A stretch of DNA of 64,000 bases from NCBI GenBank assembly GCA_004322045.1, contig SCRN01000010.1, positions 1-64,000 of the forward strand, written 5' to 3'. This document shows positions 1 through 64,000 of the stretch, in pieces. Position 1 is the stretch's first letter. The number at the start of each line of letters is the position of its first letter. Origin of the DNA: Paraburkholderia sp. GTDB lineage: Bacteria; Pseudomonadota; Gammaproteobacteria; Burkholderiales; Burkholderiaceae. The position numbers were made by a program, and so were the translations under genes. The notes beneath the pieces were generated by a model that saw only the letters and a program-made list of their open reading frames with translations, did not search any database and was not told the DNA's origin.

Positions 1-584
1 GTCAAGATCGCTCCGCCGCCCGGGCCGCGCAGCTCGTACCGCCCCCCTTCGAGCGCGGTCAACGTCAGCTTGCGCTCCTCGAGCGAGGGCGGCACGTCGA
101 GCTGGCCGATATGCACCTTCTCGCCGCCCCACGCATAGGAAGTCATGCCGAACCACGCGCCGGCCGGCTGCCCCGGCTTCGCGAGTTTTTGCGCCAAGCT
201 GCCGATGACCGGCAGCGTCTTCGGCGTAATCGTCACGTCGAAGCGATAACGGTTGATGATCGGCTCGAGCACGGAGCGGCTCTGCATGATCGCGATTTCG
301 GCCGACGGCGACGGCGCAGGCGGCGCAACTTGCGGTCCCTGCGAGGAAATGCCGAGTGCATTCGGTTCGGGCGGATCGACCCGCACGAGCACATCGGCCT
401 CGTACTCGGGCGTCGCAATGAACAGATACGCCACGGCGAGCGCCGTCACGGCCAGCGCCACGCCCAGCACCTCGAACATGTGGTCGCGCAGCAGCTTCAA
501 TAGGTCGCGCGCAGACAGTTGGCTGCGTTCGCCTCCTGTTTGCACGTAAAGAGAGTTGAGAGCCAAATCGTTCACTGGCGTCAT
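1..584 (-). CDS. Wzc-like polysaccharide co-polymerase / tyrosine autokinase, N-terminal part (cut by window edge)
   Basis: About 194 N-terminal residues are visible; the rest lies left of the window. A basic N-terminus is followed by a membrane segment around residues 35-57 (FEVLGVALAVTALAVAYLFI) and a periplasmic Wzz-type chain-length domain beginning TPEYEADVLVRVDPP. In the family such proteins control polymer length and export of exopolysaccharide, and the cytoplasmic C-terminus is a BY-kinase, which cannot be seen here. It follows manC and a micro-gene on the same strand, as in cepacian-type loci. GAGG abuts the ATG at 584, so the GTG three codons later (575) may be the true start. Confidence 0.82.
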   Translation of the reverse strand, partial: MTPVNDLALNSLYVQTGGERSQLSARDLLKLLRDHMFEVLGVALAVTALAVAYLFIATPEYEADVLVRVDPPEPNALGISSQGPQVAPPAPSPSAEIAIMQSRSVLEPIINRYRFDVTITPKTLPVIGSLAQKLAKPGQPAGAWFGMTSYAWGGEKVHIGQLDVPPSLEERKLTLTALEGGRYELRGPGGGAIL

Positions 585-621
585 CCTCGAAAATGTAGCG
601 TTGTGTGGATCGCGTCCGCTT

Positions 622-795
622 TCATTGCGCCTTCTGTTGTTGCGAGCCCGGCTGCTGGTTGCGCACGGCCTCTTCCAGCACCTCGAGCAAGAGCTTCAGA
701 TCGGAGACGAGGATCGCGCAGGACTTCAGTCCCAGCAACTCCGCCGTCCCGATCGAATTGCGGACATGCTCCAGCGCAGCGTCATAAACGTTCAT
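622..795 (-). CDS. 57-residue hypothetical micro-gene between manC and the Wzc-like gene
   Basis: The frame runs from an ATG at 795 to a TGA at 622, with an in-frame stop four codons upstream, so it cannot be an extension of anything else. The product is acidic and helix-prone (LLGLKSCAILVSDLKLLLEV) with a Gln-rich tail and no signal peptide. No Shine-Dalgarno site is obvious. It is not recognised as a known family. It sits in the manC to Wzc transcription unit with 86 bp and 37 bp spacers, so if it is expressed it is cotranscribed with exopolysaccharide genes. A chance frame is possible. Confidence 0.45.
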   Translation of the reverse strand: MNVYDAALEHVRNSIGTAELLGLKSCAILVSDLKLLLEVLEEAVRNQQPGSQQQKAQ

Positions 796-881
796 GGATC
801 GAGTTCAAAATCGGTTGCCACGTATGCTCCGCCGGCAAACACGCCACGGCCGCTCGCAATCGCTGCGCGCGGCCGCCGCCA

Positions 882-2414
882 TCAACTGGCGCGTCCGTAG
901 ACATCCTCGAAGCGGACGATGTCGTCCTCGCCGAGATAGGCGCCCGATTGAACTTCGATCAATTCGAGCGCCACCTTCCCTGGGTTTTCGAGCCGATGCT
1001 TGACGCCGAGCGGAATATACGTCGATTGATTTTCTCCGAGCAGGAATTGCTCTTCGCCACGCGTGACGAGAGCTGTGCCGCGTACGACGATCCAATGCTC
1101 GGCGCGATGATGGTGAAGCTGCAGCGACAATTGCGCCCCGGCCTCGACCACGATGTGCTTCACCTGAAAACGCTCGCCCTTGTCGATCGAGTCGTAGCAA
1201 CCCCACGGCCGCTGCACCTTGCGATGGGCGTCGACCTCCGGCCCCTGCTGATCGGCGATGCGCCCGACGATGCGCTTGACGTCCTGCACGCGCGAGCGAT
1301 CGACGACGAGCACGGCATCCGCCGTTTCGACGACGACGAGATCGGACACGCCCACGCAGGTCACGAGCCGGCTCTCGGCGCGCACGTAGCACGATTGCGC
1401 GTCTTCCATGAGCACGCGGCCCGAGGCGACATTGCCGCTCGCATCCTTGCCGAGCGCATCCCACACCGAATCCCACGAGCCCAAATCGGACCATGCCGCA
1501 TCGAGCGGAACCACCACGCCTTCGACGCCGCCGCCGCGCGTGAGGTTTTCCATCACGGCGTAGTCGATCGAATCGGAGGGCACATCGGCGAACAGCTGTT
1601 CGTTCGGCTTGTAGCCTGTTGCGCTATCCTCTCCAGCTTCGTAGGCGGCAGCGCAGGCCGCGAACGTCTCCGGCTGCATCTGCTGCAACGTCGAGAGCCA
1701 AACGCTTGCACGCAATACGAAGATGCCGCTGTTCCAGAAGTATTTGCCCGAGGCAAGATAGGAACGCGCCACTTCCAGCGGCGGCTTTTCGACGAAACGT
1801 GCAATCTTGCGCGCATCGCCGATCTCATCGCCCGGCTCGATGTAACCGTAGCCGGTTTCTGCGCGCGTCGGCCGAATGCCGAGCGTGACGATCGCACCAC
1901 GCTCGGCATGACGCGCAGCCACGGCGACGGCGCGCTGGAACGCCGCCACGTCGCCGATCATATGATCGGCAGGCATCACGACGAGCACGGCGTCGCCGCC
2001 ATCCGCGAGCGCATGCATGGCCGCGAGCGAGAGCGCAGGCGCCGTGTTGCGCCCGGCCGGTTCGATGATGAACTGCGCGCCCACCCCGAGTTGCTCCATT
2101 TGCTGCGCGCTGATGGCGCGGTGCTCGGAGCCGCAGACAATGATCGGGGAGTCGTCGATCTGCAATTGCACATCGGCGAGCCGCTGCAGCCTCTGCACCG
2201 TCATCTGCAGCAGCGAGCCCACGCCGAGCACGTCGACGAGTTGCTTGGGAAAATGCTTGCGCGAGAGCGGCCATAGCCGAGTGCCTGAACCGCCCGCGAG
2301 CACGACGGCCCGCGTGCGCAGCGCCGATTGAGGCGCCAGGGTGTGCGGCGCGCGTAATTGCGTCACCGCCCCGACCTTACGCGGTCGCTCCCTCGTTTCA
2401 ACAGGAGTACTCAT
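882..2414 (-). CDS. manC: Mannose-1-phosphate guanylyltransferase / mannose-6-phosphate isomerase (ManC)
   Basis: A 510-residue bifunctional enzyme making GDP-mannose from mannose-1-phosphate, with an isomerase half acting on fructose-6-phosphate / mannose-6-phosphate. The nucleotidyltransferase signature GGSGTRLWPLSR is at residues 41-52 with FPKQL just after. The C-terminal third is a cupin containing QLHHHRAEHWIVVRGTA and the closing segment GENQSTYIPLGVKHRLENPG. The roughly 33-residue N-terminal extension before the core is somewhat long for the family. It is the first recognisable gene of a minus-strand unit continuing into the micro-gene and the Wzc-like kinase, and it is divergent from the AraC regulator. 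It matches bceA of cepacian clusters in role. Confidence 0.95.
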   Translation of the reverse strand: MSTPVETRERPRKVGAVTQLRAPHTLAPQSALRTRAVVLAGGSGTRLWPLSRKHFPKQLVDVLGVGSLLQMTVQRLQRLADVQLQIDDSPIIVCGSEHRAISAQQMEQLGVGAQFIIEPAGRNTAPALSLAAMHALADGGDAVLVVMPADHMIGDVAAFQRAVAVAARHAERGAIVTLGIRPTRAETGYGYIEPGDEIGDARKIARFVEKPPLEVARSYLASGKYFWNSGIFVLRASVWLSTLQQMQPETFAACAAAYEAGEDSATGYKPNEQLFADVPSDSIDYAVMENLTRGGGVEGVVVPLDAAWSDLGSWDSVWDALGKDASGNVASGRVLMEDAQSCYVRAESRLVTCVGVSDLVVVETADAVLVVDRSRVQDVKRIVGRIADQQGPEVDAHRKVQRPWGCYDSIDKGERFQVKHIVVEAGAQLSLQLHHHRAEHWIVVRGTALVTRGEEQFLLGENQSTYIPLGVKHRLENPGKVALELIEVQSGAYLGEDDIVRFEDVYGRAS

Positions 2415-2943
2415 CTGCTTGTTCTCCTAATGGGTCCGGATGCATGAAGAGGCGGCGAGCGTCGGGCAAAAACAGCGCGTCGCCGACCGCTTCGGCTCAT
2501 GTTGCTATGAAGCATAGCGAGACAACTTCATGCGTAATCCCGAAGGTCGCAAAAGGCCGATGTGTTGGCGGATTTGGGCGAAGCCCGACAAACATTACGA
2601 ATGCATGAAGGCTTAAGATCGGTAAATGGAAGACCGGTGCAATTATGCGAAATGCCAATATTTCTGATTAAAGCCCGATATTTTTACCGAGGCTGCCAGC
2701 AGAAGGCCACCCGCCCTGCCCCTAGCGATGCCAAAGGGGTGCACGAAAAAAATCCGAGTTTGTAAATTTTTATAACAAAAATATAAAAAATACTTCAGCG
2801 ATTAACTTTCCTCGACCCGGCCACTCGCGCCAAATACACGGCTATTTTCGCCAGGTTTTTCTCCAAAAATCGACATGGCATCATGATGATTACGATGATG
2901 CACCGCAACACTCATCGTGTTCACCATGCGGGAGGAATGCTTC
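2415..2943. other. Intergenic region between divergent manC and the AraC-type regulator
   Basis: About 530 bp without a convincing gene. It holds a small inverted repeat (GCTATG at 2504-2509, CATAGC at 2513-2518) about 90 bp upstream of manC. A strongly AT-rich tract at about 2745-2800 is a plausible promoter or nucleoid-protein binding site for the regulator. Short frames here lack ribosome sites. It probably contains the promoters of both transcription units. Confidence 0.5.
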
Positions 2944-3900
2944 GTGGATCGCGCCACTGTCTTTACTACACCGCACGTCATGCGGCGAGAAATGACCTCG
3001 CTAGCCGACGCGCGCCATATCGGGATCCTCATCTTCGACGGTCACTGTCTGTTCACGACGGGTGTGATCAGCGAAGTCTTTCAATTGGCCAACGCCTTGA
3101 TGCGCTTCTCGAGCAATCAACCGCCTTACCGGGTGTCGTTGCTCTCCAAGCTCGGCGGCCCGGTGACGAGTTCGTCCTCGATCGCCGTCATGACGCAGCG
3201 CCTGGACGCCTACTCGGTCGGCGACTTTCACGCGTTATACGTCGCGAGCAACGACGTGCGTGTGACATCGGGCTTCGACGTGCAACTCGCGCGCTGGCTC
3301 TCCGGCTCCGGCTCGCCCGCTCATGCGGCCGCCGCGCGGCATGCCTCCGCGTTCGGCGTGGACATGGCGCGCTCGCGGCCGAACGTGCCGGTGTTTTGGA
3401 TCGGCTCGGGCTCGATGCCGGCTTGGGCGCTGAATCAAAAAGCCGCGCAAATGGCGCTGACGCAAATCGCCTCCGACCACGGCGAAGACATGTCGCTGCG
3501 CATCGCGAGCAGCCTGCCGCCATCGGTCGGCGAGGTCGTGAAAGCGCGCAGCGAAACGCCGAGCCTGAACACCACCGTCGACAAGATCCACGAGTCCACG
3601 CGCTGGATGCGCGAGAACTTCGGCAGCGACATCTCCGTATCGGACGCCGCTGCCGTCGCGGCCATGAGCGTGCGCAATTATTTGCGGCGCTTCAAGAGCG
3701 AGTTCGGGGTCACGCCGCTCGAGTACCTGATGCAGCTCCGATTCGAAGCGATCTGCGCCATGCTCGTCGGCACGAAGCTGCCCGTCGACAAAATTGCCCG
3801 CCGCTGCGGCATGGGCAACGGCGATCGCTTGGGACGCCTATTCAGAAAGCGGTACGGCGTGTCGCCCACCGTCTATCGCAAACACGCATTGAGCCAGTGA
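2944..3900 (+). CDS. AraC/GlxA-family transcriptional regulator
   Basis: About 318 residues. The N-terminal two thirds look like a DJ-1/PfpI-type (GlxA) domain, starting RHIGILIFDGHCLFTTGVISEV. The last 100 residues form an AraC-type double helix-turn-helix (ISVSDAAAVAAMSVRNYLRR, then KIARRCGMGNGDRLGRLF and the closing YGVSPTVYRK). The GTG at 2944 is preferred because GGAGGA (2931-2936) sits 7 nt before it; upstream in-frame GTG 2917 and ATG 2926 lack this. The gene is placed between the two exopolysaccharide transcription units and is probably their regulator; this is inferred from position only. Confidence 0.88.
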   Translation: MDRATVFTTPHVMRREMTSLADARHIGILIFDGHCLFTTGVISEVFQLANALMRFSSNQPPYRVSLLSKLGGPVTSSSSIAVMTQRLDAYSVGDFHALYVASNDVRVTSGFDVQLARWLSGSGSPAHAAAARHASAFGVDMARSRPNVPVFWIGSGSMPAWALNQKAAQMALTQIASDHGEDMSLRIASSLPPSVGEVVKARSETPSLNTTVDKIHESTRWMRENFGSDISVSDAAAVAAMSVRNYLRRFKSEFGVTPLEYLMQLRFEAICAMLVGTKLPVDKIARRCGMGNGDRLGRLFRKRYGVSPTVYRKHALSQ

Positions 3901-4091
3901 CGCGCGCGATGCCGGGCGCATCGGGCCGCCTAGGGCACGCGTCATTGCTCCGGAGGACATGTTTGACGCTTTTCTTACCTATCGCATCGTCGATCGACTC
4001 TTGGCGAGCGTGAATGGCTTCGCGGACGCAACGCCGAGAGCGTGGCATGCGATTGCGGACGAACGAACGAACAACGACTGGGAGTGAAGAA

Positions 4092-5474
4092 ATGCGAGGA
4101 CTGCAAGATCTTTGGGCGCGCGTATTCGACGTCGGCATCATCGCGCTGGGCGCCCTGATCGCATCGCAATTGCGATTCGAGGGCGTGGCCGACGCGCGGC
4201 TTTACTGGGCTTTCGTCGCCTTCTCGGCCGCTTTGTCGCTGGTCGTGTTCCCATCGTTCGGCGTCTACGAATCATGGCGCGGCCGCTCCAAGCGAGCGCT
4301 CGTGCGGCAAGTCGCATTGGCCTGGGCGCTGGTTCAGGTGGGCGCGATGGCGCTCATGTTCTCGTTGCACATGGTCACTCTCGTGTCGCGGCTGTGGTTC
4401 GGCTATTGGACCGTTATTTCCGGCGTCGTCATGATCGCGGGCCGGCTCTGGATGCATGCGGTGCTCGCCCGCATGCGCACGGCCGGTATGAACTTGCACC
4501 AAGTGGCCATCGTTGGATGCGGTGTGCATTGCGACGACCTGATCCGCAAGATCGAAACTTCGCCCACCACCGGTTTTCGCGCCGCGGCGATCTACAACAT
4601 CAACTCGGGCGGCACGCCGATCGCGCACCCCGAGATCCCGGTGTACGACGATCGCGCCGCGTTCGCCGCATTCGTGCGCGAGCACGAGCTGGACGAACTG
4701 TGGCTCGCGCTGCCGTTGGCCGAGGACGCGGCGATCATGGACGTCGTCAACGAGTTTCGCAACGACCTGATCAATATCCGCTTCATGCCCGATGTGCGCA
4801 TGTTGTCCCTGTTCGAAGGAAGCGTGACGAATTTGTTGGGACTGCCGACGATCAACCTGATTGCGTCGCCCGTGCCGCCGGCCGCACTCATCAAGAAGGA
4901 ACTGTTCGATCGTTTGTTCGCGGCCGCGGCTTTGATCGCATTGGCGCCCGTCATGATCGCGATCGCAATCGCGGTGAAGCTCAGTTCGGAAGGGCCGGTG
5001 TTCTTCAAGCAGCGTCGCAAGGGCGTGGACGGCCGCGTCTTCGAAATCTACAAGTTCCGCTCGATGCGCGTGCATCAACCCAAGGCCGGCGTGCTCGAGC
5101 AGGCCAAGCGGGGCGACCCGCGCGTGACGCGGGTGGGCGCATTCCTGCGGCGCACCAGCATGGACGAGCTGCCGCAGTTCATCAACGTGCTGAAAGGCGA
5201 AATGTCGGTCGTGGGACCGCGCCCGCACGCCATCGAGCACGACAATCTTTATCAACCGATCGTTCAGGGCTATATCCATCGCTACCGTATCAAACCGGGC
5301 ATCACGGGCTGGGCGCAAGTCAACGGTTTGCGCGGCGAGACCGAGCGAGTGGAAAAAATGGAGCAGCGGGTCGCCCACGATCTTTATTACCTACGCAACT
5401 GGTCCTTCAGGCTCGATATGCGGATCATCCTCGCGACGATCTTCAAGGGCCTACGTCATACCAATGCGTACTGA
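4092..5474 (+). CDS. Undecaprenyl-phosphate sugar-1-phosphate transferase (WcaJ/BceB-like)
   Basis: A 460-residue membrane protein initiating exopolysaccharide repeat synthesis on the lipid carrier. It has an N-terminal block of membrane helices (residues about 8-110), a CoA/NAD-binding-like middle, one more helix near residue 285 ([20 protein letters not shown]), and a C-terminal bacterial sugar-transferase domain with [38 protein letters not shown] and [16 protein letters not shown]. The ATG at 4092 has GGGAG 7 nt upstream. An in-frame ATG at 4014 would add 26 polar residues and has no ribosome site. The Wza gene follows 32 bp downstream in the same orientation. Confidence 0.93.
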
Positions 5475-5506
5475 AGCAACGCCTACTGAAGCATGGAGTG
5501 CGGACG

Positions 5507-6691
5507 ATGAAAAACTCATTACGATTGCTCGACCCGAACGCAAGTAACGGCAATGCGGCGCGCACGCGCGCCGTGAGAAGCTGCACGACGGCCCTCGCCG
5601 CGCTGTCGACGCTCTTCGCCGCGTGCTCGGTCGTTCCCGGCCAGCATATGGAGACGCCCCCTTCTCTGCCCGTCTCGTCGACGCCCGACGGCGCGGTGCA
5701 GACCGCGGAGCAGATTCCGATTCAGCCGATCGACTTGGACCTGATCAAACAGCTTCAAGGCGGTACGAGCCAAATGCAGATCGCCAATCAGCTCGACTTG
5801 TTCGCCAAGCCCGGCCCGTACAAACTCGGCCCGGGCGACGTGTTGCAGATCACCGTCTGGGATCACCCCGAGCTAGCGGCCGCGCTCGGCCAGCAAACGC
5901 AAACGTCGAAGACAAGCGATCCCGGACAGGGCTTCGTCGTCGACGGCCAAGGCAACCTCGACTTCCCCTACTTGTCGCACCCGATTCACGCGGCGGGCAA
6001 GACAGTCGAGCAAGTGCGGCGCGAAGTGAGATCGGATCTGGCCAAGCAGTTCCGCGAGCCGCAAGTGACCGTTCGCGTGGCGTCGTACCGGTCGGCGCAG
6101 GTGTACGTCGACGGCGAAGTGCGCGCCCCTGGCGGCCAATCGATCAACGACATTCCGATGACATTGACCGAAGCCGTGAACCGCGCGGGCGGCTTCACCG
6201 CGAACGCCGATCGGGCGCATCTGACGCTCACCCGCAGCGGCACGTCCTACCCGATCAATCTCACGCAGATGATCGCGCTCGGCAAGAACCCGCAAGACAT
6301 CCTGCTGCAGCCGGGCGACATGCTGCGCATCAGCACGCGCGACGACAACACGGCTTACGTGATGGGCGAAGTGGCCAAGCCGATCGCCGCGACGCCGACC
6401 TCCGACGGCAAGCTCACGCTGGCCGAGGCGCTGAGCCAAGCGGGCTTCATCAATCAAGGCACGTCCAATGCAAGACAGTTGTACGTGATTCGGCAAGAGA
6501 ACGGCAAGCCGCTCGTCTATCACTTGGACTCGAGCTCGCCCGTCTCGATGCTGCTCGCCAATCAGTTCAACCTGCAGCCTAAGGACGTCGTCTACGTCGA
6601 CAATGGCCCGCTCGTCCGCTTCAACCGCGTGTTGAGCCTGCTGTTGCCGGCGCTCAACGCCGGCTTGACGGCTGCGATCGTGACCAAATAA
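5507..6691 (+). CDS. Wza-type outer-membrane polysaccharide export lipoprotein
   Basis: 394 residues. The signal peptide ends in a lipobox around FAAC with Cys40 as the lipidated residue. The Poly_export domain starts at PYKLGPGDVLQITVWDHPE and is followed by two SLBB-like segments (QVYVDGEVRAPGGQ and TAYVMGEVAKPIAATP). A C-terminal hydrophobic segment ends the protein (LLLPALNAGLTAAIV). It forms the octameric outer-membrane exit channel working with the Wzc partner at the left edge. The same reading frame stays open upstream across the sugar-transferase gene, which is a GC-rich artefact; the lipoprotein signal fixes the start at 5507. Confidence 0.93.
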   Translation: MKNSLRLLDPNASNGNAARTRAVRSCTTALAALSTLFAACSVVPGQHMETPPSLPVSSTPDGAVQTAEQIPIQPIDLDLIKQLQGGTSQMQIANQLDLFAKPGPYKLGPGDVLQITVWDHPELAAALGQQTQTSKTSDPGQGFVVDGQGNLDFPYLSHPIHAAGKTVEQVRREVRSDLAKQFREPQVTVRVASYRSAQVYVDGEVRAPGGQSINDIPMTLTEAVNRAGGFTANADRAHLTLTRSGTSYPINLTQMIALGKNPQDILLQPGDMLRISTRDDNTAYVMGEVAKPIAATPTSDGKLTLAEALSQAGFINQGTSNARQLYVIRQENGKPLVYHLDSSSPVSMLLANQFNLQPKDVVYVDNGPLVRFNRVLSLLLPALNAGLTAAIVTK

Positions 6692-6708
6692 GCCGAGGGA
6701 AAGCGAGC

Positions 6709-8022
6709 GTGGCCTACGTCTCCTTGATTGCGCTGATCTTCAGCGTCACGAACTTCGTTCCAATCAGCGCCATCGGCTTCGTGCCGATGGCGCTGTGCGG
6801 GTGGCGTTTCTTCGGACGCCGCTACCCGTCGTTCATCGCACCGCTCGTGACCTTCGCGGCGTTCGCTTTGCTTTCTACGCTTTACTACAACCCCGAATCG
6901 TTTACCGAATTCGATTTTTATCGTCACGACGGCAACTTTTTCGTTTCCTATGCGCCGATTCTGGCCGGTTGCGTCTATATGCACCGATGGGATCTGAACA
7001 AGGTTTTGCGCCGTTTCTATATCTTTGCGGTGCTCGTCAACATTCCGTATTACCTCTGGTATGTCGCGCAAAACGGGCTGTTGACGTTCTTCCGCCATCC
7101 CTCCGACACGTTCGGCAGCTACTTCATCGCGCGTAATGCGGCGGGCGGGTTCTTGGCCGTGCTGTTGTGCCTGGGCATCGCCTGCTATTCGATGAGGCGA
7201 AGCCGCGGCATGCTCGCGCTGATGGGCGCCAATGCGCTGATGTTGTTTTCGACCTATAGCCGCGGCTCGGCGTTCGGCATCCTGGTGCTGCTGCCGTATC
7301 TATACTTCGGGCGCAAACGCTGGATGCTCGCCTCGCTGATGGGCGGTCTCATCGCTGCATCGCTGTTCATTGCGTACCTGCATACGCAAGGCTCGGTCGA
7401 TTACATGGGCTATCAGTTCAGCATCTCCAATCCGGACGAAAAGGTCGCCAACCTGAGCATCCGCTATGAGTGGCTGTGGCCGCGCGCGCTGTCTTACTTC
7501 CGCCAAAGCCCGATCTTCGGCATGGGGTTCGGCTCGTTCGACGATCAGATCGCGTACGTGGTGCACTACTTCGGGCTCTTCGGACAAGCGGTGGGCGTCA
7601 CGGCGAACCATAGCGATTCGCACGCGCACAACTCGTTCTTGAACATCCTCGCGGAACTCGGCGTGGTCGGCCTCTTGCTGATGATTACGTTCTACTGGCG
7701 CCTGATCGGCTGGTGCCAAAAAGGCGCTTGGGCCTCGGTACGCGAAAACGGCCGAAATTTTGTCGCGTATCGCTTCACAGAACTGGGCTCCGTGTGCCTG
7801 CTGGCGATGTCCGCCACGGAGCACCGCTTGACCACGCCCTCGAATATGCTGCCGATCGCGCTCGTCATCTCCTTGCTGCTCGCCTCGCGCGTGCGGCAAA
7901 CGTATCCAGCCTTCATGGGACGCACGACACAGGTTGTGCCCCTCGAGCCCGCGCGCCGGCCCGCTCGCACGCGCGATCCCCGGGTCTCCGGTGCGGTGCC
8001 CTCGCCCAATACGGGGCGCTGA
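6709..8022 (+). CDS. O-antigen polymerase/ligase-like membrane protein (Wzy/WaaL superfamily)
   Basis: A 437-residue polytopic membrane protein with about ten hydrophobic segments and a large periplasmic loop (about residues 225-310) before the last helices, as in Wzy_C / O-antigen ligase proteins. The loop includes the family-like RYEWLWPRALSYFRQSPIFG and a conserved-looking HSDSHAHNSFLNILAELG. It starts with GTG 17 bp after the Wza gene, with GAGGGA just upstream. It most likely polymerises exopolysaccharide repeats in the periplasm; ligase activity cannot be excluded. The C-terminal 35 residues are Arg/Pro-rich and cytoplasmic-looking. Confidence 0.86.
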   Translation: MAYVSLIALIFSVTNFVPISAIGFVPMALCGWRFFGRRYPSFIAPLVTFAAFALLSTLYYNPESFTEFDFYRHDGNFFVSYAPILAGCVYMHRWDLNKVLRRFYIFAVLVNIPYYLWYVAQNGLLTFFRHPSDTFGSYFIARNAAGGFLAVLLCLGIACYSMRRSRGMLALMGANALMLFSTYSRGSAFGILVLLPYLYFGRKRWMLASLMGGLIAASLFIAYLHTQGSVDYMGYQFSISNPDEKVANLSIRYEWLWPRALSYFRQSPIFGMGFGSFDDQIAYVVHYFGLFGQAVGVTANHSDSHAHNSFLNILAELGVVGLLLMITFYWRLIGWCQKGAWASVRENGRNFVAYRFTELGSVCLLAMSATEHRLTTPSNMLPIALVISLLLASRVRQTYPAFMGRTTQVVPLEPARRPARTRDPRVSGAVPSPNTGR

Positions 8023-8063
8023 CGGGACCATAGCGGTTATCCGCACCGCTCTCTCTAAGCAAA

Positions 8064-8130
8064 AAAGCTCGAAGCCACGGCGCAATGCGCCTTTGCTTCG
8101 AGCTTTCGTTTCATTCGCCCACGGGCGAAT
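8064..8130. terminator. Bidirectional terminator pair between convergent genes
   Basis: A perfect 12-bp inverted repeat (AAAGCTCGAAGC at 8064-8075, GCTTCGAGCTTT at 8095-8106) encloses a smaller GGCGC/GCGCC hairpin and is flanked by A and T runs. A second hairpin, ATTCGCCC-AC-GGGCGAAT (8113-8130), follows. It lies between the ends of the Wzy-like gene and the glycoside hydrolase gene. Confidence 0.8.
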
Positions 8131-8141
8131 GCAGCGGGGCC

Positions 8142-9713
8142 TTAGTTGTCCGGGTTGTTCTGCACGAACGTTTGGAACGAGCCGTAGGTAGGCTGGATCG
8201 GTGTCAGGTCATCGAGCACGATGCCGTAGGTGTAGTCGCCGCTCGTGAGTTCGTAGTACATCACGGACTGCAGGCCTTGCGTCTTACGGGCCGCATAGAA
8301 CTCGCCCAGTTGTTGCGTCACGTAACTCGAGCGTTGCGTCTCGTTTTGCTCGGGCGCCGCATTCCACTCGGTGATCATGAACGGAACACCGTAACGGGCC
8401 TTGCAGTACGACGGCAAGTTGAAACCAGGGCCCGCTCCGTCCGTGCCGATGTTGAAGATGTCGCCGTAGGGCGAGTAGTTGTGCCACGTCGTGATGTCCC
8501 AGCGCACGGTCGGATGGCCGCCCGTACCGTCTGGCTGCTGCCCGTCCCACAACATGTCCGACGCCGCGATATCCGCCACGCAGAAGTTCACGCCGACCTT
8601 CGCACCCGACTGCACCGACTTGATGCCATCGATCATCCCGCGGATTGCCCCGCGCATGATCGGCCAATTGGCATTGTTGAAGTCGGTCTTGTTCGTGCCC
8701 GCTGTTGCCGAATTGAGGATGATCGCCGGGTCGCGCGTCAGTTCGTTGCCGCACTCGTACATCGTCACGCCGTACGGCGAGAGTGCCGTGGCGACTGCCG
8801 CGGCGCCCGAATAGGCAGCGCTATAAGCAGCCGACTCGCTCGCGTAGAGCGTACCCGTGGAATCGCGCAAACCGTAGTTGACGAGTGTGAACAGCGTCAT
8901 GTTCGACGTCTGGAACTGCCTGGCCAGCGCGACGACCGGGTTCAACTGCGTCGACTTGTTGACGCAGCCCACGCGGTAGGTGGTGCAGCCGAGGGCTTGC
9001 AACGCACCGACGACTTGCGTCGGCGTGAACGGATAGTCGTAGTGACCGTTGATGCCGTAGAAGGAACCGGCCGTCGCGGCCAAGTTCACGCGCGGATCGC
9101 GGCTAGGCACCCAGGTGTTCATCCACGTCTTCACGTAAAACTGACCGCCTGTACCTTCTTGATAGATCATGCCGCCGTACCAGAGCAGCAAGCTCACGTT
9201 GTACGAGTACGGATCCTTCACACCGTTTTTATAGATGTAGCCGCCCGAGAGCGTCCACTGGTTGTTCTGCTTGTCGATGATGTAAGAGGCCGGAGGAATC
9301 GTCGTGCCGTCCGCCGACGTGCCGCCCAAGCGCGGGTCGAGGCATTGTGTCCAAGTCGAACCGGTCCACTTGTAGAACGCCTTGCTCGTGTTTTCCTGGT
9401 ACACGTAGCCGCCGTACCAAAGCAGCATGATCACGTTGTACGAGTACGGATCCTTCGTGCCGTTTTTGTAAATATAACCATTCGACAGTGTCCAAACGTT
9501 TGCGCTGTTGTCCACGATAGAGGTTGCCGAGGGCACGGTCGTACCGTCCGGCGAGGCCGTCGCGGTCGACGTCGAGCTTGCGTTCACCACCGCGCCCGTT
9601 CCAGCGCTCGAGCTGCCGCCCGAGATGGAGCCGGAACCGCCGCCACCACAGGCGACGAGAGCGTAGCTGCTTGCCGCTGCGGTGACGCAGCCGAGAAATT
9701 GACGTCGTTTCAT
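8142..9713 (-). CDS. Tat-exported lipoprotein glycoside hydrolase, clan GH-A (GH39/GH5-like)
   Basis: 523 residues. The N-terminus KRRQFLG is a twin-arginine motif followed by a lipobox ending at Cys22 (ALVAC) and a Gly/Ser/Thr linker. Two near-identical modules follow at about 55-128 and 135-208, each with WTLS(N/G)GYIYKNG, KDPYSYNV, LLWYGG and YQE, probably carbohydrate-binding or spacer repeats. The catalytic barrel starts near 215. YECGNELTRDP places the acid/base at Glu324 after Asn323, and FMITEWNAAPE places the nucleophile at Glu449. WHNYSPYGD lies between them. It probably trims or releases the exopolysaccharide made by the neighbouring genes; the substrate is unknown. Confidence 0.85.
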   Translation of the reverse strand: MKRRQFLGCVTAAASSYALVACGGGGSGSISGGSSSAGTGAVVNASSTSTATASPDGTTVPSATSIVDNSANVWTLSNGYIYKNGTKDPYSYNVIMLLWYGGYVYQENTSKAFYKWTGSTWTQCLDPRLGGTSADGTTIPPASYIIDKQNNQWTLSGGYIYKNGVKDPYSYNVSLLLWYGGMIYQEGTGGQFYVKTWMNTWVPSRDPRVNLAATAGSFYGINGHYDYPFTPTQVVGALQALGCTTYRVGCVNKSTQLNPVVALARQFQTSNMTLFTLVNYGLRDSTGTLYASESAAYSAAYSGAAAVATALSPYGVTMYECGNELTRDPAIILNSATAGTNKTDFNNANWPIMRGAIRGMIDGIKSVQSGAKVGVNFCVADIAASDMLWDGQQPDGTGGHPTVRWDITTWHNYSPYGDIFNIGTDGAGPGFNLPSYCKARYGVPFMITEWNAAPEQNETQRSSYVTQQLGEFYAARKTQGLQSVMYYELTSGDYTYGIVLDDLTPIQPTYGSFQTFVQNNPDN

Positions 9714-10474
9714 CTTTCAAACCCTCAAGTGCATCGAGACAGGCCCGAGCGGAACGTGTGGAAGGCGGGGCAGCGGCATCTCGAAGCGAAACGGGGCTTT
9801 CCCAAACAAGTGCTTTACAGCCATTAGTTAGGATTCCTAACTAACCAGACAGATTCGGGTCTCAACCTGGGGCATCGCTTCCGGGGAAGATCTGCTTGTT
9901 ACGTCCGGCCAGGGCTAGCGATCGGTCCAGGCGGCGGGCGGTTGCAACTCGTTGATGCGAAGTATCGGGGAACGCGTGGGCTGGCGAAATCAGCGTAGGA
10001 GGAAGATCGCGTAGGGCGTCGGCAAAACTTGTAGGATTCATCCGACATAACGGGCACGAAAAACGCTCTACGGGTGAATTTCCCGAAGTGTGTATTTTTG
10101 TATCAAAGTGTGACAGCTAGTCGGCTATTTGTTACCGATACCACACTGGGGAAATCCCTAGTTTTCATGAAAAGTTTGTAGGAATTTCGGAAGTTATTAC
10201 GACCCGCGAGCACCGATTTCCTTATCTTATTCGGATAACGACCCTAATTTCATTCGCGCATTATTTCCGATCACGTGCCGATTCCGGCGGATATGGGAAG
10301 GCGTAAAAAAGACTAGAGCGTGAGGTGTCGCTTTTCGATAAGCGGCACGGACACCGGCGCTTGCCAGGATTTACGACAAAAGCACTGCTCTATGCGCCAG
10401 ATTAGGGACGGAACGCCCGGCGCGGGGGTATCGTTGAGCGTTGTGGCGCAATGCGCCTTCCGGTGGGCGAACCT
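9714..10474. other. Long regulatory interval upstream of the glycoside hydrolase and acyltransferase genes
   Basis: About 760 bp with no convincing gene, between divergent genes. It contains a 21-bp perfect palindrome at 9824-9844 and an AT-richer stretch at about 10080-10310 likely to hold the promoter of the rightward genes. No tRNA or small-RNA signature was recognised. Confidence 0.5.
9824..9844. promoter_or_regulatory. 21-bp perfect palindrome, probable operator
   Basis: TTAGTTAGGA (9824-9833), a central T, then TCCTAACTAA (9835-9844) form perfect 10-bp arms. It sits 110 bp upstream of the glycoside hydrolase start on the minus strand. The length and symmetry suit a dimeric repressor or activator site. 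There is no T-run, so it is not a terminator. Confidence 0.6.
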
Positions 10475-11008
10475 ATGAAGCTCCTGACGGCTTTCAAACG
10501 ACACTTCTTCATAAGCCTTGGCAACGCAATGCCGACCTACGGCCCCTTCAACCGCATCCGCCCTGCCTTCTACCGCAGCGCGGGCATGGCGATCGGCGAA
10601 GACGTAACGATCATCGGGCCTTTGAATGTCGAACTGAGCTTGAACGAGGAAACGATTCGCGGCATTTCGATCGGCGATCGCGCCTACCTGAACTTCGACA
10701 CGCGGCTTGCCTGCCGCAATAGCCGCATCTCGATCGGGGCCGACGTGCAAATCGGCCCACGGGTGTCGTTCGAGACGGCCACGCACGATATCGTCTTCGC
10801 GCCCGACCTCGGCCGCGGCCTCGATCATCATGAGATTCGCGTTGAAGACAGGGTTTGGATCGGTGCGGGCGCAACGATTTTGCCCGGCGTCACTATCCAC
10901 GAAGCGGCCGTGGTGGCCGCGGGTGCGGTTGTCACCAAGGACGTGCCCGCCTACACGCTGGTGGGTGGCGTACCTGCACGCAAGATCAAGGATATCGCGC
11001 GTGCGTAG
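10475..11008 (+). CDS. Hexapeptide-repeat (left-handed beta-helix) acyltransferase
   Basis: About 177 residues of the LbH O-acetyltransferase type (WcaF/Maa/NodL-like). Hexapeptide-like turns run through [54 protein letters not shown] and [20 protein letters not shown], ending in the family-typical [11 protein letters not shown]. The His in ETATHDI is at the usual catalytic position. ATG 10475 is favoured over 10451 because GGTGGG lies 7 nt before it. It probably acetylates a sugar of the exopolysaccharide. The TpsB-like gene follows 62 bp downstream. Confidence 0.87.
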
Positions 11009-11070
11009 CGCTTCGCACGTGCAAACGCGCCGCGAAACAGGGGCCCCGACATGACGCAGCAAGCTCGCGT

Positions 11071-12828
11071 ATGAGTTGCCGATTCGGCAGCAGGCTCCGT
11101 TGGACCGGCGCGGCGCTCGCGCTCGTTTGCACTGCGGCCGGCGCTCAATCCTATCGCGACGTGGCGCCTAGCCCGCCCCCGGCGCCTGCACGGCCGACCT
11201 CCCCGCCCCCGCCGCCCGGGCCGGCGTCGGGGTCGCAGCAAGTGGCCATTGCGAGCCTGCGCGGCATCGTCTTCGTGAGGGATGACGGCCACGTGCTCGT
11301 GCGCTCACAGGCATTGCCGGAAGGCAAGCGGGTAGCGGCCGTGGGTTTGCCCGTGCTGGACGATGCGTTCCTTGCGCAGTTCGCGGACGACATCGGCCAG
11401 CCTCTCACGTTTGCGCAGCTCGCGCAGATTCGCCGTGCCGTGATCGAACGGTTCCGCGTGGCGGGCCAGCCGCTCGTCGATGTTTACGTGCCCGAGCAGG
11501 ATGTCAGCGACGGGGTCGTGCGCATCGCCGTGGCCGAATTTCATGTCGGACGCGTCATGGCGCGGGGCAATCGCTATTTTTCGGAGGCTCAGCTGCTGCG
11601 GGAGATGCCCTTGCGCAGCGGCGGCCCCGTCACCGAGTCGGATGTTTCGACCGGCTTGACGCTGTTGAACGCCAATCCGTATCGACGCGTCGATGTCGTG
11701 TATGCGCCTGGCGAGGGCACGAACGCGACCGACGTGATCCTGCAGACGCAAGATCGCTTCCCGTTTCGCGTCAACGCGGGTTATGACAATGCCGGGGTGC
11801 AGCAGTTGGGCAGAGATCGTTTTTTTGCGGGCTTCGATTACGGCAACCTATTTGGGCTCGATCAGCAACTCGCTTACCAATACACGGCGAGCAACGACTT
11901 GTTTGGGGGCAACCCGCCGATCGAAGGCCGGCCGGATCGGCCGCGCTTTCAGGCGCACTCGTTCAGCTATTCGGCGCCGCTGCCTTGGTTCGATCGCGTC
12001 GAATTCTTCGGCGTGTATGCGCAGAGCACGCCACGTTTGGATAACAGCTTCAATCAGACGGGCGTTTCGGCGCAGTTCAGCGCGCGTTACGATCGGCATT
12101 TGCCGCTGGTCGACGGGTGGCAGCAACAAGTGCAGTTCGGCTACGACTTCAAGCGCTCGAACAACGATTTGGAATTCGGCGGCGTGCAGGTCTTCAATGC
12201 CAATACCCACGTGCATCAGTTTGTGATCGCCTACGATGCGACGAAAAGCGATTCGCTGGGGCAGACGCATGCGAACGTCGCGCTCGTGGGTAGCCCCGGT
12301 CATCTGGATGGGAATAACACCGACGACGCGTTTCGCACTACTCGCAACGGTGCGACGGCGCGTTACGGGTACATGCAATTGCTGGCTCAGCGCGATTTGA
12401 CGATTGGCGCGGGATTTAGTTTATCTGCGCGCGGGCGATTCCAATGGACGCCGAATACGCTATTGCCTAGCGAGGAAATGGGGCTTGGCGGCGACGATAC
12501 GTTGCGTGGGTATGCGCCGTACAGCGTACAAGGCGATCGCGGTTGGGATGTTCAAACGGAATTGCGTACGCCTGCGTTTGCATTTTTCGGCGATAGCGGG
12601 CCGGCGTTTCAGCCGTTTTTGTTCGTCGATGCGGGGCATGTTTGGAACAAGATCGATCAGCCTGGGGAGATACAGGCGGGCATGCTGTCTAGCGTGGGAG
12701 TGGGTTTTCGGTTTCAGTGGTCGCGCTTTGTGAATGCGCGCGTTACATATGGGCAGCCGTTGCGGGCGGCTGGACCGGGTGGTTCGACGGCGCCGCTGGC
12801 GCAGGTGTTCGTGGTGATTGGGAGTTGA
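11071..12828 (+). CDS. TpsB/ShlB-type outer-membrane two-partner-secretion transporter
   Basis: 585 residues. A signal peptide (RWTGAALALVCTAAGAQS) is followed by a proline-rich linker (about residues 33-52). A POTRA region has QIRRAVIERFRVAGQPLVDVYVPEQDV and a second element near NRYFSEAQLLREMPL. A 16-strand-type barrel contains the FhaC/ShlB signatures FAGFDYGNLFGLDQQLAYQY and GGDDTLRGY (RGY lid motif), and the C-terminal strand ends AQVFVVIGS. No large TpsA exoprotein gene is adjacent. Its role beside an acetyltransferase and exopolysaccharide genes is unclear: it may serve a distant TpsA or be a specialised exporter. Confidence 0.88.
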   Translation: MSCRFGSRLRWTGAALALVCTAAGAQSYRDVAPSPPPAPARPTSPPPPPGPASGSQQVAIASLRGIVFVRDDGHVLVRSQALPEGKRVAAVGLPVLDDAFLAQFADDIGQPLTFAQLAQIRRAVIERFRVAGQPLVDVYVPEQDVSDGVVRIAVAEFHVGRVMARGNRYFSEAQLLREMPLRSGGPVTESDVSTGLTLLNANPYRRVDVVYAPGEGTNATDVILQTQDRFPFRVNAGYDNAGVQQLGRDRFFAGFDYGNLFGLDQQLAYQYTASNDLFGGNPPIEGRPDRPRFQAHSFSYSAPLPWFDRVEFFGVYAQSTPRLDNSFNQTGVSAQFSARYDRHLPLVDGWQQQVQFGYDFKRSNNDLEFGGVQVFNANTHVHQFVIAYDATKSDSLGQTHANVALVGSPGHLDGNNTDDAFRTTRNGATARYGYMQLLAQRDLTIGAGFSLSARGRFQWTPNTLLPSEEMGLGGDDTLRGYAPYSVQGDRGWDVQTELRTPAFAFFGDSGPAFQPFLFVDAGHVWNKIDQPGEIQAGMLSSVGVGFRFQWSRFVNARVTYGQPLRAAGPGGSTAPLAQVFVVIGS

Positions 12829-12846
12829 ATTTTTGTGGGTGGATTG

Positions 12847-12874
12847 TTGACAGTTGCGCGGGAGTGGCTACAAT
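12847..12874 (+). promoter_or_regulatory. Sigma-70-type promoter of tRNA-Leu
   Basis: Consensus TTGACA at 12847-12852 and TACAAT at 12869-12874 with a 16-bp spacer, about 20 bp before the tRNA 5' end. A GC-rich discriminator follows, as is usual for stable RNA promoters. Confidence 0.85.
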
Positions 12875-12894
12875 AGCGCCTTCGCTCAAAGCGA

Positions 12895-12981
12895 GCCCAG
12901 GTGGCGGAATTGGTAGACGCACTAGGTTCAGGTCCTAGCGGTGGCAACATCGTGGAGGTTCGAGTCCTCTCCTGGGCACCA
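12895..12981 (+). tRNA. tRNA-Leu (anticodon CAG)
   Basis: 87 nt including encoded CCA. The acceptor strands GCCCAGG and CCTGGGC pair perfectly. The D-arm contains GGTAGACGC, the anticodon stem CTAGG/CCTAG carries loop TTCAGGT with anticodon CAG, and there is a class-II long variable arm and a GGTTCGAGTCC T-arm. CCA is encoded at 12979-12981. It has its own promoter upstream and a terminator immediately downstream, so it is a single-gene unit. The 3' end is part of a longer repeat found again at 15590. Confidence 0.98.
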
Positions 12982-13071
12982 GTATTTAAAAAGGTCAGCT
13001 TTTAGCTGGCCTTTTTTCATTAATCCGCCCAGGAAGCAAAGTGCCTGCGCACTTTGCGGGAGGACTCGAAA
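12961..13071. repeat. Direct repeat copy A: tRNA-Leu 3' end, terminator and second hairpin (left boundary)
   Basis: This 111-bp stretch starts in the tRNA T-arm and recurs in diverged form at 15590-15695. It contains the tRNA terminator and a perfect 9-bp hairpin (GCAAAGTGC at 13036-13044, GCACTTTGC at 13049-13057). It ends with GAGGACTCGAA (13060-13070), the exact inverse of TTCGAGTCCTC in the T-arm (12959-12969). The arrangement resembles the left end of an element integrated at a tRNA gene; a plain duplication is the alternative. Confidence 0.75.
12991..13018 (+). terminator. Rho-independent terminator of tRNA-Leu
   Basis: AAGGTCAGCT, loop TTT, AGCTGGCCTT (one G-T pair) followed by a run of T. 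It lies 10 bp after the tRNA CCA end. Confidence 0.9.
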
Positions 13072-13170
13072 CATTTTTGATTCCTGACTCTCGTGATTCA
13101 CGTTCAGACGTAGCCGCTTCGACGTTGTCGACGTCAAACTCAAACCTCACGGTAACGCGCAACCGGCCTG

Positions 13171-13650
13171 CTATTCGATATCGATGAGACGTGACTCGAG
13201 CAGGCGCGCGAGCGCCAGGCCACCTTCGCGCATGATTGAATCGTGATTCCAGCGGAATGCTCGCCGCGCAAGCGGCGCGAGTGCGACCGCGTTCATCCAG
13301 GCACTGGCAGTCCTGACGTGCCAGTCGTAGCGCACCACAGTGCGGCTGCCGTCGGCTGCGAAATGCCAGCGCCCCACGCCTTCCAGCACGCCGCGGGCCT
13401 CTCCCTCCAGCGCAACGAGCGGCGCGACGCGCGTGACGCGCACATCGATGATCACGCGATAGGGCAGCACTCCCTTCCACGTGTAACGATGCACGGCGCC
13501 CAGACCGTCAGTCCCGCCTGCTTGCAACTCGCGCACCGCTTCGACATTCTTCCACCACCTCGGCCAATGCGTTGAATCGTGGATCGCGTCCCACACCGAC
13601 TGAACCGGCGCCTCGATGCACCACAAGGTGGTCAAACGGAATTCCGCCAT
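13171..13650 (-). CDS. SRPBCC-fold protein (polyketide cyclase/dehydratase or START-like)
   Basis: 159 residues with the helix-grip pattern of SRPBCC small-ligand-binding proteins: an N-terminal strand (FRLTTLWCIEAPVQSVWDAI), the helix HDSTHWPRWWKNVEAV, successive beta strands with RYTWKGVLPYR and RWHFAADGSRTVVRYDWHV, and a long C-terminal helix containing FRWNHDSIMREGGLALARLL. The ligand and pathway are unknown. It is a single gene on the minus strand within the tRNA-Leu-linked segment; no partner gene is nearby. Confidence 0.8.
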   Translation of the reverse strand: MAEFRLTTLWCIEAPVQSVWDAIHDSTHWPRWWKNVEAVRELQAGGTDGLGAVHRYTWKGVLPYRVIIDVRVTRVAPLVALEGEARGVLEGVGRWHFAADGSRTVVRYDWHVRTASAWMNAVALAPLARRAFRWNHDSIMREGGLALARLLESRLIDIE

Positions 13651-13806
13651 CGTTCTCTTCCTCTTTGTATGCGATTCGGCTACCCGTCTTGACAGGCCGG
13701 CCCCCCGCGCACGCTGTTATATTCGCGCGAGCATTGCGTGGGGCGAAGCGCTGCTCCAAAATCACCCATCATGCACGGCCGAGTACTTCGAGTATAGGAG
13801 GCGGCG

Positions 13807-13965
13807 ATGCGCATACTGATGATCGGGGCCACTGGGCTTCTGGGCACGGAAACTGCGGGGCTCTTGTCCCACGACCACGAGGTAATCGGCGCGAGCAGGA
13901 AAGGGCCTGCGCTCACGGTGGACTTTTCCGGTAGGGAGTCGTCCGCCGCGTTGAATCCGCAGTAG
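13807..13965 (+). pseudogene. Truncated SDR-type NAD(P)-binding protein (52-residue stub)
   Basis: The frame begins MRILMIGATGLLG, a Rossmann dinucleotide-binding motif (GATGxLG), continues HEVIGASRKG and VDFSG, then stops after 52 residues. Complete relatives of this small SDR type are about 200 residues, so the catalytic part is gone. GAGG precedes the ATG (13797-13803 region). The LolA-like gene starts 14 bp after the stop, suggesting a deletion joined the two. It is probably non-functional. Confidence 0.65.
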
Positions 13966-13979
13966 TACAAGCCTGTGCG

Positions 13980-14585
13980 ATGACCGACGCGCCGCTTCCG
14001 GGCCGGGATTTCGTTTCCCATGCGCAGGCACGCTTCGATGCGCTCGCAAACTATCAGGTCACGCTGAAATCGACATCGGCGGGAGAGGAACCGGTCGAGG
14101 TACTCTATGCCTACCGCAAGCCGGGCTTCGTTCGGATGGACTTCGTCCATCCGCATTCCGGCGCGACACTCACCTACAGCCCTGAAACGGGGAAGGTCAA
14201 GCTTTGGCCATTCGGTTTCGACACGTTTCCTAGGCTCACGCTGAGCCCCGACAGTCGCATAATCCAGAGCCCGCAGGGTCATCGCGTCGACCATTCCGAC
14301 ATCGGCGCACTGCTCGTCAATGTCCGTGAGGTTCAACGCCGTGGCGACACGCAGGTCGTCGGCGATGAGACTGTCGGTATACGCCGAGCGTCGCATGTGG
14401 TGGTGACGTGCAGGCCCGGACCTGCAGCGACCGGCGTGTTCCGCTATGAGTTGTGGTTCGATGTGAGCCATGGGCTGCCCGTCAAGGTCGCAAGCGAGGG
14501 CGCGTTACGTGCGCCAATCGAAACGGTGCTGATGGAGGACATGCGCATTGACGTGCCAGAGTCGCAGCTCAGGCCGTTTGGCTAG
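13980..14585 (+). CDS. LolA-fold outer-membrane lipoprotein-sorting-like protein (DUF1571-like)
   Basis: 201 residues. The sequence has the LolA/DUF1571-type pattern: a helix (VSHAQARFDALANYQVTLKS) then an antiparallel sheet with EEPVEVLYAYRKPGFVRMDF, THS-like TYSPETGKVKLWPFG and FRYELWFDVSHGLPVKV. No signal peptide is present at this start, and the gene begins directly after the truncated SDR stub, so the original N-terminus may be lost. A periplasmic role therefore cannot be assumed. It is not convincingly linked in function to its neighbours. Confidence 0.65.
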   Translation: MTDAPLPGRDFVSHAQARFDALANYQVTLKSTSAGEEPVEVLYAYRKPGFVRMDFVHPHSGATLTYSPETGKVKLWPFGFDTFPRLTLSPDSRIIQSPQGHRVDHSDIGALLVNVREVQRRGDTQVVGDETVGIRRASHVVVTCRPGPAATGVFRYELWFDVSHGLPVKVASEGALRAPIETVLMEDMRIDVPESQLRPFG

Positions 14586-14737
14586 TCGCGCCGGTGGGGC
14601 GGACGCTTAAACGGCGGCGAGGACGCGCCGGCTTCGCCCGGAACACGCGCCGGGCGCAACCTCCCCCGGGCCGAGCGTGCAGCCAGACACCGGACATGAC
14701 CTCGTCACAAGCGCATGACCGACGGCACAAACGACAA

Positions 14738-14775
14738 ATGACAAATGACAGCAAAGTGCCATAATTGACGTCAAT
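14738..14775 (+). promoter_or_regulatory. Promoter and palindromic operator of the FitAB-type pair
   Basis: ATGACA (14738-14743) and CATAAT (14760-14765) are spaced 16 bp. The perfect 12-bp palindrome ATTGACGTCAAT (14764-14775) overlaps the -10 end, as expected for autorepression by a ribbon-helix-helix antitoxin with its toxin. The antitoxin start is 24 bp downstream. Confidence 0.65.
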
Positions 14776-14799
14776 GAAAGCACCGATGGAGATTTGACG

Positions 14800-15054
14800 A
14801 TGGCTGTTCTGACTGTACGCAACGTGCCGGACGAGGTGCATCGTGCCCTAAGGCTTCGTGCTGCGCAGCACGGGCATAGCACCGAGGCCGAGGTTCGAGA
14901 GATTCTTTCAAACGCGGTAAAACCAGAAAAGCGCGTGCGCTTGGGCGATGCTTTGGCGGCCTTAGGTCGCAAGGTCGGTCTAACAAATGAGGACTTGGCG
15001 GTCTTTGACCAAGCACGGGACAAGACACCGGCTGAGCCGATGAGGTTTGAATGA
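14800..15054 (+). CDS. FitA-like ribbon-helix-helix antitoxin
   Basis: 84 residues. The N-terminus MAVLTVRNVPDEVHRALRLR followed by HGHSTEAEVREIL is the typical FitA/VapB ribbon-helix-helix DNA-binding part. The C-terminal half (GLTNEDLAVFDQARDKTPAEPMRF) is the toxin-binding tail. ATG 14800 has GGAG 8 nt upstream; the TTG six bases earlier is not needed. It overlaps the toxin start by 4 bp (ATGA). The palindrome upstream is its probable operator. Confidence 0.92.
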   Translation: MAVLTVRNVPDEVHRALRLRAAQHGHSTEAEVREILSNAVKPEKRVRLGDALAALGRKVGLTNEDLAVFDQARDKTPAEPMRFE

Positions 15055-15473
15055 TCGTTCTGGATACCAACGTGGTTTCCGAAGCGATGAAACCTGAGCC
15101 GGACGCAACCGTTCGAGCATGGCTCAACGAGCAAACCGCCGAAACCCTGTACTTGTCGAGCGTGACGTTAGCCCAGATGCGGTTTGGTATCGCGGAGCTG
15201 CCGACCGGTAAGCGTAAAAGCGCCCTAACTCATTCAGTGGATGGCTTATTCGGCCTGTTCGAGGGACGTGTGCTGCCGTTTGACGTCAACGCTGCACAGC
15301 ACTATGCCGACCTGGCAGCGACGGCAAGAAAGAGCGGGCGCGGCTTCCCGACACCGGACGGCTATATCGCCGCCATTGCCGCCTCGCGTGGGTTCATCGT
15401 CGCGTCCCGCGATACCTCGCCCTACGAAGCGGGCGGACTGCAGGTTATTAATCCCTGGATCCCTACGACCTGA
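15051..15473 (+). CDS. FitB/VapC-like PIN-domain toxin with a substituted catalytic residue
   Basis: 140 residues, the normal length for FitB. PIN-domain residues visible are Asp5 (MIVLDTN), Asp103 (TPDGYIAA) and Asp121 (VASRDTSPY). The second acidic position is Gln42 (SVTLAQMRFG), where FitB/VapC proteins normally carry Glu (AELRFG / GEIRKG). The nearby Glu49 belongs to a different helix turn. Loss of one metal ligand suggests a weakened or dead ribonuclease, while the antitoxin is intact. It is translationally coupled to FitA through ATGA. Confidence 0.9.
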   Translation: MIVLDTNVVSEAMKPEPDATVRAWLNEQTAETLYLSSVTLAQMRFGIAELPTGKRKSALTHSVDGLFGLFEGRVLPFDVNAAQHYADLAATARKSGRGFPTPDGYIAAIAASRGFIVASRDTSPYEAGGLQVINPWIPTT

Positions 15474-15589
15474 TCTGCCCGATCAGTTAAAGCGCGGTGT
15501 ACAAGCCCGAAATGAGTACATCAATGAGTACGCCGACAAGAGGCATTCAACTTAAATCCACGTTAAATCAATCACCTACAAATAGAATA

Positions 15590-15695
15590 CGAGCCCTCTC
15601 CTGGGCATCATATTAAAAGGTCAGCGTAGCTGGCCTTTTTTCATTATTCCGCCGAGGAAGCAAGGTGCCTGCGCACTTTGCATGGGGACTCGAAA
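15590..15695. repeat. Direct repeat copy B: degenerate tRNA-Leu 3' end, terminator and hairpin (right boundary)
   Basis: This is a diverged copy of 12961-13071. It keeps CTCTCCTGGGCA of the acceptor end (with TCA instead of CCA), the terminator, the second hairpin (GCAAGGTGC/GCACTTTGC, where the change stays paired as G-T), and the final GGACTCGAAA. No tRNA body precedes it. Structure is conserved better than sequence. With copy A it brackets about 2.5 kb of accessory genes. Confidence 0.75.
15615..15642 (+). terminator. Terminator hairpin retained in repeat copy B
   Basis: AAAAGGTCAGC / GCTGGCCTTTT with a 3-nt loop and a T-run, corresponding to the tRNA-Leu terminator. Here it would terminate FitAB transcription ahead of the convergent RelE-like gene. 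Confidence 0.75.
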
Positions 15696-15773
15696 GGCTG
15701 CGCTTGCAAGCGCCCTTGGTTTTTACGGTTCTCCCGCAAGTACGGTCGGGTCTCTCGCAAGACGCCAGTCACG

Positions 15774-16103
15774 TTACGTCATCAATACAAGCGTATCGAC
15801 GAGCTTTTGCAGATCCTGGCGGCAATCGATGATGTACGCGACATAGACCGTTTCGCCATCGACCTTGTAAATCACCCGGTTCATGCCGCTGGTAGCCTGT
15901 CGGTATCCAAGGCTGCCCAACTGCTCCACCTCCTGCACCGCCGTCCCGCTGAATGGGTGCTGTCGCAGGGTATCGATCGTTCGCCTGAGCCGCTGATTCG
16001 TCTGCCCCCATACCGGCTCGCCAAATCGCGCCTTGATGTTTTCACGTAGCAGCCGGAGCGATATCTGCGCGGTACCCGTGAGCTTGACGCTGCGAATCGG
16101 CAT
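15774..16103 (-). CDS. RelE/ParE-superfamily toxin
   Basis: 109 residues: MPIRSVKLTGTAQISLRLLR, a basic helix (KARFGEPVWGQTNQRLRRTI), HPFSGTAVQEVEQLGSLGYRQA and the closing strand pair MNRVIYKVDGETVYVAYIIDCRQDLQKLV. This is the usual order for RelE/ParE toxins, which act as ribosome-dependent mRNA interferases or gyrase poisons; the sequence alone does not say which. The ATG at 16103 overlaps the antitoxin stop in ATGA, and the upstream frame extension is in the antitoxin gene. The gene is convergent with FitAB. Confidence 0.85.
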   Translation of the reverse strand: MPIRSVKLTGTAQISLRLLRENIKARFGEPVWGQTNQRLRRTIDTLRQHPFSGTAVQEVEQLGSLGYRQATSGMNRVIYKVDGETVYVAYIIDCRQDLQKLVDTLVLMT

Positions 16104-16387
16104 CAGCGGCCACGCTCCTTCTCGTCTGACCCATCGAGTTCGCTGAAAACCTCGGATGCGTCTCGGCAATTCCCCGTCGCGATGTCCTTCTCCGCGAGTG
16201 CAAGCAACTTCAGCATCGCGATCATCTGCTGCGTCTGCTCGTAAGAGCGGATGTCCTGCACGACGAGCTTTGCTTCGCCGTTTTGGGTAATCACTAGCGG
16301 CTCGCCCGTGTCCTCGAGGTCCTTCACGATCTGCGCCGCCTCAGCCTTAAGGTAGCTGATCGGCTTTACTCTCTCGGTCAGTCTCAT
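16103..16387 (-). CDS. Phd/YefM-family antitoxin
   Basis: 94 residues. The N-terminal DNA-binding fold is typical of Phd/YefM: ERVKPISYLKAEAAQIVKDL and EPLVITQNGEAKLVVQDI, followed by a helical toxin-binding tail (YEQTQQMIAMLKLLALAEKDI). The ATG at 16387 follows the palindromic operator by about 20 bp. It overlaps the toxin by 4 bp, so the two are translationally coupled. The pair lies just outside the tRNA-Leu repeat copy B. Confidence 0.92.
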   Translation of the reverse strand: MRLTERVKPISYLKAEAAQIVKDLEDTGEPLVITQNGEAKLVVQDIRSYEQTQQMIAMLKLLALAEKDIATGNCRDASEVFSELDGSDEKERGR

Positions 16388-16405
16388 GTCGATACTCCAT
16401 TTTTT

Positions 16406-16434
16406 CGAACCAAATATAAACCAAATTTGGTTCG
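16406..16434 (-). promoter_or_regulatory. Operator/promoter of the Phd-RelE pair
   Basis: CGAACCAAAT (16406-16415) and ATTTGGTTCG (16425-16434) are perfect 10-bp arms 9 bp apart. A nested 14-bp palindrome AACCAAATTTGGTT occupies 16419-16432. Read on the minus strand, a TATATT -10-like box lies between the half-sites, as expected for conditional autoregulation. Confidence 0.75.
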
Positions 16435-16835
16435 ACGTCCAATCGACCCAAGACACCATGGTCATCAGGAGTCGGTGTCGGCGTGCAGTTTCGCCTTGAT
16501 TTGCCTGGCGGCATGGTTGTGACGATCGCGCGTTCCGCTTCGTCACCCCTCCCACCGCTTTGAGATCCGCACTCCTGCCGTTGATTGTTGTCGCCCAGAC
16601 AACACGGTGAGCGCCTTTGCAGGGCTACTGCCGCCAGGCGACCACGCCTAGGATTGGTCCTGACGGTGGCCGCACATGCCGCCTCAAGCAGGCCAGAAAA
16701 CACGATGCCGTCACCCAGTCGTGCGAGCCCGCGCAACGCGCTGCACTGCCTTGCGCGATCGCATGTCGCCCGTCGCGACAGCCGGCGCCGTTGCGATGCG
16801 TGTTACGTAGCACCTCACCAACCGAGGAACACCCC
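16435..16835. other. Intergenic region between the Phd antitoxin and adc
   Basis: About 400 bp without a convincing gene. Short frames on either strand lack ribosome sites, including an in-frame extension of adc upstream of its GTG. It probably holds the adc operon promoter; no clear consensus box was picked out. Confidence 0.45.
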
Positions 16836-17615
16836 GTGACAGAACAAGACATCCGCGACAACGCATTTGCGATGCCCGTGCACAATCCGGCGTATCCCCG
16901 CCCGCCCTTCCGCTTTATCGACCGCGAGTATTTCATCATCTCGTACGAGACGGATAGGCGTGCGCTCGAGGCCGTCGTTCCCGAACCCTTGACGGTCGAC
17001 ACCGCAATCGTCCATTACGAATTCATCCGCATGCCCGATTCGTCGGGGTTCGGCGACTACACGGAAAGCGGCCAAGTGATCTCCGTGCTCGATGAGGACG
17101 GCAATCGAGCTAACTTCACGCACGCGATGTATCTGGACGATGAGGGCCCGATCGCGGGCGGACGCGAAATTTGGGGATTTCCCAAGAAGCTTGCCTCGCC
17201 AAAACTGTGCGTCGACGGCAAGGACACCTTGCTCGGCACGCTCGATTACGGAACGCAGCGCATCGCCACCGGAACGATGGGCTACAAATACCGCGCCCTG
17301 GACACGGAGGCCGAGCGCCGCAAGCTCGCCGACACGCCCAACTATCTGCTCAAGGTCATTCCGCATGTCGACGGCTCGGCGCGCATTTGCGAACTGGTGC
17401 GCTTCTTTCTGCGCGACGTCGAAGTGACCGGCGCATGGGAGGGGCCCGCAGCACTCGAGCTGCATCCGCACGCACTCGCATCGGTTGCCGATCTGCCTGT
17501 TCGCAAGGTCATCGGCGCACGTCACGTCATCGCCAATCTCACGCTTGATATCGGCGAAGTCGCTTACGACTATCTCGCGCCCGCCGAGCCGGTTCGGCTA
17601 GCGGCCAATCAATAG
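16836..17615 (+). CDS. adc: Acetoacetate decarboxylase
   Basis: 259 residues, normal family length. The enzyme converts acetoacetate to acetone and CO2 through a Schiff base. The lysine pair Lys117-Lys118 in [10 protein letters not shown] matches the catalytic and pKa-lowering lysines of the family. The GTG at 16836 has GAGGA 7 nt upstream. It is followed 18 bp later by a 3-hydroxybutyrate dehydrogenase and then a patatin-like lipase, so the operon appears devoted to acetoacetate / polyhydroxybutyrate breakdown products. Confidence 0.94.
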
Positions 17616-17633
17616 GCACACGAAGGAGGACAT

Positions 17634-18416
17634 ATGGCATTGATAGATAAGGTGGCGCTCGTTACCGGAGCGGCAAGCGGCATCGGCGAAGCGTGCGCGC
17701 GCAAGCTCGCTCGAGACGGCGCAACGGTCGTGATTGCCGATCTGAATCTCGCGAACGCTCAAAAGGTTGCCGATGACATCGTTGCCACCGGCGCAAAAGC
17801 GATCGCCGTTGCAATGGACGTAACCAGCGAAGAAGCAGTCAACGCGGGCGTCGCCGAAACCGTCAAACAGTTGGGTGGCCTCGACGTGCTCGTGTCGAAC
17901 GCCGGCATTCAAATCGTCAACCGAATTGAGGACTATTCGTTCTCCGACTGGAAGAAGATGTTGGCCATACACCTCGACGGGGCGTTTCTCACGACCAAGG
18001 CTGCTCTCAAGCATATGTATGCGTCCAACAAAGGTGGCGCTGTCATCTACATGGGCTCCGTCCATTCGCACGAAGCGTCCCAACTGAAGTCGGCCTATGT
18101 GACCGCCAAACACGGGCTTCTCGGCCTCGCCCGTGTCGTCGCAAAAGAAGGCGGCCCGCGCGGTGTGCGCGCGAATGTCGTGTGTCCGGGCTTCGTGAGG
18201 ACCCCGTTGGTCGACAAGCAAATCCCCGAGCAGGCAAAGACACTGGGGATCTCCCCCCAGCAGGTGGTGAAGGACGTGATGCTCAGGGAAACAGTGGACG
18301 GCGCGTTCACATCGCTCGCCGACGTGGCCGACACAGTTGCATTCCTCGCCGGCTTCGACTCGAACGCGCTCACGGGCCAATCGATTGTGGTCAGCCACGG
18401 CTGGTTCATGCAGTAG
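17634..18416 (+). CDS. bdhA: 3-hydroxybutyrate dehydrogenase
   Basis: A 260-residue classical short-chain dehydrogenase interconverting 3-hydroxybutyrate and acetoacetate with NAD. The dinucleotide motif TGAASGIG is at residues 11-18, SNAG at 88-91, and catalytic Ser142, Tyr155 and Lys159 lie in [21 protein letters not shown]. The C-terminal [15 protein letters not shown] is typical of the BdhA subfamily. AAGGAGG lies just before the ATG. It is the middle gene of the adc operon and shares substrate with adc. Confidence 0.93.
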
Positions 18417-18426
18417 GGAGACGACC

Positions 18427-19698
18427 ATGGATTCGCGTCAGCGCAACAAACTGAGACAGCCCCACCGCATCACCCTTCCCGCATATGACGAAATCGGACT
18501 CGTGCTGCAGGGCGGCGGCGCGCTCGGCTCATATCAGGCCGGCGTATATGAGGGCATGGCCGAGGTCGGCGTGGAACCGACGCGAATATCCGGGGTATCC
18601 ATCGGGGCGTTGAACACGGCGATCATCGCGGGCAACGCGCCCGCCGATCGAGCGCAGGCCCTGCGCGACTTCTGGAACACCATCAGTCAGCCTGCCGACG
18701 TCATTTCGCATGTCGGCGCAAACATTCCGGCATGGGCGGGGCTCGCAGAAATCGGACGAAAGTGGTCGAGTGCTTGGGCCGCGACGCGCACCCTGATGGA
18801 GGGTCAGCGCGGGTTCTTCTCACCGCGCATGCATGTGCCTTTCGCCGGGCTTGGCGAAAAACGCCCGGACCAAGTCAGCTATTACGACACATCCGCGCTG
18901 CGCGAGACGCTGTTGCAGCACGCAAACTTCGACCGCATCAACGACGGGAACATTCGCGTATCCGTTGGGGCCGTCAACGTGCGCACGGGTAATCTCGTTT
19001 ACTTCGACAATTCCAAAATGCGTCTGGCACCGGAACATTTCATCGCATCCGGCGCGCTGCCACCGGGCTTTCCCGCCGTCGAAATCGATGGGGAGTTTTA
19101 CTGGGACGGGGGGCTCGTTTCGAACACGCCACTCACCGAGATCATCCGGGAAAGCCAGCATAAGGACACCCTCGTTTTCCAAATCGATCTGTGGAGTTCG
19201 AGAGGTAAGCTGCCAGGCGACCTCCTCGATGTCAGCGAGCGCACCAAGGACATTCAATATTCCAGCCGTACGCGAGCGATCACCGCGTTCATGTCGCAGA
19301 ACCAGAAGCACGCGCGAATGATCAAGGCGCTGCTCGAGCACATTCCCGAGAAGGTGCGGCTTGCGCACCCGTTGTTGCAAGAGGCGCAGAAGACGGCAAA
19401 CGGCAGTGCCGTGAACGTCGTGCATCTGATCTACAAGAACAAGTCCTTCGAGGGGCATTACAAGGACTACGAATTCAGCAAAGACACGATGCGCGAGCAT
19501 TGGGCGAGCGGTCTCGAGGATATTCGCCGTTCGTTTGGGCACCCCGAGTGGTTCGAGGTCCCGAGCCGCGAAATTGGCTTCGTCACGCGAGACGTGCATC
19601 GATACCGGCAAGAGGCCGATGAAAGCACCGGCCCGGGCCTGCAGGCGTTGCCGCAATCGGCACCCTCGCCCAACGAAGCACTGTCTGGCGTGAAGTAG
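18427..19698 (+). CDS. Patatin-like phospholipase (DUF3734-containing)
   Basis: 423 residues. The patatin catalytic dyad is visible: Ser58 in GVSIG and Asp227 in WDGG, with the oxyanion loop GGGALGSYQ at 29-37. The C-terminal part from about residue 300 (a TRAITAFMSQNQKHARMIKALL-like helix, cited in part, then HLIYKN) fits the DUF3734 extension. The ATG at 18427 lies 10 bp after the dehydrogenase stop. In this operon context it is most likely a lipase or an intracellular polyhydroxybutyrate depolymerase-like esterase; the substrate is inferred. Confidence 0.9.
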   Translation: MDSRQRNKLRQPHRITLPAYDEIGLVLQGGGALGSYQAGVYEGMAEVGVEPTRISGVSIGALNTAIIAGNAPADRAQALRDFWNTISQPADVISHVGANIPAWAGLAEIGRKWSSAWAATRTLMEGQRGFFSPRMHVPFAGLGEKRPDQVSYYDTSALRETLLQHANFDRINDGNIRVSVGAVNVRTGNLVYFDNSKMRLAPEHFIASGALPPGFPAVEIDGEFYWDGGLVSNTPLTEIIRESQHKDTLVFQIDLWSSRGKLPGDLLDVSERTKDIQYSSRTRAITAFMSQNQKHARMIKALLEHIPEKVRLAHPLLQEAQKTANGSAVNVVHLIYKNKSFEGHYKDYEFSKDTMREHWASGLEDIRRSFGHPEWFEVPSREIGFVTRDVHRYRQEADESTGPGLQALPQSAPSPNEALSGVK

Positions 19699-19801
19699 CG
19701 GCGTGTCGAGTCCTGACGAGTCCATCGCTCTGGCACCGCATCATCACTAAAAAGCTGCGAATGATGTCACAAACGGAGGCGCTGATACGTCCTATCCTCC
19801 C

Positions 19802-20821
19802 ATGGACTCACCGACCCGCACTCCCATGCCAGATTCACCGTCACGCTGCTCCACCGTAAGCATCGACGATCCGTTCGCAAACAGGTTTGCGACCAGTTTC
19901 GCCGGCGTCGTTTCGTTTCTTGCCGTTGCCAGCGAAGGCAGCTTTGCCCGCGCGGGCGACCGCCTCGGCATCGGCCGCTCCTCGGTTAGCCGCAACGTGC
20001 AGAAGCTCGAAGCCCAGCTCGATACGCGTCTCTTCCTGCGCACGACACGCCGTACGTCGCTCACGCGCGAAGGCGAGCTTTTCTACGAGAATTGTCAGCC
20101 TGGCATGGAGCGCATCGCCCAGGCGCTGGAAGACATGCGGGAGCTGCGCAACGGGCCGCCGCGCGGCCTTCTGCGCATAGGCTCCACGCCCGGCTTCGGC
20201 CGCAAAATCGTCGCACCGCTGCTGCGAGGCTTTCACAGACAATACCCCGAGATCGCCCTGGAGTTGCTGCTGGACGACCGCCCCGCCGACTTCACGGCCG
20301 ATCGCGTCGATGTATCGTTTCGCGATGGGCGCATGGAGGACAGCGGGATCGTCGCGCGGCAACTGATACCGATGCAGATGATCGTCTGCGCGTCGCCCGC
20401 TTATGCGCGCCTTCACGGCTTGCCGCGGCATGTCGATGAGCTGGTGAACCATCGCTGCATCAACTTCCGAACCGCCTCGGGGCGTGTCAGGGCGTGGGAC
20501 TTCAAGGTCGACGGTGTGGCGCAGCGGCGCCAGCCTGTCGCGCTGCACACGTTCAACGACGCGGACCTGATCCTACAGGCGGTGCGCGACGGCGTGGGCA
20601 TTGCACAGTTGCCGGCCTATCTGGTTTGCGATCTGCTCGCCACCGGGCAACTCCTCCACTGCCTCGCGCAGCATGTGCCCGACGAAGGCGGCCACTACCT
20701 CTGCTATCTGAGCCGCAAGCATCTTCCCGCTCGGATCCGCGTGTTCATCGACTACATGACCGAACACACTAGAGCCCTCGATCTGCAGTGCCTGACGGCC
20801 ACCTTATCCACCATCGCATGA
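19802..20821 (+). CDS. LysR-family regulator (paralogue 1 of 2)
   Basis: 339 residues with an N-terminal winged helix (VSFLAVASEGSFARAGDRLG, then GRSSVSRNVQKLEAQLDTRLFLRTTR) and a substrate-binding domain beginning GLLRIGSTPGFGRKIVAPLL. A leader of about 30 residues precedes the helix-turn-helix. It is a clear paralogue of the LysR gene at 27058-28083, sharing long blocks such as NVQKLE, TRLFLRTTR, LIPMQMI and FNDxDLxLQAV. It stands upstream of an ohr-like gene in the same direction, 282 bp away. An atypical regulator for Ohr, which is usually under MarR-type OhrR. Confidence 0.92.
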   Translation: MDSPTRTPMPDSPSRCSTVSIDDPFANRFATSFAGVVSFLAVASEGSFARAGDRLGIGRSSVSRNVQKLEAQLDTRLFLRTTRRTSLTREGELFYENCQPGMERIAQALEDMRELRNGPPRGLLRIGSTPGFGRKIVAPLLRGFHRQYPEIALELLLDDRPADFTADRVDVSFRDGRMEDSGIVARQLIPMQMIVCASPAYARLHGLPRHVDELVNHRCINFRTASGRVRAWDFKVDGVAQRRQPVALHTFNDADLILQAVRDGVGIAQLPAYLVCDLLATGQLLHCLAQHVPDEGGHYLCYLSRKHLPARIRVFIDYMTEHTRALDLQCLTATLSTIA

Positions 20822-21103
20822 TGGCAGCCCCGAATCGCGCTGCGTCGACTGATGCTTCCGATGCAACACAGTGGGACCCTACGCGCGCCTATCGCATGAG
20901 CTAGCGCACGCCTAAGATGCTTCTTATGCGCATGGCATGCCCATCGCGCCCAAGTCTGCAACGCACCGACAAGCACTTACGCAATTCGACCCAAGCCAGG
21001 CTCGTCAGCCGAGGCCAATGCACATCCTGGCACCTTCGATCTCGAAGCTGGCTCAAAGAGACAAACACCGAAAAATAAGCGGCAATCACCTATGAGGCGC
21101 GCC

Positions 21104-21619
21104 ATGACCAGATTGCGTCCCCCGCCACTGACCCTGCTCGACAAGTATCACGGGAAAGACACGCAAACGCTGTATTCGACTACCGTCACAGTAACAGGCG
21201 GTGACGCGGGTCACGGGCGCGCGTCGGGCATTGCCCGCTCCGATGATGGCCAACTCGGAGTCGACTTGCGAATGCCGAAGGCGCTGGGCGGCCCAGGCGG
21301 CGGCACCAATCCGGAGCAGTTATTTGCGGCGGGCTACGCGGCCTGCTTTCATGGCGCGCTGAGTCTGCTCGCGGCACGCGCGGGCGTTCCTATTCCCGGC
21401 TCAGCCGTGGACGTCACCGTCGACTTCGACCGCGATCCTGTCGATGGTCTGTTCAAGCTAACGGCGCACACTCGCGTCCATTTGCCCGGCGTCGCGCGCG
21501 CCGCCGCCGAGGAACTCGTGCGCAACACCGAACGCTTTTGCCCATACACGAAGATGGCGCGGCACGGTATCGAGAACATCGTCGCGCTCGTTCCACTGGA
21601 GGACGCCGGCAACGCGTAA
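21104..21619 (+). CDS. Ohr/OsmC-family organic hydroperoxide reductase (paralogue 1 of 2)
   Basis: About 171 residues, longer than the usual 140 because of an N-terminal PPPLTLLDKYHGKD extension. The Ohr signatures are present: GGTNPEQLFAAGYAACFHGAL carries the peroxidatic Cys (quoted as two overlapping parts NPEQLFAAGYAAC and CFHGAL), and ERFCPYTKMARHG carries the resolving Cys. The family reduces organic and fatty-acid hydroperoxides with lipoyl reductants. The ATG at 21104 aligns with the paralogue at 28569; an ATG four codons earlier is possible. Convergent with the EmrB-like gene. Confidence 0.9.
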   Translation: MTRLRPPPLTLLDKYHGKDTQTLYSTTVTVTGGDAGHGRASGIARSDDGQLGVDLRMPKALGGPGGGTNPEQLFAAGYAACFHGALSLLAARAGVPIPGSAVDVTVDFDRDPVDGLFKLTAHTRVHLPGVARAAAEELVRNTERFCPYTKMARHGIENIVALVPLEDAGNA

Positions 21620-21662
21620 TGCGGTGCGCCCGAAGGATGGGCCACGCTGAAAATGGCCTGGC

Positions 21663-23216
21663 TCAGTGCCCGGCTACCGCCCCTGCTCCGCTGCCCTTGC
21701 CGGGCTTGGTGAGCCAGACAAGCGGAATGATGACGATGAAGACGATCGACGAGAGCCAGAAGATATCGTTTAGACCAAGCATGGCAGCCTGCGCATTCAG
21801 AGCGTGCTCGAAAAACGCCGTGGCCCGGTCCATGCCTCCACCGAGCATCGCGTGGAAATCCGCGATAGTGCTCGTATAGCGGGGATTGTCGACGCTCGAC
21901 TGTTCCGCGAGTTGCGCATGATGCAGGATCGTGCGTTCGTTCCAGCCCGTGGAGATCAACGACGTGCCGACGCCGCCCGCGAAGACGCGCGCGAAGTTGG
22001 ACAGGCCGGCGGCGGCCGGAATCTTGTCGGGGGATAGTCCGGATAGGATGATGGCGGTAAGCGGGGTGAAAAAGAGCGCCATCGGAATGCCTTGCAGCAA
22101 CGTAGGCAGCACCAAGGTATATGCATCGACGCCCGTCGTGTAGTGCGAGCGCATCAAGAACACGCCTGCGAAGCCGAGGAAGGCCAGCGTAGCGAGGACG
22201 CGCGCATCGGACTTCGGCATGACCTTCGCCATCACGGGTGCGAGCACGACGGCGAAAATCCCCAGCGGCGCCGTCACGAGGCCGGCATCGACCGAACGAT
22301 AGCCGAGATAACCCTGAATCCACTGCGGCAGAATCACGAGGTTCGAGAAGAACACGGCGTACGAGACCGAGATCGCGATTGTGCCGCCGCGAAAATTGCG
22401 TTCCGCAAAGAGGCGAAGCTCGACGATCGGATTCGTCTCCGTCAACTCCCAGATCAGGAAAAACAGAAAGCTGATGCCCGCGACGGCCGCGAGCGTGCAG
22501 ATCACCGGCGAGCTGAACCAGTCTAGATCCTTGCCCTTGTCGAGCATGATCTGTAGCGAGGCGACCCACGCGATCAGCGACAGCAGGCCGACCTTGTCGA
22601 TCGGTAGCTTGCGCGTCGCAGATTCACGGTCGCGGTAGATCACCCAAGTCACGGCTGCGGCAAACAGGCCGACGGGAATATTGATGAAGAAGATCCACGA
22701 CCAGCTATAGCTGTCGGTGATCCAACCGCCCAGTGCAGGACCGGCGATCGGCCCGACGGTCGCCGTCATCGCCCACAGCGATAATGCCGTCGCGCTTCTT
22801 TCCTTCGGATATGAGCCGAGCAGAATGGCCTGCGAAAGCGGAATCAGCGGACCGGCAACAGCGCCCTGCAGCACGCGCGCGGCGAGCAGCACGATCAGGT
22901 TCGGCGCCACGCCGCACAGCCACGACGAAAACACGAAGAGCACGATCGCGGCCACGAACAGCTTGATCTGGCCCAAGCGCTGCGTGAGCCAGCCCGTCAA
23001 CGGAATCGCAACGGCATTGGCCGCCGAGAACAGGGTGATCACCCAGGTGCCCTCGTCGACGGATACGCCGAGGTTGCCCGAGATCGTCGGAATCGCAACG
23101 TTGGCAATCGAAGAATCAAGCACGTTCATGAACGTCGCTAGCGCAACGGCGATTGTCGCGAGGACCAGCTTGCCGCCGGTCAGCGGCGGCAGTGCACGTT
23201 GTGTCGGGGGATTCAT
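21663..23216 (-). CDS. emrB: EmrB/FarB-like MFS drug efflux transporter (DHA2, 14 TM)
   Basis: 517 residues with 14 hydrophobic segments. It has the DHA2 features LDSSIANVAIPTISGNLGVS in TM1, WVITLFSAANAVAIPLTGWL in TM2, and the motif C-like GPALGGWITDSYSWSWIFFI region after TM5. It pumps hydrophobic compounds by proton antiport through the EmrA-type adaptor and an outer-membrane factor, both encoded upstream on the same strand. It is the last gene of the three-gene operon. The substrate is not predictable from sequence. Confidence 0.93.
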   Translation of the reverse strand: MNPPTQRALPPLTGGKLVLATIAVALATFMNVLDSSIANVAIPTISGNLGVSVDEGTWVITLFSAANAVAIPLTGWLTQRLGQIKLFVAAIVLFVFSSWLCGVAPNLIVLLAARVLQGAVAGPLIPLSQAILLGSYPKERSATALSLWAMTATVGPIAGPALGGWITDSYSWSWIFFINIPVGLFAAAVTWVIYRDRESATRKLPIDKVGLLSLIAWVASLQIMLDKGKDLDWFSSPVICTLAAVAGISFLFFLIWELTETNPIVELRLFAERNFRGGTIAISVSYAVFFSNLVILPQWIQGYLGYRSVDAGLVTAPLGIFAVVLAPVMAKVMPKSDARVLATLAFLGFAGVFLMRSHYTTGVDAYTLVLPTLLQGIPMALFFTPLTAIILSGLSPDKIPAAAGLSNFARVFAGGVGTSLISTGWNERTILHHAQLAEQSSVDNPRYTSTIADFHAMLGGGMDRATAFFEHALNAQAAMLGLNDIFWLSSIVFIVIIPLVWLTKPGKGSGAGAVAGH

Positions 23217-23321
23217 CTGGCTTCCGGAGTGAAAACTTTGACAAGGCCGGTGTGTTCATCGGGCCTGTCAGATGATTGAATGAACGAGGACGCGATCTTC
23301 AGATGCGCGTGGGAGTGCAAC

Positions 23322-24644
23322 TTAGCCCGCGCGCCGTCTGTCATCGCTCGGGTTTAGCTTCTCGCTCGCGTCGTGCTTTGCGGAGCGCATCCGCGATACG
23401 ACGTTGTCCGTGGGCGCCGCATTCAAGGGGGCGAGATTCCGGGCGATAATCTTCTCGATCTCGGCATCTGCCTGTGCACCATATTCGGCGAATACCGCCG
23501 TGCGATATGACGTATTGGCGGCGGCGGCGAGCTGCGGGCCGGCGCTGTCGTGCGTATCCACATCGACCGACATCGACAGGCCGATGCGCAGCGGATGCGC
23601 GTCGAGCTCCTTCTGATCGAGCTCGATGCGCGCCGGCAGCCGCTGCACGATCTTGATCCAGTTGCCTGTTGCGTTCTGCGCCGGCAAGCTAGCGAACGCG
23701 CTGCCCGTGCCAGCCGAGAAACCGACGACATGGCCGTGATACTTGACCTTGTCGCCATATACATCGGCCGTGAGCGTCACGGGTTGACCGATGCGCATGT
23801 TGCGCAACTGGCTCTCCTTGAAGTTCGCGTCGACCCACACGCCATCGAGCGGCACGATCGCCATCAATGGCATACCGGGCGATACGCGCTGGCCGACCTG
23901 TACTGCGCGCTTCGCGACATAGCCGGTGACGGGTGCAGGCAGCGTGTCGCGCGCGTACGCAAGATAGGCATCGCGCACCTTTGACGCAGCAGCCTGCACG
24001 TTCGGGTGCTCAGCGATCGTCGTGCGGTCGGTCAAGGCGTGGTTCGCTTGCGCTTGTTGACGCGCGGCATCGAGCGCGGCCTGCGCGGCCGTCACGGTGT
24101 CGCTAGCGTGCGCGATGTCTTCGGCCGACACCGCTCCCGTGCTGGCCACGGCTTGGCGGCGGCGCAAATCGTCCTGCGCGCGGGCCAGCTCGGACTGCTT
24201 TTGTGCAACGTTCGCCGCATAGAACGCGTTGTTCACATACAGACGGCTGACTTGCCGCACGGTCTGTCCCAGCATCGCTTCGGCGTTGCCGAGTGCGACT
24301 TTCGCATCGGCGCTGTCGAGCGTGACGACCGGGTCGCCGGCCTTCACGATCTGTGTGTCGTCGGCGTTCACGGCGACGACGGTGCCCGCCACCTGCGGCG
24401 TCAGTTGCACGAGGTTGCCGCTGACATATGCATCGTCGGTCGATTCGTGGTAGCGCGCATAGGTCGTGTAGTACACGCCATACGCCGCCGCCGACACGAC
24501 GACAGCCACGCCGAGCAGCGCGAGCAGCACCTTACGTTTAAGTGTATTGGGTGGGTTCGCAATAGGCGGTTGCGCCGGTGTCGCGTCGCGTTTCGCAGCC
24601 GCCGCGCGGGCCTCCTGACGTTCTGGCGCGTTGATTTCGCTCAT
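23322..24644 (-). CDS. emrA: EmrA/HlyD-like membrane fusion protein
   Basis: 440 residues. One N-terminal membrane anchor (KVLLALLGVAVVVSAAAYGVY) is followed by a lipoyl half (YVSGNLVQLTPQVAGTVVAV), a long coiled coil (about residues 130-215), the second lipoyl half with LPAPVTGYVAKRAVQVGQRV, and the beta-barrel signature DGVWVDANFKESQLRNMRIG. The C-terminal 75 residues extend past the usual end and carry a charged tail. It bridges EmrB and the outer-membrane factor. It lies 34 bp after the outer-membrane factor gene and 105 bp before emrB. Confidence 0.93.
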   Translation of the reverse strand: MSEINAPERQEARAAAAKRDATPAQPPIANPPNTLKRKVLLALLGVAVVVSAAAYGVYYTTYARYHESTDDAYVSGNLVQLTPQVAGTVVAVNADDTQIVKAGDPVVTLDSADAKVALGNAEAMLGQTVRQVSRLYVNNAFYAANVAQKQSELARAQDDLRRRQAVASTGAVSAEDIAHASDTVTAAQAALDAARQQAQANHALTDRTTIAEHPNVQAAASKVRDAYLAYARDTLPAPVTGYVAKRAVQVGQRVSPGMPLMAIVPLDGVWVDANFKESQLRNMRIGQPVTLTADVYGDKVKYHGHVVGFSAGTGSAFASLPAQNATGNWIKIVQRLPARIELDQKELDAHPLRIGLSMSVDVDTHDSAGPQLAAAANTSYRTAVFAEYGAQADAEIEKIIARNLAPLNAAPTDNVVSRMRSAKHDASEKLNPSDDRRRAG

Positions 24645-24678
24645 TTCAATTCTCCCGGCAGATTTGATGGGTCACCGC

Positions 24679-26196
24679 TCAGCGCGCGGCGACGGTAGAC
24701 GGATTGCGGGCAGACGCAACAGCGCGCCGCGCCGCCGCGGAATCTGCGTTCGACGTGTCGACGAAACCACCGCCCAGTGCGCTGGCCAGCCCAATCTGCT
24801 GATCGCGACGGTCCGTGCGCAAGTTGGCGACGGAGCGGTCGGCGGCAAGCGCGTTGACGTCTGCGTTCAAGATCGTCAGTTGGTTCGTGAGACCGGCCTT
24901 GTACTGCACGAGCGCGAGTTCGGCGGCCTGGCGCGCTGCGGACTGCGCGGTCTGCGCATCGACAAGTTGCGCGTCCGTCGAACGCACGTCGGCGAGCTGC
25001 GTGGCCACTTCGCTTAGCGCCGTCACGAGCGCCTGGTTGTAGGTCGCGACGGCGGAGTCGAAGTCGGCATAGCGGCCTTTGAGTTGCGCGCGCAGTTCGC
25101 CTGCGTCGAAGATGGGCAAGTGGATTGCCGGACCGGCCGAGGCCACGCGGCTCGCCGCCGTCAGAAAGCGCCCAAAGCCGAAAGCGTCGAGACCGATTGC
25201 GGCGCTCAGGTTGATGTCGGGATAGAACTGCGCCTTTGCTTCCTTCACGTCGTGCGTCATCGCGTCGACACGCCAGCGCGCAGCAACGATCTCCGGCCGG
25301 CGGCTCACGAGATCGGCGGGCAGATTGTCGGGCAGGCGCACTTCGTCGCCGGCGCCGAGCACAGGGCGCGTGATCCGCAGCCCACGGTCGGGACCCGCGC
25401 CGAGCAGCGCGGCGATCTGATAGCGCGTCGTAAGGATCTGTCCGTCGAGCGAGCTCAGCGCAACACGGCTTGTCGCGAGATTGGCCTGCGCGGTCTTGCG
25501 TTCGACCTCGGTTTCCAGGCCCATCGCGATGCGGCCTGCGGTGATGCGCTCGATCTGCTCGCGCTTTTCGATTTCCTGTTGCTCGATATCGCGCAACGCA
25601 TACAGATGCGCCAGCTGGTTATAGGTACGGGCAATCGACGTGGTCAACGTCAGCTTGACGACTTCCGCATCGGCCCGGCTTGCCTGAAGCTGCGAGATCG
25701 CTGCTTTCAACGCCTCCCGGTTCTTGCCCCACAGATCGAGATCGTATGAGGCGCTCAGCAGGCCCTTGTTCTCGGTCTGCCACGAGCCGGCAAAAGGCGG
25801 CGGCATGAACGTCGTATTCGAGAACTGTTGGCGCGTGAGCGAATAGCCCGCATCGACGCGAGGCATCGTGCCGGCCTTTGCTGTCTCGCTGTACGCCGAT
25901 GCCGCTGCAATGCGCGCACGCGTCTGCGCTAGCGTCGGGCTGCTTTTCAACGCTTCGTCGATCAGCGCTTTGAGTTGCGCGTCGCCGAACTGGTCGGCCC
26001 AATTGGCGGCGGGCCAATGGCCTTGCTCGGCGGGAAGGCTTTGCTGCGTCGCGTACTCCTGCGGCTCGGCCGTTCTCGCGTCGCTGTGAATCCCGGCGTA
26101 GTTCGCGCACGCCGATAGCGCGAACGCGACCATCACCGACATAGCCAGTTTCAGTGCGCCTGATGCGAACCGACCGGTGTTTGACTGAATGCTCAT
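24679..26196 (-). CDS. NodT-family outer-membrane efflux lipoprotein (TolC/OprM type)
   Basis: 505 residues. The signal peptide ends in lipobox ALSAC with Cys30. Two outer-membrane efflux repeats follow, with the recognisable ALIDEALKSSPTLAQTRARI, YDLDLWGKNREALKAA, RPEIVAARWRVDAMTHDVKE and YNQALVTALSEVATQLADV. It is the first gene of the efflux operon, so the complete tripartite pump EmrA-EmrB-OMF is encoded together. A 100-bp spacer separates it from the LRAT-like gene upstream. Confidence 0.93.
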   Translation of the reverse strand: MSIQSNTGRFASGALKLAMSVMVAFALSACANYAGIHSDARTAEPQEYATQQSLPAEQGHWPAANWADQFGDAQLKALIDEALKSSPTLAQTRARIAAASAYSETAKAGTMPRVDAGYSLTRQQFSNTTFMPPPFAGSWQTENKGLLSASYDLDLWGKNREALKAAISQLQASRADAEVVKLTLTTSIARTYNQLAHLYALRDIEQQEIEKREQIERITAGRIAMGLETEVERKTAQANLATSRVALSSLDGQILTTRYQIAALLGAGPDRGLRITRPVLGAGDEVRLPDNLPADLVSRRPEIVAARWRVDAMTHDVKEAKAQFYPDINLSAAIGLDAFGFGRFLTAASRVASAGPAIHLPIFDAGELRAQLKGRYADFDSAVATYNQALVTALSEVATQLADVRSTDAQLVDAQTAQSAARQAAELALVQYKAGLTNQLTILNADVNALAADRSVANLRTDRRDQQIGLASALGGGFVDTSNADSAAARRAVASARNPSTVAAR

Positions 26197-26297
26197 TTTC
26201 TGGCCTATCAGATCGTTGAATTAACATGTTCTCTGTCGAGAACTGTCGTGCGCATCCTTTCCGATTGCGCGTTCGGCTCGATGCGAAGCCGCCGAAG

Positions 26298-26798
26298 TTA
26301 AACTGCAAGCTCCCCGACACCCCGGCTTCGCGCGATCGCGAAGTGGCTGCGTCCCGTCCTCGAAAGCACAAGTAGCGTTTTGATACCGGCCCATGGATTC
26401 ATTAGGCAACGGCGTACTTGTTCACTGCGTCCGACGCCTCGCAAACACCATGTACAGAAGTGCTCGCAGTTATTGGTCAGCAGTTGATACCGATCCTCGC
26501 CGAGGCGGGACCTGGCTCGCTCCACGGCATCGGATCCCGTGTAGATGGCATCAGGCTCGGACTGAACTCTTATTCGTTTTCCCGCTGCAAATCCGCGCAG
26601 CGAAATATATTCAATGGGGCGTCGTTTTGCGGAATGGTGAAATCCACCGTAATGAATAACACGCCCATTTCCTACATAGATTCCATGGTGTGTATAGCCT
26701 TCTCGCTCACTGACGAGATGCGCGCCCACTGCAACAGTGAGTTCCGCGCCGGTCGCCACGGGCGAAATCGCAAACCAATCGATATACGGAGTTTCCAT
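26298..26798 (-). CDS. LRAT-domain protein (NlpC/P60-superfamily acyltransferase-like)
   Basis: 166 residues. The LRAT core is visible: a His in GYTHHGIYVGNGRVIHYGG (about residues 35-52) and the catalytic Cys111 in NNCEHFCTWCLRG. In eukaryotes this circularly permuted fold performs thioester acyl transfer onto lipids; bacterial members are mostly uncharacterised. No signal peptide or clear membrane span is seen, though the C-terminus has GIKTLLVLSRTG. It is a single gene between the efflux operon and a LysR regulator. Function here is unknown; lipid acyl exchange is an inference. Confidence 0.82.
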   Translation of the reverse strand: METPYIDWFAISPVATGAELTVAVGAHLVSEREGYTHHGIYVGNGRVIHYGGFHHSAKRRPIEYISLRGFAAGKRIRVQSEPDAIYTGSDAVERARSRLGEDRYQLLTNNCEHFCTWCLRGVGRSEQVRRCLMNPWAGIKTLLVLSRTGRSHFAIARSRGVGELAV

Positions 26799-27057
26799 GG
26801 CGAGCCGTCAATGTCATATCCGCAGCGCTGAGCGCCGCTCGCAGGCGTCATGCATACATACGCAGAAGCGCCAATGCTCGACTAACACCCTCGACGATTC
26901 GGCCACTCAGTCGTGTCGATCGCCGATTCCATGACGCAATAGTAGGAGCCGAGCCGCCAGCTCGGTAGATACGCGGCAGACCACTCACTGTTGCCGTGTC
27001 GACACCAATGGATGCCGCCGGAAGAGGTCGCCTCGCTTGTGCGCTACGTGAATCGCG

Positions 27058-28083
27058 TTACGCCTGATGCTCGATTTCAGAATGTTCCGGATTGAATTCG
27101 CCTAGGCAAAGCGGATTGAGCGCCCGAATTTCCTCCGTCATGAAATCGACGAACACGCGAATGCGCGACGGCAAGTTCTGTCGACAGAGATAGCAGATGT
27201 AGTGGCCGCGGTCGTCGGGCACATACCGCCTCAACGCCATGACCAGCTCATTGCGCGCGATGTAATCGCATATCTGATAACCAGGCATCTGGGCAATGCC
27301 GCGACCTTCCATGACTGCCTGCAATACCAGGTCTGGGTCATTGAAAGTCAATCTGGCGGTGGGCAAGTACTTTCGCATATGGCCGTCGACCTTGAAATCC
27401 CACTCGAAGACGCGACCGTTGAATCTCAAGTTGATGCAGTCGTGCTGCGCCAGATCTTCCAGCGTAGAGGGCAGGCCCCGCTCCTCCGCATAGCCACGGG
27501 ATGCGCACAGTATCATCTGCATCGGAATCAACTGTTTCGCGATGATGCTGGAATCCTCGATACACCCGTCGCGAAACGCGACGTCGATTTGTTCAGCGGC
27601 AAAATCGGCTGCCCTATCGTCCAGCAGCAGGTCGACCGCAATATCGGGGTAGGCCTCGGAAAACCTTAAAAGCAGCGGCGCGACCACCTTGCGTCCAAAC
27701 CCTACGGTCGAGCAGACGCGCAGGAAGCCACGAGGCGGACCCTGGCGCAGGTCCAGCATATCGTTCATTGCCTCGACGATTTGGCTCACGCCCTGGTTGC
27801 AGTTCTCGAAGAACCGCTCGCCTTCTTGAGTCAGATTGGTCGACCGTGTGGTTCGCAGAAACAGGCGAGTGCTGAGTTGCGTTTCGAGCTTCTGGACATT
27901 TCGACAGACCGCCGAGCGCCCGACCCCCAATCGCTCCGCCGCTTTCGCGAAGCTTCCTTCGGTCGCGACCGCCATGAACGCGATGATTCCCGCATAGCTC
28001 GTCGCGAAGCAGGTAGACAAGGCGTCGGCGCTATTGGGCAAGCCGACGCGAAAACCTCGCTGCGATATGTCCGATTGATCCAT
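27058..28083 (-). CDS. LysR-family regulator (paralogue 2 of 2)
   Basis: About 341 residues with the helix-turn-helix IAFMAVATEGSFAKAAERLG and GRSAVCRNVQKLETQLSTRL, and a substrate-binding domain starting FLRVCSTVGFGRKVVAPLLL. It is paralogous along its whole length to the regulator at 19802-20821. Here it is divergent from the second ohr-like gene at 28569, with a 485-bp spacer. ATG 28083 is preferred; a GTG four codons earlier is in frame. Probable control of the neighbouring ohr gene is inferred from arrangement. Confidence 0.92.
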   Translation of the reverse strand: MDQSDISQRGFRVGLPNSADALSTCFATSYAGIIAFMAVATEGSFAKAAERLGVGRSAVCRNVQKLETQLSTRLFLRTTRSTNLTQEGERFFENCNQGVSQIVEAMNDMLDLRQGPPRGFLRVCSTVGFGRKVVAPLLLRFSEAYPDIAVDLLLDDRAADFAAEQIDVAFRDGCIEDSSIIAKQLIPMQMILCASRGYAEERGLPSTLEDLAQHDCINLRFNGRVFEWDFKVDGHMRKYLPTARLTFNDPDLVLQAVMEGRGIAQMPGYQICDYIARNELVMALRRYVPDDRGHYICYLCRQNLPSRIRVFVDFMTEEIRALNPLCLGEFNPEHSEIEHQA

Positions 28084-28568
28084 TGATGGCCCCACTGGTG
28101 GCGCATGAACGCGTGAGCCGTCTTGGGTGCCCGTACTCGGTCCGGCACCGATAACGACTGCCTCGAAACAGCGATGAGGGGGCGGTCATGGAAACAACGC
28201 CTGGAATCCGGCCTTGTCCAGTGTAGCACTCGACCATCGAAAGATATTCACCGCCGGCCGATCTTTCCTCCCGGCGAGCGCGGCAGGTTTTCATCAGATC
28301 ATTTCGATTGGCGCAAAATAGGCAACACCATGCGTCCCGGAACGGCGCTACCGTGCGCAAGCTGCTCTGATTTACGATGGACACGGGTGGTCGCATCGAC
28401 CGATCCGAGCGGCTTCGACCAGCAGATTGCCGCACGCCTTATCCGATCGATCGTTCCATGCAATGATTCCGTCACTTCTCGCCGGTGCCCGCCGGTCGGA
28501 CGCAAGCTTGGACGTTGCGTGACAGGTCACTAGTTAGGAACGGGCGTCACTGAACTCGAGCGTGCCTC
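28084..28568. other. Divergent intergenic region between LysR paralogue 2 and ohr paralogue 2
   Basis: About 485 bp with no convincing gene. It must hold the promoters of both genes. A TAGTTAGGA sequence at 28531-28539, about 30 bp before ohr, equals a half of the 21-bp palindrome at 9824, but is unpaired here. No T-N11-A LysR box was singled out with confidence. Confidence 0.45.
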
Positions 28569-29069
28569 ATGGACGACAAGAAATTGCAATCTCCCCCGCT
28601 TTCTCTCCTCGATCGGTATCGCGGCCGGGATTTTCAGCCGCTGTATACGACGACAGTCACGGTTTCCGGTGGCGAGACGGGACACGGCCGCGCATCCGGC
28701 GTTGCGCGTTCGGACGACGGCAACCTTGTCGTGGAACTGCGGCTGCCTACCGAAATGGGCGGGCCCGGTGACGGGACCAATCCCGAGCAATTATTCGCAG
28801 CGGGCTTTGCCTCTTGCTTCCACGGGGCGTTGAACCTGCTCGGGAAACGCGCCGCAGTGGATATCAGCGATATGGTCGTGGCAGTGCAGGTTTCGTTTGG
28901 CCGCGATCCCATGGACGGAGGTTACGCATTGGTCATCGATCTTCGCGTCCGGATGCCGGGCGTTGATCGCTCCGTGGCGGAAGAGATGGTTCGAACTGCA
29001 GAGCGGTTGTGCCCGTATGCAAAGATGGCTAGACAAGGGACGGTCAACATCGTGACCGTTGTCGACTGA
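28569..29069 (+). CDS. Ohr/OsmC-family organic hydroperoxide reductase (paralogue 2 of 2)
   Basis: 166 residues. It has the same N-terminal PPLSLLDRYRGRDFQPLY extension as paralogue 1, then the Cys-bearing FAAGFASCFHGAL and ERLCPYAKMARQG. Both Ohr cysteines are therefore kept. The two copies share the GGETGHGRASGVARSDDG / GGDAGHGRASGIARSDDG block, so they are recent relatives rather than independent Ohr lineages. It is divergent from LysR paralogue 2 and convergent with the NDH-2-like operon. Confidence 0.9.
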   Translation: MDDKKLQSPPLSLLDRYRGRDFQPLYTTTVTVSGGETGHGRASGVARSDDGNLVVELRLPTEMGGPGDGTNPEQLFAAGFASCFHGALNLLGKRAAVDISDMVVAVQVSFGRDPMDGGYALVIDLRVRMPGVDRSVAEEMVRTAERLCPYAKMARQGTVNIVTVVD

Positions 29070-29185
29070 CTAAGCGCCCATCGGGCGGCAGCAGCGTGCG
29101 ATTGTCTGCGCAAGACGTTCATCGCTACCGCCGCCGAAGGTGAGCAAGGTGCATTGCTCACTGCAACAGATCATGCGCGGATGTC

Positions 29186-30394
29186 CTAGCTGCCGGAAGG
29201 CAGCGGGTTACCCGCGGCCAAAGCCTCGGTACGATTGGGCGCCGGCGGGTAGATCCACTGGGTATTGATCAGCTGTTTTCGGGCCTTGCCTTCCGCGTGC
29301 GTCAGTTTGATCTGCCGATCCCAACCTTCGGAGTAAACAGCGCCCCAATCGCCCAGGTCCAGGCAAGTCGCATAGAAGGGCTGCCTATATTCCAGCGTCG
29401 GCACGCCGATCAAATCCGCAGCGACATTGTGGCCGCCGAATTGCCCCATCACGATAGCGTGCTGACAGGACATCAATGCGTAGTGCCCGTCATCGTCGGT
29501 ACGCGCGTGCGCGACATCGCCTGCGACGAATACATTAGGCGCTTCGGCCACACGAAGATCAGGTGTCACTTCGATACGCCCAAGGGGATCGAGCCGCGAG
29601 GAGACTTGCGCCGCCAGCGAGCTGGCACGCATCCCGCCCGCCCAGATCACGGTCCTAGCGTCGATCCAGGTACCCGACTCCGTGCGAACCCCATCTGCGT
29701 CGACCGATACGGCCCGAGATCCGAGCACGGCTTCAATGCCCAGCGTGTCAAAGGCTGCAGAGACATGCGGCCGGGGATTGGGACCGAGATCGGGACCGAT
29801 GTCGTCCTGCGAGCCGATCACGACGACACGAATCGCGGCGTCGGCGCCGAACAACGCGCGCATTCGCTTCGGCAGTTCAGTCGCGACCTCGATGCCTGTG
29901 AAGCCGCACCCGACGACGGCAACCGTGTTGCGCTCCGGTGAATCCGGCAGCGTCGCGAGCGCTGCGAAGTGGCGATCGAGCGCTGTTGCATCGTCGACAC
30001 AATCGACAGAAAAAGCATGCTCCATGAGCCCTGGGACCGGCGGCCTGCTCAATTTGCTGCCACTCGTCAATAACAAGCGGTCGTATGCAAGCGAACGCTC
30101 GAGTCCATCGGGCGCTACCACGCGCACCGTGTTGTCATGAACGGAGATCGTTTGGACGCTGCCTTCGAGAAACCTCACGCCGATGGCGTCGAGCAGCGGC
30201 AGCAGCGGCGCGACCATTCGCTGCGGCTCGCTTTCGTAAAGGCGCGGGCGAATCTGCAATTCCGGTTTCGGGGAGATCAGGGTGATTTCGACATCACTGT
30301 TTCTCACGCCCGCTGCGTCGAGCACGCGAGCCGCGCCCAATGCGCCCCATACTCCCGCGAAACCGGCGCCCACTATCAAAATCTTCTGCGACAT
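29186..30394 (-). CDS. Type II NADH dehydrogenase-like FAD/NAD(P) oxidoreductase
   Basis: 402 residues from ATG 30394. The N-terminal FAD-binding motif is KILIVGAGFAGVWGALGAAR; the NAD(P)-binding motif is VAVVGCGFTGIEVATELP near residue 160; and the second FAD motif NVFVAGDVAHA near residue 300 is typical of the NDH-2 / ferredoxin-reductase-like family. There is no obvious C-terminal membrane anchor, so assignment to respiratory NDH-2 rather than another flavin quinone or disulfide reductase is tentative. Last gene of a three-gene operon behind the AhpD-like and cupin genes. Confidence 0.85.
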   Translation of the reverse strand: MSQKILIVGAGFAGVWGALGAARVLDAAGVRNSDVEITLISPKPELQIRPRLYESEPQRMVAPLLPLLDAIGVRFLEGSVQTISVHDNTVRVVAPDGLERSLAYDRLLLTSGSKLSRPPVPGLMEHAFSVDCVDDATALDRHFAALATLPDSPERNTVAVVGCGFTGIEVATELPKRMRALFGADAAIRVVVIGSQDDIGPDLGPNPRPHVSAAFDTLGIEAVLGSRAVSVDADGVRTESGTWIDARTVIWAGGMRASSLAAQVSSRLDPLGRIEVTPDLRVAEAPNVFVAGDVAHARTDDDGHYALMSCQHAIVMGQFGGHNVAADLIGVPTLEYRQPFYATCLDLGDWGAVYSEGWDRQIKLTHAEGKARKQLINTQWIYPPAPNRTEALAAGNPLPSGS

Positions 30395-30499
30395 GATCGT
30401 TGCCCTCAATTGAAAAACGACGAATTCGGCGGTGGGCGCCGAACGCATCGCGCCGGGCGCCTAACCCCGATAACCCACGGTGCCGCGGCACGCACGCAG

Positions 30500-30907
30500 C
30501 TACTTCTCGGGCACGAGCACGGGAGCGCCCTTGTCCTTCAGAAGCAGCACGATGAACTTTGCAGGTTGGGTTTGGCTTGCGTTGCGCCCGACCGTATGCA
30601 CATCGTTCGGACCTTCATAGAAGGTCTGTCCGGGCATCAGCGTGACTTCCTTGCCGCCCTTGACCTGCATCACAATCGATCCCTCCACCACATAAATAAA
30701 GCCGTGCGCATGATGCCGGTGGACAGGATCGACGGCCCCCGGGGGATAGGTCACCTCAATCATCAGCGCTTCTTTTCCTGGATAATCGTCAAGCGGCTTT
30801 TTCATCAATGGGGTCACGACGGCTTCGGGGGCCGCCGCATGAGCCACGCCGATCGCCAAGCCCCCGGCGATGAGCATTGCGATTGCGGTGTTCTTCAGTC
30901 GAAACAT
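30500..30907 (-). CDS. Secreted cupin-domain protein
   Basis: 135 residues. The signal peptide (LKNTAIAMLIAGGLAIGVAHA) is followed by a single cupin: motif 1 PGAVDPVHRHHAHGFIYVVEG carries the His cluster (given here as its parts VHRHHAHGF and IYVVEG), and motif 2 is PGQTFYEGPNDVHTVGRN. This is typical of small periplasmic metal-binding cupins. It lies between the AhpD-like gene and the flavoprotein gene with about 70-105 bp spacing. The ATG at 30907 is chosen because the signal peptide begins there. Confidence 0.87.
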   Translation of the reverse strand: MFRLKNTAIAMLIAGGLAIGVAHAAAPEAVVTPLMKKPLDDYPGKEALMIEVTYPPGAVDPVHRHHAHGFIYVVEGSIVMQVKGGKEVTLMPGQTFYEGPNDVHTVGRNASQTQPAKFIVLLLKDKGAPVLVPEK

Positions 30908-30976
30908 GGTGTGCCTTCCAGATGGCGTGGCCCGCACGCTCGGTACGAAGATGAAAGGAGGGATGACCTAAATGGC

Positions 30977-31456
30977 TCAGGCCAGATTCGCCTTGTCGAG
31001 GCCGAATGCTTTGTCGGCCGAACCCGGTACGGTCCTGCACGCGATGTTCGCCCGATTCCAGGCGTTGATGGCCATCACTTCGTAGGTCAGATCCGAGAGT
31101 TCCTTCTCCGAGAACTGCGTGCGCACGTGCTCGTAGATGTCATCGGGCACGCCATGCTCGGCCAGTTTGGTCAAGGCCTCGGCCCATGCGAGCGCGGCGC
31201 GCTCACGCGGCGCGAAGAGCGGCGATTCACGCCAGATCACAAGATGATGCAGACGCAGTTCGCGCTCGCCGTGCAAGCGCGCTTCCTTGACGTGCATGTC
31301 GACGCAAAAGCCGCAGCCATTGATTTGCGACGCCCGGACCGAGACGAGATCGCGGATTGATTCTTCGATGGCGCTGTCCTTCAGCTGATTGCTGAATTCG
31401 AGAAGCTTCTTGAAAAGCTGCGGCGATTGCTGAATGTAGTTGATACGCTGGCTCAT
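30977..31456 (-). CDS. AhpD-like / carboxymuconolactone decarboxylase-family peroxidase
   Basis: 159 residues, all helical. The AhpD-type redox motif Cys48-x-x-Cys51-x-x-x-His55 is complete in INGCGFCVDMHVKEA, preceded by LVSVRASQ. The family includes alkylhydroperoxidase-like proteins working in thiol peroxide reduction. It heads the operon with a cupin and a flavin oxidoreductase, immediately beyond the second ohr module, which fits a peroxide-defence role for the whole block. Confidence 0.9.
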   Translation of the reverse strand: MSQRINYIQQSPQLFKKLLEFSNQLKDSAIEESIRDLVSVRASQINGCGFCVDMHVKEARLHGERELRLHHLVIWRESPLFAPRERAALAWAEALTKLAEHGVPDDIYEHVRTQFSEKELSDLTYEVMAINAWNRANIACRTVPGSADKAFGLDKANLA

Positions 31457-31658
31457 GATTTCTCCTGGCTACGACGGTGAGCACCCGCGCTTGACGGGTG
31501 CCGCTAGCGGCGATGCACCGCATGAAGCCATAGTAGGACGACGCTGCCAGGCGCGGTAGACACGCCAACGGGATCACGGTGTTGCCCTTACGGCACCAAT
31601 CGAGCGCACTCGGGCGCGGGCATTGCGCATTGCGCATACCGCCAGCGGAGCGATGCCT

Positions 31659-33797
31659 TCAGCACGGGAAATCCCCGTCCGAAAAGAGCTTGCCGAGCTT
31701 GTCGTATTCGCGTTTGACCGCCTTCACGAGGTGATTCATCTTGATGTTGGTGCCGTCCTCGGCAGCAAGAAACGCCGCGCCGATGGCCGCGTTGCGGATA
31801 TGGCCCCCTGCAATCGCCGCTTTGTCCGCCAATACTTGCAAATCGACATCGGGATCTAGCCGAACATCCGCAGGGAATATCTGCTTCCACAACTTGAGCC
31901 GGTCCTCGCTCGTCGGAAACGGAAATTCAATCATGACGCGAAAGCGCCGTAGAAATGCCTTGTCGATATTTCCCAACAAGTTCGTCGACAAGATCGCGAG
32001 CCCCGGATACGTCTCTATACGCTGCAACAAGAAACCGACTTGCAGGTTGGCAAAGCGGTCGTGCGAATCTTTCGACTCGTTGCGCTTGCTAAAGAGCCCC
32101 TCGGCCTCGTCGAACAGCAATACGACGTTCAACGCCTCGGCTCTGACGAACAGTTTCTCGATGTTTTGCTCCGTTTCGCCGATGTATTTGCTGAGGATCG
32201 TCGAAAGATCGACGCGGTACAGCGGCAACGAAAGCTCATTCGCAATGATCGAGGAAGCCATCGTTTTACCCGTGCCCGGCGGTCCATGAAGCAACACGCA
32301 CAGGTTCGCGATCCCAGGATACTTGGCGCCGAACCCCCATTCGTCGATCACTTGCGGCCGGTAACGCATTTGCCCCAGCACTTCGTGCAGCAGCGTCATC
32401 GTGCGCTCGGGCGCGACGAGGTCGGACATCCGATATGGCGTGTCCACACGTTTGGCGACGCCGATCGGCTGGTCCTCGGCCGCCGCGCGGCATGCGTCCC
32501 ATAGCACCGGGTCGATGTGCTCGTCCGCGCTCAACGCGCGTCGCGCCGCGACTGCATCGACGACGGACGCGATACGCGCTTCGGAAAACGCATAGGCACC
32601 TGCAATCGCGGTCAGCAGTGCGTCATCAAGGGGCAGGTCGTAATAGGCGGCGTGCTTTTTCCAAGCTAGCTTGCGCAATGCGGGGGTGGATGCGGGCACA
32701 CGGATCTGAAACAATCGCACGCCTTGCTGCCGCACGTTCGCTACCGCGTCCGCGATACGACGAGCGGGGCCGTTCAAGAGGACAACGTATGCGTTCGCCT
32801 TTAGCAGCGACTGCAGCGTGCTGTCGAATAAATCGATCTGATCGCGTTCGTCGTTGCCTACCAACGCGTCGCTGTTTGTCAACAGCAGAATTTGCGTGCA
32901 TAGCGCGGCGTCGCGGCCTGCCGTGCGTAGTTGCTGCTGCAGCGTGGCAAGCCGTTGATCGACGCTCTGGTATGTCCAGCGAATGAATCGAGCATCCAAT
33001 TGCGCGATGCCGTAGCCGAGGTTCGCGAACGCCGCGGCGGCCAATGCACCGGCAAGCGTCGTGTCGTCCGACTCGATATGCAGGACGATCGTGCCGAACC
33101 GCGCGTTCGGGGCGCAGCAGATGTCGCCGAAGCGCTGCATTTGCGCTTTTACGGTTTCGTGGACGATCAGGTCGTTTAAACCTCGATCCGCGATGATGTC
33201 TGTCGTGATGTAATCGCCCACTCGAGGTTGAGGTGCGGCCAGGCCGAGCAAGTAAGCGGTCAGCGCTGAGGCCAGGCGGTAGCCGCCGTCGAGTGTCGAT
33301 ACATTGACATCGGCTAGTTCGATCAGTTGGTGATGGCATAGCGGGCTGTCGGCGAATAGGCAGCCGCCGATGTCGCCGAGTAAATGAGTGGCGGTTTTGA
33401 GCGATGTATTCCGTGGGGGCGCTGGGGTTGCACTGGTATCTTCGGCGGTGGTGTCGGCTTCTTCCAGCGAGTGAGTGAGTGCTGCGAACGCATCGGAGAT
33501 CGAATGGTCGGTTTCCACCATCAGTGCAAGCGCCAGGAGCTGCACGTCGCGTGCGTCGAGGTGGAATACGAGCGCGACATGAGCGAGCGGGATGAAGATC
33601 TCGGATTTGACTGTGGCGGCCATGCGGGCGGCGATGATGCGCCAGGAGGAGGGGTCGCCGGGGAAGGATCCGTCGATCGATTCGGGGAACGCATAACGGG
33701 ATTGCGCGACCAGAGAGTCGACGAAACCGCGGAGGTCGTCGAGGAAGGCGGCGTTGTCGAGGTAGCGACGGGGTGGTTCCGTCGAGCGATCTGTCAT
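31659..33797 (-). CDS. CIS-associated AAA+ ATPase (Afp15/Pvc15-like)
   Basis: About 712 residues. A long N-terminal region of about 480 residues precedes the AAA+ core: Walker A GPPGTGKT near residue 505, Walker B VVLLFDEAEG near 560, sensor-1 AILSTNLLGNID, and arginine-finger-like LRRFRVMIEFPFPT. A winged/helical C-terminus (GGHIRNAAIGAAFLAAEDG) is typical of the ATPase that accompanies extracellular contractile injection systems, where it helps particle assembly. ATG 33797 is chosen because homology with the decayed copy at 34.7 kb starts there; in-frame starts exist up to TTG 33911. It lies 1.3 kb past the fibre gene, behind a GNAT gene. Confidence 0.88.
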   Translation of the reverse strand: MTDRSTEPPRRYLDNAAFLDDLRGFVDSLVAQSRYAFPESIDGSFPGDPSSWRIIAARMAATVKSEIFIPLAHVALVFHLDARDVQLLALALMVETDHSISDAFAALTHSLEEADTTAEDTSATPAPPRNTSLKTATHLLGDIGGCLFADSPLCHHQLIELADVNVSTLDGGYRLASALTAYLLGLAAPQPRVGDYITTDIIADRGLNDLIVHETVKAQMQRFGDICCAPNARFGTIVLHIESDDTTLAGALAAAAFANLGYGIAQLDARFIRWTYQSVDQRLATLQQQLRTAGRDAALCTQILLLTNSDALVGNDERDQIDLFDSTLQSLLKANAYVVLLNGPARRIADAVANVRQQGVRLFQIRVPASTPALRKLAWKKHAAYYDLPLDDALLTAIAGAYAFSEARIASVVDAVAARRALSADEHIDPVLWDACRAAAEDQPIGVAKRVDTPYRMSDLVAPERTMTLLHEVLGQMRYRPQVIDEWGFGAKYPGIANLCVLLHGPPGTGKTMASSIIANELSLPLYRVDLSTILSKYIGETEQNIEKLFVRAEALNVVLLFDEAEGLFSKRNESKDSHDRFANLQVGFLLQRIETYPGLAILSTNLLGNIDKAFLRRFRVMIEFPFPTSEDRLKLWKQIFPADVRLDPDVDLQVLADKAAIAGGHIRNAAIGAAFLAAEDGTNIKMNHLVKAVKREYDKLGKLFSDGDFPC

Positions 33798-34093
33798 CAC
33801 AAGCAAGTCCGTTGCTCGGTTTTGCATTGCACGTGGTCGAGCGCCGTACATCGCCATTCGGGACCACGTCGTCTGTGTATCCACTCTTCTTGAGAGGGTG
33901 AGACTTGTCAATGAAACGGCGCGGTTTCGCGGTGGAGCGCTGGGGGTTGCGGTGCTTCGTCTTGCTATCTAAGACATAGGAGGAGTGCTTCTGCTCTAAC
34001 GTATCCGCTAGCCATTGCGAAAGGCTTCAATCGAGGTCATTCATGTCCGCTCGCTCTCTCGCTGGCGTCTTATTCGGCAGATTGGATTCGTGT

Positions 34094-34618
34094 CTAGCTA
34101 CCGCGGAGATCGTCTCGTACGAGACGATAACGTTCGTAACGCTTGCCGTCGCTCGAATCGTAGCTTACCCACTTCATTCCGAGCTTTTCGGCTACCCGTA
34201 GCGAGGCATGGTTATCAGCATCAATATCGGCGATGATGCGCGGCAGCCGCACCGTTTCGAACGCGTGCACCACGACCGCTTTGGCGGCTTCGATTGCGAT
34301 GCCTCGCCCCCACGCCGAACGAACCAGCCGCCAACCGATTTCAACGTCGGGCCCCTCACCGTGATCAGGAATCAGCAAGACCCAGCCGATGAAACGTTCC
34401 GGGTCGCTGCGCTCGCGAATGCTCCAATAGCCGAGGCCGGGCGGGTATCGACGGGTGATCCGATATTCGACGAATTGCCTGTGCGCGACAGGGTCATGCC
34501 AAGGCCCGGCGATATAACGCGTGACCTCGGGATCCCGATCCATTTCGAGGCAGGCTTCGAGATCGTCTAGTGTGCGCTCTCGGATCAAGAGGCGGGAGGT
34601 GTCGAGCGGTGGGAGCAT
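34094..34618 (-). CDS. GNAT N-acetyltransferase (RimJ/RimL type)
   Basis: 174 residues beginning PLDTSRLLIRERTLDDLEA, with PERFIGWVLLI, the acetyl-CoA loop RSAWGRGIAIEAAKAVVVHAF (given as RSAWGRGIAIEAAKA), and the C-terminal IIADIDADNHASLRVAEKLG and KWVSYDS. This is the RimJ/RimL-like subgroup acting on N-termini or small amines. It is inserted between the fibre and ATPase genes of the injection system and is not known as a part of such particles, so it is probably a passenger gene. Confidence 0.9.
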   Translation of the reverse strand: MLPPLDTSRLLIRERTLDDLEACLEMDRDPEVTRYIAGPWHDPVAHRQFVEYRITRRYPPGLGYWSIRERSDPERFIGWVLLIPDHGEGPDVEIGWRLVRSAWGRGIAIEAAKAVVVHAFETVRLPRIIADIDADNHASLRVAEKLGMKWVSYDSSDGKRYERYRLVRDDLRGS

Positions 34619-35098
34619 GGAAGGCGACGGTGATGCTTAATCGTTAGCCATTATGCAGGCAAAACGCATCTGTGCAAAAGCGCCCCTGGTCCGCACCGCG
34701 ACCGCGGGAGCAGAGAATGGAGAAACCACGAATGTCGTCGACGAGGGCTGCGTTGTCGGGATAGCGACGAGTCGGTTCGGTGGAAGATGATCTACGGTTA
34801 GATGCATATTTTGAAATAAAGAGGATCGGCGCGTTGTATCAAAATGTGCATGATCGCCTGATCTACGACCGTTGGTCGCTACAGAAAATCGCAATCTGAC
34901 TCAAGCTCATGTACCGCAATGACGCAAAGACAACGCGAAACTCCAATGACGCACGAGAAAACCAGCATCGCAAAAGATATCTCTGATCATCCCGTGTTTA
35001 CACACAACTGGATTCCTAATATGTACTGTCACACCTATTTCGTTGTCGCCCCCCGGCATCAAACGCCGCATTGACAGCCGATGACATTTCAACAGCCG
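34619..35098. other. AT-richer interval between the GNAT gene and the fibre gene
   Basis: About 480 bp without an intact gene and with lower GC than the flanks, continuous with the low-GC 3' end of the fibre gene. It contains the decayed ATPase fragment at 34722-34792 and otherwise nothing recognisable. It looks like a scar of recombination at the fibre tip. Confidence 0.55.
34722..34792 (-). pseudogene. Decayed fragment of a second CIS ATPase gene (5' end)
   Basis: Read on the minus strand it encodes SSTEPTRRYPDNAALVDDIR plus GF. This matches STEPPRRYLDNAAFLDDLR plus GF near the N-terminus of the ATPase at 31659-33797, with many silent-type differences in the DNA. Similarity starts near codon 3 of the ATPase and fades after GF. 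There is no start codon in frame and no continuation, so it is a remnant. It suggests a duplicated or replaced ATPase gene. Confidence 0.7.
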
Positions 35099-37885
35099 CT
35101 AAGCATTGCTTTCGGCAGATACGAGTGGATAAAACCACATCAAAGCATCAAATGAGCCATCCAATCCGCCCTGCATCGTATATGAAACCGTAGCGCGAGC
35201 ACCCTTTTTCATTGGCATAGACATAAAGGCAGATGCCGCGGGATAGGGGGATAGCTCAGATGCAGAGGAACAAAGCAACGCCGTTCCGTCCGTAAGATGA
35301 AAGCAACAGGAGTAAAAATCGCCCTTCCCGTCATGTGTCCGATCGCCATTATTCGTCGTAAACACTAGTATCCCGTCGCTTGGTGCCGTATAGCTGAGCA
35401 CATCGGGGCCACCCGCACCGCCGGTCGGAAGCGGGTACTTCCCGGCTGGCACAGCGGCGCCTAAACCCCAGGAGGTTGTTTTACTCAACGTACCGTAAAT
35501 TAACCCATCTACGGTCAAATTCCCTTTCACCTTTGCATTTGACAAGAGCGTGGCAGCGCCATCGACAGTGAGCGTCTGTTGCACCTCGAGATCCTTCGCC
35601 GCTGTCAACTTCCCATCGACCGTACCATTGCCCGTCACTGTCAGCGAATCTACGGAGGCGCCGCTCACCACGTCGAGCCCCCCGCTCGCGGTCAACATCC
35701 CGGTAACCGTTTCGGTCTTGTTGACAGTAACCGTGTCGGCTGTCAGCGCCGCATTAAACGTCGCTGGACATTCCACATCGAACGTCGCACCGCTCGTCGC
35801 GGAAAATGATCCGCTAAATGTGGTCTCGCCCGTCGCGCTGACATCAACCGCCGTCATCGCCCCCGTAAATTGCGACGTCCCGGTCACCTGGACGTTACCT
35901 ATGACCTGAGCGTTGCCGGTAATCTGAGCGTTACCGGTGATACCAAGATTGCCCGCAACGTTAACATCGCTCGACGCAGTCAACACTCCGCCAATCGCTG
36001 CTGTGCCCGTGACATGCAGATTCCCATTTACATTGAGATCGCCGTCGATGTCCAACGCTCCCCCGTCGAAACTCACCGGCCCATTGACTTGCAACGCATA
36101 GCGGCTATCAATCTTGACGATATTGTCACCAACATTGATCGCCACCGTATTCGGCACGCTCCCATTGTTCTGCACCACCGTCAGCGCAGGCGGCGTAGCC
36201 AGCTGCGTGTCCCCACCGACCTTCAGCAACTGCCACGTCGTCTCCATGAACGCCGACGACATCGGCAGCAGCGGCGAACCTTCATCGATCGAGACCTTGT
36301 GCATCGTCAAATGCGTAGTGTCGCTGACGCCGTCCACTCGCCACGTCTGCGGCACGCTCGCAATAGCGAGCGCCGACAGCGCCCGCAGCGTCGCCCCCGC
36401 CGGCAGCTTGGTGAATGTCGTACCTACGCCCGTCACCTGCGCATCTTGTGAGCTGATCGTGCCCTCGCCCGTGATCCACCTGTCCGGATCCGTGCTGTAC
36501 AAATACGCGCTGTCCTTCACATCCTCGGAGAATGGTGCAGTCAACTGCAACGAGGTATCGTTTTGCGGCGCGCCCGAAATCTTCGATGAAATCACCTGCT
36601 GCTGTGGCACGAATCGATCGATCACCAGCACATCGCCCACGTTCAGCTTTGTCTGGCCTTGAAACTGGGCTCCGCCACTTGCCGTCACCGTCTTCCCATC
36701 CGGTGTAATGAACCCGGTGCCCTGCGTCTCTTCCTGCTCTCCGGCACTGCCGCGGATGATTCCGTAGGCCGTCGGCCCCAACCCCAGCGGGAACGATTCG
36801 ACCAGCGTCAAGCTGTCGTTGCCATCCACCGATGCAATCGTCGCTTGCTGCCTGAGCACGACCCCGAACTGCAAGATCTTGCCCACCATATCGTTCGTGA
36901 AATTGGTTTGATACCCCTGCACCGTCGCGATTCCGTTCTCGATCTTGGTCGCCGTCATCAGCCCCCGACCGATATGCGAATGCACCGGCTGCCCCACCGT
37001 CAGCAGCGCCGAGGGCTGATCGTGGTTGATGCCGACATTACCCTGTGCGTAGTACAGGCTGCCATCCGCGCCCTGCTGCCAATAACCGCTGGCTTTCACA
37101 CCCGTCAAACCCGATCCATCCCCCGTAAAACTGCCCGTGAACGTGCCGTCCAGAGTCGCTTTACCGCTCACCTCCCCTTCGAATTTCCCCGCAAACTCGC
37201 CCGCGGCTTGCACCTGCCCGTCCAATCGAATCTCCGGCGCCGAGATGTCCAAATACCGCTCGCCCGTCAGATCGTCCTGCCGCGCCGAAATCGCCATACG
37301 CTGCGGCAACACTGCCGCCTGTCCTGCCTGAGCCCCTGCCGATTCGCTCTCCAGCACAAATTCCACTTCCCCCAGCGCCGCACCAACGTGGCGACGACAG
37401 TAGTTGCCGTACTGGTAGCGCACCGATTGAATATTGCCTCCCTGCGCTTCAATCGCCGCCAACAGCACTTCAGGCCCATCAGGGTCGTAGTTCTGCGTGC
37501 AGTTGAAGCACGGCGCCTCTTCGATGCGCTTGAACTCCGTCGCTGCCGCGTCTGGGGCAACAGCCAACAGTTCGCGATATCGCGCCGTCAAAAAGTTTTG
37601 CTTGCCGTCGTTTAGGGCAACAAGCGGTACCGTTTGATCGGTAAGCAAAACCATCTCTCGGCCATTGCAATCGAGCGCCATCCCGGCCTTCACCGTTACC
37701 TGCGCCGGCGTTCGTACATCCCACGTCACATCGAGGCCCGAAACCACACCGGCTCGCAACACTCCCGCACTCAAGCGTTCACGTGCGCCCTTGTGATACG
37801 CCTGCTCGGCATCGAAATCACTTCTGAGCAGCGCTTCACCGTCGAAATAATTCACTCGGGAAACCATCGCCGGAGTCATCATCAC
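35099..37885 (-). CDS. CIS tail fibre / receptor-binding protein
   Basis: 928 residues. The N-terminal attachment domain (SRVNYFDGEALLRSDFDAEQ, AYHKG) is typical of fibres of extracellular contractile injection systems. The middle is a long run of short beta-helix-like repeats (about residues 610-800) with recurring DLNVNGNLHVTG, NVAGNLGITGNAQITG, VQVTG and GLDVVSGASVDSLTVTG units. The C-terminal 110 residues form a separate globular tip containing two adjacent Cys (YSCCFHL). The tip coding region is clearly AT-richer than the rest, as if exchanged. It is the last gene of the structural operon, 174 bp after the tail-I gene. Confidence 0.85.
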   Translation of the reverse strand: MMMTPAMVSRVNYFDGEALLRSDFDAEQAYHKGARERLSAGVLRAGVVSGLDVTWDVRTPAQVTVKAGMALDCNGREMVLLTDQTVPLVALNDGKQNFLTARYRELLAVAPDAAATEFKRIEEAPCFNCTQNYDPDGPEVLLAAIEAQGGNIQSVRYQYGNYCRRHVGAALGEVEFVLESESAGAQAGQAAVLPQRMAISARQDDLTGERYLDISAPEIRLDGQVQAAGEFAGKFEGEVSGKATLDGTFTGSFTGDGSGLTGVKASGYWQQGADGSLYYAQGNVGINHDQPSALLTVGQPVHSHIGRGLMTATKIENGIATVQGYQTNFTNDMVGKILQFGVVLRQQATIASVDGNDSLTLVESFPLGLGPTAYGIIRGSAGEQEETQGTGFITPDGKTVTASGGAQFQGQTKLNVGDVLVIDRFVPQQQVISSKISGAPQNDTSLQLTAPFSEDVKDSAYLYSTDPDRWITGEGTISSQDAQVTGVGTTFTKLPAGATLRALSALAIASVPQTWRVDGVSDTTHLTMHKVSIDEGSPLLPMSSAFMETTWQLLKVGGDTQLATPPALTVVQNNGSVPNTVAINVGDNIVKIDSRYALQVNGPVSFDGGALDIDGDLNVNGNLHVTGTAAIGGVLTASSDVNVAGNLGITGNAQITGNAQVIGNVQVTGTSQFTGAMTAVDVSATGETTFSGSFSATSGATFDVECPATFNAALTADTVTVNKTETVTGMLTASGGLDVVSGASVDSLTVTGNGTVDGKLTAAKDLEVQQTLTVDGAATLLSNAKVKGNLTVDGLIYGTLSKTTSWGLGAAVPAGKYPLPTGGAGGPDVLSYTAPSDGILVFTTNNGDRTHDGKGDFYSCCFHLTDGTALLCSSASELSPYPAASAFMSMPMKKGARATVSYTMQGGLDGSFDALMWFYPLVSAESNA

Positions 37886-38059
37886 CTCAATGGAAAATCG
37901 ATAGCAAGCTGATCAACATCGACAAAGCGAGCGCTCGGAAATCCGCATTCGAACATGCCGTCGCAATGACAACTCTTGTTGATCGATGCCGCCCTGTCAA
38001 TACGACAACGCTATAGCATTGCCCGATCCTCAGCGGTCAAGGCCATGCCGTCCCGGTAT

Positions 38060-39103
38060 TTAAAAAGCACCCCTGCGCCGGGCGTGCATCTTAAAAAAGT
38101 GTTGGACTGTACCTCCACTGACGGTGAAATGAACGGTATAAGCCGTCAAAGCAGGCCTTGCTGTTTCGAGTACGGTGCGTAGCTCGCGGTAATACGCCAG
38201 CACCGCCTTTTGCTCATCGCTTTCCGACACCGTGGTTGCGGCCGTCAGAGAAATTTCGATCTCGAAGCGCCACGGTAAATGCGCCACGATGTTGCTATCG
38301 TGAACCGTAAAGTCGATGCCGTTGCGCTGGACCTCCGGACGAACGTCGTTTGAAATAACGACGGCTTTGGTGGGGTCCGGATAACTTTCGCGCACATGAA
38401 ACGCCGGCAACGCTTCGGTGTCAGTCTCGCGCACAATGAACGGCGGGCGCTCGCAATCGTTGACCGCTATTTCGCCCAACGTCACCCCATTCACCGGCTG
38501 AGCCAATGTAGGGAGAAGCGCTTCTAGCAGCCACTCCATCCCCATCGGCGTCCCGCGTGCGCGATCAAGAGCGAACGCTTTGGCGATGAGCGTGCGAGAT
38601 GTATCGATCGACCAGTTCTTATCGACGCCCAACCCGATCGTCGAACCCAGCCATTCGAAAAACGACCGCGCCCACACTTCCACCGGGGTCAACCGGTTGG
38701 GATCGTTCACATACTTCGCCAAACCGAAATAATTCGCCAGCGCATTGAAGAGCGCCGTCTTGTTCTTCTCGATTTTGACTTCCGACAGCGGCGGCATGAA
38801 CACCGATGGGTCGCTATCCGGAAACAAGAAGCTCCAACGCGGATAAAACATATTGCCGATGACGTCGGCATCGAGCAGCGCTCGTATGCCCGCACGATAG
38901 GCAACGGCGGCATCCAGGCTGCTATCGGCCTGCTCGAGATCGGCCCCATCCGCGATACCTGAGAGCAACTTCTCGAACGCCTTCAGATACAACGCGAGGA
39001 ACGGCAGCTCCCCGGAAGGCTCGGCGCTCCCATAGCACGCCGGCAGATAGTTCAGATAGCTCGATGCCACCGACGTTAGCGAGCTTTCCACTTTGTCAGT
39101 CAT
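38060..39103 (-). CDS. Phage tail protein I-like baseplate component
   Basis: 347 residues. The N-terminal half resembles gpI/Afp12-type baseplate wedge proteins (SSYLNYLPACYG, LPFLALYLKAFEKLLSGI, LTPVEVWARSFFEWLGSTIG) and the region GTPMGMEWLLEALLP is typical of tail protein I. The C-terminal 100 residues form a beta-rich domain (WRFEIEISLTAATTVSESDE) with a helix and final HFTVSGGTVQHFFKMHA. It overlaps the preceding baseplate gene by 8 bp and probably links the wedge to the fibre encoded next. Confidence 0.8.
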   Translation of the reverse strand: MTDKVESSLTSVASSYLNYLPACYGSAEPSGELPFLALYLKAFEKLLSGIADGADLEQADSSLDAAVAYRAGIRALLDADVIGNMFYPRWSFLFPDSDPSVFMPPLSEVKIEKNKTALFNALANYFGLAKYVNDPNRLTPVEVWARSFFEWLGSTIGLGVDKNWSIDTSRTLIAKAFALDRARGTPMGMEWLLEALLPTLAQPVNGVTLGEIAVNDCERPPFIVRETDTEALPAFHVRESYPDPTKAVVISNDVRPEVQRNGIDFTVHDSNIVAHLPWRFEIEISLTAATTVSESDEQKAVLAYYRELRTVLETARPALTAYTVHFTVSGGTVQHFFKMHARRRGAF

Positions 39104-40223
39104 TGCCCGGCTCCAGCACCGTGACCGACGCGGCAGAAAGGCGCGGCAGCCCCGTCTGCATCACGCCCATCGAGCCGGGGCGAAGCGGCGGCGCTTCCCA
39201 CTGCGCTGCTTTCGATTGATCGGGGCGGCGCAGCAATGCAATCTGCGGGCAAACCAACTCGATCCATTCGACTTGATCGACGCCGGGAACCGCGGCAATG
39301 ATCGGCATGAGCGTCGTCTCGTCGATGGGCGCCCCATAAGGCCAATCCCGCCCACCGTCGGTACGCACGGGCTGCAGCGCCGCCTTGAGCGCAGTCAACA
39401 CGGCTGCGGCCACTTCATCCGCCCGCTCTCGGGCAAAGCAAAGGACCTGGCACTGCACATCGACATAAAGCAGCTGCGCGTGGTTGACCGTCAACGCTGT
39501 GCCCAATAGCGTCCGCGCGGCCAGATATTGGCGCACGCCGTCGACGAGCGTGGTTTCCGCGGCTGCCTGCGCATCGTCTGTGGGCGATGTCAGCGCAATC
39601 GAAAACGTGGCATCGCCTTCGCTTCTCGGCGCGCAGTAGGCGCAGGGGCCATCGTTCACCAAAAAGAGGTCCGTCACATCGCCACGCTGCCTCGAGCATA
39701 AACGGGCGACATGCAATGGCGTCACGCCCTTTTTAGCCTTCGCGTCGAGAAAAGCGCTGACCTGGGTCGCCAGCTGCGTCAAATCTCTCGGCGTAATCGC
39801 AAGATACGGCGCGCGACGATACGTGACGACTGCATCCTGCAGTGCGGTATAGCCAAGCCGTTCCCCGCTTTCCATTTGCATGAGCGCATCTTTCAGCGCC
39901 TCGTAGGGCGGATCCTGCGAGTTCGTGTCAGCGTATTTTGCGTAGGGGAAGTCGGTAGCGTATTGGCTTTCGCTCGGTAACGACAACGCATTCGAGAGAC
40001 CGGCCACCCAACGCGCCATGTTGCGGTAGGCTTCCAGCGGCACCGCGTTAGCCGTATAGGCCGTGCCCTCGGCGATCCAAACGAGCATTTGCAGCAGCGT
40101 AATGCCCGGATCCGACGGGTTGTGGTCGGTCCAGCCGGGCGCATAGCCTGGAATCCGGCGCACCAATTGATCGAGCACCTTCTGAGCTTGCATGACATCG
40201 AGGTTGGGCAGATCGAAGCTCAT
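39096..40223 (-). CDS. Baseplate J-like wedge protein (second, 375 residues)
   Basis: The N-terminus MSFDLPNLDVMQAQKVLDQL and IPGYAPGWTDHNPSDPGITL followed by LLQMLVWIAEGTAYTANAVP are hallmark features of CIS baseplate wedge proteins related to gp6/BapJ. Middle segments (RAPYLAITPRDLTQLATQVS) and the C-terminal beta-alpha domain (ALTVNHAQLLYVDVQCQVLC) fit the J family. It overlaps the 1001-residue baseplate gene by ATGA and the tail-I gene by 8 bp, consistent with co-translation of wedge subunits. Confidence 0.85.
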   Translation of the reverse strand: MSFDLPNLDVMQAQKVLDQLVRRIPGYAPGWTDHNPSDPGITLLQMLVWIAEGTAYTANAVPLEAYRNMARWVAGLSNALSLPSESQYATDFPYAKYADTNSQDPPYEALKDALMQMESGERLGYTALQDAVVTYRRAPYLAITPRDLTQLATQVSAFLDAKAKKGVTPLHVARLCSRQRGDVTDLFLVNDGPCAYCAPRSEGDATFSIALTSPTDDAQAAAETTLVDGVRQYLAARTLLGTALTVNHAQLLYVDVQCQVLCFARERADEVAAAVLTALKAALQPVRTDGGRDWPYGAPIDETTLMPIIAAVPGVDQVEWIELVCPQIALLRRPDQSKAAQWEAPPLRPGSMGVMQTGLPRLSAASVTVLEPGND

Positions 40224-43200
40224 CGTTGCGGCGCCTCCGCGAAGCGCAGATCGATGACGCCGGCCGAAGGCGATTCATGAGCCTCGAGCGCGACGTCGCT
40301 TGTTTGCCCGCACAGCGACAGCGCCATCACCGCAGTGACCGACCGTTGGGCCCCAAGGAACGAATACACCGACATGTATCGCATCGGGTCGCCGATCGGC
40401 CACCCTCGTCTGGTGGCGCCGCCCTGCGCCGGGTGCAAAAACCGCGTCAATTGCGCGGCAATCGTGGCCTGCAAATCAGGCCATTGCGTCTTGGGCGCGT
40501 TAGTTTGCAGCAACACCGCGACATCGATACGCCTGAAAGCAGGACGCCGCGCTGTCGTGCACGCGGCGAGCGCCGGCGTGCTGCGCTGGCGAACGTAAGC
40601 AAGGACGTCGTCGAGCATCGCCATAGGCGTGAGCGGCTCCGGCTCGCTCGAGTCAGCCAATACGACAAGTTCGAGCTGCGGCCATTTGCGAATCTCGGCA
40701 GGCGTAGGCGCAGCCTCTGATCCGGCGCCTGCCGCGAGATCGTGCCATCGCACATGTTCGATCGCACGCGCCCGGCAGACGCCGGCGCTGGCTAAGCACG
40801 CCAGCGCCTCGGCATCCGCTGCACTCACGACGCGATCGTTCGCGCGCACGCGCGCCGGCCCGCTATAGGTCAAATCGTCGACACGGTCTGCGTCGGCACC
40901 GCCGCGCGCGGCCGTGGGGTTCGTCACCTGTGCGATTCCGGGCGCTGCCGTGTATAAGGCAGTCAGCGTGCCGGCCGCCACATTGCCGCCGCCCCCCTGC
41001 GTCACGGCGTAGCAACTCGCAAAGATGTTGTTTGCACCCGGCGGCGGGATCTTGCCCGTCGCGCCGTCCCCGAATACGATCGCACCGGCGAGCGGATCGA
41101 CCGCAAAAACGCGGTCATGCGGCGCGCAGCCGATAAAGCTGTCCACGCGCGTCCACGGATACGTCACCGTCTGTTGCTGCGGCTCGCTCGTCCCCAACGT
41201 CGTCGGATCGGCAGTCGCGGGTTCGACGACCGAAATCGCGACGGCATATTGCGAATCGGCGCTCACCGCAAGAAGCACTTGAGCATTACTGGGCGGGGCG
41301 GCGCTGATGTGGTTCAGCACGAATCGTTGGCCCGGTTGTCCATTGCTGGAGCCCAGCAGTTCATTTCGGTAGGTCGCTCGGTTGGAGGCGCTCACGGTAT
41401 TCGGATAAATGCCACGCAATTGGAGCGCGTGGCGCCGGCGCGGACACAACACGCGAAGCCAGCAAGCGGTTCGAGAGAAAAAGACGGCGGCTTGCATGGC
41501 GGCCGGCACAGTAAAGCTGATCGTGCCGCTGCGTGCGATACCGGTGTCGCTCACATTGATCGCGAGCGGTTGCCACGTCGCGCTCGACGTATCGAACCAT
41601 TGCCATTGGCCGACTGCACGGTAGCCGACGTGCTCCTCCTGAGGATCGACGTCGACATATAGGGTCAGTTGTTGACCAAGGCCATGCGCGAGTAGATCAG
41701 GCGCTTTCAAACCGAGGTAGAGGGATGCGCCCTCCTCGGCAAGCGGCTGATACGGCTCGATCTCTTTCGTGTGCAGTTGATCGAGTTCGAAGGCGTTATG
41801 CGCCCATATCGACGACGGCACGCCCCCGCTCTCGTATTCGATGACAAGCGAGCGCACGAACGGTGGATCGAAGCCGTTTTTCAAGTCCCCATAGTCGCCT
41901 GCACTGAGGACCGCGCGAATCCATAACCCCTGGCTGCCCGCGACTGAAGTCGGTGCGATCGCCGGGCAGGTGAAGGAGACGATCCCGCTTAACATCAGAT
42001 TGCAGGTGCTATCGACAAACCGGTAAGGATTGCCCTTTCCCGCCAGCGGCATCCACGCCGTGCCGCCCCAGTACTGCCACGTGATCTGCGCAGTGTGCAG
42101 GTTGGTTATCGGGCGCACTTCGAGATGCATCGTGATGGGCGCATTGTGCGCGGCGAATGCCGCATCCGAGCGGATACAAAAGTTGTAGTCGAGTACCGGC
42201 ACGGTATTTCCGAACGCATAGGCGCCGTTCTTCAGATCCACCAGCATGCCGTTGACGGCCGCTTGTTGCGGTAGCGCCGACAGTGCCCCAAAGTCGCACC
42301 ACACCGAATCGATCCTCGGCAGGTAGCCATTCAAGGCCGGCACTACACGCACATCGGCAGCGGGCGCGCAGACGAGCCAATCGAGCTTCGTCGTGGGACA
42401 GGACGCCACGAATGGATCGGTCATATCCAACGGACGGCCGGCCTTAGCGGAAAGCACAGCATGCACCGCAGTGACCGATTGGGCCGCAGCAATCGGCATC
42501 GTGCTGAATGCGATCGTGCAGGTGCGCTGATCGGCGGAACCCGTGACCGTAACCGATAACGGATTCAACGCGCCGTCATACCAACGCTGAAAATATTCGG
42601 GATCGAGCCGCGTACCGTTCAATACGAGCGTCATTTGACTCGCCGCGCCGCGAGGCGTGAACAGCGCGGGATCGCCGAGCAGCCAACAATGCGCGAAGGC
42701 ACACTGCATCTCGCTCGTAGCATCGCCGGGAAACGCCGGCGCCGCGTTGCCGCTTTGCCATAACGTTTGCAGATCCCCGTATCGATCCAACCGAGGCACG
42801 ACGGTCAGCACGGCGCTTAACGTCGCCGGCAACACCTGCAAGTCGCGATCGATCTCGAAGCGCACGCTCGGCGTGGACGCGTCGAGGACTGCCGTCCCCT
42901 TCGGCAGCGTGACCGGCCCTACGTTCGGCGCGAGCGAAAAGCAGATGGGCGCCGATGCGCACGCGGCCGGCCGAACCGACATATCCAAGAAGCGATACAG
43001 CGCCAACTGGCGCTGGACCGGAATTGCGTTGACTACGCTTGCAAGATCCTGACCCAACAACGAAAAAAGCTTCAGTAGGGCCAACCCCGGATCCTGAGCG
43101 ATCGCGTCGGCCGTCATCGCACCGGCATCGGGCACACCCCATTGCGGGTTGTATAACCTTGCAAGCGCCAACGCATCCTCAAAAAACGCCGCGGCTGTGC

Positions 43201-43225
43201 GCTGATCGAAAACCGGGACGCTCAT
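40220..43225 (-). CDS. Large baseplate wedge protein (Afp11/gp6-like)
   Basis: 1001 residues. N-terminal MSVPVFDQRTAAAFFEDALA and the pattern QDPGLALLKLFSLLGQDLAS resemble the N-terminal helices of Afp11-type baseplate proteins. A very long beta-rich middle contains several IgG-like or lectin-like strands. The C-terminal baseplate-J region includes VFGDGATGKIPPPGANNIFA and YAVTQGGGGNVAAGTLTALY, typical of gp6/J. It would form the inner baseplate ring with gp25 and the spike. It starts 7 bp after the gp25 gene. Confidence 0.87.
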   Translation of the reverse strand: MSVPVFDQRTAAAFFEDALALARLYNPQWGVPDAGAMTADAIAQDPGLALLKLFSLLGQDLASVVNAIPVQRQLALYRFLDMSVRPAACASAPICFSLAPNVGPVTLPKGTAVLDASTPSVRFEIDRDLQVLPATLSAVLTVVPRLDRYGDLQTLWQSGNAAPAFPGDATSEMQCAFAHCWLLGDPALFTPRGAASQMTLVLNGTRLDPEYFQRWYDGALNPLSVTVTGSADQRTCTIAFSTMPIAAAQSVTAVHAVLSAKAGRPLDMTDPFVASCPTTKLDWLVCAPAADVRVVPALNGYLPRIDSVWCDFGALSALPQQAAVNGMLVDLKNGAYAFGNTVPVLDYNFCIRSDAAFAAHNAPITMHLEVRPITNLHTAQITWQYWGGTAWMPLAGKGNPYRFVDSTCNLMLSGIVSFTCPAIAPTSVAGSQGLWIRAVLSAGDYGDLKNGFDPPFVRSLVIEYESGGVPSSIWAHNAFELDQLHTKEIEPYQPLAEEGASLYLGLKAPDLLAHGLGQQLTLYVDVDPQEEHVGYRAVGQWQWFDTSSATWQPLAINVSDTGIARSGTISFTVPAAMQAAVFFSRTACWLRVLCPRRRHALQLRGIYPNTVSASNRATYRNELLGSSNGQPGQRFVLNHISAAPPSNAQVLLAVSADSQYAVAISVVEPATADPTTLGTSEPQQQTVTYPWTRVDSFIGCAPHDRVFAVDPLAGAIVFGDGATGKIPPPGANNIFASCYAVTQGGGGNVAAGTLTALYTAAPGIAQVTNPTAARGGADADRVDDLTYSGPARVRANDRVVSAADAEALACLASAGVCRARAIEHVRWHDLAAGAGSEAAPTPAEIRKWPQLELVVLADSSEPEPLTPMAMLDDVLAYVRQRSTPALAACTTARRPAFRRIDVAVLLQTNAPKTQWPDLQATIAAQLTRFLHPAQGGATRRGWPIGDPMRYMSVYSFLGAQRSVTAVMALSLCGQTSDVALEAHESPSAGVIDLRFAEAPQR

Positions 43226-43232
43226 GGGCGGC

Positions 43233-43625
43233 TCATTTCAGGTAGAAGGGATAAACCAGGTTGCCTGCCTTATTCGTCTCCCTCACGATGTATTCGATGG
43301 TGATCGGCAACAAGGTAGGCATCCTCGGATCGATCCCTACCGTGACGCTCGGCCGATGGATGCGCGGCTCCCACGTCTGCAGCGCGGCCGTGACGTACGT
43401 TTGCGCCAACGAGCGCGTATCGCCGTTGTTCGGCGCAAAAACGAGTTCGCCAATGCGACAACCGAAAGTGGGCATGAGTACCCTTTCGCCGGGCACCGTC
43501 CGCAGAATCACCAAGATCGACTCGCGTATCTTTTGTTCGCCGGCGCTCCACTGCACACGCGCGGAAGTCGAGAGCGCAATCGGGAAGGACCATCCTCGGC
43601 CCAGGAAATCGCCGTTGGCAAGCAT
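43233..43625 (-). CDS. Baseplate wedge protein gp25/GPW (Afp9-like)
   Basis: 130 residues. Characteristic gp25/TssE-like sequence: FLGRGWSFPIAL near the start, GEQKIRESILVILRTVPGER, VLMPTFGCRIGELVFAPNNG and WEPRIHRPSVTVGIDP. This is the sheath-initiating component of contractile machines. Its ATG shares one base with the PAAR-gene stop (TGATG), so it is translationally coupled. A longer upstream frame inside the PAAR gene is ignored. Confidence 0.92.
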   Translation of the reverse strand: MLANGDFLGRGWSFPIALSTSARVQWSAGEQKIRESILVILRTVPGERVLMPTFGCRIGELVFAPNNGDTRSLAQTYVTAALQTWEPRIHRPSVTVGIDPRMPTLLPITIEYIVRETNKAGNLVYPFYLK

Positions 43626-44047
43626 CAATTGCCTCCCGGGCTGATCAAGCCGATGCAGACGTTCACCGGATTGCGAACCTCTACTTGTGGAGCGGGCGAT
43701 TGCGGAACTTCCGTGCATGTGCTGCACGGATCGCCTGCCTTCGCCACTTTTTTGCCGTTGACTTTTACGTTGACGCTACATGACGTGATTTCGCCTATGT
43801 TCGAAGGCGCAGACACGAATGTGTAGGAGGGCAGCGGAACATGCACGATGAGGTTGTTCACCTTCGATTCGATCGTGGCCACCGGATTGCCATTGACTTT
43901 CACGTTGCTTTCCAGCGTGCCCGGATTGAAGTTCCCGTTGAAGGGACATTCCTGCGGTTGCGTCGCACCCGTTATCGTGTTGATGATCGTATGCGTGTCC
44001 ATCACCGGCCCTATCCCGTCGCCTGCCTTCGCTATTCGCTGTCCCAT
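43625..44047 (-). CDS. PAAR-like spike tip protein
   Basis: 140 residues with two PAAR-type halves (QRIAKAGDGIGPVMDTHTII, then KVNGKKVAKAGDPCSTC) and beta-turn-rich strands (NVKVNGNPVATIESKV; SVNVKVNGKKVA). Six cysteines include CSTC, which could hold metal at the tip. PAAR proteins sharpen the VgrG/gp5 spike of contractile machines and may carry toxin extensions; none is present here. Its gene is 30 bp after the spike gene. Confidence 0.85.
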   Translation of the reverse strand: MGQRIAKAGDGIGPVMDTHTIINTITGATQPQECPFNGNFNPGTLESNVKVNGNPVATIESKVNNLIVHVPLPSYTFVSAPSNIGEITSCSVNVKVNGKKVAKAGDPCSTCTEVPQSPAPQVEVRNPVNVCIGLISPGGN

Positions 44048-44077
44048 GATTCGATCCGCTCGTTAGCGTGATTAACC

Positions 44078-44617
44078 TTACTGGGCGTTGAGGTCGATCG
44101 AACTCGCTTCGAGTTTGATGTTCTGCTGCCCCTTTATTTCCACGTTCTGCCCTTGCAAGGTCAGCGTCTTGGTGGCAGTGATCGACAGATCACCCTGGCT
44201 GACAATCGAAATTGCATCCTTGCTCGTGTCGATCTTCACGACATTTCCTTTCTCGTCCGTGATCTCGATCGATGGCTGCTCGGAATCGTCAAGCGTGATC
44301 TTCTTCTTGCCGTTCGTTTGGAGCACCCATACTTTCGGCTGCTTTTGCTGGTCTTCGACGATGGGTTTCGCCTTGCCGTCCCACGGAAACCCGATGACAT
44401 AGCCGCAGGTGCGGTTCTCCGTCGCGAACGCCACCAACGCGGGTGCGCCCACTTGCGGCAAGGCGAACATGCCGTATCCCGGCCCGGCGAAAGGACTCAT
44501 CAATTGAAGCCAATCCGATGTCAAGCCGTCGGCGTATACGACCCGAATACGCCCGAGACCGAGCGCATCGGCAACGCTATATACCTTCGCCAATTCGATT
44601 CTCAAGTGCGCGCTCAT
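44078..44617 (-). CDS. Spike protein, gp5/VgrG C-terminal-like (baseplate assembly protein V)
   Basis: 179 residues. An OB-fold part (GLGRIRVVYADGLTSDWLQL, PFAGPGYGMFALPQVGAPAL, VAFATENRTCGYVIGFPWDG) is followed by a repetitive beta-prism-like tail (ITLDDSEQPSIEITDEKGN, VVKIDTSKDAISIVSQGDLS, TLQGQNVEIKGQQNIKLEA). Its ATG overlaps the hub stop by ATGA, so a VgrG-like polypeptide is split into two coupled genes here. Confidence 0.9.
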   Translation of the reverse strand: MSAHLRIELAKVYSVADALGLGRIRVVYADGLTSDWLQLMSPFAGPGYGMFALPQVGAPALVAFATENRTCGYVIGFPWDGKAKPIVEDQQKQPKVWVLQTNGKKKITLDDSEQPSIEITDEKGNVVKIDTSKDAISIVSQGDLSITATKTLTLQGQNVEIKGQQNIKLEASSIDLNAQ

Positions 44618-45807
44618 ATTCCGCTCCGCCTCAAGCCGAGAACCGTGCGATCTCCTTGTCGATCACGCTCGTGCGTACTCTTGACGATGTAATACCAGCC
44701 GTCGACGAACGCATTGACGCCCGTGAGGGCAACGTTGACGCCTGCCGTAGTCTGCAAATTGATATCGCGCAGCGTTGCTGTCCCCTCGAGAAAAACATTT
44801 TGCCGAAGCGTGCGTGCTGCTTGAGCGGCATAGTTGAGCGCGCCTGGGTCCCTGAGATCCGGCCGTCTCACAGTCATCGGCACCGTCGACGCAAAAGATT
44901 GGCTCGCCTGGAAGCCGGCCGTCCGCCCGGTCATTGGGTTCCGGTAATCATCCTTGTCGCAGTACCCCTTCAATTCCTCGCCCATCTTGCCGGTCGTCAC
45001 GTCATATCCCCACGATGTCACCGGCGAGCCCACCGTCGGCACACGCAAGTCGAGCGATATCGCTTCGATGTCTTGTCTGTAGACCAACGCCAACTCACCC
45101 GGGGATTTGCCCTGTATGCTCGGACGCACGATCAACTTCTCAATGCTTTTCTCCGTTTTAACCATGCACTCGTAGTTCCCCTCCTCACAACGTCTCATGA
45201 GGAAGTCGTAGTCGGTCTCGTTGTCCTGCAGCACGTAGGGATAGGCGTTGTCGGGCATATCGACCGCTGAAAGCGTCACCCCCTCTACCAGCGACACCAC
45301 CGATTCGAAAATTTGCTTGTCGGTCTGGTTGACGAACGGCGTGGTATGGGCGCCAAACCTCAGCCAATGCAACTTGTCGAAAGCAACGACGGTGAGCAGC
45401 GACGTCCCACCCGACTCGGGGCGGGCCTCGAATGTCATGCCGCTGATGTACGTCACAGGCAGTGCCGCGCCTTGAGCAGTTCCACCCAGCGCCAGATCCG
45501 AGAACTCGAGCTTGCCGCCAAATTTGAACTGTTTGAAGTCACGCTCGGTCCAGTGCTCGTCGACGGCATAGACGACCTGGCACATTGCCGGCATGTTGAT
45601 CTCTTGGACGAACACGGCCGACACTTGGGCAGCGCTCGCCGTAGGCGTGACGTGCTGCTCGTCGACGGTGACGTTGCGCAGTTCGTTCGCGTTGCGTGCG
45701 ACGCCATGCGACAAGCCCGAGCCGCCCGGCCGCGCCAGTGTGGCGCCTCCCTCGGCCGCATTGTGTGCAGTCGGAATCGTGCTACCTCCCCCGAGCAAGT
45801 CAGACAT
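44614..45807 (-). CDS. Baseplate hub protein (phage late control D / VgrG N-terminal-like)
   Basis: 397 residues. The gp27/D-like beta-domain signatures are INMPAMCQVVYAVDEHWTER early, then TYISGMTFEARPESGGTSLL, the DNETDYDFLMRRCEEGNYEC motif typical of VgrG/gpD hubs, and a C-terminal barrel with LQTTAGVNVALTGVNAFVDG. It holds the spike trimer in the baseplate. ATG 45807 overlaps the LysM gene by 8 bp; longer in-frame starts lie inside that gene. Confidence 0.9.
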   Translation of the reverse strand: MSDLLGGGSTIPTAHNAAEGGATLARPGGSGLSHGVARNANELRNVTVDEQHVTPTASAAQVSAVFVQEINMPAMCQVVYAVDEHWTERDFKQFKFGGKLEFSDLALGGTAQGAALPVTYISGMTFEARPESGGTSLLTVVAFDKLHWLRFGAHTTPFVNQTDKQIFESVVSLVEGVTLSAVDMPDNAYPYVLQDNETDYDFLMRRCEEGNYECMVKTEKSIEKLIVRPSIQGKSPGELALVYRQDIEAISLDLRVPTVGSPVTSWGYDVTTGKMGEELKGYCDKDDYRNPMTGRTAGFQASQSFASTVPMTVRRPDLRDPGALNYAAQAARTLRQNVFLEGTATLRDINLQTTAGVNVALTGVNAFVDGWYYIVKSTHERDRQGDRTVLGLRRSGI

Positions 45808-46528
45808 AGTCCGATGCTCCTGGTGGCTCGAACGTTTCGTTGTGCGTGTCCGGGATCGCGATGGTTTGTCCGATCCATGCGCGCCCCGGGAACGCGATCG
45901 GATCGTAGATACCGTTTGCATCGGCAATTAAACGCCACCGAGTGCAATCGCCCAATGCATCGTACGCGATCGAACTCAAGCGGTCCGTGGCCACGACGGT
46001 CACCAACGCGCGGCAGTTGTCGAGCCCCTGTGCCTGGATCTCCTCGGCATCGGTCAAGACCTCCGTGAAGGTCACGCTGAGCTCCGCTCTAACGGGTATG
46101 CCCGACGGCAAAAACATCGTGAACTTCTGGCCGACTTGGGTAACGATGCCCGTGAACATGCAATCCGCCCACATGAGGCGCACCGTTGGCGGCACCTTTG
46201 CCCCCTGCTTCGCAGGCCAAGGCTCGGTGAGCGCCAGAATGTCATTGGTCAATTTTCGAACGTCGCTCTGCTTTTCATAAGTGTCAAAAAACAGATCTAC
46301 CTGCAACTCGCTTGGCTGAGTTCGCGAGAACCATACCTTGTTACCCTCCCCCGTTACCCTCGCGTTCTGATTGAGCGATAACGTCTCGGGGTTGTACATC
46401 ACTTTGAGCAGGCTGTTGCTGACCTTCATCTGACTCGCATGGGAGTTCTCGATATGGATGGAGGCATGGTGCAAACTGCTCGGCAAAAGTTTGGCCAACA
46501 GGCTTGACTTGCTGTGTCGCGGCAGCAT
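45800..46528 (-). CDS. LysM-type baseplate protein (Afp7/gp53-like)
   Basis: 242 residues. Family-like core: LLKVMYNPETLSLNQNARV, WFSRTQPSELQVDLFFDTYE, KQSDVRKLTNDILALTEPW, PPTVRLMWADCMFTGIVTQV, then LSVTFTEVLTDAEEI. The C-terminus (DRLSSIAYDALGDCTRWRLI, ADANGIYDPIAFPGRAWIG) is the LysM module usual in these tube-to-baseplate connectors. Its ATG overlaps the stop of the arginine-rich gene (ATGA), so it is translated after that gene. Confidence 0.9.
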   Translation of the reverse strand: MLPRHSKSSLLAKLLPSSLHHASIHIENSHASQMKVSNSLLKVMYNPETLSLNQNARVTGEGNKVWFSRTQPSELQVDLFFDTYEKQSDVRKLTNDILALTEPWPAKQGAKVPPTVRLMWADCMFTGIVTQVGQKFTMFLPSGIPVRAELSVTFTEVLTDAEEIQAQGLDNCRALVTVVATDRLSSIAYDALGDCTRWRLIADANGIYDPIAFPGRAWIGQTIAIPDTHNETFEPPGASDYV

Positions 46529-48057
46529 CAGCGTCCTCCCGATTTGCGGTATTGTTCGGCGCTATCACGCCGGTCCGCTTCCGTCAGCACGCCATTGGCC
46601 AAGCGGCCCACCGTGCTCTGGGAAAAAAGCGTGTCTTGCAGGAGCGGAATCAGTATTCGACGCACCGCCTCGGCGACAGGCATGTTCTGCGATTGCGTGG
46701 CGGATGGCTCGCTTGAACTGGCGGGAGCCGCTCGACGCGATTCGCGCACGACGAAGGCTTGCCGCGGTGCGGCCTTTGGTTGATCCCGCAAGCCGGCCGA
46801 TCTCCCACGCTGGCGCAATACCAGCGACAACGGCTCCACGATGTGCGGACGTCTACTCGAGCCCGTGAAGGTGGTGCGGCGTCGCGAGGGCCGCTGCCGC
46901 GGCAAGACGAAGCGCTGTCGCCTTGCGGATGCCGCGCGGCGAACGAAGCGGTGTGCGAACGGGGCGGCGACGTGGTGATCGGCCCGTCGTGGTGGTTGGG
47001 CGACGCCCGTCGGCCTCGCGACGCGGGTACGACCGGTGCGAGGGACACTCGCGCGCCTCTCGATGCGGGCACGAACGGAAGGCGGGACCCCCACGGACCT
47101 CGCGACGCCAGAACGAGCCGACGTTTGCGCACGCAAAACGACAGCGGTTGCGGCTGACCGATACGCCTCATCCGATCCGATGGCAACCACGCGCGGGCGC
47201 ATCAAGCTCCCCCTCGCCGAGCGCGTTGAGCCGCGGGCACGCTCGCGCTTACTGTAACGAGGCATCATTCGCGATGACGAAACGACGGGACCGAGCGGGC
47301 GAAGATTGCGCGGGCGATCGGATCGATAGCCGCGTTCAGCGGTGGCGGCCGTCCGCCGCTGCCTCGCGTCAATGTACCGGTCAATCGGTGCTGCGAGGTT
47401 GCGACTCGCCGACCGCACCGAAAGACGGGTCGCCCGATCGCGAGCCCGCGAAACCGGCACGTCACGCATCACCACAAAGCGACGCGGTGTGCACCGGGGG
47501 TCGGGCGCCGCACGCCTGCTTTGCGCGATAAAACGCGCGCCCGCGCGAGACAGCTGTCGGTCACGAAAATCATGACGCCGCGCGCGAGATCGCAAGGCCC
47601 CCTTCGCAGCCTGCGCCGCCCGCGCCCGGGCGCGTTCGAACGGGCGGGAAGCCGTCGTGAAGCGCGTCGCGCGACTTGCCGTGAACGCCGGCGTCACCTT
47701 GGACACCCGAACCTGCGCATCCGCGGCGACGGTCATCTTTTTTTGCGCGGATGTCGGCTGTCGCCGCAATCCATCGACCCAGCGAGGCCCTTCAGCTTTT
47801 TTTCCCGCCCCCGGCTGACGCCGTAACGTCTTGCGCACGGGCCTACGGGCCGTGGACTGGGCCCTTTCCCGCATGGCTTGATGCACCTGCCCTCGCGCGG
47901 GAATTACCGCGAATACGAAATGCGGCGTGAGTTGCATCGGCCAGGGATAACGTGCCAGGCCATACGAGCGCAAGCGAAGCCGCGCAACCGATCGCCCCCA
48001 AAAGGCCTGCGCCGCGCGCGCGCGGAACAATGGGAGTCGTTTTAGGTTCCATCGCAT
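46528..48057 (-). CDS. Arginine-rich 509-residue protein of unknown function in the CIS operon
   Basis: Not recognised. By eye about one residue in five is Arg, with many Ala, Pro and Ser and very few Lys, so it should be strongly basic and largely disordered. The N-terminus (WNLKRLPLFRARAAQAFWG) and the last 50 residues (SQNMPVAEAVRRILIPLLQD) have ordinary composition. Both junctions are tight: TAG-CC-ATG after the second tube gene and ATGA into the LysM gene, which argues that the frame is real despite its odd composition. It occupies the place where phage tails encode the tape measure, after chaperone and tube genes. It may be a tape measure or a basic cargo; neither is shown. Confidence 0.68.
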   Translation of the reverse strand: MRWNLKRLPLFRARAAQAFWGRSVARLRLRSYGLARYPWPMQLTPHFVFAVIPARGQVHQAMRERAQSTARRPVRKTLRRQPGAGKKAEGPRWVDGLRRQPTSAQKKMTVAADAQVRVSKVTPAFTASRATRFTTASRPFERARARAAQAAKGALRSRARRHDFRDRQLSRAGARFIAQSRRAAPDPRCTPRRFVVMRDVPVSRARDRATRLSVRSASRNLAAPIDRYIDARQRRTAATAERGYRSDRPRNLRPLGPVVSSSRMMPRYSKRERARGSTRSARGSLMRPRVVAIGSDEAYRSAATAVVLRAQTSARSGVARSVGVPPSVRARIERRASVPRTGRTRVARPTGVAQPPRRADHHVAAPFAHRFVRRAASARRQRFVLPRQRPSRRRTTFTGSSRRPHIVEPLSLVLRQRGRSAGLRDQPKAAPRQAFVVRESRRAAPASSSEPSATQSQNMPVAEAVRRILIPLLQDTLFSQSTVGRLANGVLTEADRRDSAEQYRKSGGR

Positions 48058-48059
48058 GG

Positions 48060-48656
48060 CTAAGAGAACGACGTCACACTGAACTTCTCGATCCGATCGA
48101 TCGAAAGCGTCATGCGCTGCACGGCGAGCGCGCTTTGCGACGCATCGAAATGCACGCCCTCGAGGGCGCGCGGAAAAGCGTGATAGAAATTCCACGCCGC
48201 CGTGGGTAAGCCGGCCGAGGGCAACGTACGGAAACTCGGCGTATGGAGATCCGAGAGCAAGAAAATCGTGCCGTTCATGCGCTTCACGTTCCCCTTCATG
48301 GTGAAGCGGTACCACTCCCACATCGGATCGAGCAGCGTCAGGCCTTTCGTGAATTGCAACTCGTTGCACGTCGTCCGGCCTGGCAGCTTGTGTTCACGGT
48401 CGTTGACCCCGCCTTGGCGTACCGTATGCACCTCCGTGTTCCAACCGATGCCTTCCACACTGGCAAAGCTACCCAGCACGACCCCGAGGCTCGCCATTCC
48501 CCCCGTGACCATTGCACTCAGAAGGCTCCCCGAGCTCCGATCCGGATGCAGTATTACGCGGAAGTTGTAGGCCTTGTAGGGTTCCAACGCTAGGTTTTCG
48601 AGCGTCTTGAACCCGCTTTCAAGCTTGTCAAGCGCACCGCCGACCGAAAAGCTCAT
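48060..48656 (-). CDS. Second tail tube-like protein (Afp5 / T4 gp19 family)
   Basis: 198 residues. The gp19-type pattern is clear: YNFRVILHPDRSSGSLL, SFASVEGIGWNTEVHTVRQG, HKLPGRTTCNELQFTKGLTL, DPMWEWYRFTMKGNVKRMNG and WNFYHAFPRALEGVHFDASQ. It is longer at the N-terminus than the first tube gene. In such systems a second tube variant forms the initiating ring at the baseplate. It starts 46 bp after the chaperone frame. Confidence 0.9.
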   Translation of the reverse strand: MSFSVGGALDKLESGFKTLENLALEPYKAYNFRVILHPDRSSGSLLSAMVTGGMASLGVVLGSFASVEGIGWNTEVHTVRQGGVNDREHKLPGRTTCNELQFTKGLTLLDPMWEWYRFTMKGNVKRMNGTIFLLSDLHTPSFRTLPSAGLPTAAWNFYHAFPRALEGVHFDASQSALAVQRMTLSIDRIEKFSVTSFS

Positions 48657-48702
48657 ACATCACCCGTGTTAGATAGGTCCACCGATCGGTCGGTGGCTGC
48701 AT

Positions 48703-48909
48703 TTACCCAAGCGCACGTATGTCGATACCGCGCGGTTGATTCGAATCTTCCGCTGCGTTGATCTTGTCGTTGATCTTGCTGATTTCCTCACACCACCGCC
48801 GCCGTTCCGAATGCGCCATCGATAAAATGTCCGCACGCGACCAATGAAGGTGATAAGCGATGAACGCTATCTCCTCATAAAGCCGGCCTGAAACGGCAGC
48901 GATTCTACG
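48703..48909 (-). CDS. DUF6760-like tail-assembly chaperone extension reached by -1 frameshift
   Basis: This reading frame encodes RLYEEIAFIAYHLHWSRADI then MAHSERRRWCEEISKINDK and ends at TAA 48703. It resembles the small proteins annotated DUF6760 beside CIS tube genes. No ATG, GTG, TTG or CTG occurs in frame before the conserved part, so it cannot be started independently in a normal way. It is exactly the -1 frame of the upstream gene from the GGGAAAC site, and the fusion would add 68 residues to the first 118 of that gene (186 in total). This mirrors the G/GT tail chaperones of lambda. Confidence 0.72.
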   Translation of the reverse strand, partial: RRIAAVSGRLYEEIAFIAYHLHWSRADILSMAHSERRRWCEEISKINDKINAAEDSNQPRGIDIRALG

Positions 48910-49262
48910 TTTCCCGGGAACGCCTCCTGCGATGGGCCTGGCGCCGCCGGCGCTCCCAATTCGGTATCGAGCTGATTGATCTCTTCGTAGAGTCTGAGAA
49001 GCTGGTTGTAATCAGCCATAAACAGGGTTTCCATGACAGCCGGCGTGATAACTTCGAGCGTCCCCAACTGAACGATCACTCGCGATAAAACAATGATCGG
49101 TTGATAGGCGGGGTTGGCCTGGACCCGGCTGTCCCGCATTGAAACAATCTCATCGGCGGCGGTCGCGAGTCGCATGATGCCGTTTCGATGCAAGGCCCCG
49201 TCATCGCCGCGCAACCCTACCTTCAAGGTGAATGGAAATTCAATGCTGATTGGATCTTCCAT
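48867..49262 (-). CDS. Tail-assembly chaperone-like protein (phage gp41/G-like, zero-frame product)
   Basis: 131 residues: IEFPFTLKVGLRGDDGALHR, GIMRLATAADEIVSMRDSR, NPAYQPIIVLSRVIVQLGTL, ITPAVMETLFMADYNQLLRL, then a variable linker with APAAPGPSQ. This fits the small tail-assembly proteins between tube and second tube in contractile systems. Its last 14 residues lie after the slippery site, so the zero-frame stop gives the short product and frameshifting gives the long one. It starts 39 bp after the tube gene. Confidence 0.85.
   Translation of the reverse strand: MEDPISIEFPFTLKVGLRGDDGALHRNGIMRLATAADEIVSMRDSRVQANPAYQPIIVLSRVIVQLGTLEVITPAVMETLFMADYNQLLRLYEEINQLDTELGAPAAPGPSQEAFPGNVESLPFQAGFMRR
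48909..48928 (-). promoter_or_regulatory. Programmed -1 frameshift signal (slippery heptamer with upstream SD-like stimulator)
   Basis: On the minus strand AGGAGG (48928-48923), 7 nt, then GGGAAAC (48915-48909). In the upstream gene the heptamer reads G GGA AAC, the canonical X XXY YYZ phase, at codons 117-118. Lambda G-T uses GGGAAAG and E. coli dnaX uses a similar upstream Shine-Dalgarno stimulator. There is no start codon at a suitable distance from AGGAGG, so it is unlikely to be an ordinary ribosome site. The zero frame ends 42 nt later at TAG. Confidence 0.72.
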
Positions 49263-49301
49263 GGCGGCATCCGCAAATGTCAGGTTGATGGATTAACTCT
49301 G

Positions 49302-49742
49302 TTACTTTTCGCGCGTCATGCGCTCGATGTGTAATTCCAGCGTCTCGATCATGACTTCCGCGCTACTCGCACTTAACGCAGTTGTCGACAAATGAGTCGG
49401 GAACGCGTTAAGGAACGTCCACTTCGCCCCGATAGAGCCGTCGGTGTCGAGCAATATGATCGTCCCGTGGCGTTTGGCATGTGCAACGGACGTCCCATAG
49501 GTTACGACCGAGGCATGCCAAAGATACAGATCGCGCGACGTCGTGATTCCCTTCTTTAGAGACACGCTGCCATACGAAGTCAGACCGGAAAATACCCGCT
49601 TGTTCGGGTACTTATCCTTCCCCTCGCGGTATTCCACCGTATCAATGGTGATATCCGGTATGGTGACCTCCGAAAATGAAGCGGTCACCTTTGGGGTAAT
49701 GTCGACGATGAAGCGAAATCCGCGAAAAGGATCTGTAGCCAT
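49302..49742 (-). CDS. Tail tube protein (Afp1 / gp19 family)
   Basis: 146 residues: DPFRGFRFIVDITPKVTASF, SEVTIPDITIDTVEYREGKD, KRVFSGLTSYGSVSLKKGIT and a C-terminal EVMIETLELHIERM. These are the strand-loop patterns of Hcp-like gp19/Afp1 tube proteins that stack as hexamers inside the sheath. It follows the sheath gene by 12 bp and is the main tube subunit; the longer gene at 48060 is the second variant. Confidence 0.93.
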   Translation of the reverse strand: MATDPFRGFRFIVDITPKVTASFSEVTIPDITIDTVEYREGKDKYPNKRVFSGLTSYGSVSLKKGITTSRDLYLWHASVVTYGTSVAHAKRHGTIILLDTDGSIGAKWTFLNAFPTHLSTTALSASSAEVMIETLELHIERMTREK

Positions 49743-49754
49743 GAAATACCTCCG

Positions 49755-51464
49755 TCAAGATCCCGAACTCGGTGCGGTGATCTGGGAAAGTCGGATCACC
49801 ACGAATTCTGCCGGGTAGAGGACAGCCAAACCTACATCAACATTGAGGATGCCCTGGGTGCGCTGTACGGGCGGATTGTTCGTTTCATCACAGGTTACAA
49901 AAAAAGCCTCTTGCGGAGAATTGCCAAACAGCGCGCCTTCATTCCAGAGCAAGCTCAAATAGGCGGATACCTCTCGAATGATCGTCGTCCACAAAAAATT
50001 ACTATTAGGTTCGAAGACGACCCATTGAAGGCCCGCCTTCAAACTCAACTCGCACTGCGTCACGAAGCGGCGAACGGCCGTATATTGCCACTCGGTGCCC
50101 ACAGCAAGCGTGCGTGCGCCGTAGATCGTGATTCCGTAGCCCGGGACGTTGCGAATGACGTTGATGCCATGAGGGTTGCATAGATCCTGGTCGCTTTCAC
50201 TGAGCCATTTTGTCATTCCCGTGGCCGTTTGGATGTGGCCGTTGACCACTCCAGCAGGCGAGAAATGCACACCTGCATTGATGTCGGTTCTTGCCATGCA
50301 GCCGGTGACGGGGCCACTGGGTGGAACGGGCACGTTCGTACCGGAAACGGGGTTGACCACGACGGGCCACGGATAGTAAAACCCAGCGTTCTCGTACGAA
50401 ACCAAGGGCGTACTGTCGTTCGTGCCGAGCACGAAATCGACGACGTTATGGTTGTTATCGACCACCTGACCGGTCGCGTTCGTACTGATTCCGGCATACG
50501 GCGCGTCTATCACGTAAAACAGGTTTTTGAGCTTGGCGTTCTGGCACGTCAGCAACACACCGGTGGTGATGACAACGCTTTTATAATCCGTGACATCCTT
50601 CCCCTTCGTGTCCACTGTCATATCCGCGACCGCTGCATCGGGCGTCGCCACTAGACTCGCATCCGACACGGACGAAAGAGCCGGCCATGCGTTTGAATAC
50701 CCCGCGAGCGTGAAATCCGTACCGCCGGTGGACAATTGGACGGGTTGACCCCTGCGAGACCCTGATTTCTGCCCCGGGGAGGCCGGCGTGACATTCGCCA
50801 CGCGGATGAATATCGACTTGGCATTGATCTGCATCGCCAACTTGCATGTGACCCCTCCCCCCAACACGCTAGCCGAGGTAAATGCGCCAAACGATTCGAG
50901 CACATAGTACTCTCCCGCCGGCTGTATCCCATTGTCAATGATGTACTGTTTAAGGAGCCTTATCGCCATGGTCGGCTTGGCGGCTTTCACATCACTCGAC
51001 TTCACCAGCACGTTGACGGAAAAATAGTTTGATGCAGTATTTGCCGGGGGTGTCGGCCCGGCATCCGTAATCGAGATATAGAGGTTCTTCCCCCACGAGC
51101 CCGCGCTCGCCGCGTTGATCGAATACGTTCCAGTCGCCGTGTCGGCTATCGTTGCGTTCCCTGCCGGCGCGAGCTGGGTCGTGGAAGTCACGCCGATGAC
51201 GTAGCACGTCGTCCCGCCTTCGGCGAAAAACTCGTAAACCGTCTTGGAAACTTCCGAGCCCCAGACATAGTCACCGTATCGGGATCGATAATCTGCCCAG
51301 CCGCTAACGAGTCGTGCGACGTTGAGGTCGCTTTGATCGAGCGTTTGAGTCGCTCCGATAAACACTGGAATCGACGTCGAAACGCTCGAAATCGTCGGGG
51401 TGCCCGGTAGTTCCTGGATATATACGCCCGGATGCGAATACGCGGTTCCGTCTGCCATGCTCAC
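49755..51464 (-). CDS. Contractile tail sheath protein
   Basis: 569 residues. N-terminal HPGVYIQELPGTPTISSVST and SIPVFIGATQ are the standard sheath start, which forms the interlocking arm. The C-terminal domain has DLCNPHGINVIRNVPGYGIT, IYGARTLA, RRFVTQCELSLKAGL and ending AVLYPAEFVVIRLSQI, all typical of CIS and phage sheaths. Only one sheath gene is present, whereas Afp/PVC particles encode three. It starts 6 bp after the upstream 208-residue gene. Confidence 0.95.
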   Translation of the reverse strand: MSMADGTAYSHPGVYIQELPGTPTISSVSTSIPVFIGATQTLDQSDLNVARLVSGWADYRSRYGDYVWGSEVSKTVYEFFAEGGTTCYVIGVTSTTQLAPAGNATIADTATGTYSINAASAGSWGKNLYISITDAGPTPPANTASNYFSVNVLVKSSDVKAAKPTMAIRLLKQYIIDNGIQPAGEYYVLESFGAFTSASVLGGGVTCKLAMQINAKSIFIRVANVTPASPGQKSGSRRGQPVQLSTGGTDFTLAGYSNAWPALSSVSDASLVATPDAAVADMTVDTKGKDVTDYKSVVITTGVLLTCQNAKLKNLFYVIDAPYAGISTNATGQVVDNNHNVVDFVLGTNDSTPLVSYENAGFYYPWPVVVNPVSGTNVPVPPSGPVTGCMARTDINAGVHFSPAGVVNGHIQTATGMTKWLSESDQDLCNPHGINVIRNVPGYGITIYGARTLAVGTEWQYTAVRRFVTQCELSLKAGLQWVVFEPNSNFLWTTIIREVSAYLSLLWNEGALFGNSPQEAFFVTCDETNNPPVQRTQGILNVDVGLAVLYPAEFVVIRLSQITAPSSGS

Positions 51465-51470
51465 ATCTCC

Positions 51471-52097
51471 TTAGGCATTCGTCGGTAGCAGGTCCGCGCC
51501 AACAATGGTCGTCCGCGACCGGGTTGGCGCGACCCGTTCGAAATGCGACGTGTGTCCATCCTTCGTGAAACGAAGACTGACGGGCGCCCCCGAAACGCTG
51601 GAAGGCAATGCTAGCGAGTAATGTCCGAAGTAGGGGCTATCGTGCTGCGCCGCGTATGAGCGCGTCTTGCGCCACTGCCACGTCCCCTGACGATCAGAAA
51701 AAAGCGCGAACACTTCGACATCCCCTAGTGGGGTACGTCCGCTTGTCACTTTCCCGCAGAGCAACGTGGCATCGGGCGAGTACGAATATGCCGGGCTGGG
51801 CCCTAGCTCAAGCACGACGATGAGCTCAGCCAACGGCTTCAAGAGCGGGACAGCGATGGCTGTCAACGTCGTTTGAACGCTAGTGAAACCAGCGCACGTC
51901 ACATCCACCTGATGGGGACTCGTATCGCGCAGATCCATGAACACGTAAAACCCGCTGCCTTTATAAAGGGGCGTGCAAGGTGTACCGTCGAGCCGGAAGG
52001 TCACCGGAGCGTCATCGTCCAGCGGTTCGCCTAAAAAGCCGTCGATCAACTGCAAGATTGCTGGAAGCTCCGTTGTGACTACTATGTCGCGCTTCAT
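51471..52097 (-). CDS. CIS operon protein with carboxypeptidase-regulatory-like folds (208 residues)
   Basis: Not firmly recognised. Two beta-sandwich-like halves are apparent: residues 30-95 (VTFRLDGTPCTPLYKGSGFY, VFMDLRDTSPHQVDVTCAGF) and 110-195 (LLCGKVTSGRTPLGDVEVFA, YFGHYSLALPSSVSGAPVSL). The CGKVTSGRTPLGDVEV pattern recalls carboxypeptidase regulatory-like domains. Similar genes sit next to the cap gene in some CIS loci; a role as a baseplate- or cap-associated decoration protein is inferred from position between DUF4255 and the sheath. Confidence 0.65.
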   Translation of the reverse strand: MKRDIVVTTELPAILQLIDGFLGEPLDDDAPVTFRLDGTPCTPLYKGSGFYVFMDLRDTSPHQVDVTCAGFTSVQTTLTAIAVPLLKPLAELIVVLELGPSPAYSYSPDATLLCGKVTSGRTPLGDVEVFALFSDRQGTWQWRKTRSYAAQHDSPYFGHYSLALPSSVSGAPVSLRFTKDGHTSHFERVAPTRSRTTIVGADLLPTNA

Positions 52098-52101
52098 GAT
52101 T

Positions 52102-52728
52102 TCACCTGGGCGGCGGAGTCTGCGGATTGGTGATGACGGCGCCGATTTCGCTCTTCAGTACGAGATCGACTGGCACGCTGGGCGCCGGTAAGTGAACCGG
52201 GGATACCGTGTAGAGTTTCGTTAAGTGATACGCCCTATTTGGAAAGCCGGCCCACAGATCTCGCAGCATATGAATGGTCGCGGGCTGAGGGACAACCGCA
52301 AGCCTGGCGTTATCACTGTCTTTTAGCGTTTGCGTGATGAAATCGGACGGTATGCGGCCACATCTGTCCAACAGTCCAACCACGCTGCCCGCAATCATTT
52401 GCTCATACTCGTACGATTGCCCGTAGACCACGAGCATATAAAGCAGATCAACCGCCAACGGCGCAGGCGTAAGCGTGAGCGACCCCAGGTTCGCCCCCTC
52501 CTGCTCAGCGGATACCGTGGGCGGAGCATTTCGCAACTCGGGATTGATTTCGATTTGGTACAGGTAAAGCGAAAGCCGGTTTTCGTTGATGCTGTCGAAA
52601 GCCGCGGGCGAATCGAACATGATTGCTTCTTCGGTGGCTACGCGTGGAACGTACGCACAAATTAAATTTCGCAGCGCGTTGCTCACGCCCGCTATGACTT
52701 GCTCAGGATCGATCGGCGGATTTGACAT
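52102..52728 (-). CDS. DUF4255 tail terminator/cap protein (Afp16-like)
   Basis: About 208 residues. The DUF4255 pattern is visible: VIAGVSNALRNLICAYVPRV, RLSLYLYQIEINPELRNAP, LTLTPAPLAVDLLYMLVVYG and YEYEQMIAGSVVGLLDRCGR. Afp16 caps tube and sheath and ends polymerisation at the measured length. It lies 4 bp from the next gene. ATG 52728 is chosen; an ATG five codons upstream is equally possible because neither has a clear ribosome site. Confidence 0.88.
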   Translation of the reverse strand: MSNPPIDPEQVIAGVSNALRNLICAYVPRVATEEAIMFDSPAAFDSINENRLSLYLYQIEINPELRNAPPTVSAEQEGANLGSLTLTPAPLAVDLLYMLVVYGQSYEYEQMIAGSVVGLLDRCGRIPSDFITQTLKDSDNARLAVVPQPATIHMLRDLWAGFPNRAYHLTKLYTVSPVHLPAPSVPVDLVLKSEIGAVITNPQTPPPR

Positions 52729-52782
52729 GGCGCGCGTTAACATTCAAGGCAATTGCTCTTAATTAAAGATCGATATAAACAT

Positions 52783-53610
52783 CTACATCAGATGAAACAT
52801 TCTCGGTTCGCTTGTCAGCCGTTGCGGATATTGACCAGGAATTTGCACGATTACCGCGATGTCAGCGTCACAACTGGCACTGAGTCCAATTCGACCGGTC
52901 GGCGCTCGCCCAGAATCTTTTGCCAAATCAATACGCTCGATATACGCCTCGATGATCAAATCATTAATTTCGTTGGCGATGTTACCCGCACCTCCGCATG
53001 AGCAGAGAAGGATTTTTTTGGGCAAAAACGCGATACTACCGACCTGCACTGCACTTCCATTAGCCGCTGAGATAGAGAATGGCGCGGTCCCTTTCGCCCC
53101 TTGTCCCATAGCCCACTGAAACGACTCTTTTTCACTTCCGGCGAGTTCGATGGAAACGGATCGCCCCGGCGCCCAGCCCCCAATCGCAAGCCTGATGAAT
53201 TGTAGATTTGACATCGCGCCCGGAAGGTAGCCCGTATTTCGGCCAGGCTCCCATTCGATGACTGGGCCGCTGCCGAACCTCACATATACTCGCGCACCGG
53301 CATTGAGCGTGCACGTTCCCTCGATCGATTCGAGCCCCGGAGGTGCAAGCAGTACGGTCGTTAACGTGATCGGCGTTGCCGATACCCCGTATCCAGTTAC
53401 TATCGAAACGCGCGTTTTCGTCACTTCCACAGTTTGAATGCTGACGGCGCGAGCTTCGCTCGAGATCGTTTCGTTGCACGAGAACCCGAGATCTGCGTCA
53501 CCCCCTAGTCCACTCAGCGTCCATTCCGCGCCCGAGGTTTCGATCTTAATCTCGGCGCGGAAGCTATCGGCGACGCCTGTCAATTCGAACGTTACGGGTA
53601 TCAAGTTCAT
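52783..53610 (-). CDS. Unrecognised CIS-operon gene D (275 residues, beta-rich)
   Basis: No family is recognised. The sequence is beta-rich with NLIPVTFELTGVADSFRAEI, ETSGAEWTLSGLGGDADLGF, a Cys pair in LLCSCGGAGNIANEINDLII and a C-terminal strand-turn (GRIGLSASCDADIAVIVQIP). No signal peptide is present. The base composition is more AT-rich than in the core particle genes. It is in the operon head, upstream of the cap gene. It might be a cargo, a shaft decoration or an accessory adaptor. An upstream TTG at 53631 overlaps the previous stop, but ATG 53610 is preferred. Confidence 0.7.
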   Translation of the reverse strand: MNLIPVTFELTGVADSFRAEIKIETSGAEWTLSGLGGDADLGFSCNETISSEARAVSIQTVEVTKTRVSIVTGYGVSATPITLTTVLLAPPGLESIEGTCTLNAGARVYVRFGSGPVIEWEPGRNTGYLPGAMSNLQFIRLAIGGWAPGRSVSIELAGSEKESFQWAMGQGAKGTAPFSISAANGSAVQVGSIAFLPKKILLCSCGGAGNIANEINDLIIEAYIERIDLAKDSGRAPTGRIGLSASCDADIAVIVQIPGQYPQRLTSEPRMFHLM

Positions 53611-53627
53611 ACGATTTTCACCAGAGA

Positions 53628-54203
53628 TCAATATAAAGCGATACCAAACGAGCTCACGCCGGACAAACTAGCTCTATCAATGACGGATTCGACAGTCACC
53701 AATCCGCCTTGCGGCAGCTGAATACTCCCCTTCAGAAACGATCTCTTCGTTCTCACATACAAACAGACATCAATGCGTTCGCAGTCTTGGTTGACACAAA
53801 TGTCTAGTTCACGTTGCCGGATCGAAAAATCGTTTAGATTCTCAGACGGATTGATCGTCAAAAAATTTACCGACACGCCTACCAGCAGGTCACAGTGCTC
53901 CCCAACGGTCCAACCTTCCTCATCTTCCATTTCATATAGCTTGATGCCTGCCTGATATCCAGCCTTCATCCCCGAGAGCAGAAAGCGAATCGGATAATCA
54001 ATCGCCTCTCGTACGCATGGCGAGTCGGTGTTCGAGTTCCGCGGGACAGCAACGACGAGGTTGCCGGCCAAGTCGGTAACGGTTGATGCCGACGAGTCGG
54101 GAACGCCTGCGCCTGCAAGGTCAGTGGCGCGAATCGCACTGTCCCCGTCGGCAGCGGCGATCAATTTCGGATTGCCGACAACGCCCAACATTTCATTAAT
54201 CAT
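53628..54203 (-). CDS. Unrecognised CIS-operon gene C (191 residues)
   Basis: No family is recognised. Residues about 60-110 (VREAIDYPIRFLLSGMKAGY, KLYEMEDEEGWTVGEHCDLL) and the following NDFSIRQRELDICVNQDCER, IDVCLYVRTKRSFLKGSIQL suggest a mixed alpha/beta fold with five cysteines. GAGAGGG lies before a GTG-ACC-GTG-TCG-ATG run, so the start could be 54215, 54209 or 54203. It is cytoplasmic by composition. It is AT-richer than the particle genes and has only short spacers to genes B and D. Confidence 0.68.
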   Translation of the reverse strand: MINEMLGVVGNPKLIAAADGDSAIRATDLAGAGVPDSSASTVTDLAGNLVVAVPRNSNTDSPCVREAIDYPIRFLLSGMKAGYQAGIKLYEMEDEEGWTVGEHCDLLVGVSVNFLTINPSENLNDFSIRQRELDICVNQDCERIDVCLYVRTKRSFLKGSIQLPQGGLVTVESVIDRASLSGVSSFGIALY

Positions 54204-54249
54204 CGACACGGTCACCCTCTCTTTTGGGCATCGTCAGTCTTAAATCGCT

Positions 54250-54717
54250 TTAGACCGGCCAGGGAATTACCTGCGTTGTCGACTGCGGCAACGGGTACAT
54301 GCTTTCCAAGTCACCGCCCAACGCGAACTCAACCATCGCCTTTGAGGAACTACCCTGGGTTGACGTGAAGCATAATCCGATCGACTGCATTCTTTGGCCG
54401 GCCCACAGAGTCAGGAAAGAATCAACCACCGGGGCAATGAACTTCTCTCTCTCCTCGGTCGGCTCAGCACTTCCCGGCGCGACAAAGATCATGGCGTTGT
54501 AAGATATTGTTAAACTCGCAAGCGCGAGTGTTCGGCCAGTGAGCGTGCTGGTTATCTGGAATTTTCCGTCACCTGGTAGATCAGAAAGAGCCCAAATCAC
54601 CCAGCCCTTCGGGTCTTTGTCGACAACAGTCACGGTTAAGCGCTCGCCCGGGAGATGGCGCGAAAAGCGCACCCGGCATTGCTGCGTCGACTGCAACCCG
54701 CCCGTCGAAAATGACAT
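54250..54717 (-). CDS. Unrecognised CIS-operon gene B (155 residues)
   Basis: No family is recognised. It is beta-rich: SFSTGGLQSTQQCRVRFSRH, ERLTVTVVDKDPKGWVIWAL, GDGKFQITSTLTGRTLALAS, then a helix (EEREKFIAPVVDSFLTLWAG). The shape recalls small lectin-like or adhesin-like domains, without proof. The ATG at 54717 follows GGAGG by 4 nt. It is located between genes A and C at the operon head with spacers of about 50-65 bp. No signal peptide is present. Confidence 0.7.
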   Translation of the reverse strand: MSFSTGGLQSTQQCRVRFSRHLPGERLTVTVVDKDPKGWVIWALSDLPGDGKFQITSTLTGRTLALASLTISYNAMIFVAPGSAEPTEEREKFIAPVVDSFLTLWAGQRMQSIGLCFTSTQGSSSKAMVEFALGGDLESMYPLPQSTTQVIPWPV

Positions 54718-54783
54718 GGTACCTCCGCTCACTGGCCGTACAACCACGTGTGTGCCACCCGTTCGCAATCCGCGGGGGAGTAT

Positions 54784-55266
54784 CTAGAATTTCTTCCAGC
54801 TTACCGTTACGGGGTGCTGGTTATTGTCCGAGTATTCCGTCCCGTTGATGTAAAGAGTGACACCGGAATCGATGGTTGCGTTCATGTTGACCGTCTCGCT
54901 GGCCGCCGCTGCGGCCGTCCCCCAGATATAGCAATTTAGATAGAATGCAGTGGCATTCCCATTTTGCGCCTGAGGAATATAGGACATCGCCATCTGCTTT
55001 TCTCCGCCCGCTTGATTAATAAACGAGAGCTGAGCTATAGGAATCGAAGACGAAGGCGCATGATTTGCGTTAAAGTTTTGAGTGGTGGAAATATAGAACG
55101 GCGATGCCGAATTATCGTAATTTCCACCTGGACCCATCGTCCAAATAATCGAGTCAGAACCCCCACTGATCGTTGCCGACAAGTTGGCCAAACCACCAGT
55201 ATTTGCGTTCGAGAAGTCAATCTCAAAAGCTACCACCGCACTATGATTGTAAGCAGGAGCCGCCAT
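54784..55266 (-). CDS. Unrecognised first gene A of the CIS operon (160 residues)
   Basis: No family is recognised. The protein is rich in Asn, Ser and Ala: AAPAYNHSAVVAFEIDFSNA, ISGGSDSIIWTMGPGGNYDN, FYISTTQNFNANHAPSSSIP, YLNCYIWGTAAAAASETVNM, ending TVSWKKF. It has only one Cys and no signal peptide. The repeated short strands suggest a beta-sandwich (about eight strands), comparable in size with pore-forming aegerolysin-like or lectin domains, but no signature was identified. ATG 55266 has GGAG 6 nt before it. It is the first gene after the divergent promoter. Confidence 0.7.
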   Translation of the reverse strand: MAAPAYNHSAVVAFEIDFSNANTGGLANLSATISGGSDSIIWTMGPGGNYDNSASPFYISTTQNFNANHAPSSSIPIAQLSFINQAGGEKQMAMSYIPQAQNGNATAFYLNCYIWGTAAAAASETVNMNATIDSGVTLYINGTEYSDNNQHPVTVSWKKF

Positions 55267-55781
55267 ATCAATCTCCAATAATCAAACGAGGTTGTTTTCA
55301 CCAAGCGTTAGCACCCTGCAATTACTGACATCCCTGAACACGGTAGCTCACCCGCCGGTGATTCAATTGTGTACGTATCTCGTCGAACTTAAAGTGCAAA
55401 CCCTTGTAGTCATGGCAACTCACCTCGGATCACAACAAGCGATTAAGCGCGCCCGACATCGCTCACGACGAAAGACGTTTAACATCATCATGCTTCAATA
55501 GACTGGCAGCTGCCACGCGTGAAGCTCAAATATTGAAAACATTGGGAGCGGCGTATCAACCCATGGCTTACGCCAGTTAGTGGCTTGCACTCACGGATCA
55601 AGGCCCTTTTTACGACACCGCACCGGTTTCCTACACGAGAGGAGATAAGCATCAATATTTGATAGCACGCCTGCTGTCCTATGCCCATCGACATTCACGA
55701 CATTCGTTGTCACGCCGCCCGCCTGCCGCGTCATATATGATTGCTGTCACCCGACGTTGGGATGTACACAAGGAGCGTGAG
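55267..55781. promoter_or_regulatory. Divergent promoter region between the CIS operon and the LuxR regulator
   Basis: About 515 bp, AT-richer than average, with no convincing gene. It holds the only place from which the main structural operon can be promoted. A 12-bp perfect palindrome TGGCAGCTGCCA lies at 55504-55515, of a size suitable for a LuxR-type dimer. A shorter TGGC-TTAC-GCCA inverted repeat is near 55565. No firm -35/-10 pair was identified. Confidence 0.6.
55504..55515. promoter_or_regulatory. 12-bp palindrome, candidate LuxR-family operator
   Basis: TGGCAGCTGCCA is perfectly symmetrical and lies about 240 bp upstream of the first CIS gene and 270 bp upstream of the regulator start. 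The CTG...CAG spacing of classic lux boxes is only partly met, so the assignment is tentative. Confidence 0.4.
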
Positions 55782-56522
55782 GTGATTGATACATCGCTAT
55801 TGTTTTCCGGCTCGCAGGCACTTCATCTACGCAAGCGAATTATGGAAATATCGAACTGTGGCTCCGAGGATGCCGCGATCGCAGGCCTGGCAACCGTGGT
55901 AGATCTTATGGGATTTGATCGATACCACTATGTGGGAAATTTTCCCACACGATCCGACGATAACACGAAGCGAATCTTCTCAACGTTACCCGCAAGAGAG
56001 CAGCAAGTTTGCACAGCGATCGATCGATGCCCGCCCATGCAGGCCGCACGATTAAGCATCATCCCGATTATTTGCAAAAAGACGCACCAGATCCCACTTA
56101 CCGGAGACATCGACTTCGATCAAATCACGGAGAACATGATCGGAGATGGCGTTATTTTCCCCATTCATACTCAATGCGGGCACTTCAGCATGCTCGGCTG
56201 TTTCGTCCAAGCCGAGCGAAGCGATGGTCTGCAGATCATCGCCTCATCACTTGGTGATGGCAGCCTGGCGGCAATGTATTTCCACGACACCATGACGCGA
56301 ATCATCGGCAAGTCGGAAATTTCACTCGAAGTGCAGCTAACATATCGGGAAAAAGAATGTCTCCGATGGATTGCCCGTCACAAGTCGAACTGGGATATAT
56401 CGAGAATCCTGGGTGTATCGGAACATACTATCGTCTACTACGTGCGCAGATTGATGCAGAAGCTCGATGCGAGAAATCGCCATGACGCAGTAGCACGCGC
56501 GCGAGCTTATGCTTTGATTTGA
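55782..56522 (+). CDS. LuxR-family regulator (quorum-sensing type, probable solo) divergent from the CIS operon
   Basis: 246 residues from GTG 55782, which has AAGGAG 6 nt upstream and gives the normal LuxR length; longer frames reach TTG 55659. The C-terminal helix-turn-helix is complete: LTYREKECLRWIARHKSNWD, ISRILGVSEHTIVYYVRRLM, QKLDARNRHDAVARARAYAL. The N-terminal autoinducer-binding-like domain keeps the general fold (LMGFDRYHYVG, IFPIHTQCGHFSMLGCF), but the usual W-x3-Y ... D-P ligand residues are not evident (REQQVCTAIDRCPPMQAARL). No luxI gene is nearby. It is probably the operon's regulator, with an unknown or absent ligand. Confidence 0.85.
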   Translation: MIDTSLLFSGSQALHLRKRIMEISNCGSEDAAIAGLATVVDLMGFDRYHYVGNFPTRSDDNTKRIFSTLPAREQQVCTAIDRCPPMQAARLSIIPIICKKTHQIPLTGDIDFDQITENMIGDGVIFPIHTQCGHFSMLGCFVQAERSDGLQIIASSLGDGSLAAMYFHDTMTRIIGKSEISLEVQLTYREKECLRWIARHKSNWDISRILGVSEHTIVYYVRRLMQKLDARNRHDAVARARAYALI

Positions 56523-56855
56523 ATGACGACCAAATGACGGAGCCTTAGACTTGCTCCGCCCCCTGCCTTTCGCGACTTTATATTCACGCGCGAGGTCTGA
56601 CGTCGCCTCCAAGCACGCATGAATACAAATCTCTTCAGAAGAGCCGTGCTGCCAATAGGGGTACGGCCTAACGTGTAAACGATCTCGATCGACCGATTTA
56701 TCATCCACTCCAATCGACTGATCGATCACCTCTCAAACTTTGAGGCAGAGAGGCATTTAGAAAAGATATAAGCTATCGGTTTTCGCGATGACGTGTAAAG
56801 CTTCGTATGGAGTGCCGACGTTCAACGTAATGCCTGAGAAAGAGGAGAATGCAAA
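56523..56855. other. Intergenic region upstream of the small secreted protein
   Basis: About 330 bp without a gene. A weak promoter-like pair (TTGAGG at 56740-56745, GATATA near 56765) and a clear ribosome site GAGGAG at 56842-56847 precede the next gene. Nothing else was recognised. Confidence 0.4.
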
Positions 56856-57419
56856 TTGAAGATCAAAGGATTCGTATTTTCTAAAGCCAAATTCGCAGCC
56901 GTCGTTTCGATTGCAGCCTACCTCATCGCTCCGATCGCATCGCTCGCGGCCGACAACGCGTCGCCACCTACCCAGCACCGGGCCGGTTCGCATCAAGCGA
57001 AAACATCGGAACCAGATTATGTCAAATTCAATGTCGAATTTGATAATAAATCTACTGTCCCGCTGTTATTTCAACTTCAAGCGCAAAGATGCATGACAGG
57101 CAATTTTCCGCATGTCGTTACAGTGAAGCCTGGTGACCCTCCCTACTCATTCACCATGAAAACGCTCAACGTCAATCGCTGCCTAAACGTCAACAAATAT
57201 TTGATGTGGGACGTCACCCCACAGGTTGGTGCGTCAACGGCACCCTACCGGTTAAAATTCATCCACGGTCAAAATGGAAATTGGGGAACGACAATCAATG
57301 TTGATGGCGACATCCCCCCCTCCGGCGCGGTCCGGTCAGCAACGTGCAATGGCAAAGACTGCTTGAATCAGTGGTTTTATGAAAGCACAGAGACTTTCCT
57401 TGTAATTGGCTTCCAGTAA
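56856..57419 (+). CDS. Small secreted cysteine-containing protein of unknown function
   Basis: 187 residues from a TTG with GAGGAG 8 nt upstream. The signal peptide (KFAAVVSIAAYLIAPIASLA) is probably cut after the Ala-Ala before DNAS. The mature protein is beta-rich (YVKFNVEFDNKSTVPLLFQL, VVTVKPGDPPYSFTMKTLNV, APYRLKFIHGQNGNWGTTIN) and has four cysteines (QRCM, NRCL, ATCNG, KDCL), enough for two disulfides. It is not recognised. It is AT-richer than its surroundings. It is close to, but not in, the CIS operon. Confidence 0.75.
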   Translation: MKIKGFVFSKAKFAAVVSIAAYLIAPIASLAADNASPPTQHRAGSHQAKTSEPDYVKFNVEFDNKSTVPLLFQLQAQRCMTGNFPHVVTVKPGDPPYSFTMKTLNVNRCLNVNKYLMWDVTPQVGASTAPYRLKFIHGQNGNWGTTINVDGDIPPSGAVRSATCNGKDCLNQWFYESTETFLVIGFQ

Positions 57420-57798
57420 GCCATTTCCTCAAGCGCGAGCCAATCGATCAAGATGCGACTCGCGCTCTTTCGCGCGAGCGCACTTAGGCCCGGCGGCGTC
57501 ACGGTCCCGCGCGACGTCCCTCAAAGTAAACGCGAAAGCTATTTCAGCCGGAAACGGCAATCCACACCCCAATTCTTTCAATTACCCGACAGCCCATCCA
57601 ATGTATGCGCGCTCTCGCGCTTTTCATCTAGGTATTACCCCTCATCCCCCCATTCCCAACCCTGCACCCACTTAAAAAGCGCGTACACTTCAGACACTCA
57701 GGGGTGATGCTTGCCGCTACACAAGATCGCAAAAACGCCAAGCATCCGAGAGGACTCACCAGTTCGCAAAATCCGGAGCCAAAAGGAGAACCAACGAA
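57420..57798. other. Intergenic region with a weak terminator-like hairpin
   Basis: About 380 bp without a gene. AGCGCGAG (57432-57439) and CTCGCGCT (57459-57466) could form a hairpin followed by a short T-run, a possible terminator of the secreted-protein gene. AAGGAG before the MFS gene is at 57780-57787. The rest is unremarkable. Confidence 0.4.
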
Positions 57799-59028
57799 AT
57801 GACATGGACCAAGGAACAGCGCAATGTAACGATTGCCGCCTATCTAGGCTGGACGCTCGATGCATTCGACTTCTTTCTCATGGTGTTCGTGCTCAAGGAC
57901 ATCGCAGCCGAATTCCATACAAAAATCCCAGAGGTCGCTTTCGCGATTACGTTGACGCTCGCCATGCGTCCCATCGGCGCGCTCATCTTCGGTCGTCTCG
58001 CCGATAAGTTCGGCCGCCGTCCGACTCTGATGGTCAACGTTGCCTGCTATTCGCTGCTCGAACTGGTGTCGGGCTTCTCGCCCAATCTGGCCACGCTGCT
58101 CGTTCTACGCGCGCTATTCGGCATCGCCATGGGCGGCGAATGGGGCGTCGGCTCGGCACTGACGATGGAAACCATCCCGGCTCGCTCGCGCGGCGTCGTC
58201 TCCGGCCTCTTGCAAGCCGGCTACCCGAGCGGCTACCTGATCGCTTCGATCGTCTTCGGCGTGCTCTATCAATACGTGGGCTGGCGCGGCATGTTCTTCG
58301 TCGGCGTCGTCCCCGCGCTGCTTGTGCTCTACATCCGCGGCAACGTGCAAGAATCGCCGGCGTGGAAGGCGCTCGATACAAAACGCGTTCGCCCGAGCAT
58401 GCTGGCCACATTCAAGAAGAATTGGACGCTCGCGCTGTATTCGATCATCCTCATGACGGCCTTCAACTTCTTCTCGCACGGCACACAGGATCTGTATCCG
58501 ACCTTCCTGCGCGAGCAACACCACTTCGATCCGCATACCGTTTCGATCATCGCCATCGTGCTGAACATCGGCGCGATCGTCGGCGGCTTGTTCTTCGGTT
58601 CGCTCTCGGAGAAAATCGGCCGGCGCCGCGCCATCTGCATCGCCGCGTTGATCGCCTTGCCCGTCTTGCCCGTGTGGGCCTTCTCGAGCAGCGCCGTCAT
58701 GCTCGCGGTCGGCGCGTTCTTGATGCAGATTTCCGTGCAAGGCGCATGGGGCGTCATCCCCGTGCATTTGAACGAGATTTCGCCCGATGAAGTGCGCGCC
58801 ACATTCCCCGGCTTGGTCTATCAACTCGGCAACTTGATCGCATCGATCAACGCGACCATGCAGGCGTCCGTGGCCGTGAGCCGCGGCGATAACTATGCGT
58901 TCGCGCTCGCGACCGTCGCGGGTATCGCGTCCGTGGTCATCGCCGTGTTCATCCTATTTGGCCCCGAAAAACGCGGCATCGATATGACGCGCTCGGCGCA
59001 GGAAGTCGCAGCGTCTCCCACCGTCTGA
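57799..59028 (+). CDS. MFS transporter of the carboxylate/metabolite symporter type (JEN1/NanT-like)
   Basis: 409 residues with 12 membrane segments. The MHS/sialate-like signatures are AYLGWTLDAFDFFLMVFVLK in TM1, the loop GRLADKFGRRPTLM after TM2, and RALFGIAMGGEWGVGSALTM in TM4 followed by RGVVSGLLQAGYPSGYLIAS. These are typical of lactate, pyruvate or aromatic-acid/sialate carriers. The AAGGAG ribosome site precedes ATG 57799. The substrate cannot be fixed; proximity to fatty-acid genes is not informative. A hairpin follows at 59047. Confidence 0.87.
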   Translation: MTWTKEQRNVTIAAYLGWTLDAFDFFLMVFVLKDIAAEFHTKIPEVAFAITLTLAMRPIGALIFGRLADKFGRRPTLMVNVACYSLLELVSGFSPNLATLLVLRALFGIAMGGEWGVGSALTMETIPARSRGVVSGLLQAGYPSGYLIASIVFGVLYQYVGWRGMFFVGVVPALLVLYIRGNVQESPAWKALDTKRVRPSMLATFKKNWTLALYSIILMTAFNFFSHGTQDLYPTFLREQHHFDPHTVSIIAIVLNIGAIVGGLFFGSLSEKIGRRRAICIAALIALPVLPVWAFSSSAVMLAVGAFLMQISVQGAWGVIPVHLNEISPDEVRATFPGLVYQLGNLIASINATMQASVAVSRGDNYAFALATVAGIASVVIAVFILFGPEKRGIDMTRSAQEVAASPTV

Positions 59029-59046
59029 CACCGCACCTTCGAATAA

Positions 59047-59074
59047 GCGGGAAAGCGCTCACGCGCCTTCCCGC
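59047..59074 (+). terminator. Terminator-like hairpin after the MFS gene
   Basis: GCGGGAAAGCGC (59047-59058), TCAC, GCGCCTTCCCGC (59063-59074): a 12-bp stem with one mismatch, followed by a pyrimidine-rich stretch. It lies in the 312-bp spacer between the transporter and the TetR gene, which otherwise holds no gene and probably the TetR-fadE promoter. Confidence 0.65.
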
Positions 59075-59340
59075 CTGTTCTCCCGCCTTTTCTCCTGCCT
59101 CGTCTTCCACACGCACTGCTCCACTGCTGCACTGCAACGCAATCCCGGCTCCCCCAGCCACTAGAGGACTCCACCCACAAAGAACGCTTGCCGCCATTTC
59201 AAAGCGTTTTTATCGTGCTAAAAATAACGAAATTCAATCGGAGACTTGAATCGCTTGTTCGTGGCCAGTCACCGGCGTAGCTATGCATGGGAGCAGGGTC
59301 GAGCGCCAAAGCGCTTGCTCTGATCGACAGGGAGGCATAC

Positions 59341-60237
59341 ATGGCAGTTCGAACACCCAGCCGGAGCACCGGCGATACCAAGGCGCGCATTCTCGACGCC
59401 GCCGAAGACATCTTCATCGAATGCGGCTACGAAGCCATGTCGCTGCGGCAAATCACGTCGCGCGCCGACGTGAACCTCGCCGCAGTCAATTATCACTTCG
59501 GCAGTAAGGAAGCGCTCATTCATGCCATGCTCGCGCGCCGTCTGGACACGCTCAACGTCGAGCGATTGAAACTGCTCGATCGTTTCGAGGCTCAGCTCGC
59601 CAATCGCTTGACCTGCGAGCATGTGCTCGGCGCGATGTTCATTCCCGCATTGCGCCTCTCGCGCGATCCGCGCGCCGGCGGCCCTGCCTTTCTGCGATTG
59701 CTCGGTCGCGCCTATACCGATCCGTCTGCCTTCATACACGATTTCTTGAACGGCCATTACGCCGATGTCGCCGAGCGTTTCTTCGATGCGTTTCAGCATG
59801 CCTTGCCGCATCTGCCGCGCGAAGAACTCGGGTGGCGGCTGCATTTCGCGATCGGCGCGCTGTCGGGCGTCTTGGCCGGCGCCGACACCGACAACCTCAT
59901 CGCCGAATTCTCGAAAGGGCAAGCGATCAGCGATCTGCATCTGATCGCGCGGCTCGCATCGCTGATGGTGGCCGCGCTCAAAGCGCCGTTGCCGGATGGC
60001 ACCCAACTTGCTGCGTTCGCCGCCGTGTTGGGCGATGCCGGCGACAGTTGCGACGCGGCTGTCGGAATCAGTGAATGTGGCCCGCTCGATGCGCCTGCGC
60101 CCGCGCCGCACGGCGAGACGCATGGCGACGGAACGAGCGAGGAACACGCGGCCGCATCGGTAGCAGGCGCGCACGCATTGCAAGCATCCGGCGCGCACGC
60201 CGGACAGCAGCAAGAAGGCGTGCGTCCCGCACTCTAA
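59341..60237 (+). CDS. TetR-family regulator of fatty-acid oxidation (PsrA/FadR-like)
   Basis: 298 residues from ATG 59341. The TetR helix-turn-helix is at about 12-58 (DTKARILDAAEDIFIECGYE, then SLRQITSRADVNLAAVNYHF and GSKEALIHAMLARRL). The C-terminal ligand domain resembles the DUF1956-type regulators, with LHFAIGALSGVLAGADTDNL. A tail of about 60 residues is Ala/His/Gly-rich and probably disordered. It is 40 bp upstream of fadE, so it is likely its regulator with an acyl-CoA ligand; this is inferred from position. A longer start at 59287 is possible. Confidence 0.88.
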   Translation: MAVRTPSRSTGDTKARILDAAEDIFIECGYEAMSLRQITSRADVNLAAVNYHFGSKEALIHAMLARRLDTLNVERLKLLDRFEAQLANRLTCEHVLGAMFIPALRLSRDPRAGGPAFLRLLGRAYTDPSAFIHDFLNGHYADVAERFFDAFQHALPHLPREELGWRLHFAIGALSGVLAGADTDNLIAEFSKGQAISDLHLIARLASLMVAALKAPLPDGTQLAAFAAVLGDAGDSCDAAVGISECGPLDAPAPAPHGETHGDGTSEEHAAASVAGAHALQASGAHAGQQQEGVRPAL

Positions 60238-60277
60238 CTGCGCACGGCGCGCATGTGCGCCGCACGGAGAAAGGCTC

Positions 60278-62839
60278 ATGGCATCGCTCGTCGTGGCGCT
60301 CGTCGTCGCGGGTGCAATCTTGATCTTCAACGAAGCGGCGGCACTGTGGTGGCTGATTACGCTAGGCGTATGGGTCGCGATCGTGGCCGCGATGAAAGCC
60401 GCCGGTCTCGCCACCTGCATCGCGCTCGCCATCGTGCTCGTGCTGCCCGCCTTGATCATGACGCTCAAGCCGCTGCGGCGCGCGCTCATCAGCGCGCGCG
60501 TACTGTCGATGTTTCGTCGCGCGCTGCCGGAGATGTCGGCCACCGAGCGCGATGCGATCGAAGCGGGCACCGTCTGGTGGGACGCCGAACTGTTCACGGG
60601 CCGCCCCGACTGGGACACCCTGCTCGCGCACGGCCCGCCCGTGCTGACCGACGAGGAGCGCGCGTTCGTCGATAAGGAGTGCGCGGCCCTGGCCGATAGC
60701 GCAAACGATTGGGAAACCACCGCGCGTTGGCAAGACCTATCACCGCAATCCTGGCAATACATCAAGCAGAAAGGCTTCCTCGGCTTGATCATCGACAAGG
60801 CCCACGGCGGCAAGGGCTTCAGCGCCTATGCGCATTCGCAGGTGATCGCCAAGCTCGCCTCGCGCTGCTCGGCGGCAACCGTCTCGGTCATGGTGCCCAA
60901 CTCGCTCGGGCCGGCCGAGTTGCTGTCGCATTACGGCACCGAGGAGCAAAAAGCCTATTACCTCCCCCGCCTCGCTCGCGGCGAAGAAATTCCTTGCTTC
61001 GCGCTCACGAGTCCCTATGCCGGATCCGACGCCGCTGCCATTCCCGATCTCGGGATCGTCTGCAAAGGAACGTATCAAGGCCGCGAAACGCTGGGCTTTC
61101 GCGTGACGTGGGATAAGCGCTACATCACGCTAGGCCCGATCGCCACGGTGCTCGGCCTCGCGTTTCGCGTGAAAGATCCCGAGCATCTGCTCGGCGCCGA
61201 CGACGAACCCGGGATCACGTGCGCCCTGATTCCGACGGCGCACCCGGGCGTATCGATCGGCCGGCGTCACTGGCCGCTCAATGCGGTCTTTCAAAACGGG
61301 CCGAACTCGGGCAAGGATGTCTTCATTCCCATCGATTGGGTAATCGGCGGCCCCGCGCAAGTGGGCAACGGCTGGCGCATGTTGATGGAATGCTTAGCGG
61401 CCGGCCGCGCGATCTCATTGCCTTCCGGAGGCGTCGGCACGGCCAAGCTCGCGGTGCGCGGCACGAGCGCGTATGCGGCGTTGCGCCGGCAGTTCAAAAC
61501 GCCGATCGGCAAGTTCGAAGGCATTCACGAAGCGCTCGGCCGCATGGGCGGCAATCTCTACGTCATCGACGCGATGCGGCGCTTTTGCGCGCAAGCAGTC
61601 GATCTCGGAGAAAGGCCCGCCGTGCTTTCGGCCATCGCCAAATATCACGTGACCGAGCGCGCCCGAAAGATCGTGACCGATGCGATGGATATCGCCGGCG
61701 GCAAGGGCATTTGTCTCGGGCCATCGAACTTTCTCGGGCGCGCCTATCAGCAGATGCCGATTTCGATCACGGTCGAAGGCGCCAATATCCTCACGCGCTC
61801 GCTCATTATCTTCGGCCAGGGCTCGATTCGATGCCATCCGTATCTGCTCAAGGAAATGACGGCCGCGCGCGACGACGATGCGCAGCGCGCGCTGATCGCC
61901 TTCGACAATGCGTTCCTTCGTCATGCCGCCTTTCTTGCATCGAACGCATTGCGCAGCCTCGTGCATGGCTTGACTTGCGGCGTGTTCTTGAAGAAACCGC
62001 GGGGCGCGACGCCGGTGCTGGCCAAGTATTACCGCGCGGTCACACGGCTTTGCATCGCTTTCGCATTCATCGCCGATATGTCGATGCTGGTGCTCGGCGG
62101 CAAACTGAAGCGGCGGGAGCGATTGTCGGCGCGGCTGGGCGACATGCTTTCCGCGCTCGTGCTGATGTCCGCCACGCTCAAGCGCTTCGAAGACGAGGGC
62201 GCGCACGCCGAGGATTTGCCGTTCGTGCGCTGGGGGCTCAAAGACGCGCTACTCGCGGCCGATCAAGCGCTTGAAGGCCTCTTCGCGAATTTCCCCAACC
62301 GCCTCGCCGCCGCGATCATGCGCACGCTCGCGTTTCCTTATGGCTTGCGGCAGCGCCCGCCTTCCGACGCGCTCACCAGCACGATCGCACTGCTGCTTCA
62401 AACACCTTGCGATGCGCGCGAGCGCTTGCTGGCCGGCTCGCACGTGCCGGCGGAGCCGGATCCCCGCGATCCGATCGCATGCGGTGAGCGCTTGCTCGCA
62501 CTCGGCCAAACAGTCGCGGAAATCGAAGCGAAGCTGCACGAGGCCGTTCGCGGAGGCCGCGTAAAGCCGATGCCGCAGAACTTGGCCGAGGTGCCCGGCT
62601 GGGCGCGTGCGCTCGAGGCGGGCGGGATGATCGAACCTCGCGAGCGCGAGGCGTTGATCTGCTATGCCCGCGACGGCGCCGCGTTGATCAGCGTGGACGA
62701 CTTCCCGGCCGATTTCGACCGTTCTGAAGCCCAGTCAAGCGGCCTCGATCGGCCCGCACCTGCGCCCGAGCCGGAAACATCTCCGCCGATGCGCCCAGAC
62801 AGGCCGGCCGATCTGTCGGTCGATGTGGACGGGCATTGA
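60278..62839 (+). CDS. fadE: Long-chain acyl-CoA dehydrogenase FadE
   Basis: 853 residues, close to family length (about 815). Two N-terminal membrane segments (VVALVVAGAILIFNEAAALW and LATCIALAIVLVLPALIMTL) anchor the protein. The acyl-CoA dehydrogenase core includes HGGKGFSAYAHSQVIAKLAS, CFALTSPYAGSDAAAIPDLG and GRMGGNLYVIDAMRRF. The long C-terminal domain (about residues 540-800) is the DUF1974 part specific to FadE. It catalyses the first, FAD-dependent step of beta-oxidation. fadD follows 56 bp later and the TetR gene precedes it. Confidence 0.95.
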   Translation: MASLVVALVVAGAILIFNEAAALWWLITLGVWVAIVAAMKAAGLATCIALAIVLVLPALIMTLKPLRRALISARVLSMFRRALPEMSATERDAIEAGTVWWDAELFTGRPDWDTLLAHGPPVLTDEERAFVDKECAALADSANDWETTARWQDLSPQSWQYIKQKGFLGLIIDKAHGGKGFSAYAHSQVIAKLASRCSAATVSVMVPNSLGPAELLSHYGTEEQKAYYLPRLARGEEIPCFALTSPYAGSDAAAIPDLGIVCKGTYQGRETLGFRVTWDKRYITLGPIATVLGLAFRVKDPEHLLGADDEPGITCALIPTAHPGVSIGRRHWPLNAVFQNGPNSGKDVFIPIDWVIGGPAQVGNGWRMLMECLAAGRAISLPSGGVGTAKLAVRGTSAYAALRRQFKTPIGKFEGIHEALGRMGGNLYVIDAMRRFCAQAVDLGERPAVLSAIAKYHVTERARKIVTDAMDIAGGKGICLGPSNFLGRAYQQMPISITVEGANILTRSLIIFGQGSIRCHPYLLKEMTAARDDDAQRALIAFDNAFLRHAAFLASNALRSLVHGLTCGVFLKKPRGATPVLAKYYRAVTRLCIAFAFIADMSMLVLGGKLKRRERLSARLGDMLSALVLMSATLKRFEDEGAHAEDLPFVRWGLKDALLAADQALEGLFANFPNRLAAAIMRTLAFPYGLRQRPPSDALTSTIALLLQTPCDARERLLAGSHVPAEPDPRDPIACGERLLALGQTVAEIEAKLHEAVRGGRVKPMPQNLAEVPGWARALEAGGMIEPREREALICYARDGAALISVDDFPADFDRSEAQSSGLDRPAPAPEPETSPPMRPDRPADLSVDVDGH

Positions 62840-62895
62840 CCGATTCGCTGAAACGCGGCGGTTCAAGAAGACGATGACAACAGTGAGATAACGAT

Positions 62896-64000
62896 ATGAA
62901 TCAGCCTATCGCGCAGCAAGCCACCACCGATACCGCAAACGCCCCCGTCAATGCGAGCGCCTCGCAGCAACACGCGGCGCAAAGCAAGGCCGATCAGCCC
63001 AACACCGACGGCATCTGGTACGCCTCCTATCCGCCCGGTGTGCCGCATGAGATCGACGTGACGCAATATCAATCGGTCGCGCATTTCTTCGACGAATGCA
63101 CCTCCCAGTTCCGCGGTCGCACGGCGTACGTCAGCGTCGGCTCGGAAATGACATACGACACGTTGGCCCGCAAAGCGAAGGCGTTCGCCGCGTATTTGCA
63201 GCGCGTGGGCATCCGGCGCGGCGATCGCGTCGCGATCATGCTGCCCAACTCCTTCCAATACCCCGTGGCATTGTTCGGCGTGCTCAAAGCCGGCGCCGTC
63301 GTCGTCAATGTCAATCCGCTCTACACGCCGCGGGAACTGGCGCATCAATTGAAAGACAGCGGCGCCAAGGCGATCGTCGTCTTCGAGAACTTCGCGAAGA
63401 CGCTCGAACAGGCGCTGCCCGGAACGGCCGTGGAGCATATCGTCGTGACCGCGCTCGGTGATCTACTCGGCGACAGGCTCAATCTCAAGGGACGCTTGCT
63501 GAATTTCGCGATCAAGCGCGTGCAAAAGATGGTGCCGCCCTACCGCTTGCCCAACGCCGTGCGCTTGGGCCGCGCACTCGCACTCGGCGCGAAATCACCG
63601 TTCTCGCCGACGATCGTCGCGCACGACGAGCTGGCTTTCCTGCAATACACGGGAGGCACGACCGGCGTCGCCAAGGGCGCGATGCTTACACACCGCAACA
63701 TCGTCGCCAATCTGCTTCAAGCGAAGGCGTGGGCCGAACGGCAACTCACGAGCGAGATCGAGACGGTACTGACGCCCTTGCCGCTCTATCACATCCTCTC
63801 GCTCACGGTGAGCGCGCTCATCTTCCTTGGTCTTGGCGGGCGCAACGTCTTGATCGCCAATCCGCGCGACACCAAACGCGTCATGCAGATTTTGCGCAAG
63901 CAGACGTTCACGGGCATTCTCGCAATCAATACGCTTTATAAGGCGTTTCTAGACAACGAAGAATTCTGCAAGCGCGACTTCTCCAATCTGAAGCTCGCGA
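62896..64000 (+). CDS. fadD: Long-chain fatty-acid-CoA ligase FadD, N-terminal part (cut by window end)
   Basis: 368 codons are visible; the C-terminus is beyond the window. The AMP-binding P-loop YTGGTTGVAKGA is near residues 250-261, with TPLPLYHILSLTVSAL after it, and the N-terminal part (YASYPPGVPHEIDVTQYQSV, VAIMLPNSFQYPVALFGVLK, AGAVVVNVNPLYTPRELAHQ) is characteristic of FadD. A 35-residue Ala/Gln-rich leader precedes the core. It activates fatty acids with ATP and CoA for the FadE reaction encoded upstream, and is the third gene of the operon. Confidence 0.94.
   Translation, partial: MNQPIAQQATTDTANAPVNASASQQHAAQSKADQPNTDGIWYASYPPGVPHEIDVTQYQSVAHFFDECTSQFRGRTAYVSVGSEMTYDTLARKAKAFAAYLQRVGIRRGDRVAIMLPNSFQYPVALFGVLKAGAVVVNVNPLYTPRELAHQLKDSGAKAIVVFENFAKTLEQALPGTAVEHIVVTALGDLLGDRLNLKGRLLNFAIKRVQKMVPPYRLPNAVRLGRALALGAKSPFSPTIVAHDELAFLQYTGGTTGVAKGAMLTHRNIVANLLQAKAWAERQLTSEIETVLTPLPLYHILSLTVSALIFLGLGGRNVLIANPRDTKRVMQILRKQTFTGILAINTLYKAFLDNEEFCKRDFSNLKLA

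What the first reader, a model, noticed from the sequence alone, without database searches (positions are those of the whole stretch)
48703..49262. Lambda G/GT-like programmed -1 frameshift in the tail-assembly chaperone pair of a contractile injection system
The downstream DUF6760-like frame has no NTG start before its conserved part. It is exactly the -1 frame of the upstream chaperone gene. At the overlap lies G GGA AAC in the correct X-XXY-YYZ phase (48915-48909), with AGGAGG 7 nt before it (48928-48923), like the Shine-Dalgarno-stimulated dnaX site. The zero-frame product is 131 residues and the shifted product would be 186. Programmed frameshifting in phage G/GT-type genes is established; I do not know it to be described for an extracellular-type injection system.
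Basis: partly seen in the sequence, partly recalled or inferred. Interest (0 to 1): 0.9.

Follow-up and report, generated by a model that had tools for sequence, protein, structure and literature searches.

The report
Frameshift-made chaperone in bacterial injection machine
A gene in a bacterial syringe-like injection machine appears to make a second, longer protein by letting some ribosomes slip back one base, and the same kind of slip signal recurs in related machines of many bacteria and some archaea, which points to an overlooked step in how these machines are built.

Summary
In the window's contractile injection system (CIS), a tail-assembly-chaperone gene (phrog_508) overlaps a DUF6760 frame that is its -1 frame and has no NTG start. 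G GGA AAC lies in phase at 48915-48909; a -1 slip gives 186 residues instead of 131. All 8 relatives first found in the genus and order keep GGGAAAC or GGGAAAG in phase; of two found later, one does.

The arrangement is far wider. In 106 of 107 DUF6760 loci (12 named phyla, bacteria and archaea) the overlap carries an in-phase slip sequence, mostly GGGGGAG, GGGGGAA or GGGGGGA. Most have a covarying RNA hairpin just after it, far stronger than synonymous recoding predicts (mean z -3.66; other windows near 0). In a held-out sample drawn by protein profile, 40 of 47 new loci have a slip sequence (3.7% by the same rule upstream) and 37 of 47 the hairpin. Six of the seven without it have ATG or GTG at the stop.

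GGGGGAA is also the motif of many annotated actinophage tail-chaperone frameshifts. So this is lambda G/GT-type frameshifting in CIS, probably ancestral. The window's own clade lacks the compact hairpin, and its AGGAGG is not clearly more than its protein dictates. No protein data were available here.

The parts
48867..49262 (-). Tail-assembly chaperone gene, zero-frame product 131 aa
48909..48915 (-). Slippery heptamer G GGA AAC, in X XXY YYZ phase
   Evidence: GGGAAAC or GGGAAAG in phase in all 8 first relatives and in L112
48703..48909 (-). DUF6760 part in the -1 frame (68 residues and stop), read after the slip; the frame is open from 49011
   Evidence: PF20546 68.8 bits against cut-off 27; no NTG in the frame upstream of LYEE
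48867..48869 (-). Zero-frame stop TAG
48923..48928 (-). AGGAGG, possible Shine-Dalgarno-like stimulator, 7 nt before the heptamer
   Evidence: present, but not above the synonymous null for the window (p 0.25)
49302..49742 (-). Tail tube protein, gp19-like, directly upstream of the chaperone
   Evidence: PF06841 E 1.2e-33
49755..51464 (-). Tail sheath protein
   Evidence: PF04984 and PF17482
48060..48656 (-). Second gp19-like tube protein, directly downstream
   Evidence: PF06841 E 1.3e-23
45800..46528 (-). CIS tube protein
   Evidence: PF19266 E 1e-22
44614..45927 (-). Baseplate hub, GPD (start uncertain)
   Evidence: PF05954 E 1.4e-7
44078..44617 (-). Phage_base_V spike part
   Evidence: PF04717 E 1.2e-12
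43625..44047 (-). PAAR spike tip
   Evidence: PF05488 E 4e-7
39096..43225 (-). Two Baseplate_J-like genes (40220-43225 just above, 39096-40223 below the family cut-off)
   Evidence: PF04865, 21.3 and 18.9 bits, cut-off 21.1
38060..39103 (-). Tail_P2_I baseplate protein
   Evidence: PF09684 E 1.3e-6
52102..52743 (-). Tail terminator, Pvc16_N
   Evidence: PF14065 E 3.8e-27

Best explanation
A programmed -1 ribosomal frameshift makes two proteins from one start. Most ribosomes read the chaperone to its own stop (131 aa). At G GGA AAC a minority slip back one base with both tRNAs (to GGG and AAA) and continue in the -1 frame, adding the DUF6760 domain (186 aa). This gives a set excess of short chaperone over fusion, as with lambda gpG and gpGT. 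By analogy, the shared part binds an assembly substrate such as a length-determining protein, and the DUF6760 part recruits tube subunits. In most relatives the slip is at G GGG GRR, followed some 4-8 nt later by a hairpin made of the codons for GYPL and EEVA (or of another stem sequence in a second branch). Shown by sequence: frames, slip sequences, missing starts, covarying hairpin, conservation. Inferred: that slippage happens, how often, and what each product does.
For: DUF6760 lies in the -1 frame of an open chaperone frame: open at least 60 codons upstream of the slip in 106 of 107 loci, chaperone motif in that frame in 102 of 107. In-phase slip sequence at the overlap in 106 of 107; L041 lacks it. 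The same search rule moved 60-270 nt upstream hits 8 of 528 (first set) and 14 of 376 (held-out set) places, against 65 of 66 and 40 of 47 at the junction (one of the 65 is the L041 decoy). No NTG between slip and LYEE (the Leu codon itself not counted) in 93 of 107, none anywhere upstream in the frame in 53 of 107. Hairpin: synonymous-recoding mean z -3.66, 54 of 66 p<0.05; nine other windows along the frame -0.65 to +0.21. Covariation in two different stems. Held-out loci: slip 40 of 47, hairpin 37 of 47. The window's clade has another slip sequence than most but keeps one in phase. GGGGGAA is given for all of 'the thousand' fivetwo motifs among annotated SEA-PHAGES frameshifts (PMC10885494 passages). 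A natural one-frame protein (L010) carries a T4_baseplate-like part and a DUF6760-like part.
Against: No protein, ribosome-profiling or reporter data. The window's clade lacks the compact hairpin: ten loci, z -1.65 to +1.50, none p<0.05. A scan of 24 windows in these ten gave only a weak signal, best mean z -2.27; the covariance model hits one of the ten, L006, partly (E 9.5e-4). SD-like sequence is rarely significant singly. 7 of 47 held-out loci have no slip sequence and six of these have ATG or GTG overlapping the stop, so a coupled start can replace the shift. In 14 of 107 loci an NTG lies between slip and LYEE, so both routes are possible there. L041 and L177 have neither slip sequence nor a near NTG. 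In GGGGGAA and GGGGGAG the second tRNA re-pairs poorly without G:U pairs. The loci share ancestry; counts are not independent events.
Confidence: 0.9

Rival explanations
1. DUF6760 is a separate small protein started by translational coupling at the chaperone stop, in some genomes with a rare start codon (ATA, ATT, ATC); the G-run acts as a Shine-Dalgarno sequence.
For: ATGA or GTGA overlaps exist in several lineages, and such an overlap is by nature in the -1 frame. The record annotation starts the gene at ATA in Nostoc L017 and at ATT in Pseudanabaena L023. The window has an ATC in place. Six of seven held-out loci without slip sequence have ATG or GTG at the stop.
Against: 93 of 107 loci have no NTG between slip and LYEE. 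In L002-L005 of the window's clade not even CTG, ATA, ATT or ATC is present in the 30 nt before LYEE. NTG presence needs 9 changes on a quick, weakly supported tree. A hairpin around the start would be expected to hinder initiation (inference), and G GGA AAC would have no role. In Embleya L019 and L085 the zero-frame stop lies 31 nt after the slip, too far for coupling at the slip.
Confidence: 0.07
2. RNA polymerase slips on the G-run and adds a base, so a fraction of mRNAs encode the fusion.
For: Most relatives have runs of 5-7 G, and a hairpin can accompany transcriptional slippage (recalled).
Against: The window's clade, L055, L018 and four haloarchaeal loci have GGGAAAN, with only three G, in phase at the overlap. 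5-6 G is short for slippage (recalled). What is kept is tRNA re-pairing, not a long homopolymer.
Confidence: 0.02
3. DUF6760 is not a chaperone part but the spike plug (Afp6/Alg6/Cis6), and the fusion is a by-product.
For: Both are small proteins of CIS operons; Alg6 is needed for particle assembly (PMC8894135 passages).
Against: The DUF6760 profile has no PDB sequence match (only a ribosomal protein at E 1.1), although Cis6 and Alg6 were modelled in published structures (that their chains are in the PDB copy was not checked). The predicted fold is three helices, whereas Alg6 is described as a strand and one helix. DUF6760 lies before the second tube gene.
Confidence: 0.03

Closest known systems
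Phage lambda gpG/gpGT
   Same: Short tail-assembly chaperone next to the tube gene, -1 shift near its 3' end, extension without its own start, short form in excess (30:1, PMC5009743 passage); lambda's GGGAAAG is recalled
   Different: A contractile injection system, not a phage; the extension is DUF6760; no counterpart of lambda's tape measure was identified here
Phage P2 E/E+E'
   Same: Contractile tail, -1 shift, 91 and 142 aa products (PMC3091744 passage)
   Different: P2 slips on TTTTTTG; the passage reports no hairpin there and calls downstream structure rare
Actinophage (SEA-PHAGES) tail assembly chaperones with GGGGGAA
   Same: Same slip sequence as 24 of 107 CIS loci; stated for all of 'the thousand' fivetwo motifs (PMC10885494 passages)
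   Different: Phages; whether they have a comparable hairpin was not tested
Haloarchaeal viruses HCTV-1, -2, -5
   Same: [quoted passage not shown] haloarchaeal CIS loci here have GGGAAAC or GGGAAAT
   Different: Viruses, not CIS
Phage-like tail chaperone cluster of GeneTack
   Same: 41 predicted frameshift genes in prokaryote genomes, two tested at 6 and 7% (PMC3711429 passage)
   Different: Described as similar to HK97 and of phage origin; whether CIS genes are in any cluster was not seen (supplements not held)
T4_baseplate-like protein with DUF6760-like C-terminus, locus L010
   Same: Carries the DUF6760-like domain behind a cysteine pair, in one protein
   Different: One reading frame, no shift; N-terminal part resembles PF12322, not tested against phrog_508; PF12322 24.0 bits (cut-off 24.5), DUF6760 20.5 bits (cut-off 27)

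Membership tests
G/GT-type frameshifted tail-assembly chaperone pair | First gene is a tail-assembly chaperone | tested here: met
   phrog_508, E 2.3e-9 for the window and 4.7e-8 to 6e-4 for six relatives; the fold match to the HK97 chaperone ranks first but is weak
G/GT-type frameshifted tail-assembly chaperone pair | Second frame is the -1 frame, overlaps the first and lacks its own start | tested here: met
   Window and clade. In other lineages 14 of 107 loci do have an NTG between slip and LYEE
G/GT-type frameshifted tail-assembly chaperone pair | Slip sequence in X XXY YYZ phase in the overlap, conserved | tested here: met
   Window and 8 of 8 first relatives; 106 of 107 overall; 40 of 47 held out
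G/GT-type frameshifted tail-assembly chaperone pair | Lies between the tube gene and a tape-measure gene | tested here: inconclusive
   Directly after the tube gene. Next come a second tube-like gene and an Arg/Ala-rich frame without a Pfam match; no tape measure was identified
G/GT-type frameshifted tail-assembly chaperone pair | Both products made, short form in excess; chaperone binds the tape measure | not testable with these tools
   Needs protein work
Contractile injection system (eCIS type) | Sheath, tube, CIS tube, hub/spike, PAAR, baseplate J, terminator in one cluster | tested here: met
   18 window frames scanned; AAA ATPase, fibres and phage head genes were not looked for
DUF6760 (PF20546) | Score above curated cut-off | tested here: met
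   68.8 bits, cut-off 27
SD-stimulated frameshift of dnaX type | SD-like sequence upstream that acts as stimulator | tested here: inconclusive
   AGGAGG present with a 7-nt gap (dnaX spacing of about 10 is recalled); not significant for the window, weak trend over loci
Hairpin-stimulated frameshift | Stable, conserved stem a few nt after the slip sequence | tested here: not met
   For the window's clade: ten loci, none p<0.05, weak signal only in longer stretches. For most other lineages it is met

The most novel reading that the evidence does not exclude
A chaperone fusion made by -1 frameshifting is an ancestral, general component of a large branch of contractile injection systems in bacteria and archaea. 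It was kept while slip sequences (GGGGGRR, GGGAAAN) and hairpin sequences were replaced, and was occasionally exchanged for a coupled start. The short-to-fusion ratio would set how these particles are assembled and perhaps how long they are, and annotation of these operons misses one protein.
Probability: 0.75. Interest if true: 0.82.

Novelty: new variant of a known kind. Interest (0 to 1): 0.75.

Why it matters
In eight papers on these machines or their reviews, the word frameshift has no occurrence in the main text. If the reading is right, an assembly factor is missing from the parts list of a large group of CIS. Annotation shows the strain: of six annotated plasmid records, three start DUF6760 at ATA, ATT or the conserved internal TTG and one leaves it out. 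Frameshifting, usually seen as a phage trick, would be kept in host-borne machines across bacteria and archaea. The loci form a natural series in which slip sequence and hairpin were swapped while the event was kept, and they make the question of how tube assembly and length are set directly testable.

Tried and rejected
Search of viral contigs with the window's DUF6760 alone gave no relative; an alignment gave three. No match in the phage collection for DUF6760 or the chaperone by tblastn. Compact hairpin in the window's clade: tested, not found; best of 24 longer windows is weak, and that null keeps only the -1-frame protein. SD-like sequence: inconclusive. Rfam: no match at the gathering threshold in 9 loci. 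PDB by sequence: nothing meaningful for either protein. Fold search for DUF6760: nothing. Left out of all counts: weak PF20546 matches L010, L012, L013 (inside proteins of over 800 residues) and L014. L114, L133, L152, L171, L175, L176 re-find earlier loci and were left out of the held-out set. The 17 loci of the second stem were picked by eye.

Literature: ten searches in an open-access library without bioRxiv; most lists were capped (for example 20 of 119, 20 of 565, 20 of 65, 25 of 525 shown). None of the listed titles or abstract starts reports a frameshift in a CIS chaperone. Three listed papers that hold two or three of the terms were not opened (PMC13222765, PMC10269795, PMC8528098). 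Papers were seen as passages only, except one section of PMC8213781. Supplements and subscription papers were not seen, so an earlier description cannot be excluded. Xu et al. 2004 and Christie et al. 2002 were seen only as cited by others.

Full report

In detail: -1 frame, no NTG from the upstream stop to LYEE, G GGA AAC in phase at 48915-48909, AGGAGG 7 nt before it, 131 and 186 residues. In-phase GGGAAAN occurs 6 times in 17,606 codons of other long ORFs of the window, so about 0.016 is expected in the 48-codon overlap.

Relatives of the same genus and order. A PF20546 search of 61 genomes, the window's own included, gave 10 with a match, 9 over the cut-off. These nine loci (L001 is the window) have GGGAAAC (6) or GGGAAAG (3) in phase, 21-30 nt before the DUF match, and none has a nearby NTG. 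The genus has 11 held genomes, 8 with a match. A search of 300 genomes of the order added L112, again GGGAAAG, and L113, which has GGGGGAG. In all ten GGGAAA loci the distance from heptamer to the LYEE codon is 33 nt.

The wider picture. With the nine above that is 107 anchored loci; one search names 12 phyla among them. In 106 of 107 the frame that makes DUF6760 the -1 frame is open for at least 60 codons upstream (the exception is L028), and 102 of 107 show a chaperone motif in it. The script finds a slip sequence in phase in all, but in L041 the hit is a decoy upstream and its site reads GGGCAG, so 106 of 107. Among all 107, 45 are GGGGGAG, 24 GGGGGAA and 14 GGGGGGA, many of the first from closely related Nostocales. 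After removal of near-copies (85% identity) 66 remain: 19 GGGGGAA, 14 GGGGGAG, 12 GGGGGGA, 12 GGGGGGG, 5 GGGAAAC, 2 GGGAAAG and two rows where the rule took an earlier G-run, L041 and, read, L109 with GGGGGAA at its site. For the 59 G-run rows codon usage predicts GGG in 10.7. As a control, the same rule moved 60-270 nt upstream in the same phase hits 8 of 528 places. NTG lies between slip and LYEE in 14 of 107 (11 of 66); no NTG exists anywhere upstream in the frame in 53 of 107 (32 of 66).

A hairpin. In 55 of the 66 loci, aligned without gaps over 60 nt (five Burkholderiales and six length or sequence variants left out), the codons of GYPL pair with those of EEVA: GGCTACCCCCTC with GAGGAGGTAGCC, one C-A mismatch, starting 5 nt after the heptamer. 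91.4% of cells pair, against 31-60% for slid partners; 21 cells have both sides changed, against 5.0 in shuffles (0 of 500 as high). RNAalifold finds nearly the same stem on its own. Examples are TAC/GTA changed to TAT/ATA in Methanosaeta, Bryobacteraceae and Desulforapulum loci. Codon choice fits the stem: over 61 loci CCC 48 against 14.2 expected, GTA 45 against 7.8, CTC 32 against 9.7. Against synonymous recoding that keeps the -1-frame protein, the hairpin window has mean z -3.66, with 54 of 66 p<0.05 and 47 of 66 p<0.01; nine other windows along the frame (18 to 66 loci each) have mean z -0.65 to +0.21. A second branch (17 loci picked by eye, mostly from the actinobacterial and Chloroflexi draws) has another stem, GACGTACGCGA with TCGCGTACGTC, 92.6% paired, 4 cells with both sides changed against 0.4.

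Held-out test. Six phylum-wide searches with the Pfam profile, each including its centre (19 of 296, 15 of 146, 16 of 201, 10 of 196, 1 of 149 and 4 of 199 genomes with a match), together with L112 and L113, gave 62 loci beyond the centres, 47 of them new and non-redundant. The rule (GGGG or GGGAAA in phase in a fixed stretch before LYEE) is met in 40 of 47, three of them less typical (GGGGCGA, GGGGGGC, GGGGAAA); upstream it is met in 14 of 376 places. The hairpin has p<0.05 in 37 of 47, mean z -2.80, control window -0.10. The seven without slip are L126, L128, L129, L131, L132 and L169, each with ATG or GTG overlapping the stop, and L177, with neither. Of the 47, 27 have some NTG in the 33 nt before LYEE, most often GTG or ATG overlapping the stop in the actinobacterial draw (13 of 15), so in that group a coupled start may act beside the shift. 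Four haloarchaeal loci (L165-L168) have GGGAAAT in phase, two of them without NTG near. A covariance model of the first set finds 36 of these 47 at E 0.01, at the junction, L006 partly, and nothing else in 236,594 bases; the window has no hit. It scores sequence too (it finds L177, which has no slip), so it is no test of structure alone.

The window's clade differs. It has a more canonical heptamer but no compact hairpin: ten loci, z -1.65 to +1.50, none p<0.05. Among 24 window sizes and offsets the best mean z is -2.27, for 120 nt starting 12 nt after the first base of the heptamer, weak after so many tries. SD-like sequence upstream: mean z -1.09 (10 loci, 1 with p<0.05) and -1.12 for 57 G-run loci (4 with p<0.05): a tilt, not a clear element. 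A quick, weakly supported tree of 69 rows puts the GGGAAA loci in two places, though well-supported branches do not force more than one origin, and needs 9 changes for NTG presence.

Interpretation. A frame with no start, at a fixed -1 offset, behind a sequence on which tRNAs can re-pair, usually with a conserved hairpin just after it, is the anatomy of programmed -1 frameshifting. That one clade, an Armatimonadetes locus and haloarchaea have GGGAAAN where others have a G-run speaks for ribosomal slippage rather than a homopolymer effect. [quoted passage not shown] P2 uses TTTTTTG without a hairpin, and downstream structure is called rare in phages (PMC3091744 passage), so the long-kept hairpin is unusual. 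Chaperone genes of the HK97 type in bacterial genomes were measured at 6 and 7% (PMC3711429 passage). A natural one-frame protein, L010, joins a T4_baseplate-like part (24.0 bits, cut-off 24.5), a cysteine pair and a DUF6760-like part (20.5 bits, cut-off 27), as the shifted product would join chaperone and DUF6760.

What is not shown. No slippage has been measured. Function is by analogy with lambda; no tape measure was identified. In some lineages a coupled start may make DUF6760 alone, or both routes may operate. Verdict: a lambda G/GT-type frameshift, new for this kind of machine as far as the searches reach, and probably ancestral to a large branch of it.

Noticed in passing
L010:1441-2319 (-): One-frame protein with a T4_baseplate-like N-terminus, cysteine pairs and a DUF6760-like C-terminus (both under the Pfam cut-offs), in a genome of the same order: a possible natural fusion of the kind the frameshift would make.
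   Followed up: partly
L126, L128, L129, L131, L132, L169: Loci without the slip sequence that have ATG or GTG overlapping the chaperone stop: a possible switch from fusion to a separate DUF6760 protein.
   Followed up: partly
L177 and L041: DUF6760 loci with neither slip sequence nor NTG near, though the covariance model matches L177 (E 6.3e-7).
   Followed up: no
chaperone C-termini, e.g. L015, L022, L034: A CPxC zinc-ribbon-like stretch lies just before the slip site in many lineages (nearly invariant in alignment A4) and is missing in the window's clade.
   Followed up: no
L017, L023, L022 (record annotation): DUF6760 is annotated with an ATA start, an ATT start and an internal TTG (the conserved Leu codon): signs that annotation could not find a start.
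   Followed up: yes
window 46528-48369 (-): Long Arg/Ala-rich frame without Pfam match, partly under the second tube gene and reaching to CIS_tube; possible assembly or length factor, or not a gene as listed.
   Followed up: no
L028: Kovacikia plasmid copy: the chaperone frame is open for only 44 codons upstream of the slip and conserved DUF6760 residues differ; probably a decayed copy.
   Followed up: no
window 35099-37885 (-): 928-aa frame downstream of the baseplate genes with a borderline bactofilin match (27.8 bits, cut-off 27.9).
   Followed up: no
L018: Haloferax chaperone has GGGAAAC in phase together with an ATGA start, so both routes may operate; it also has a weak Mu gp41 match (E 0.15).
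   Followed up: partly
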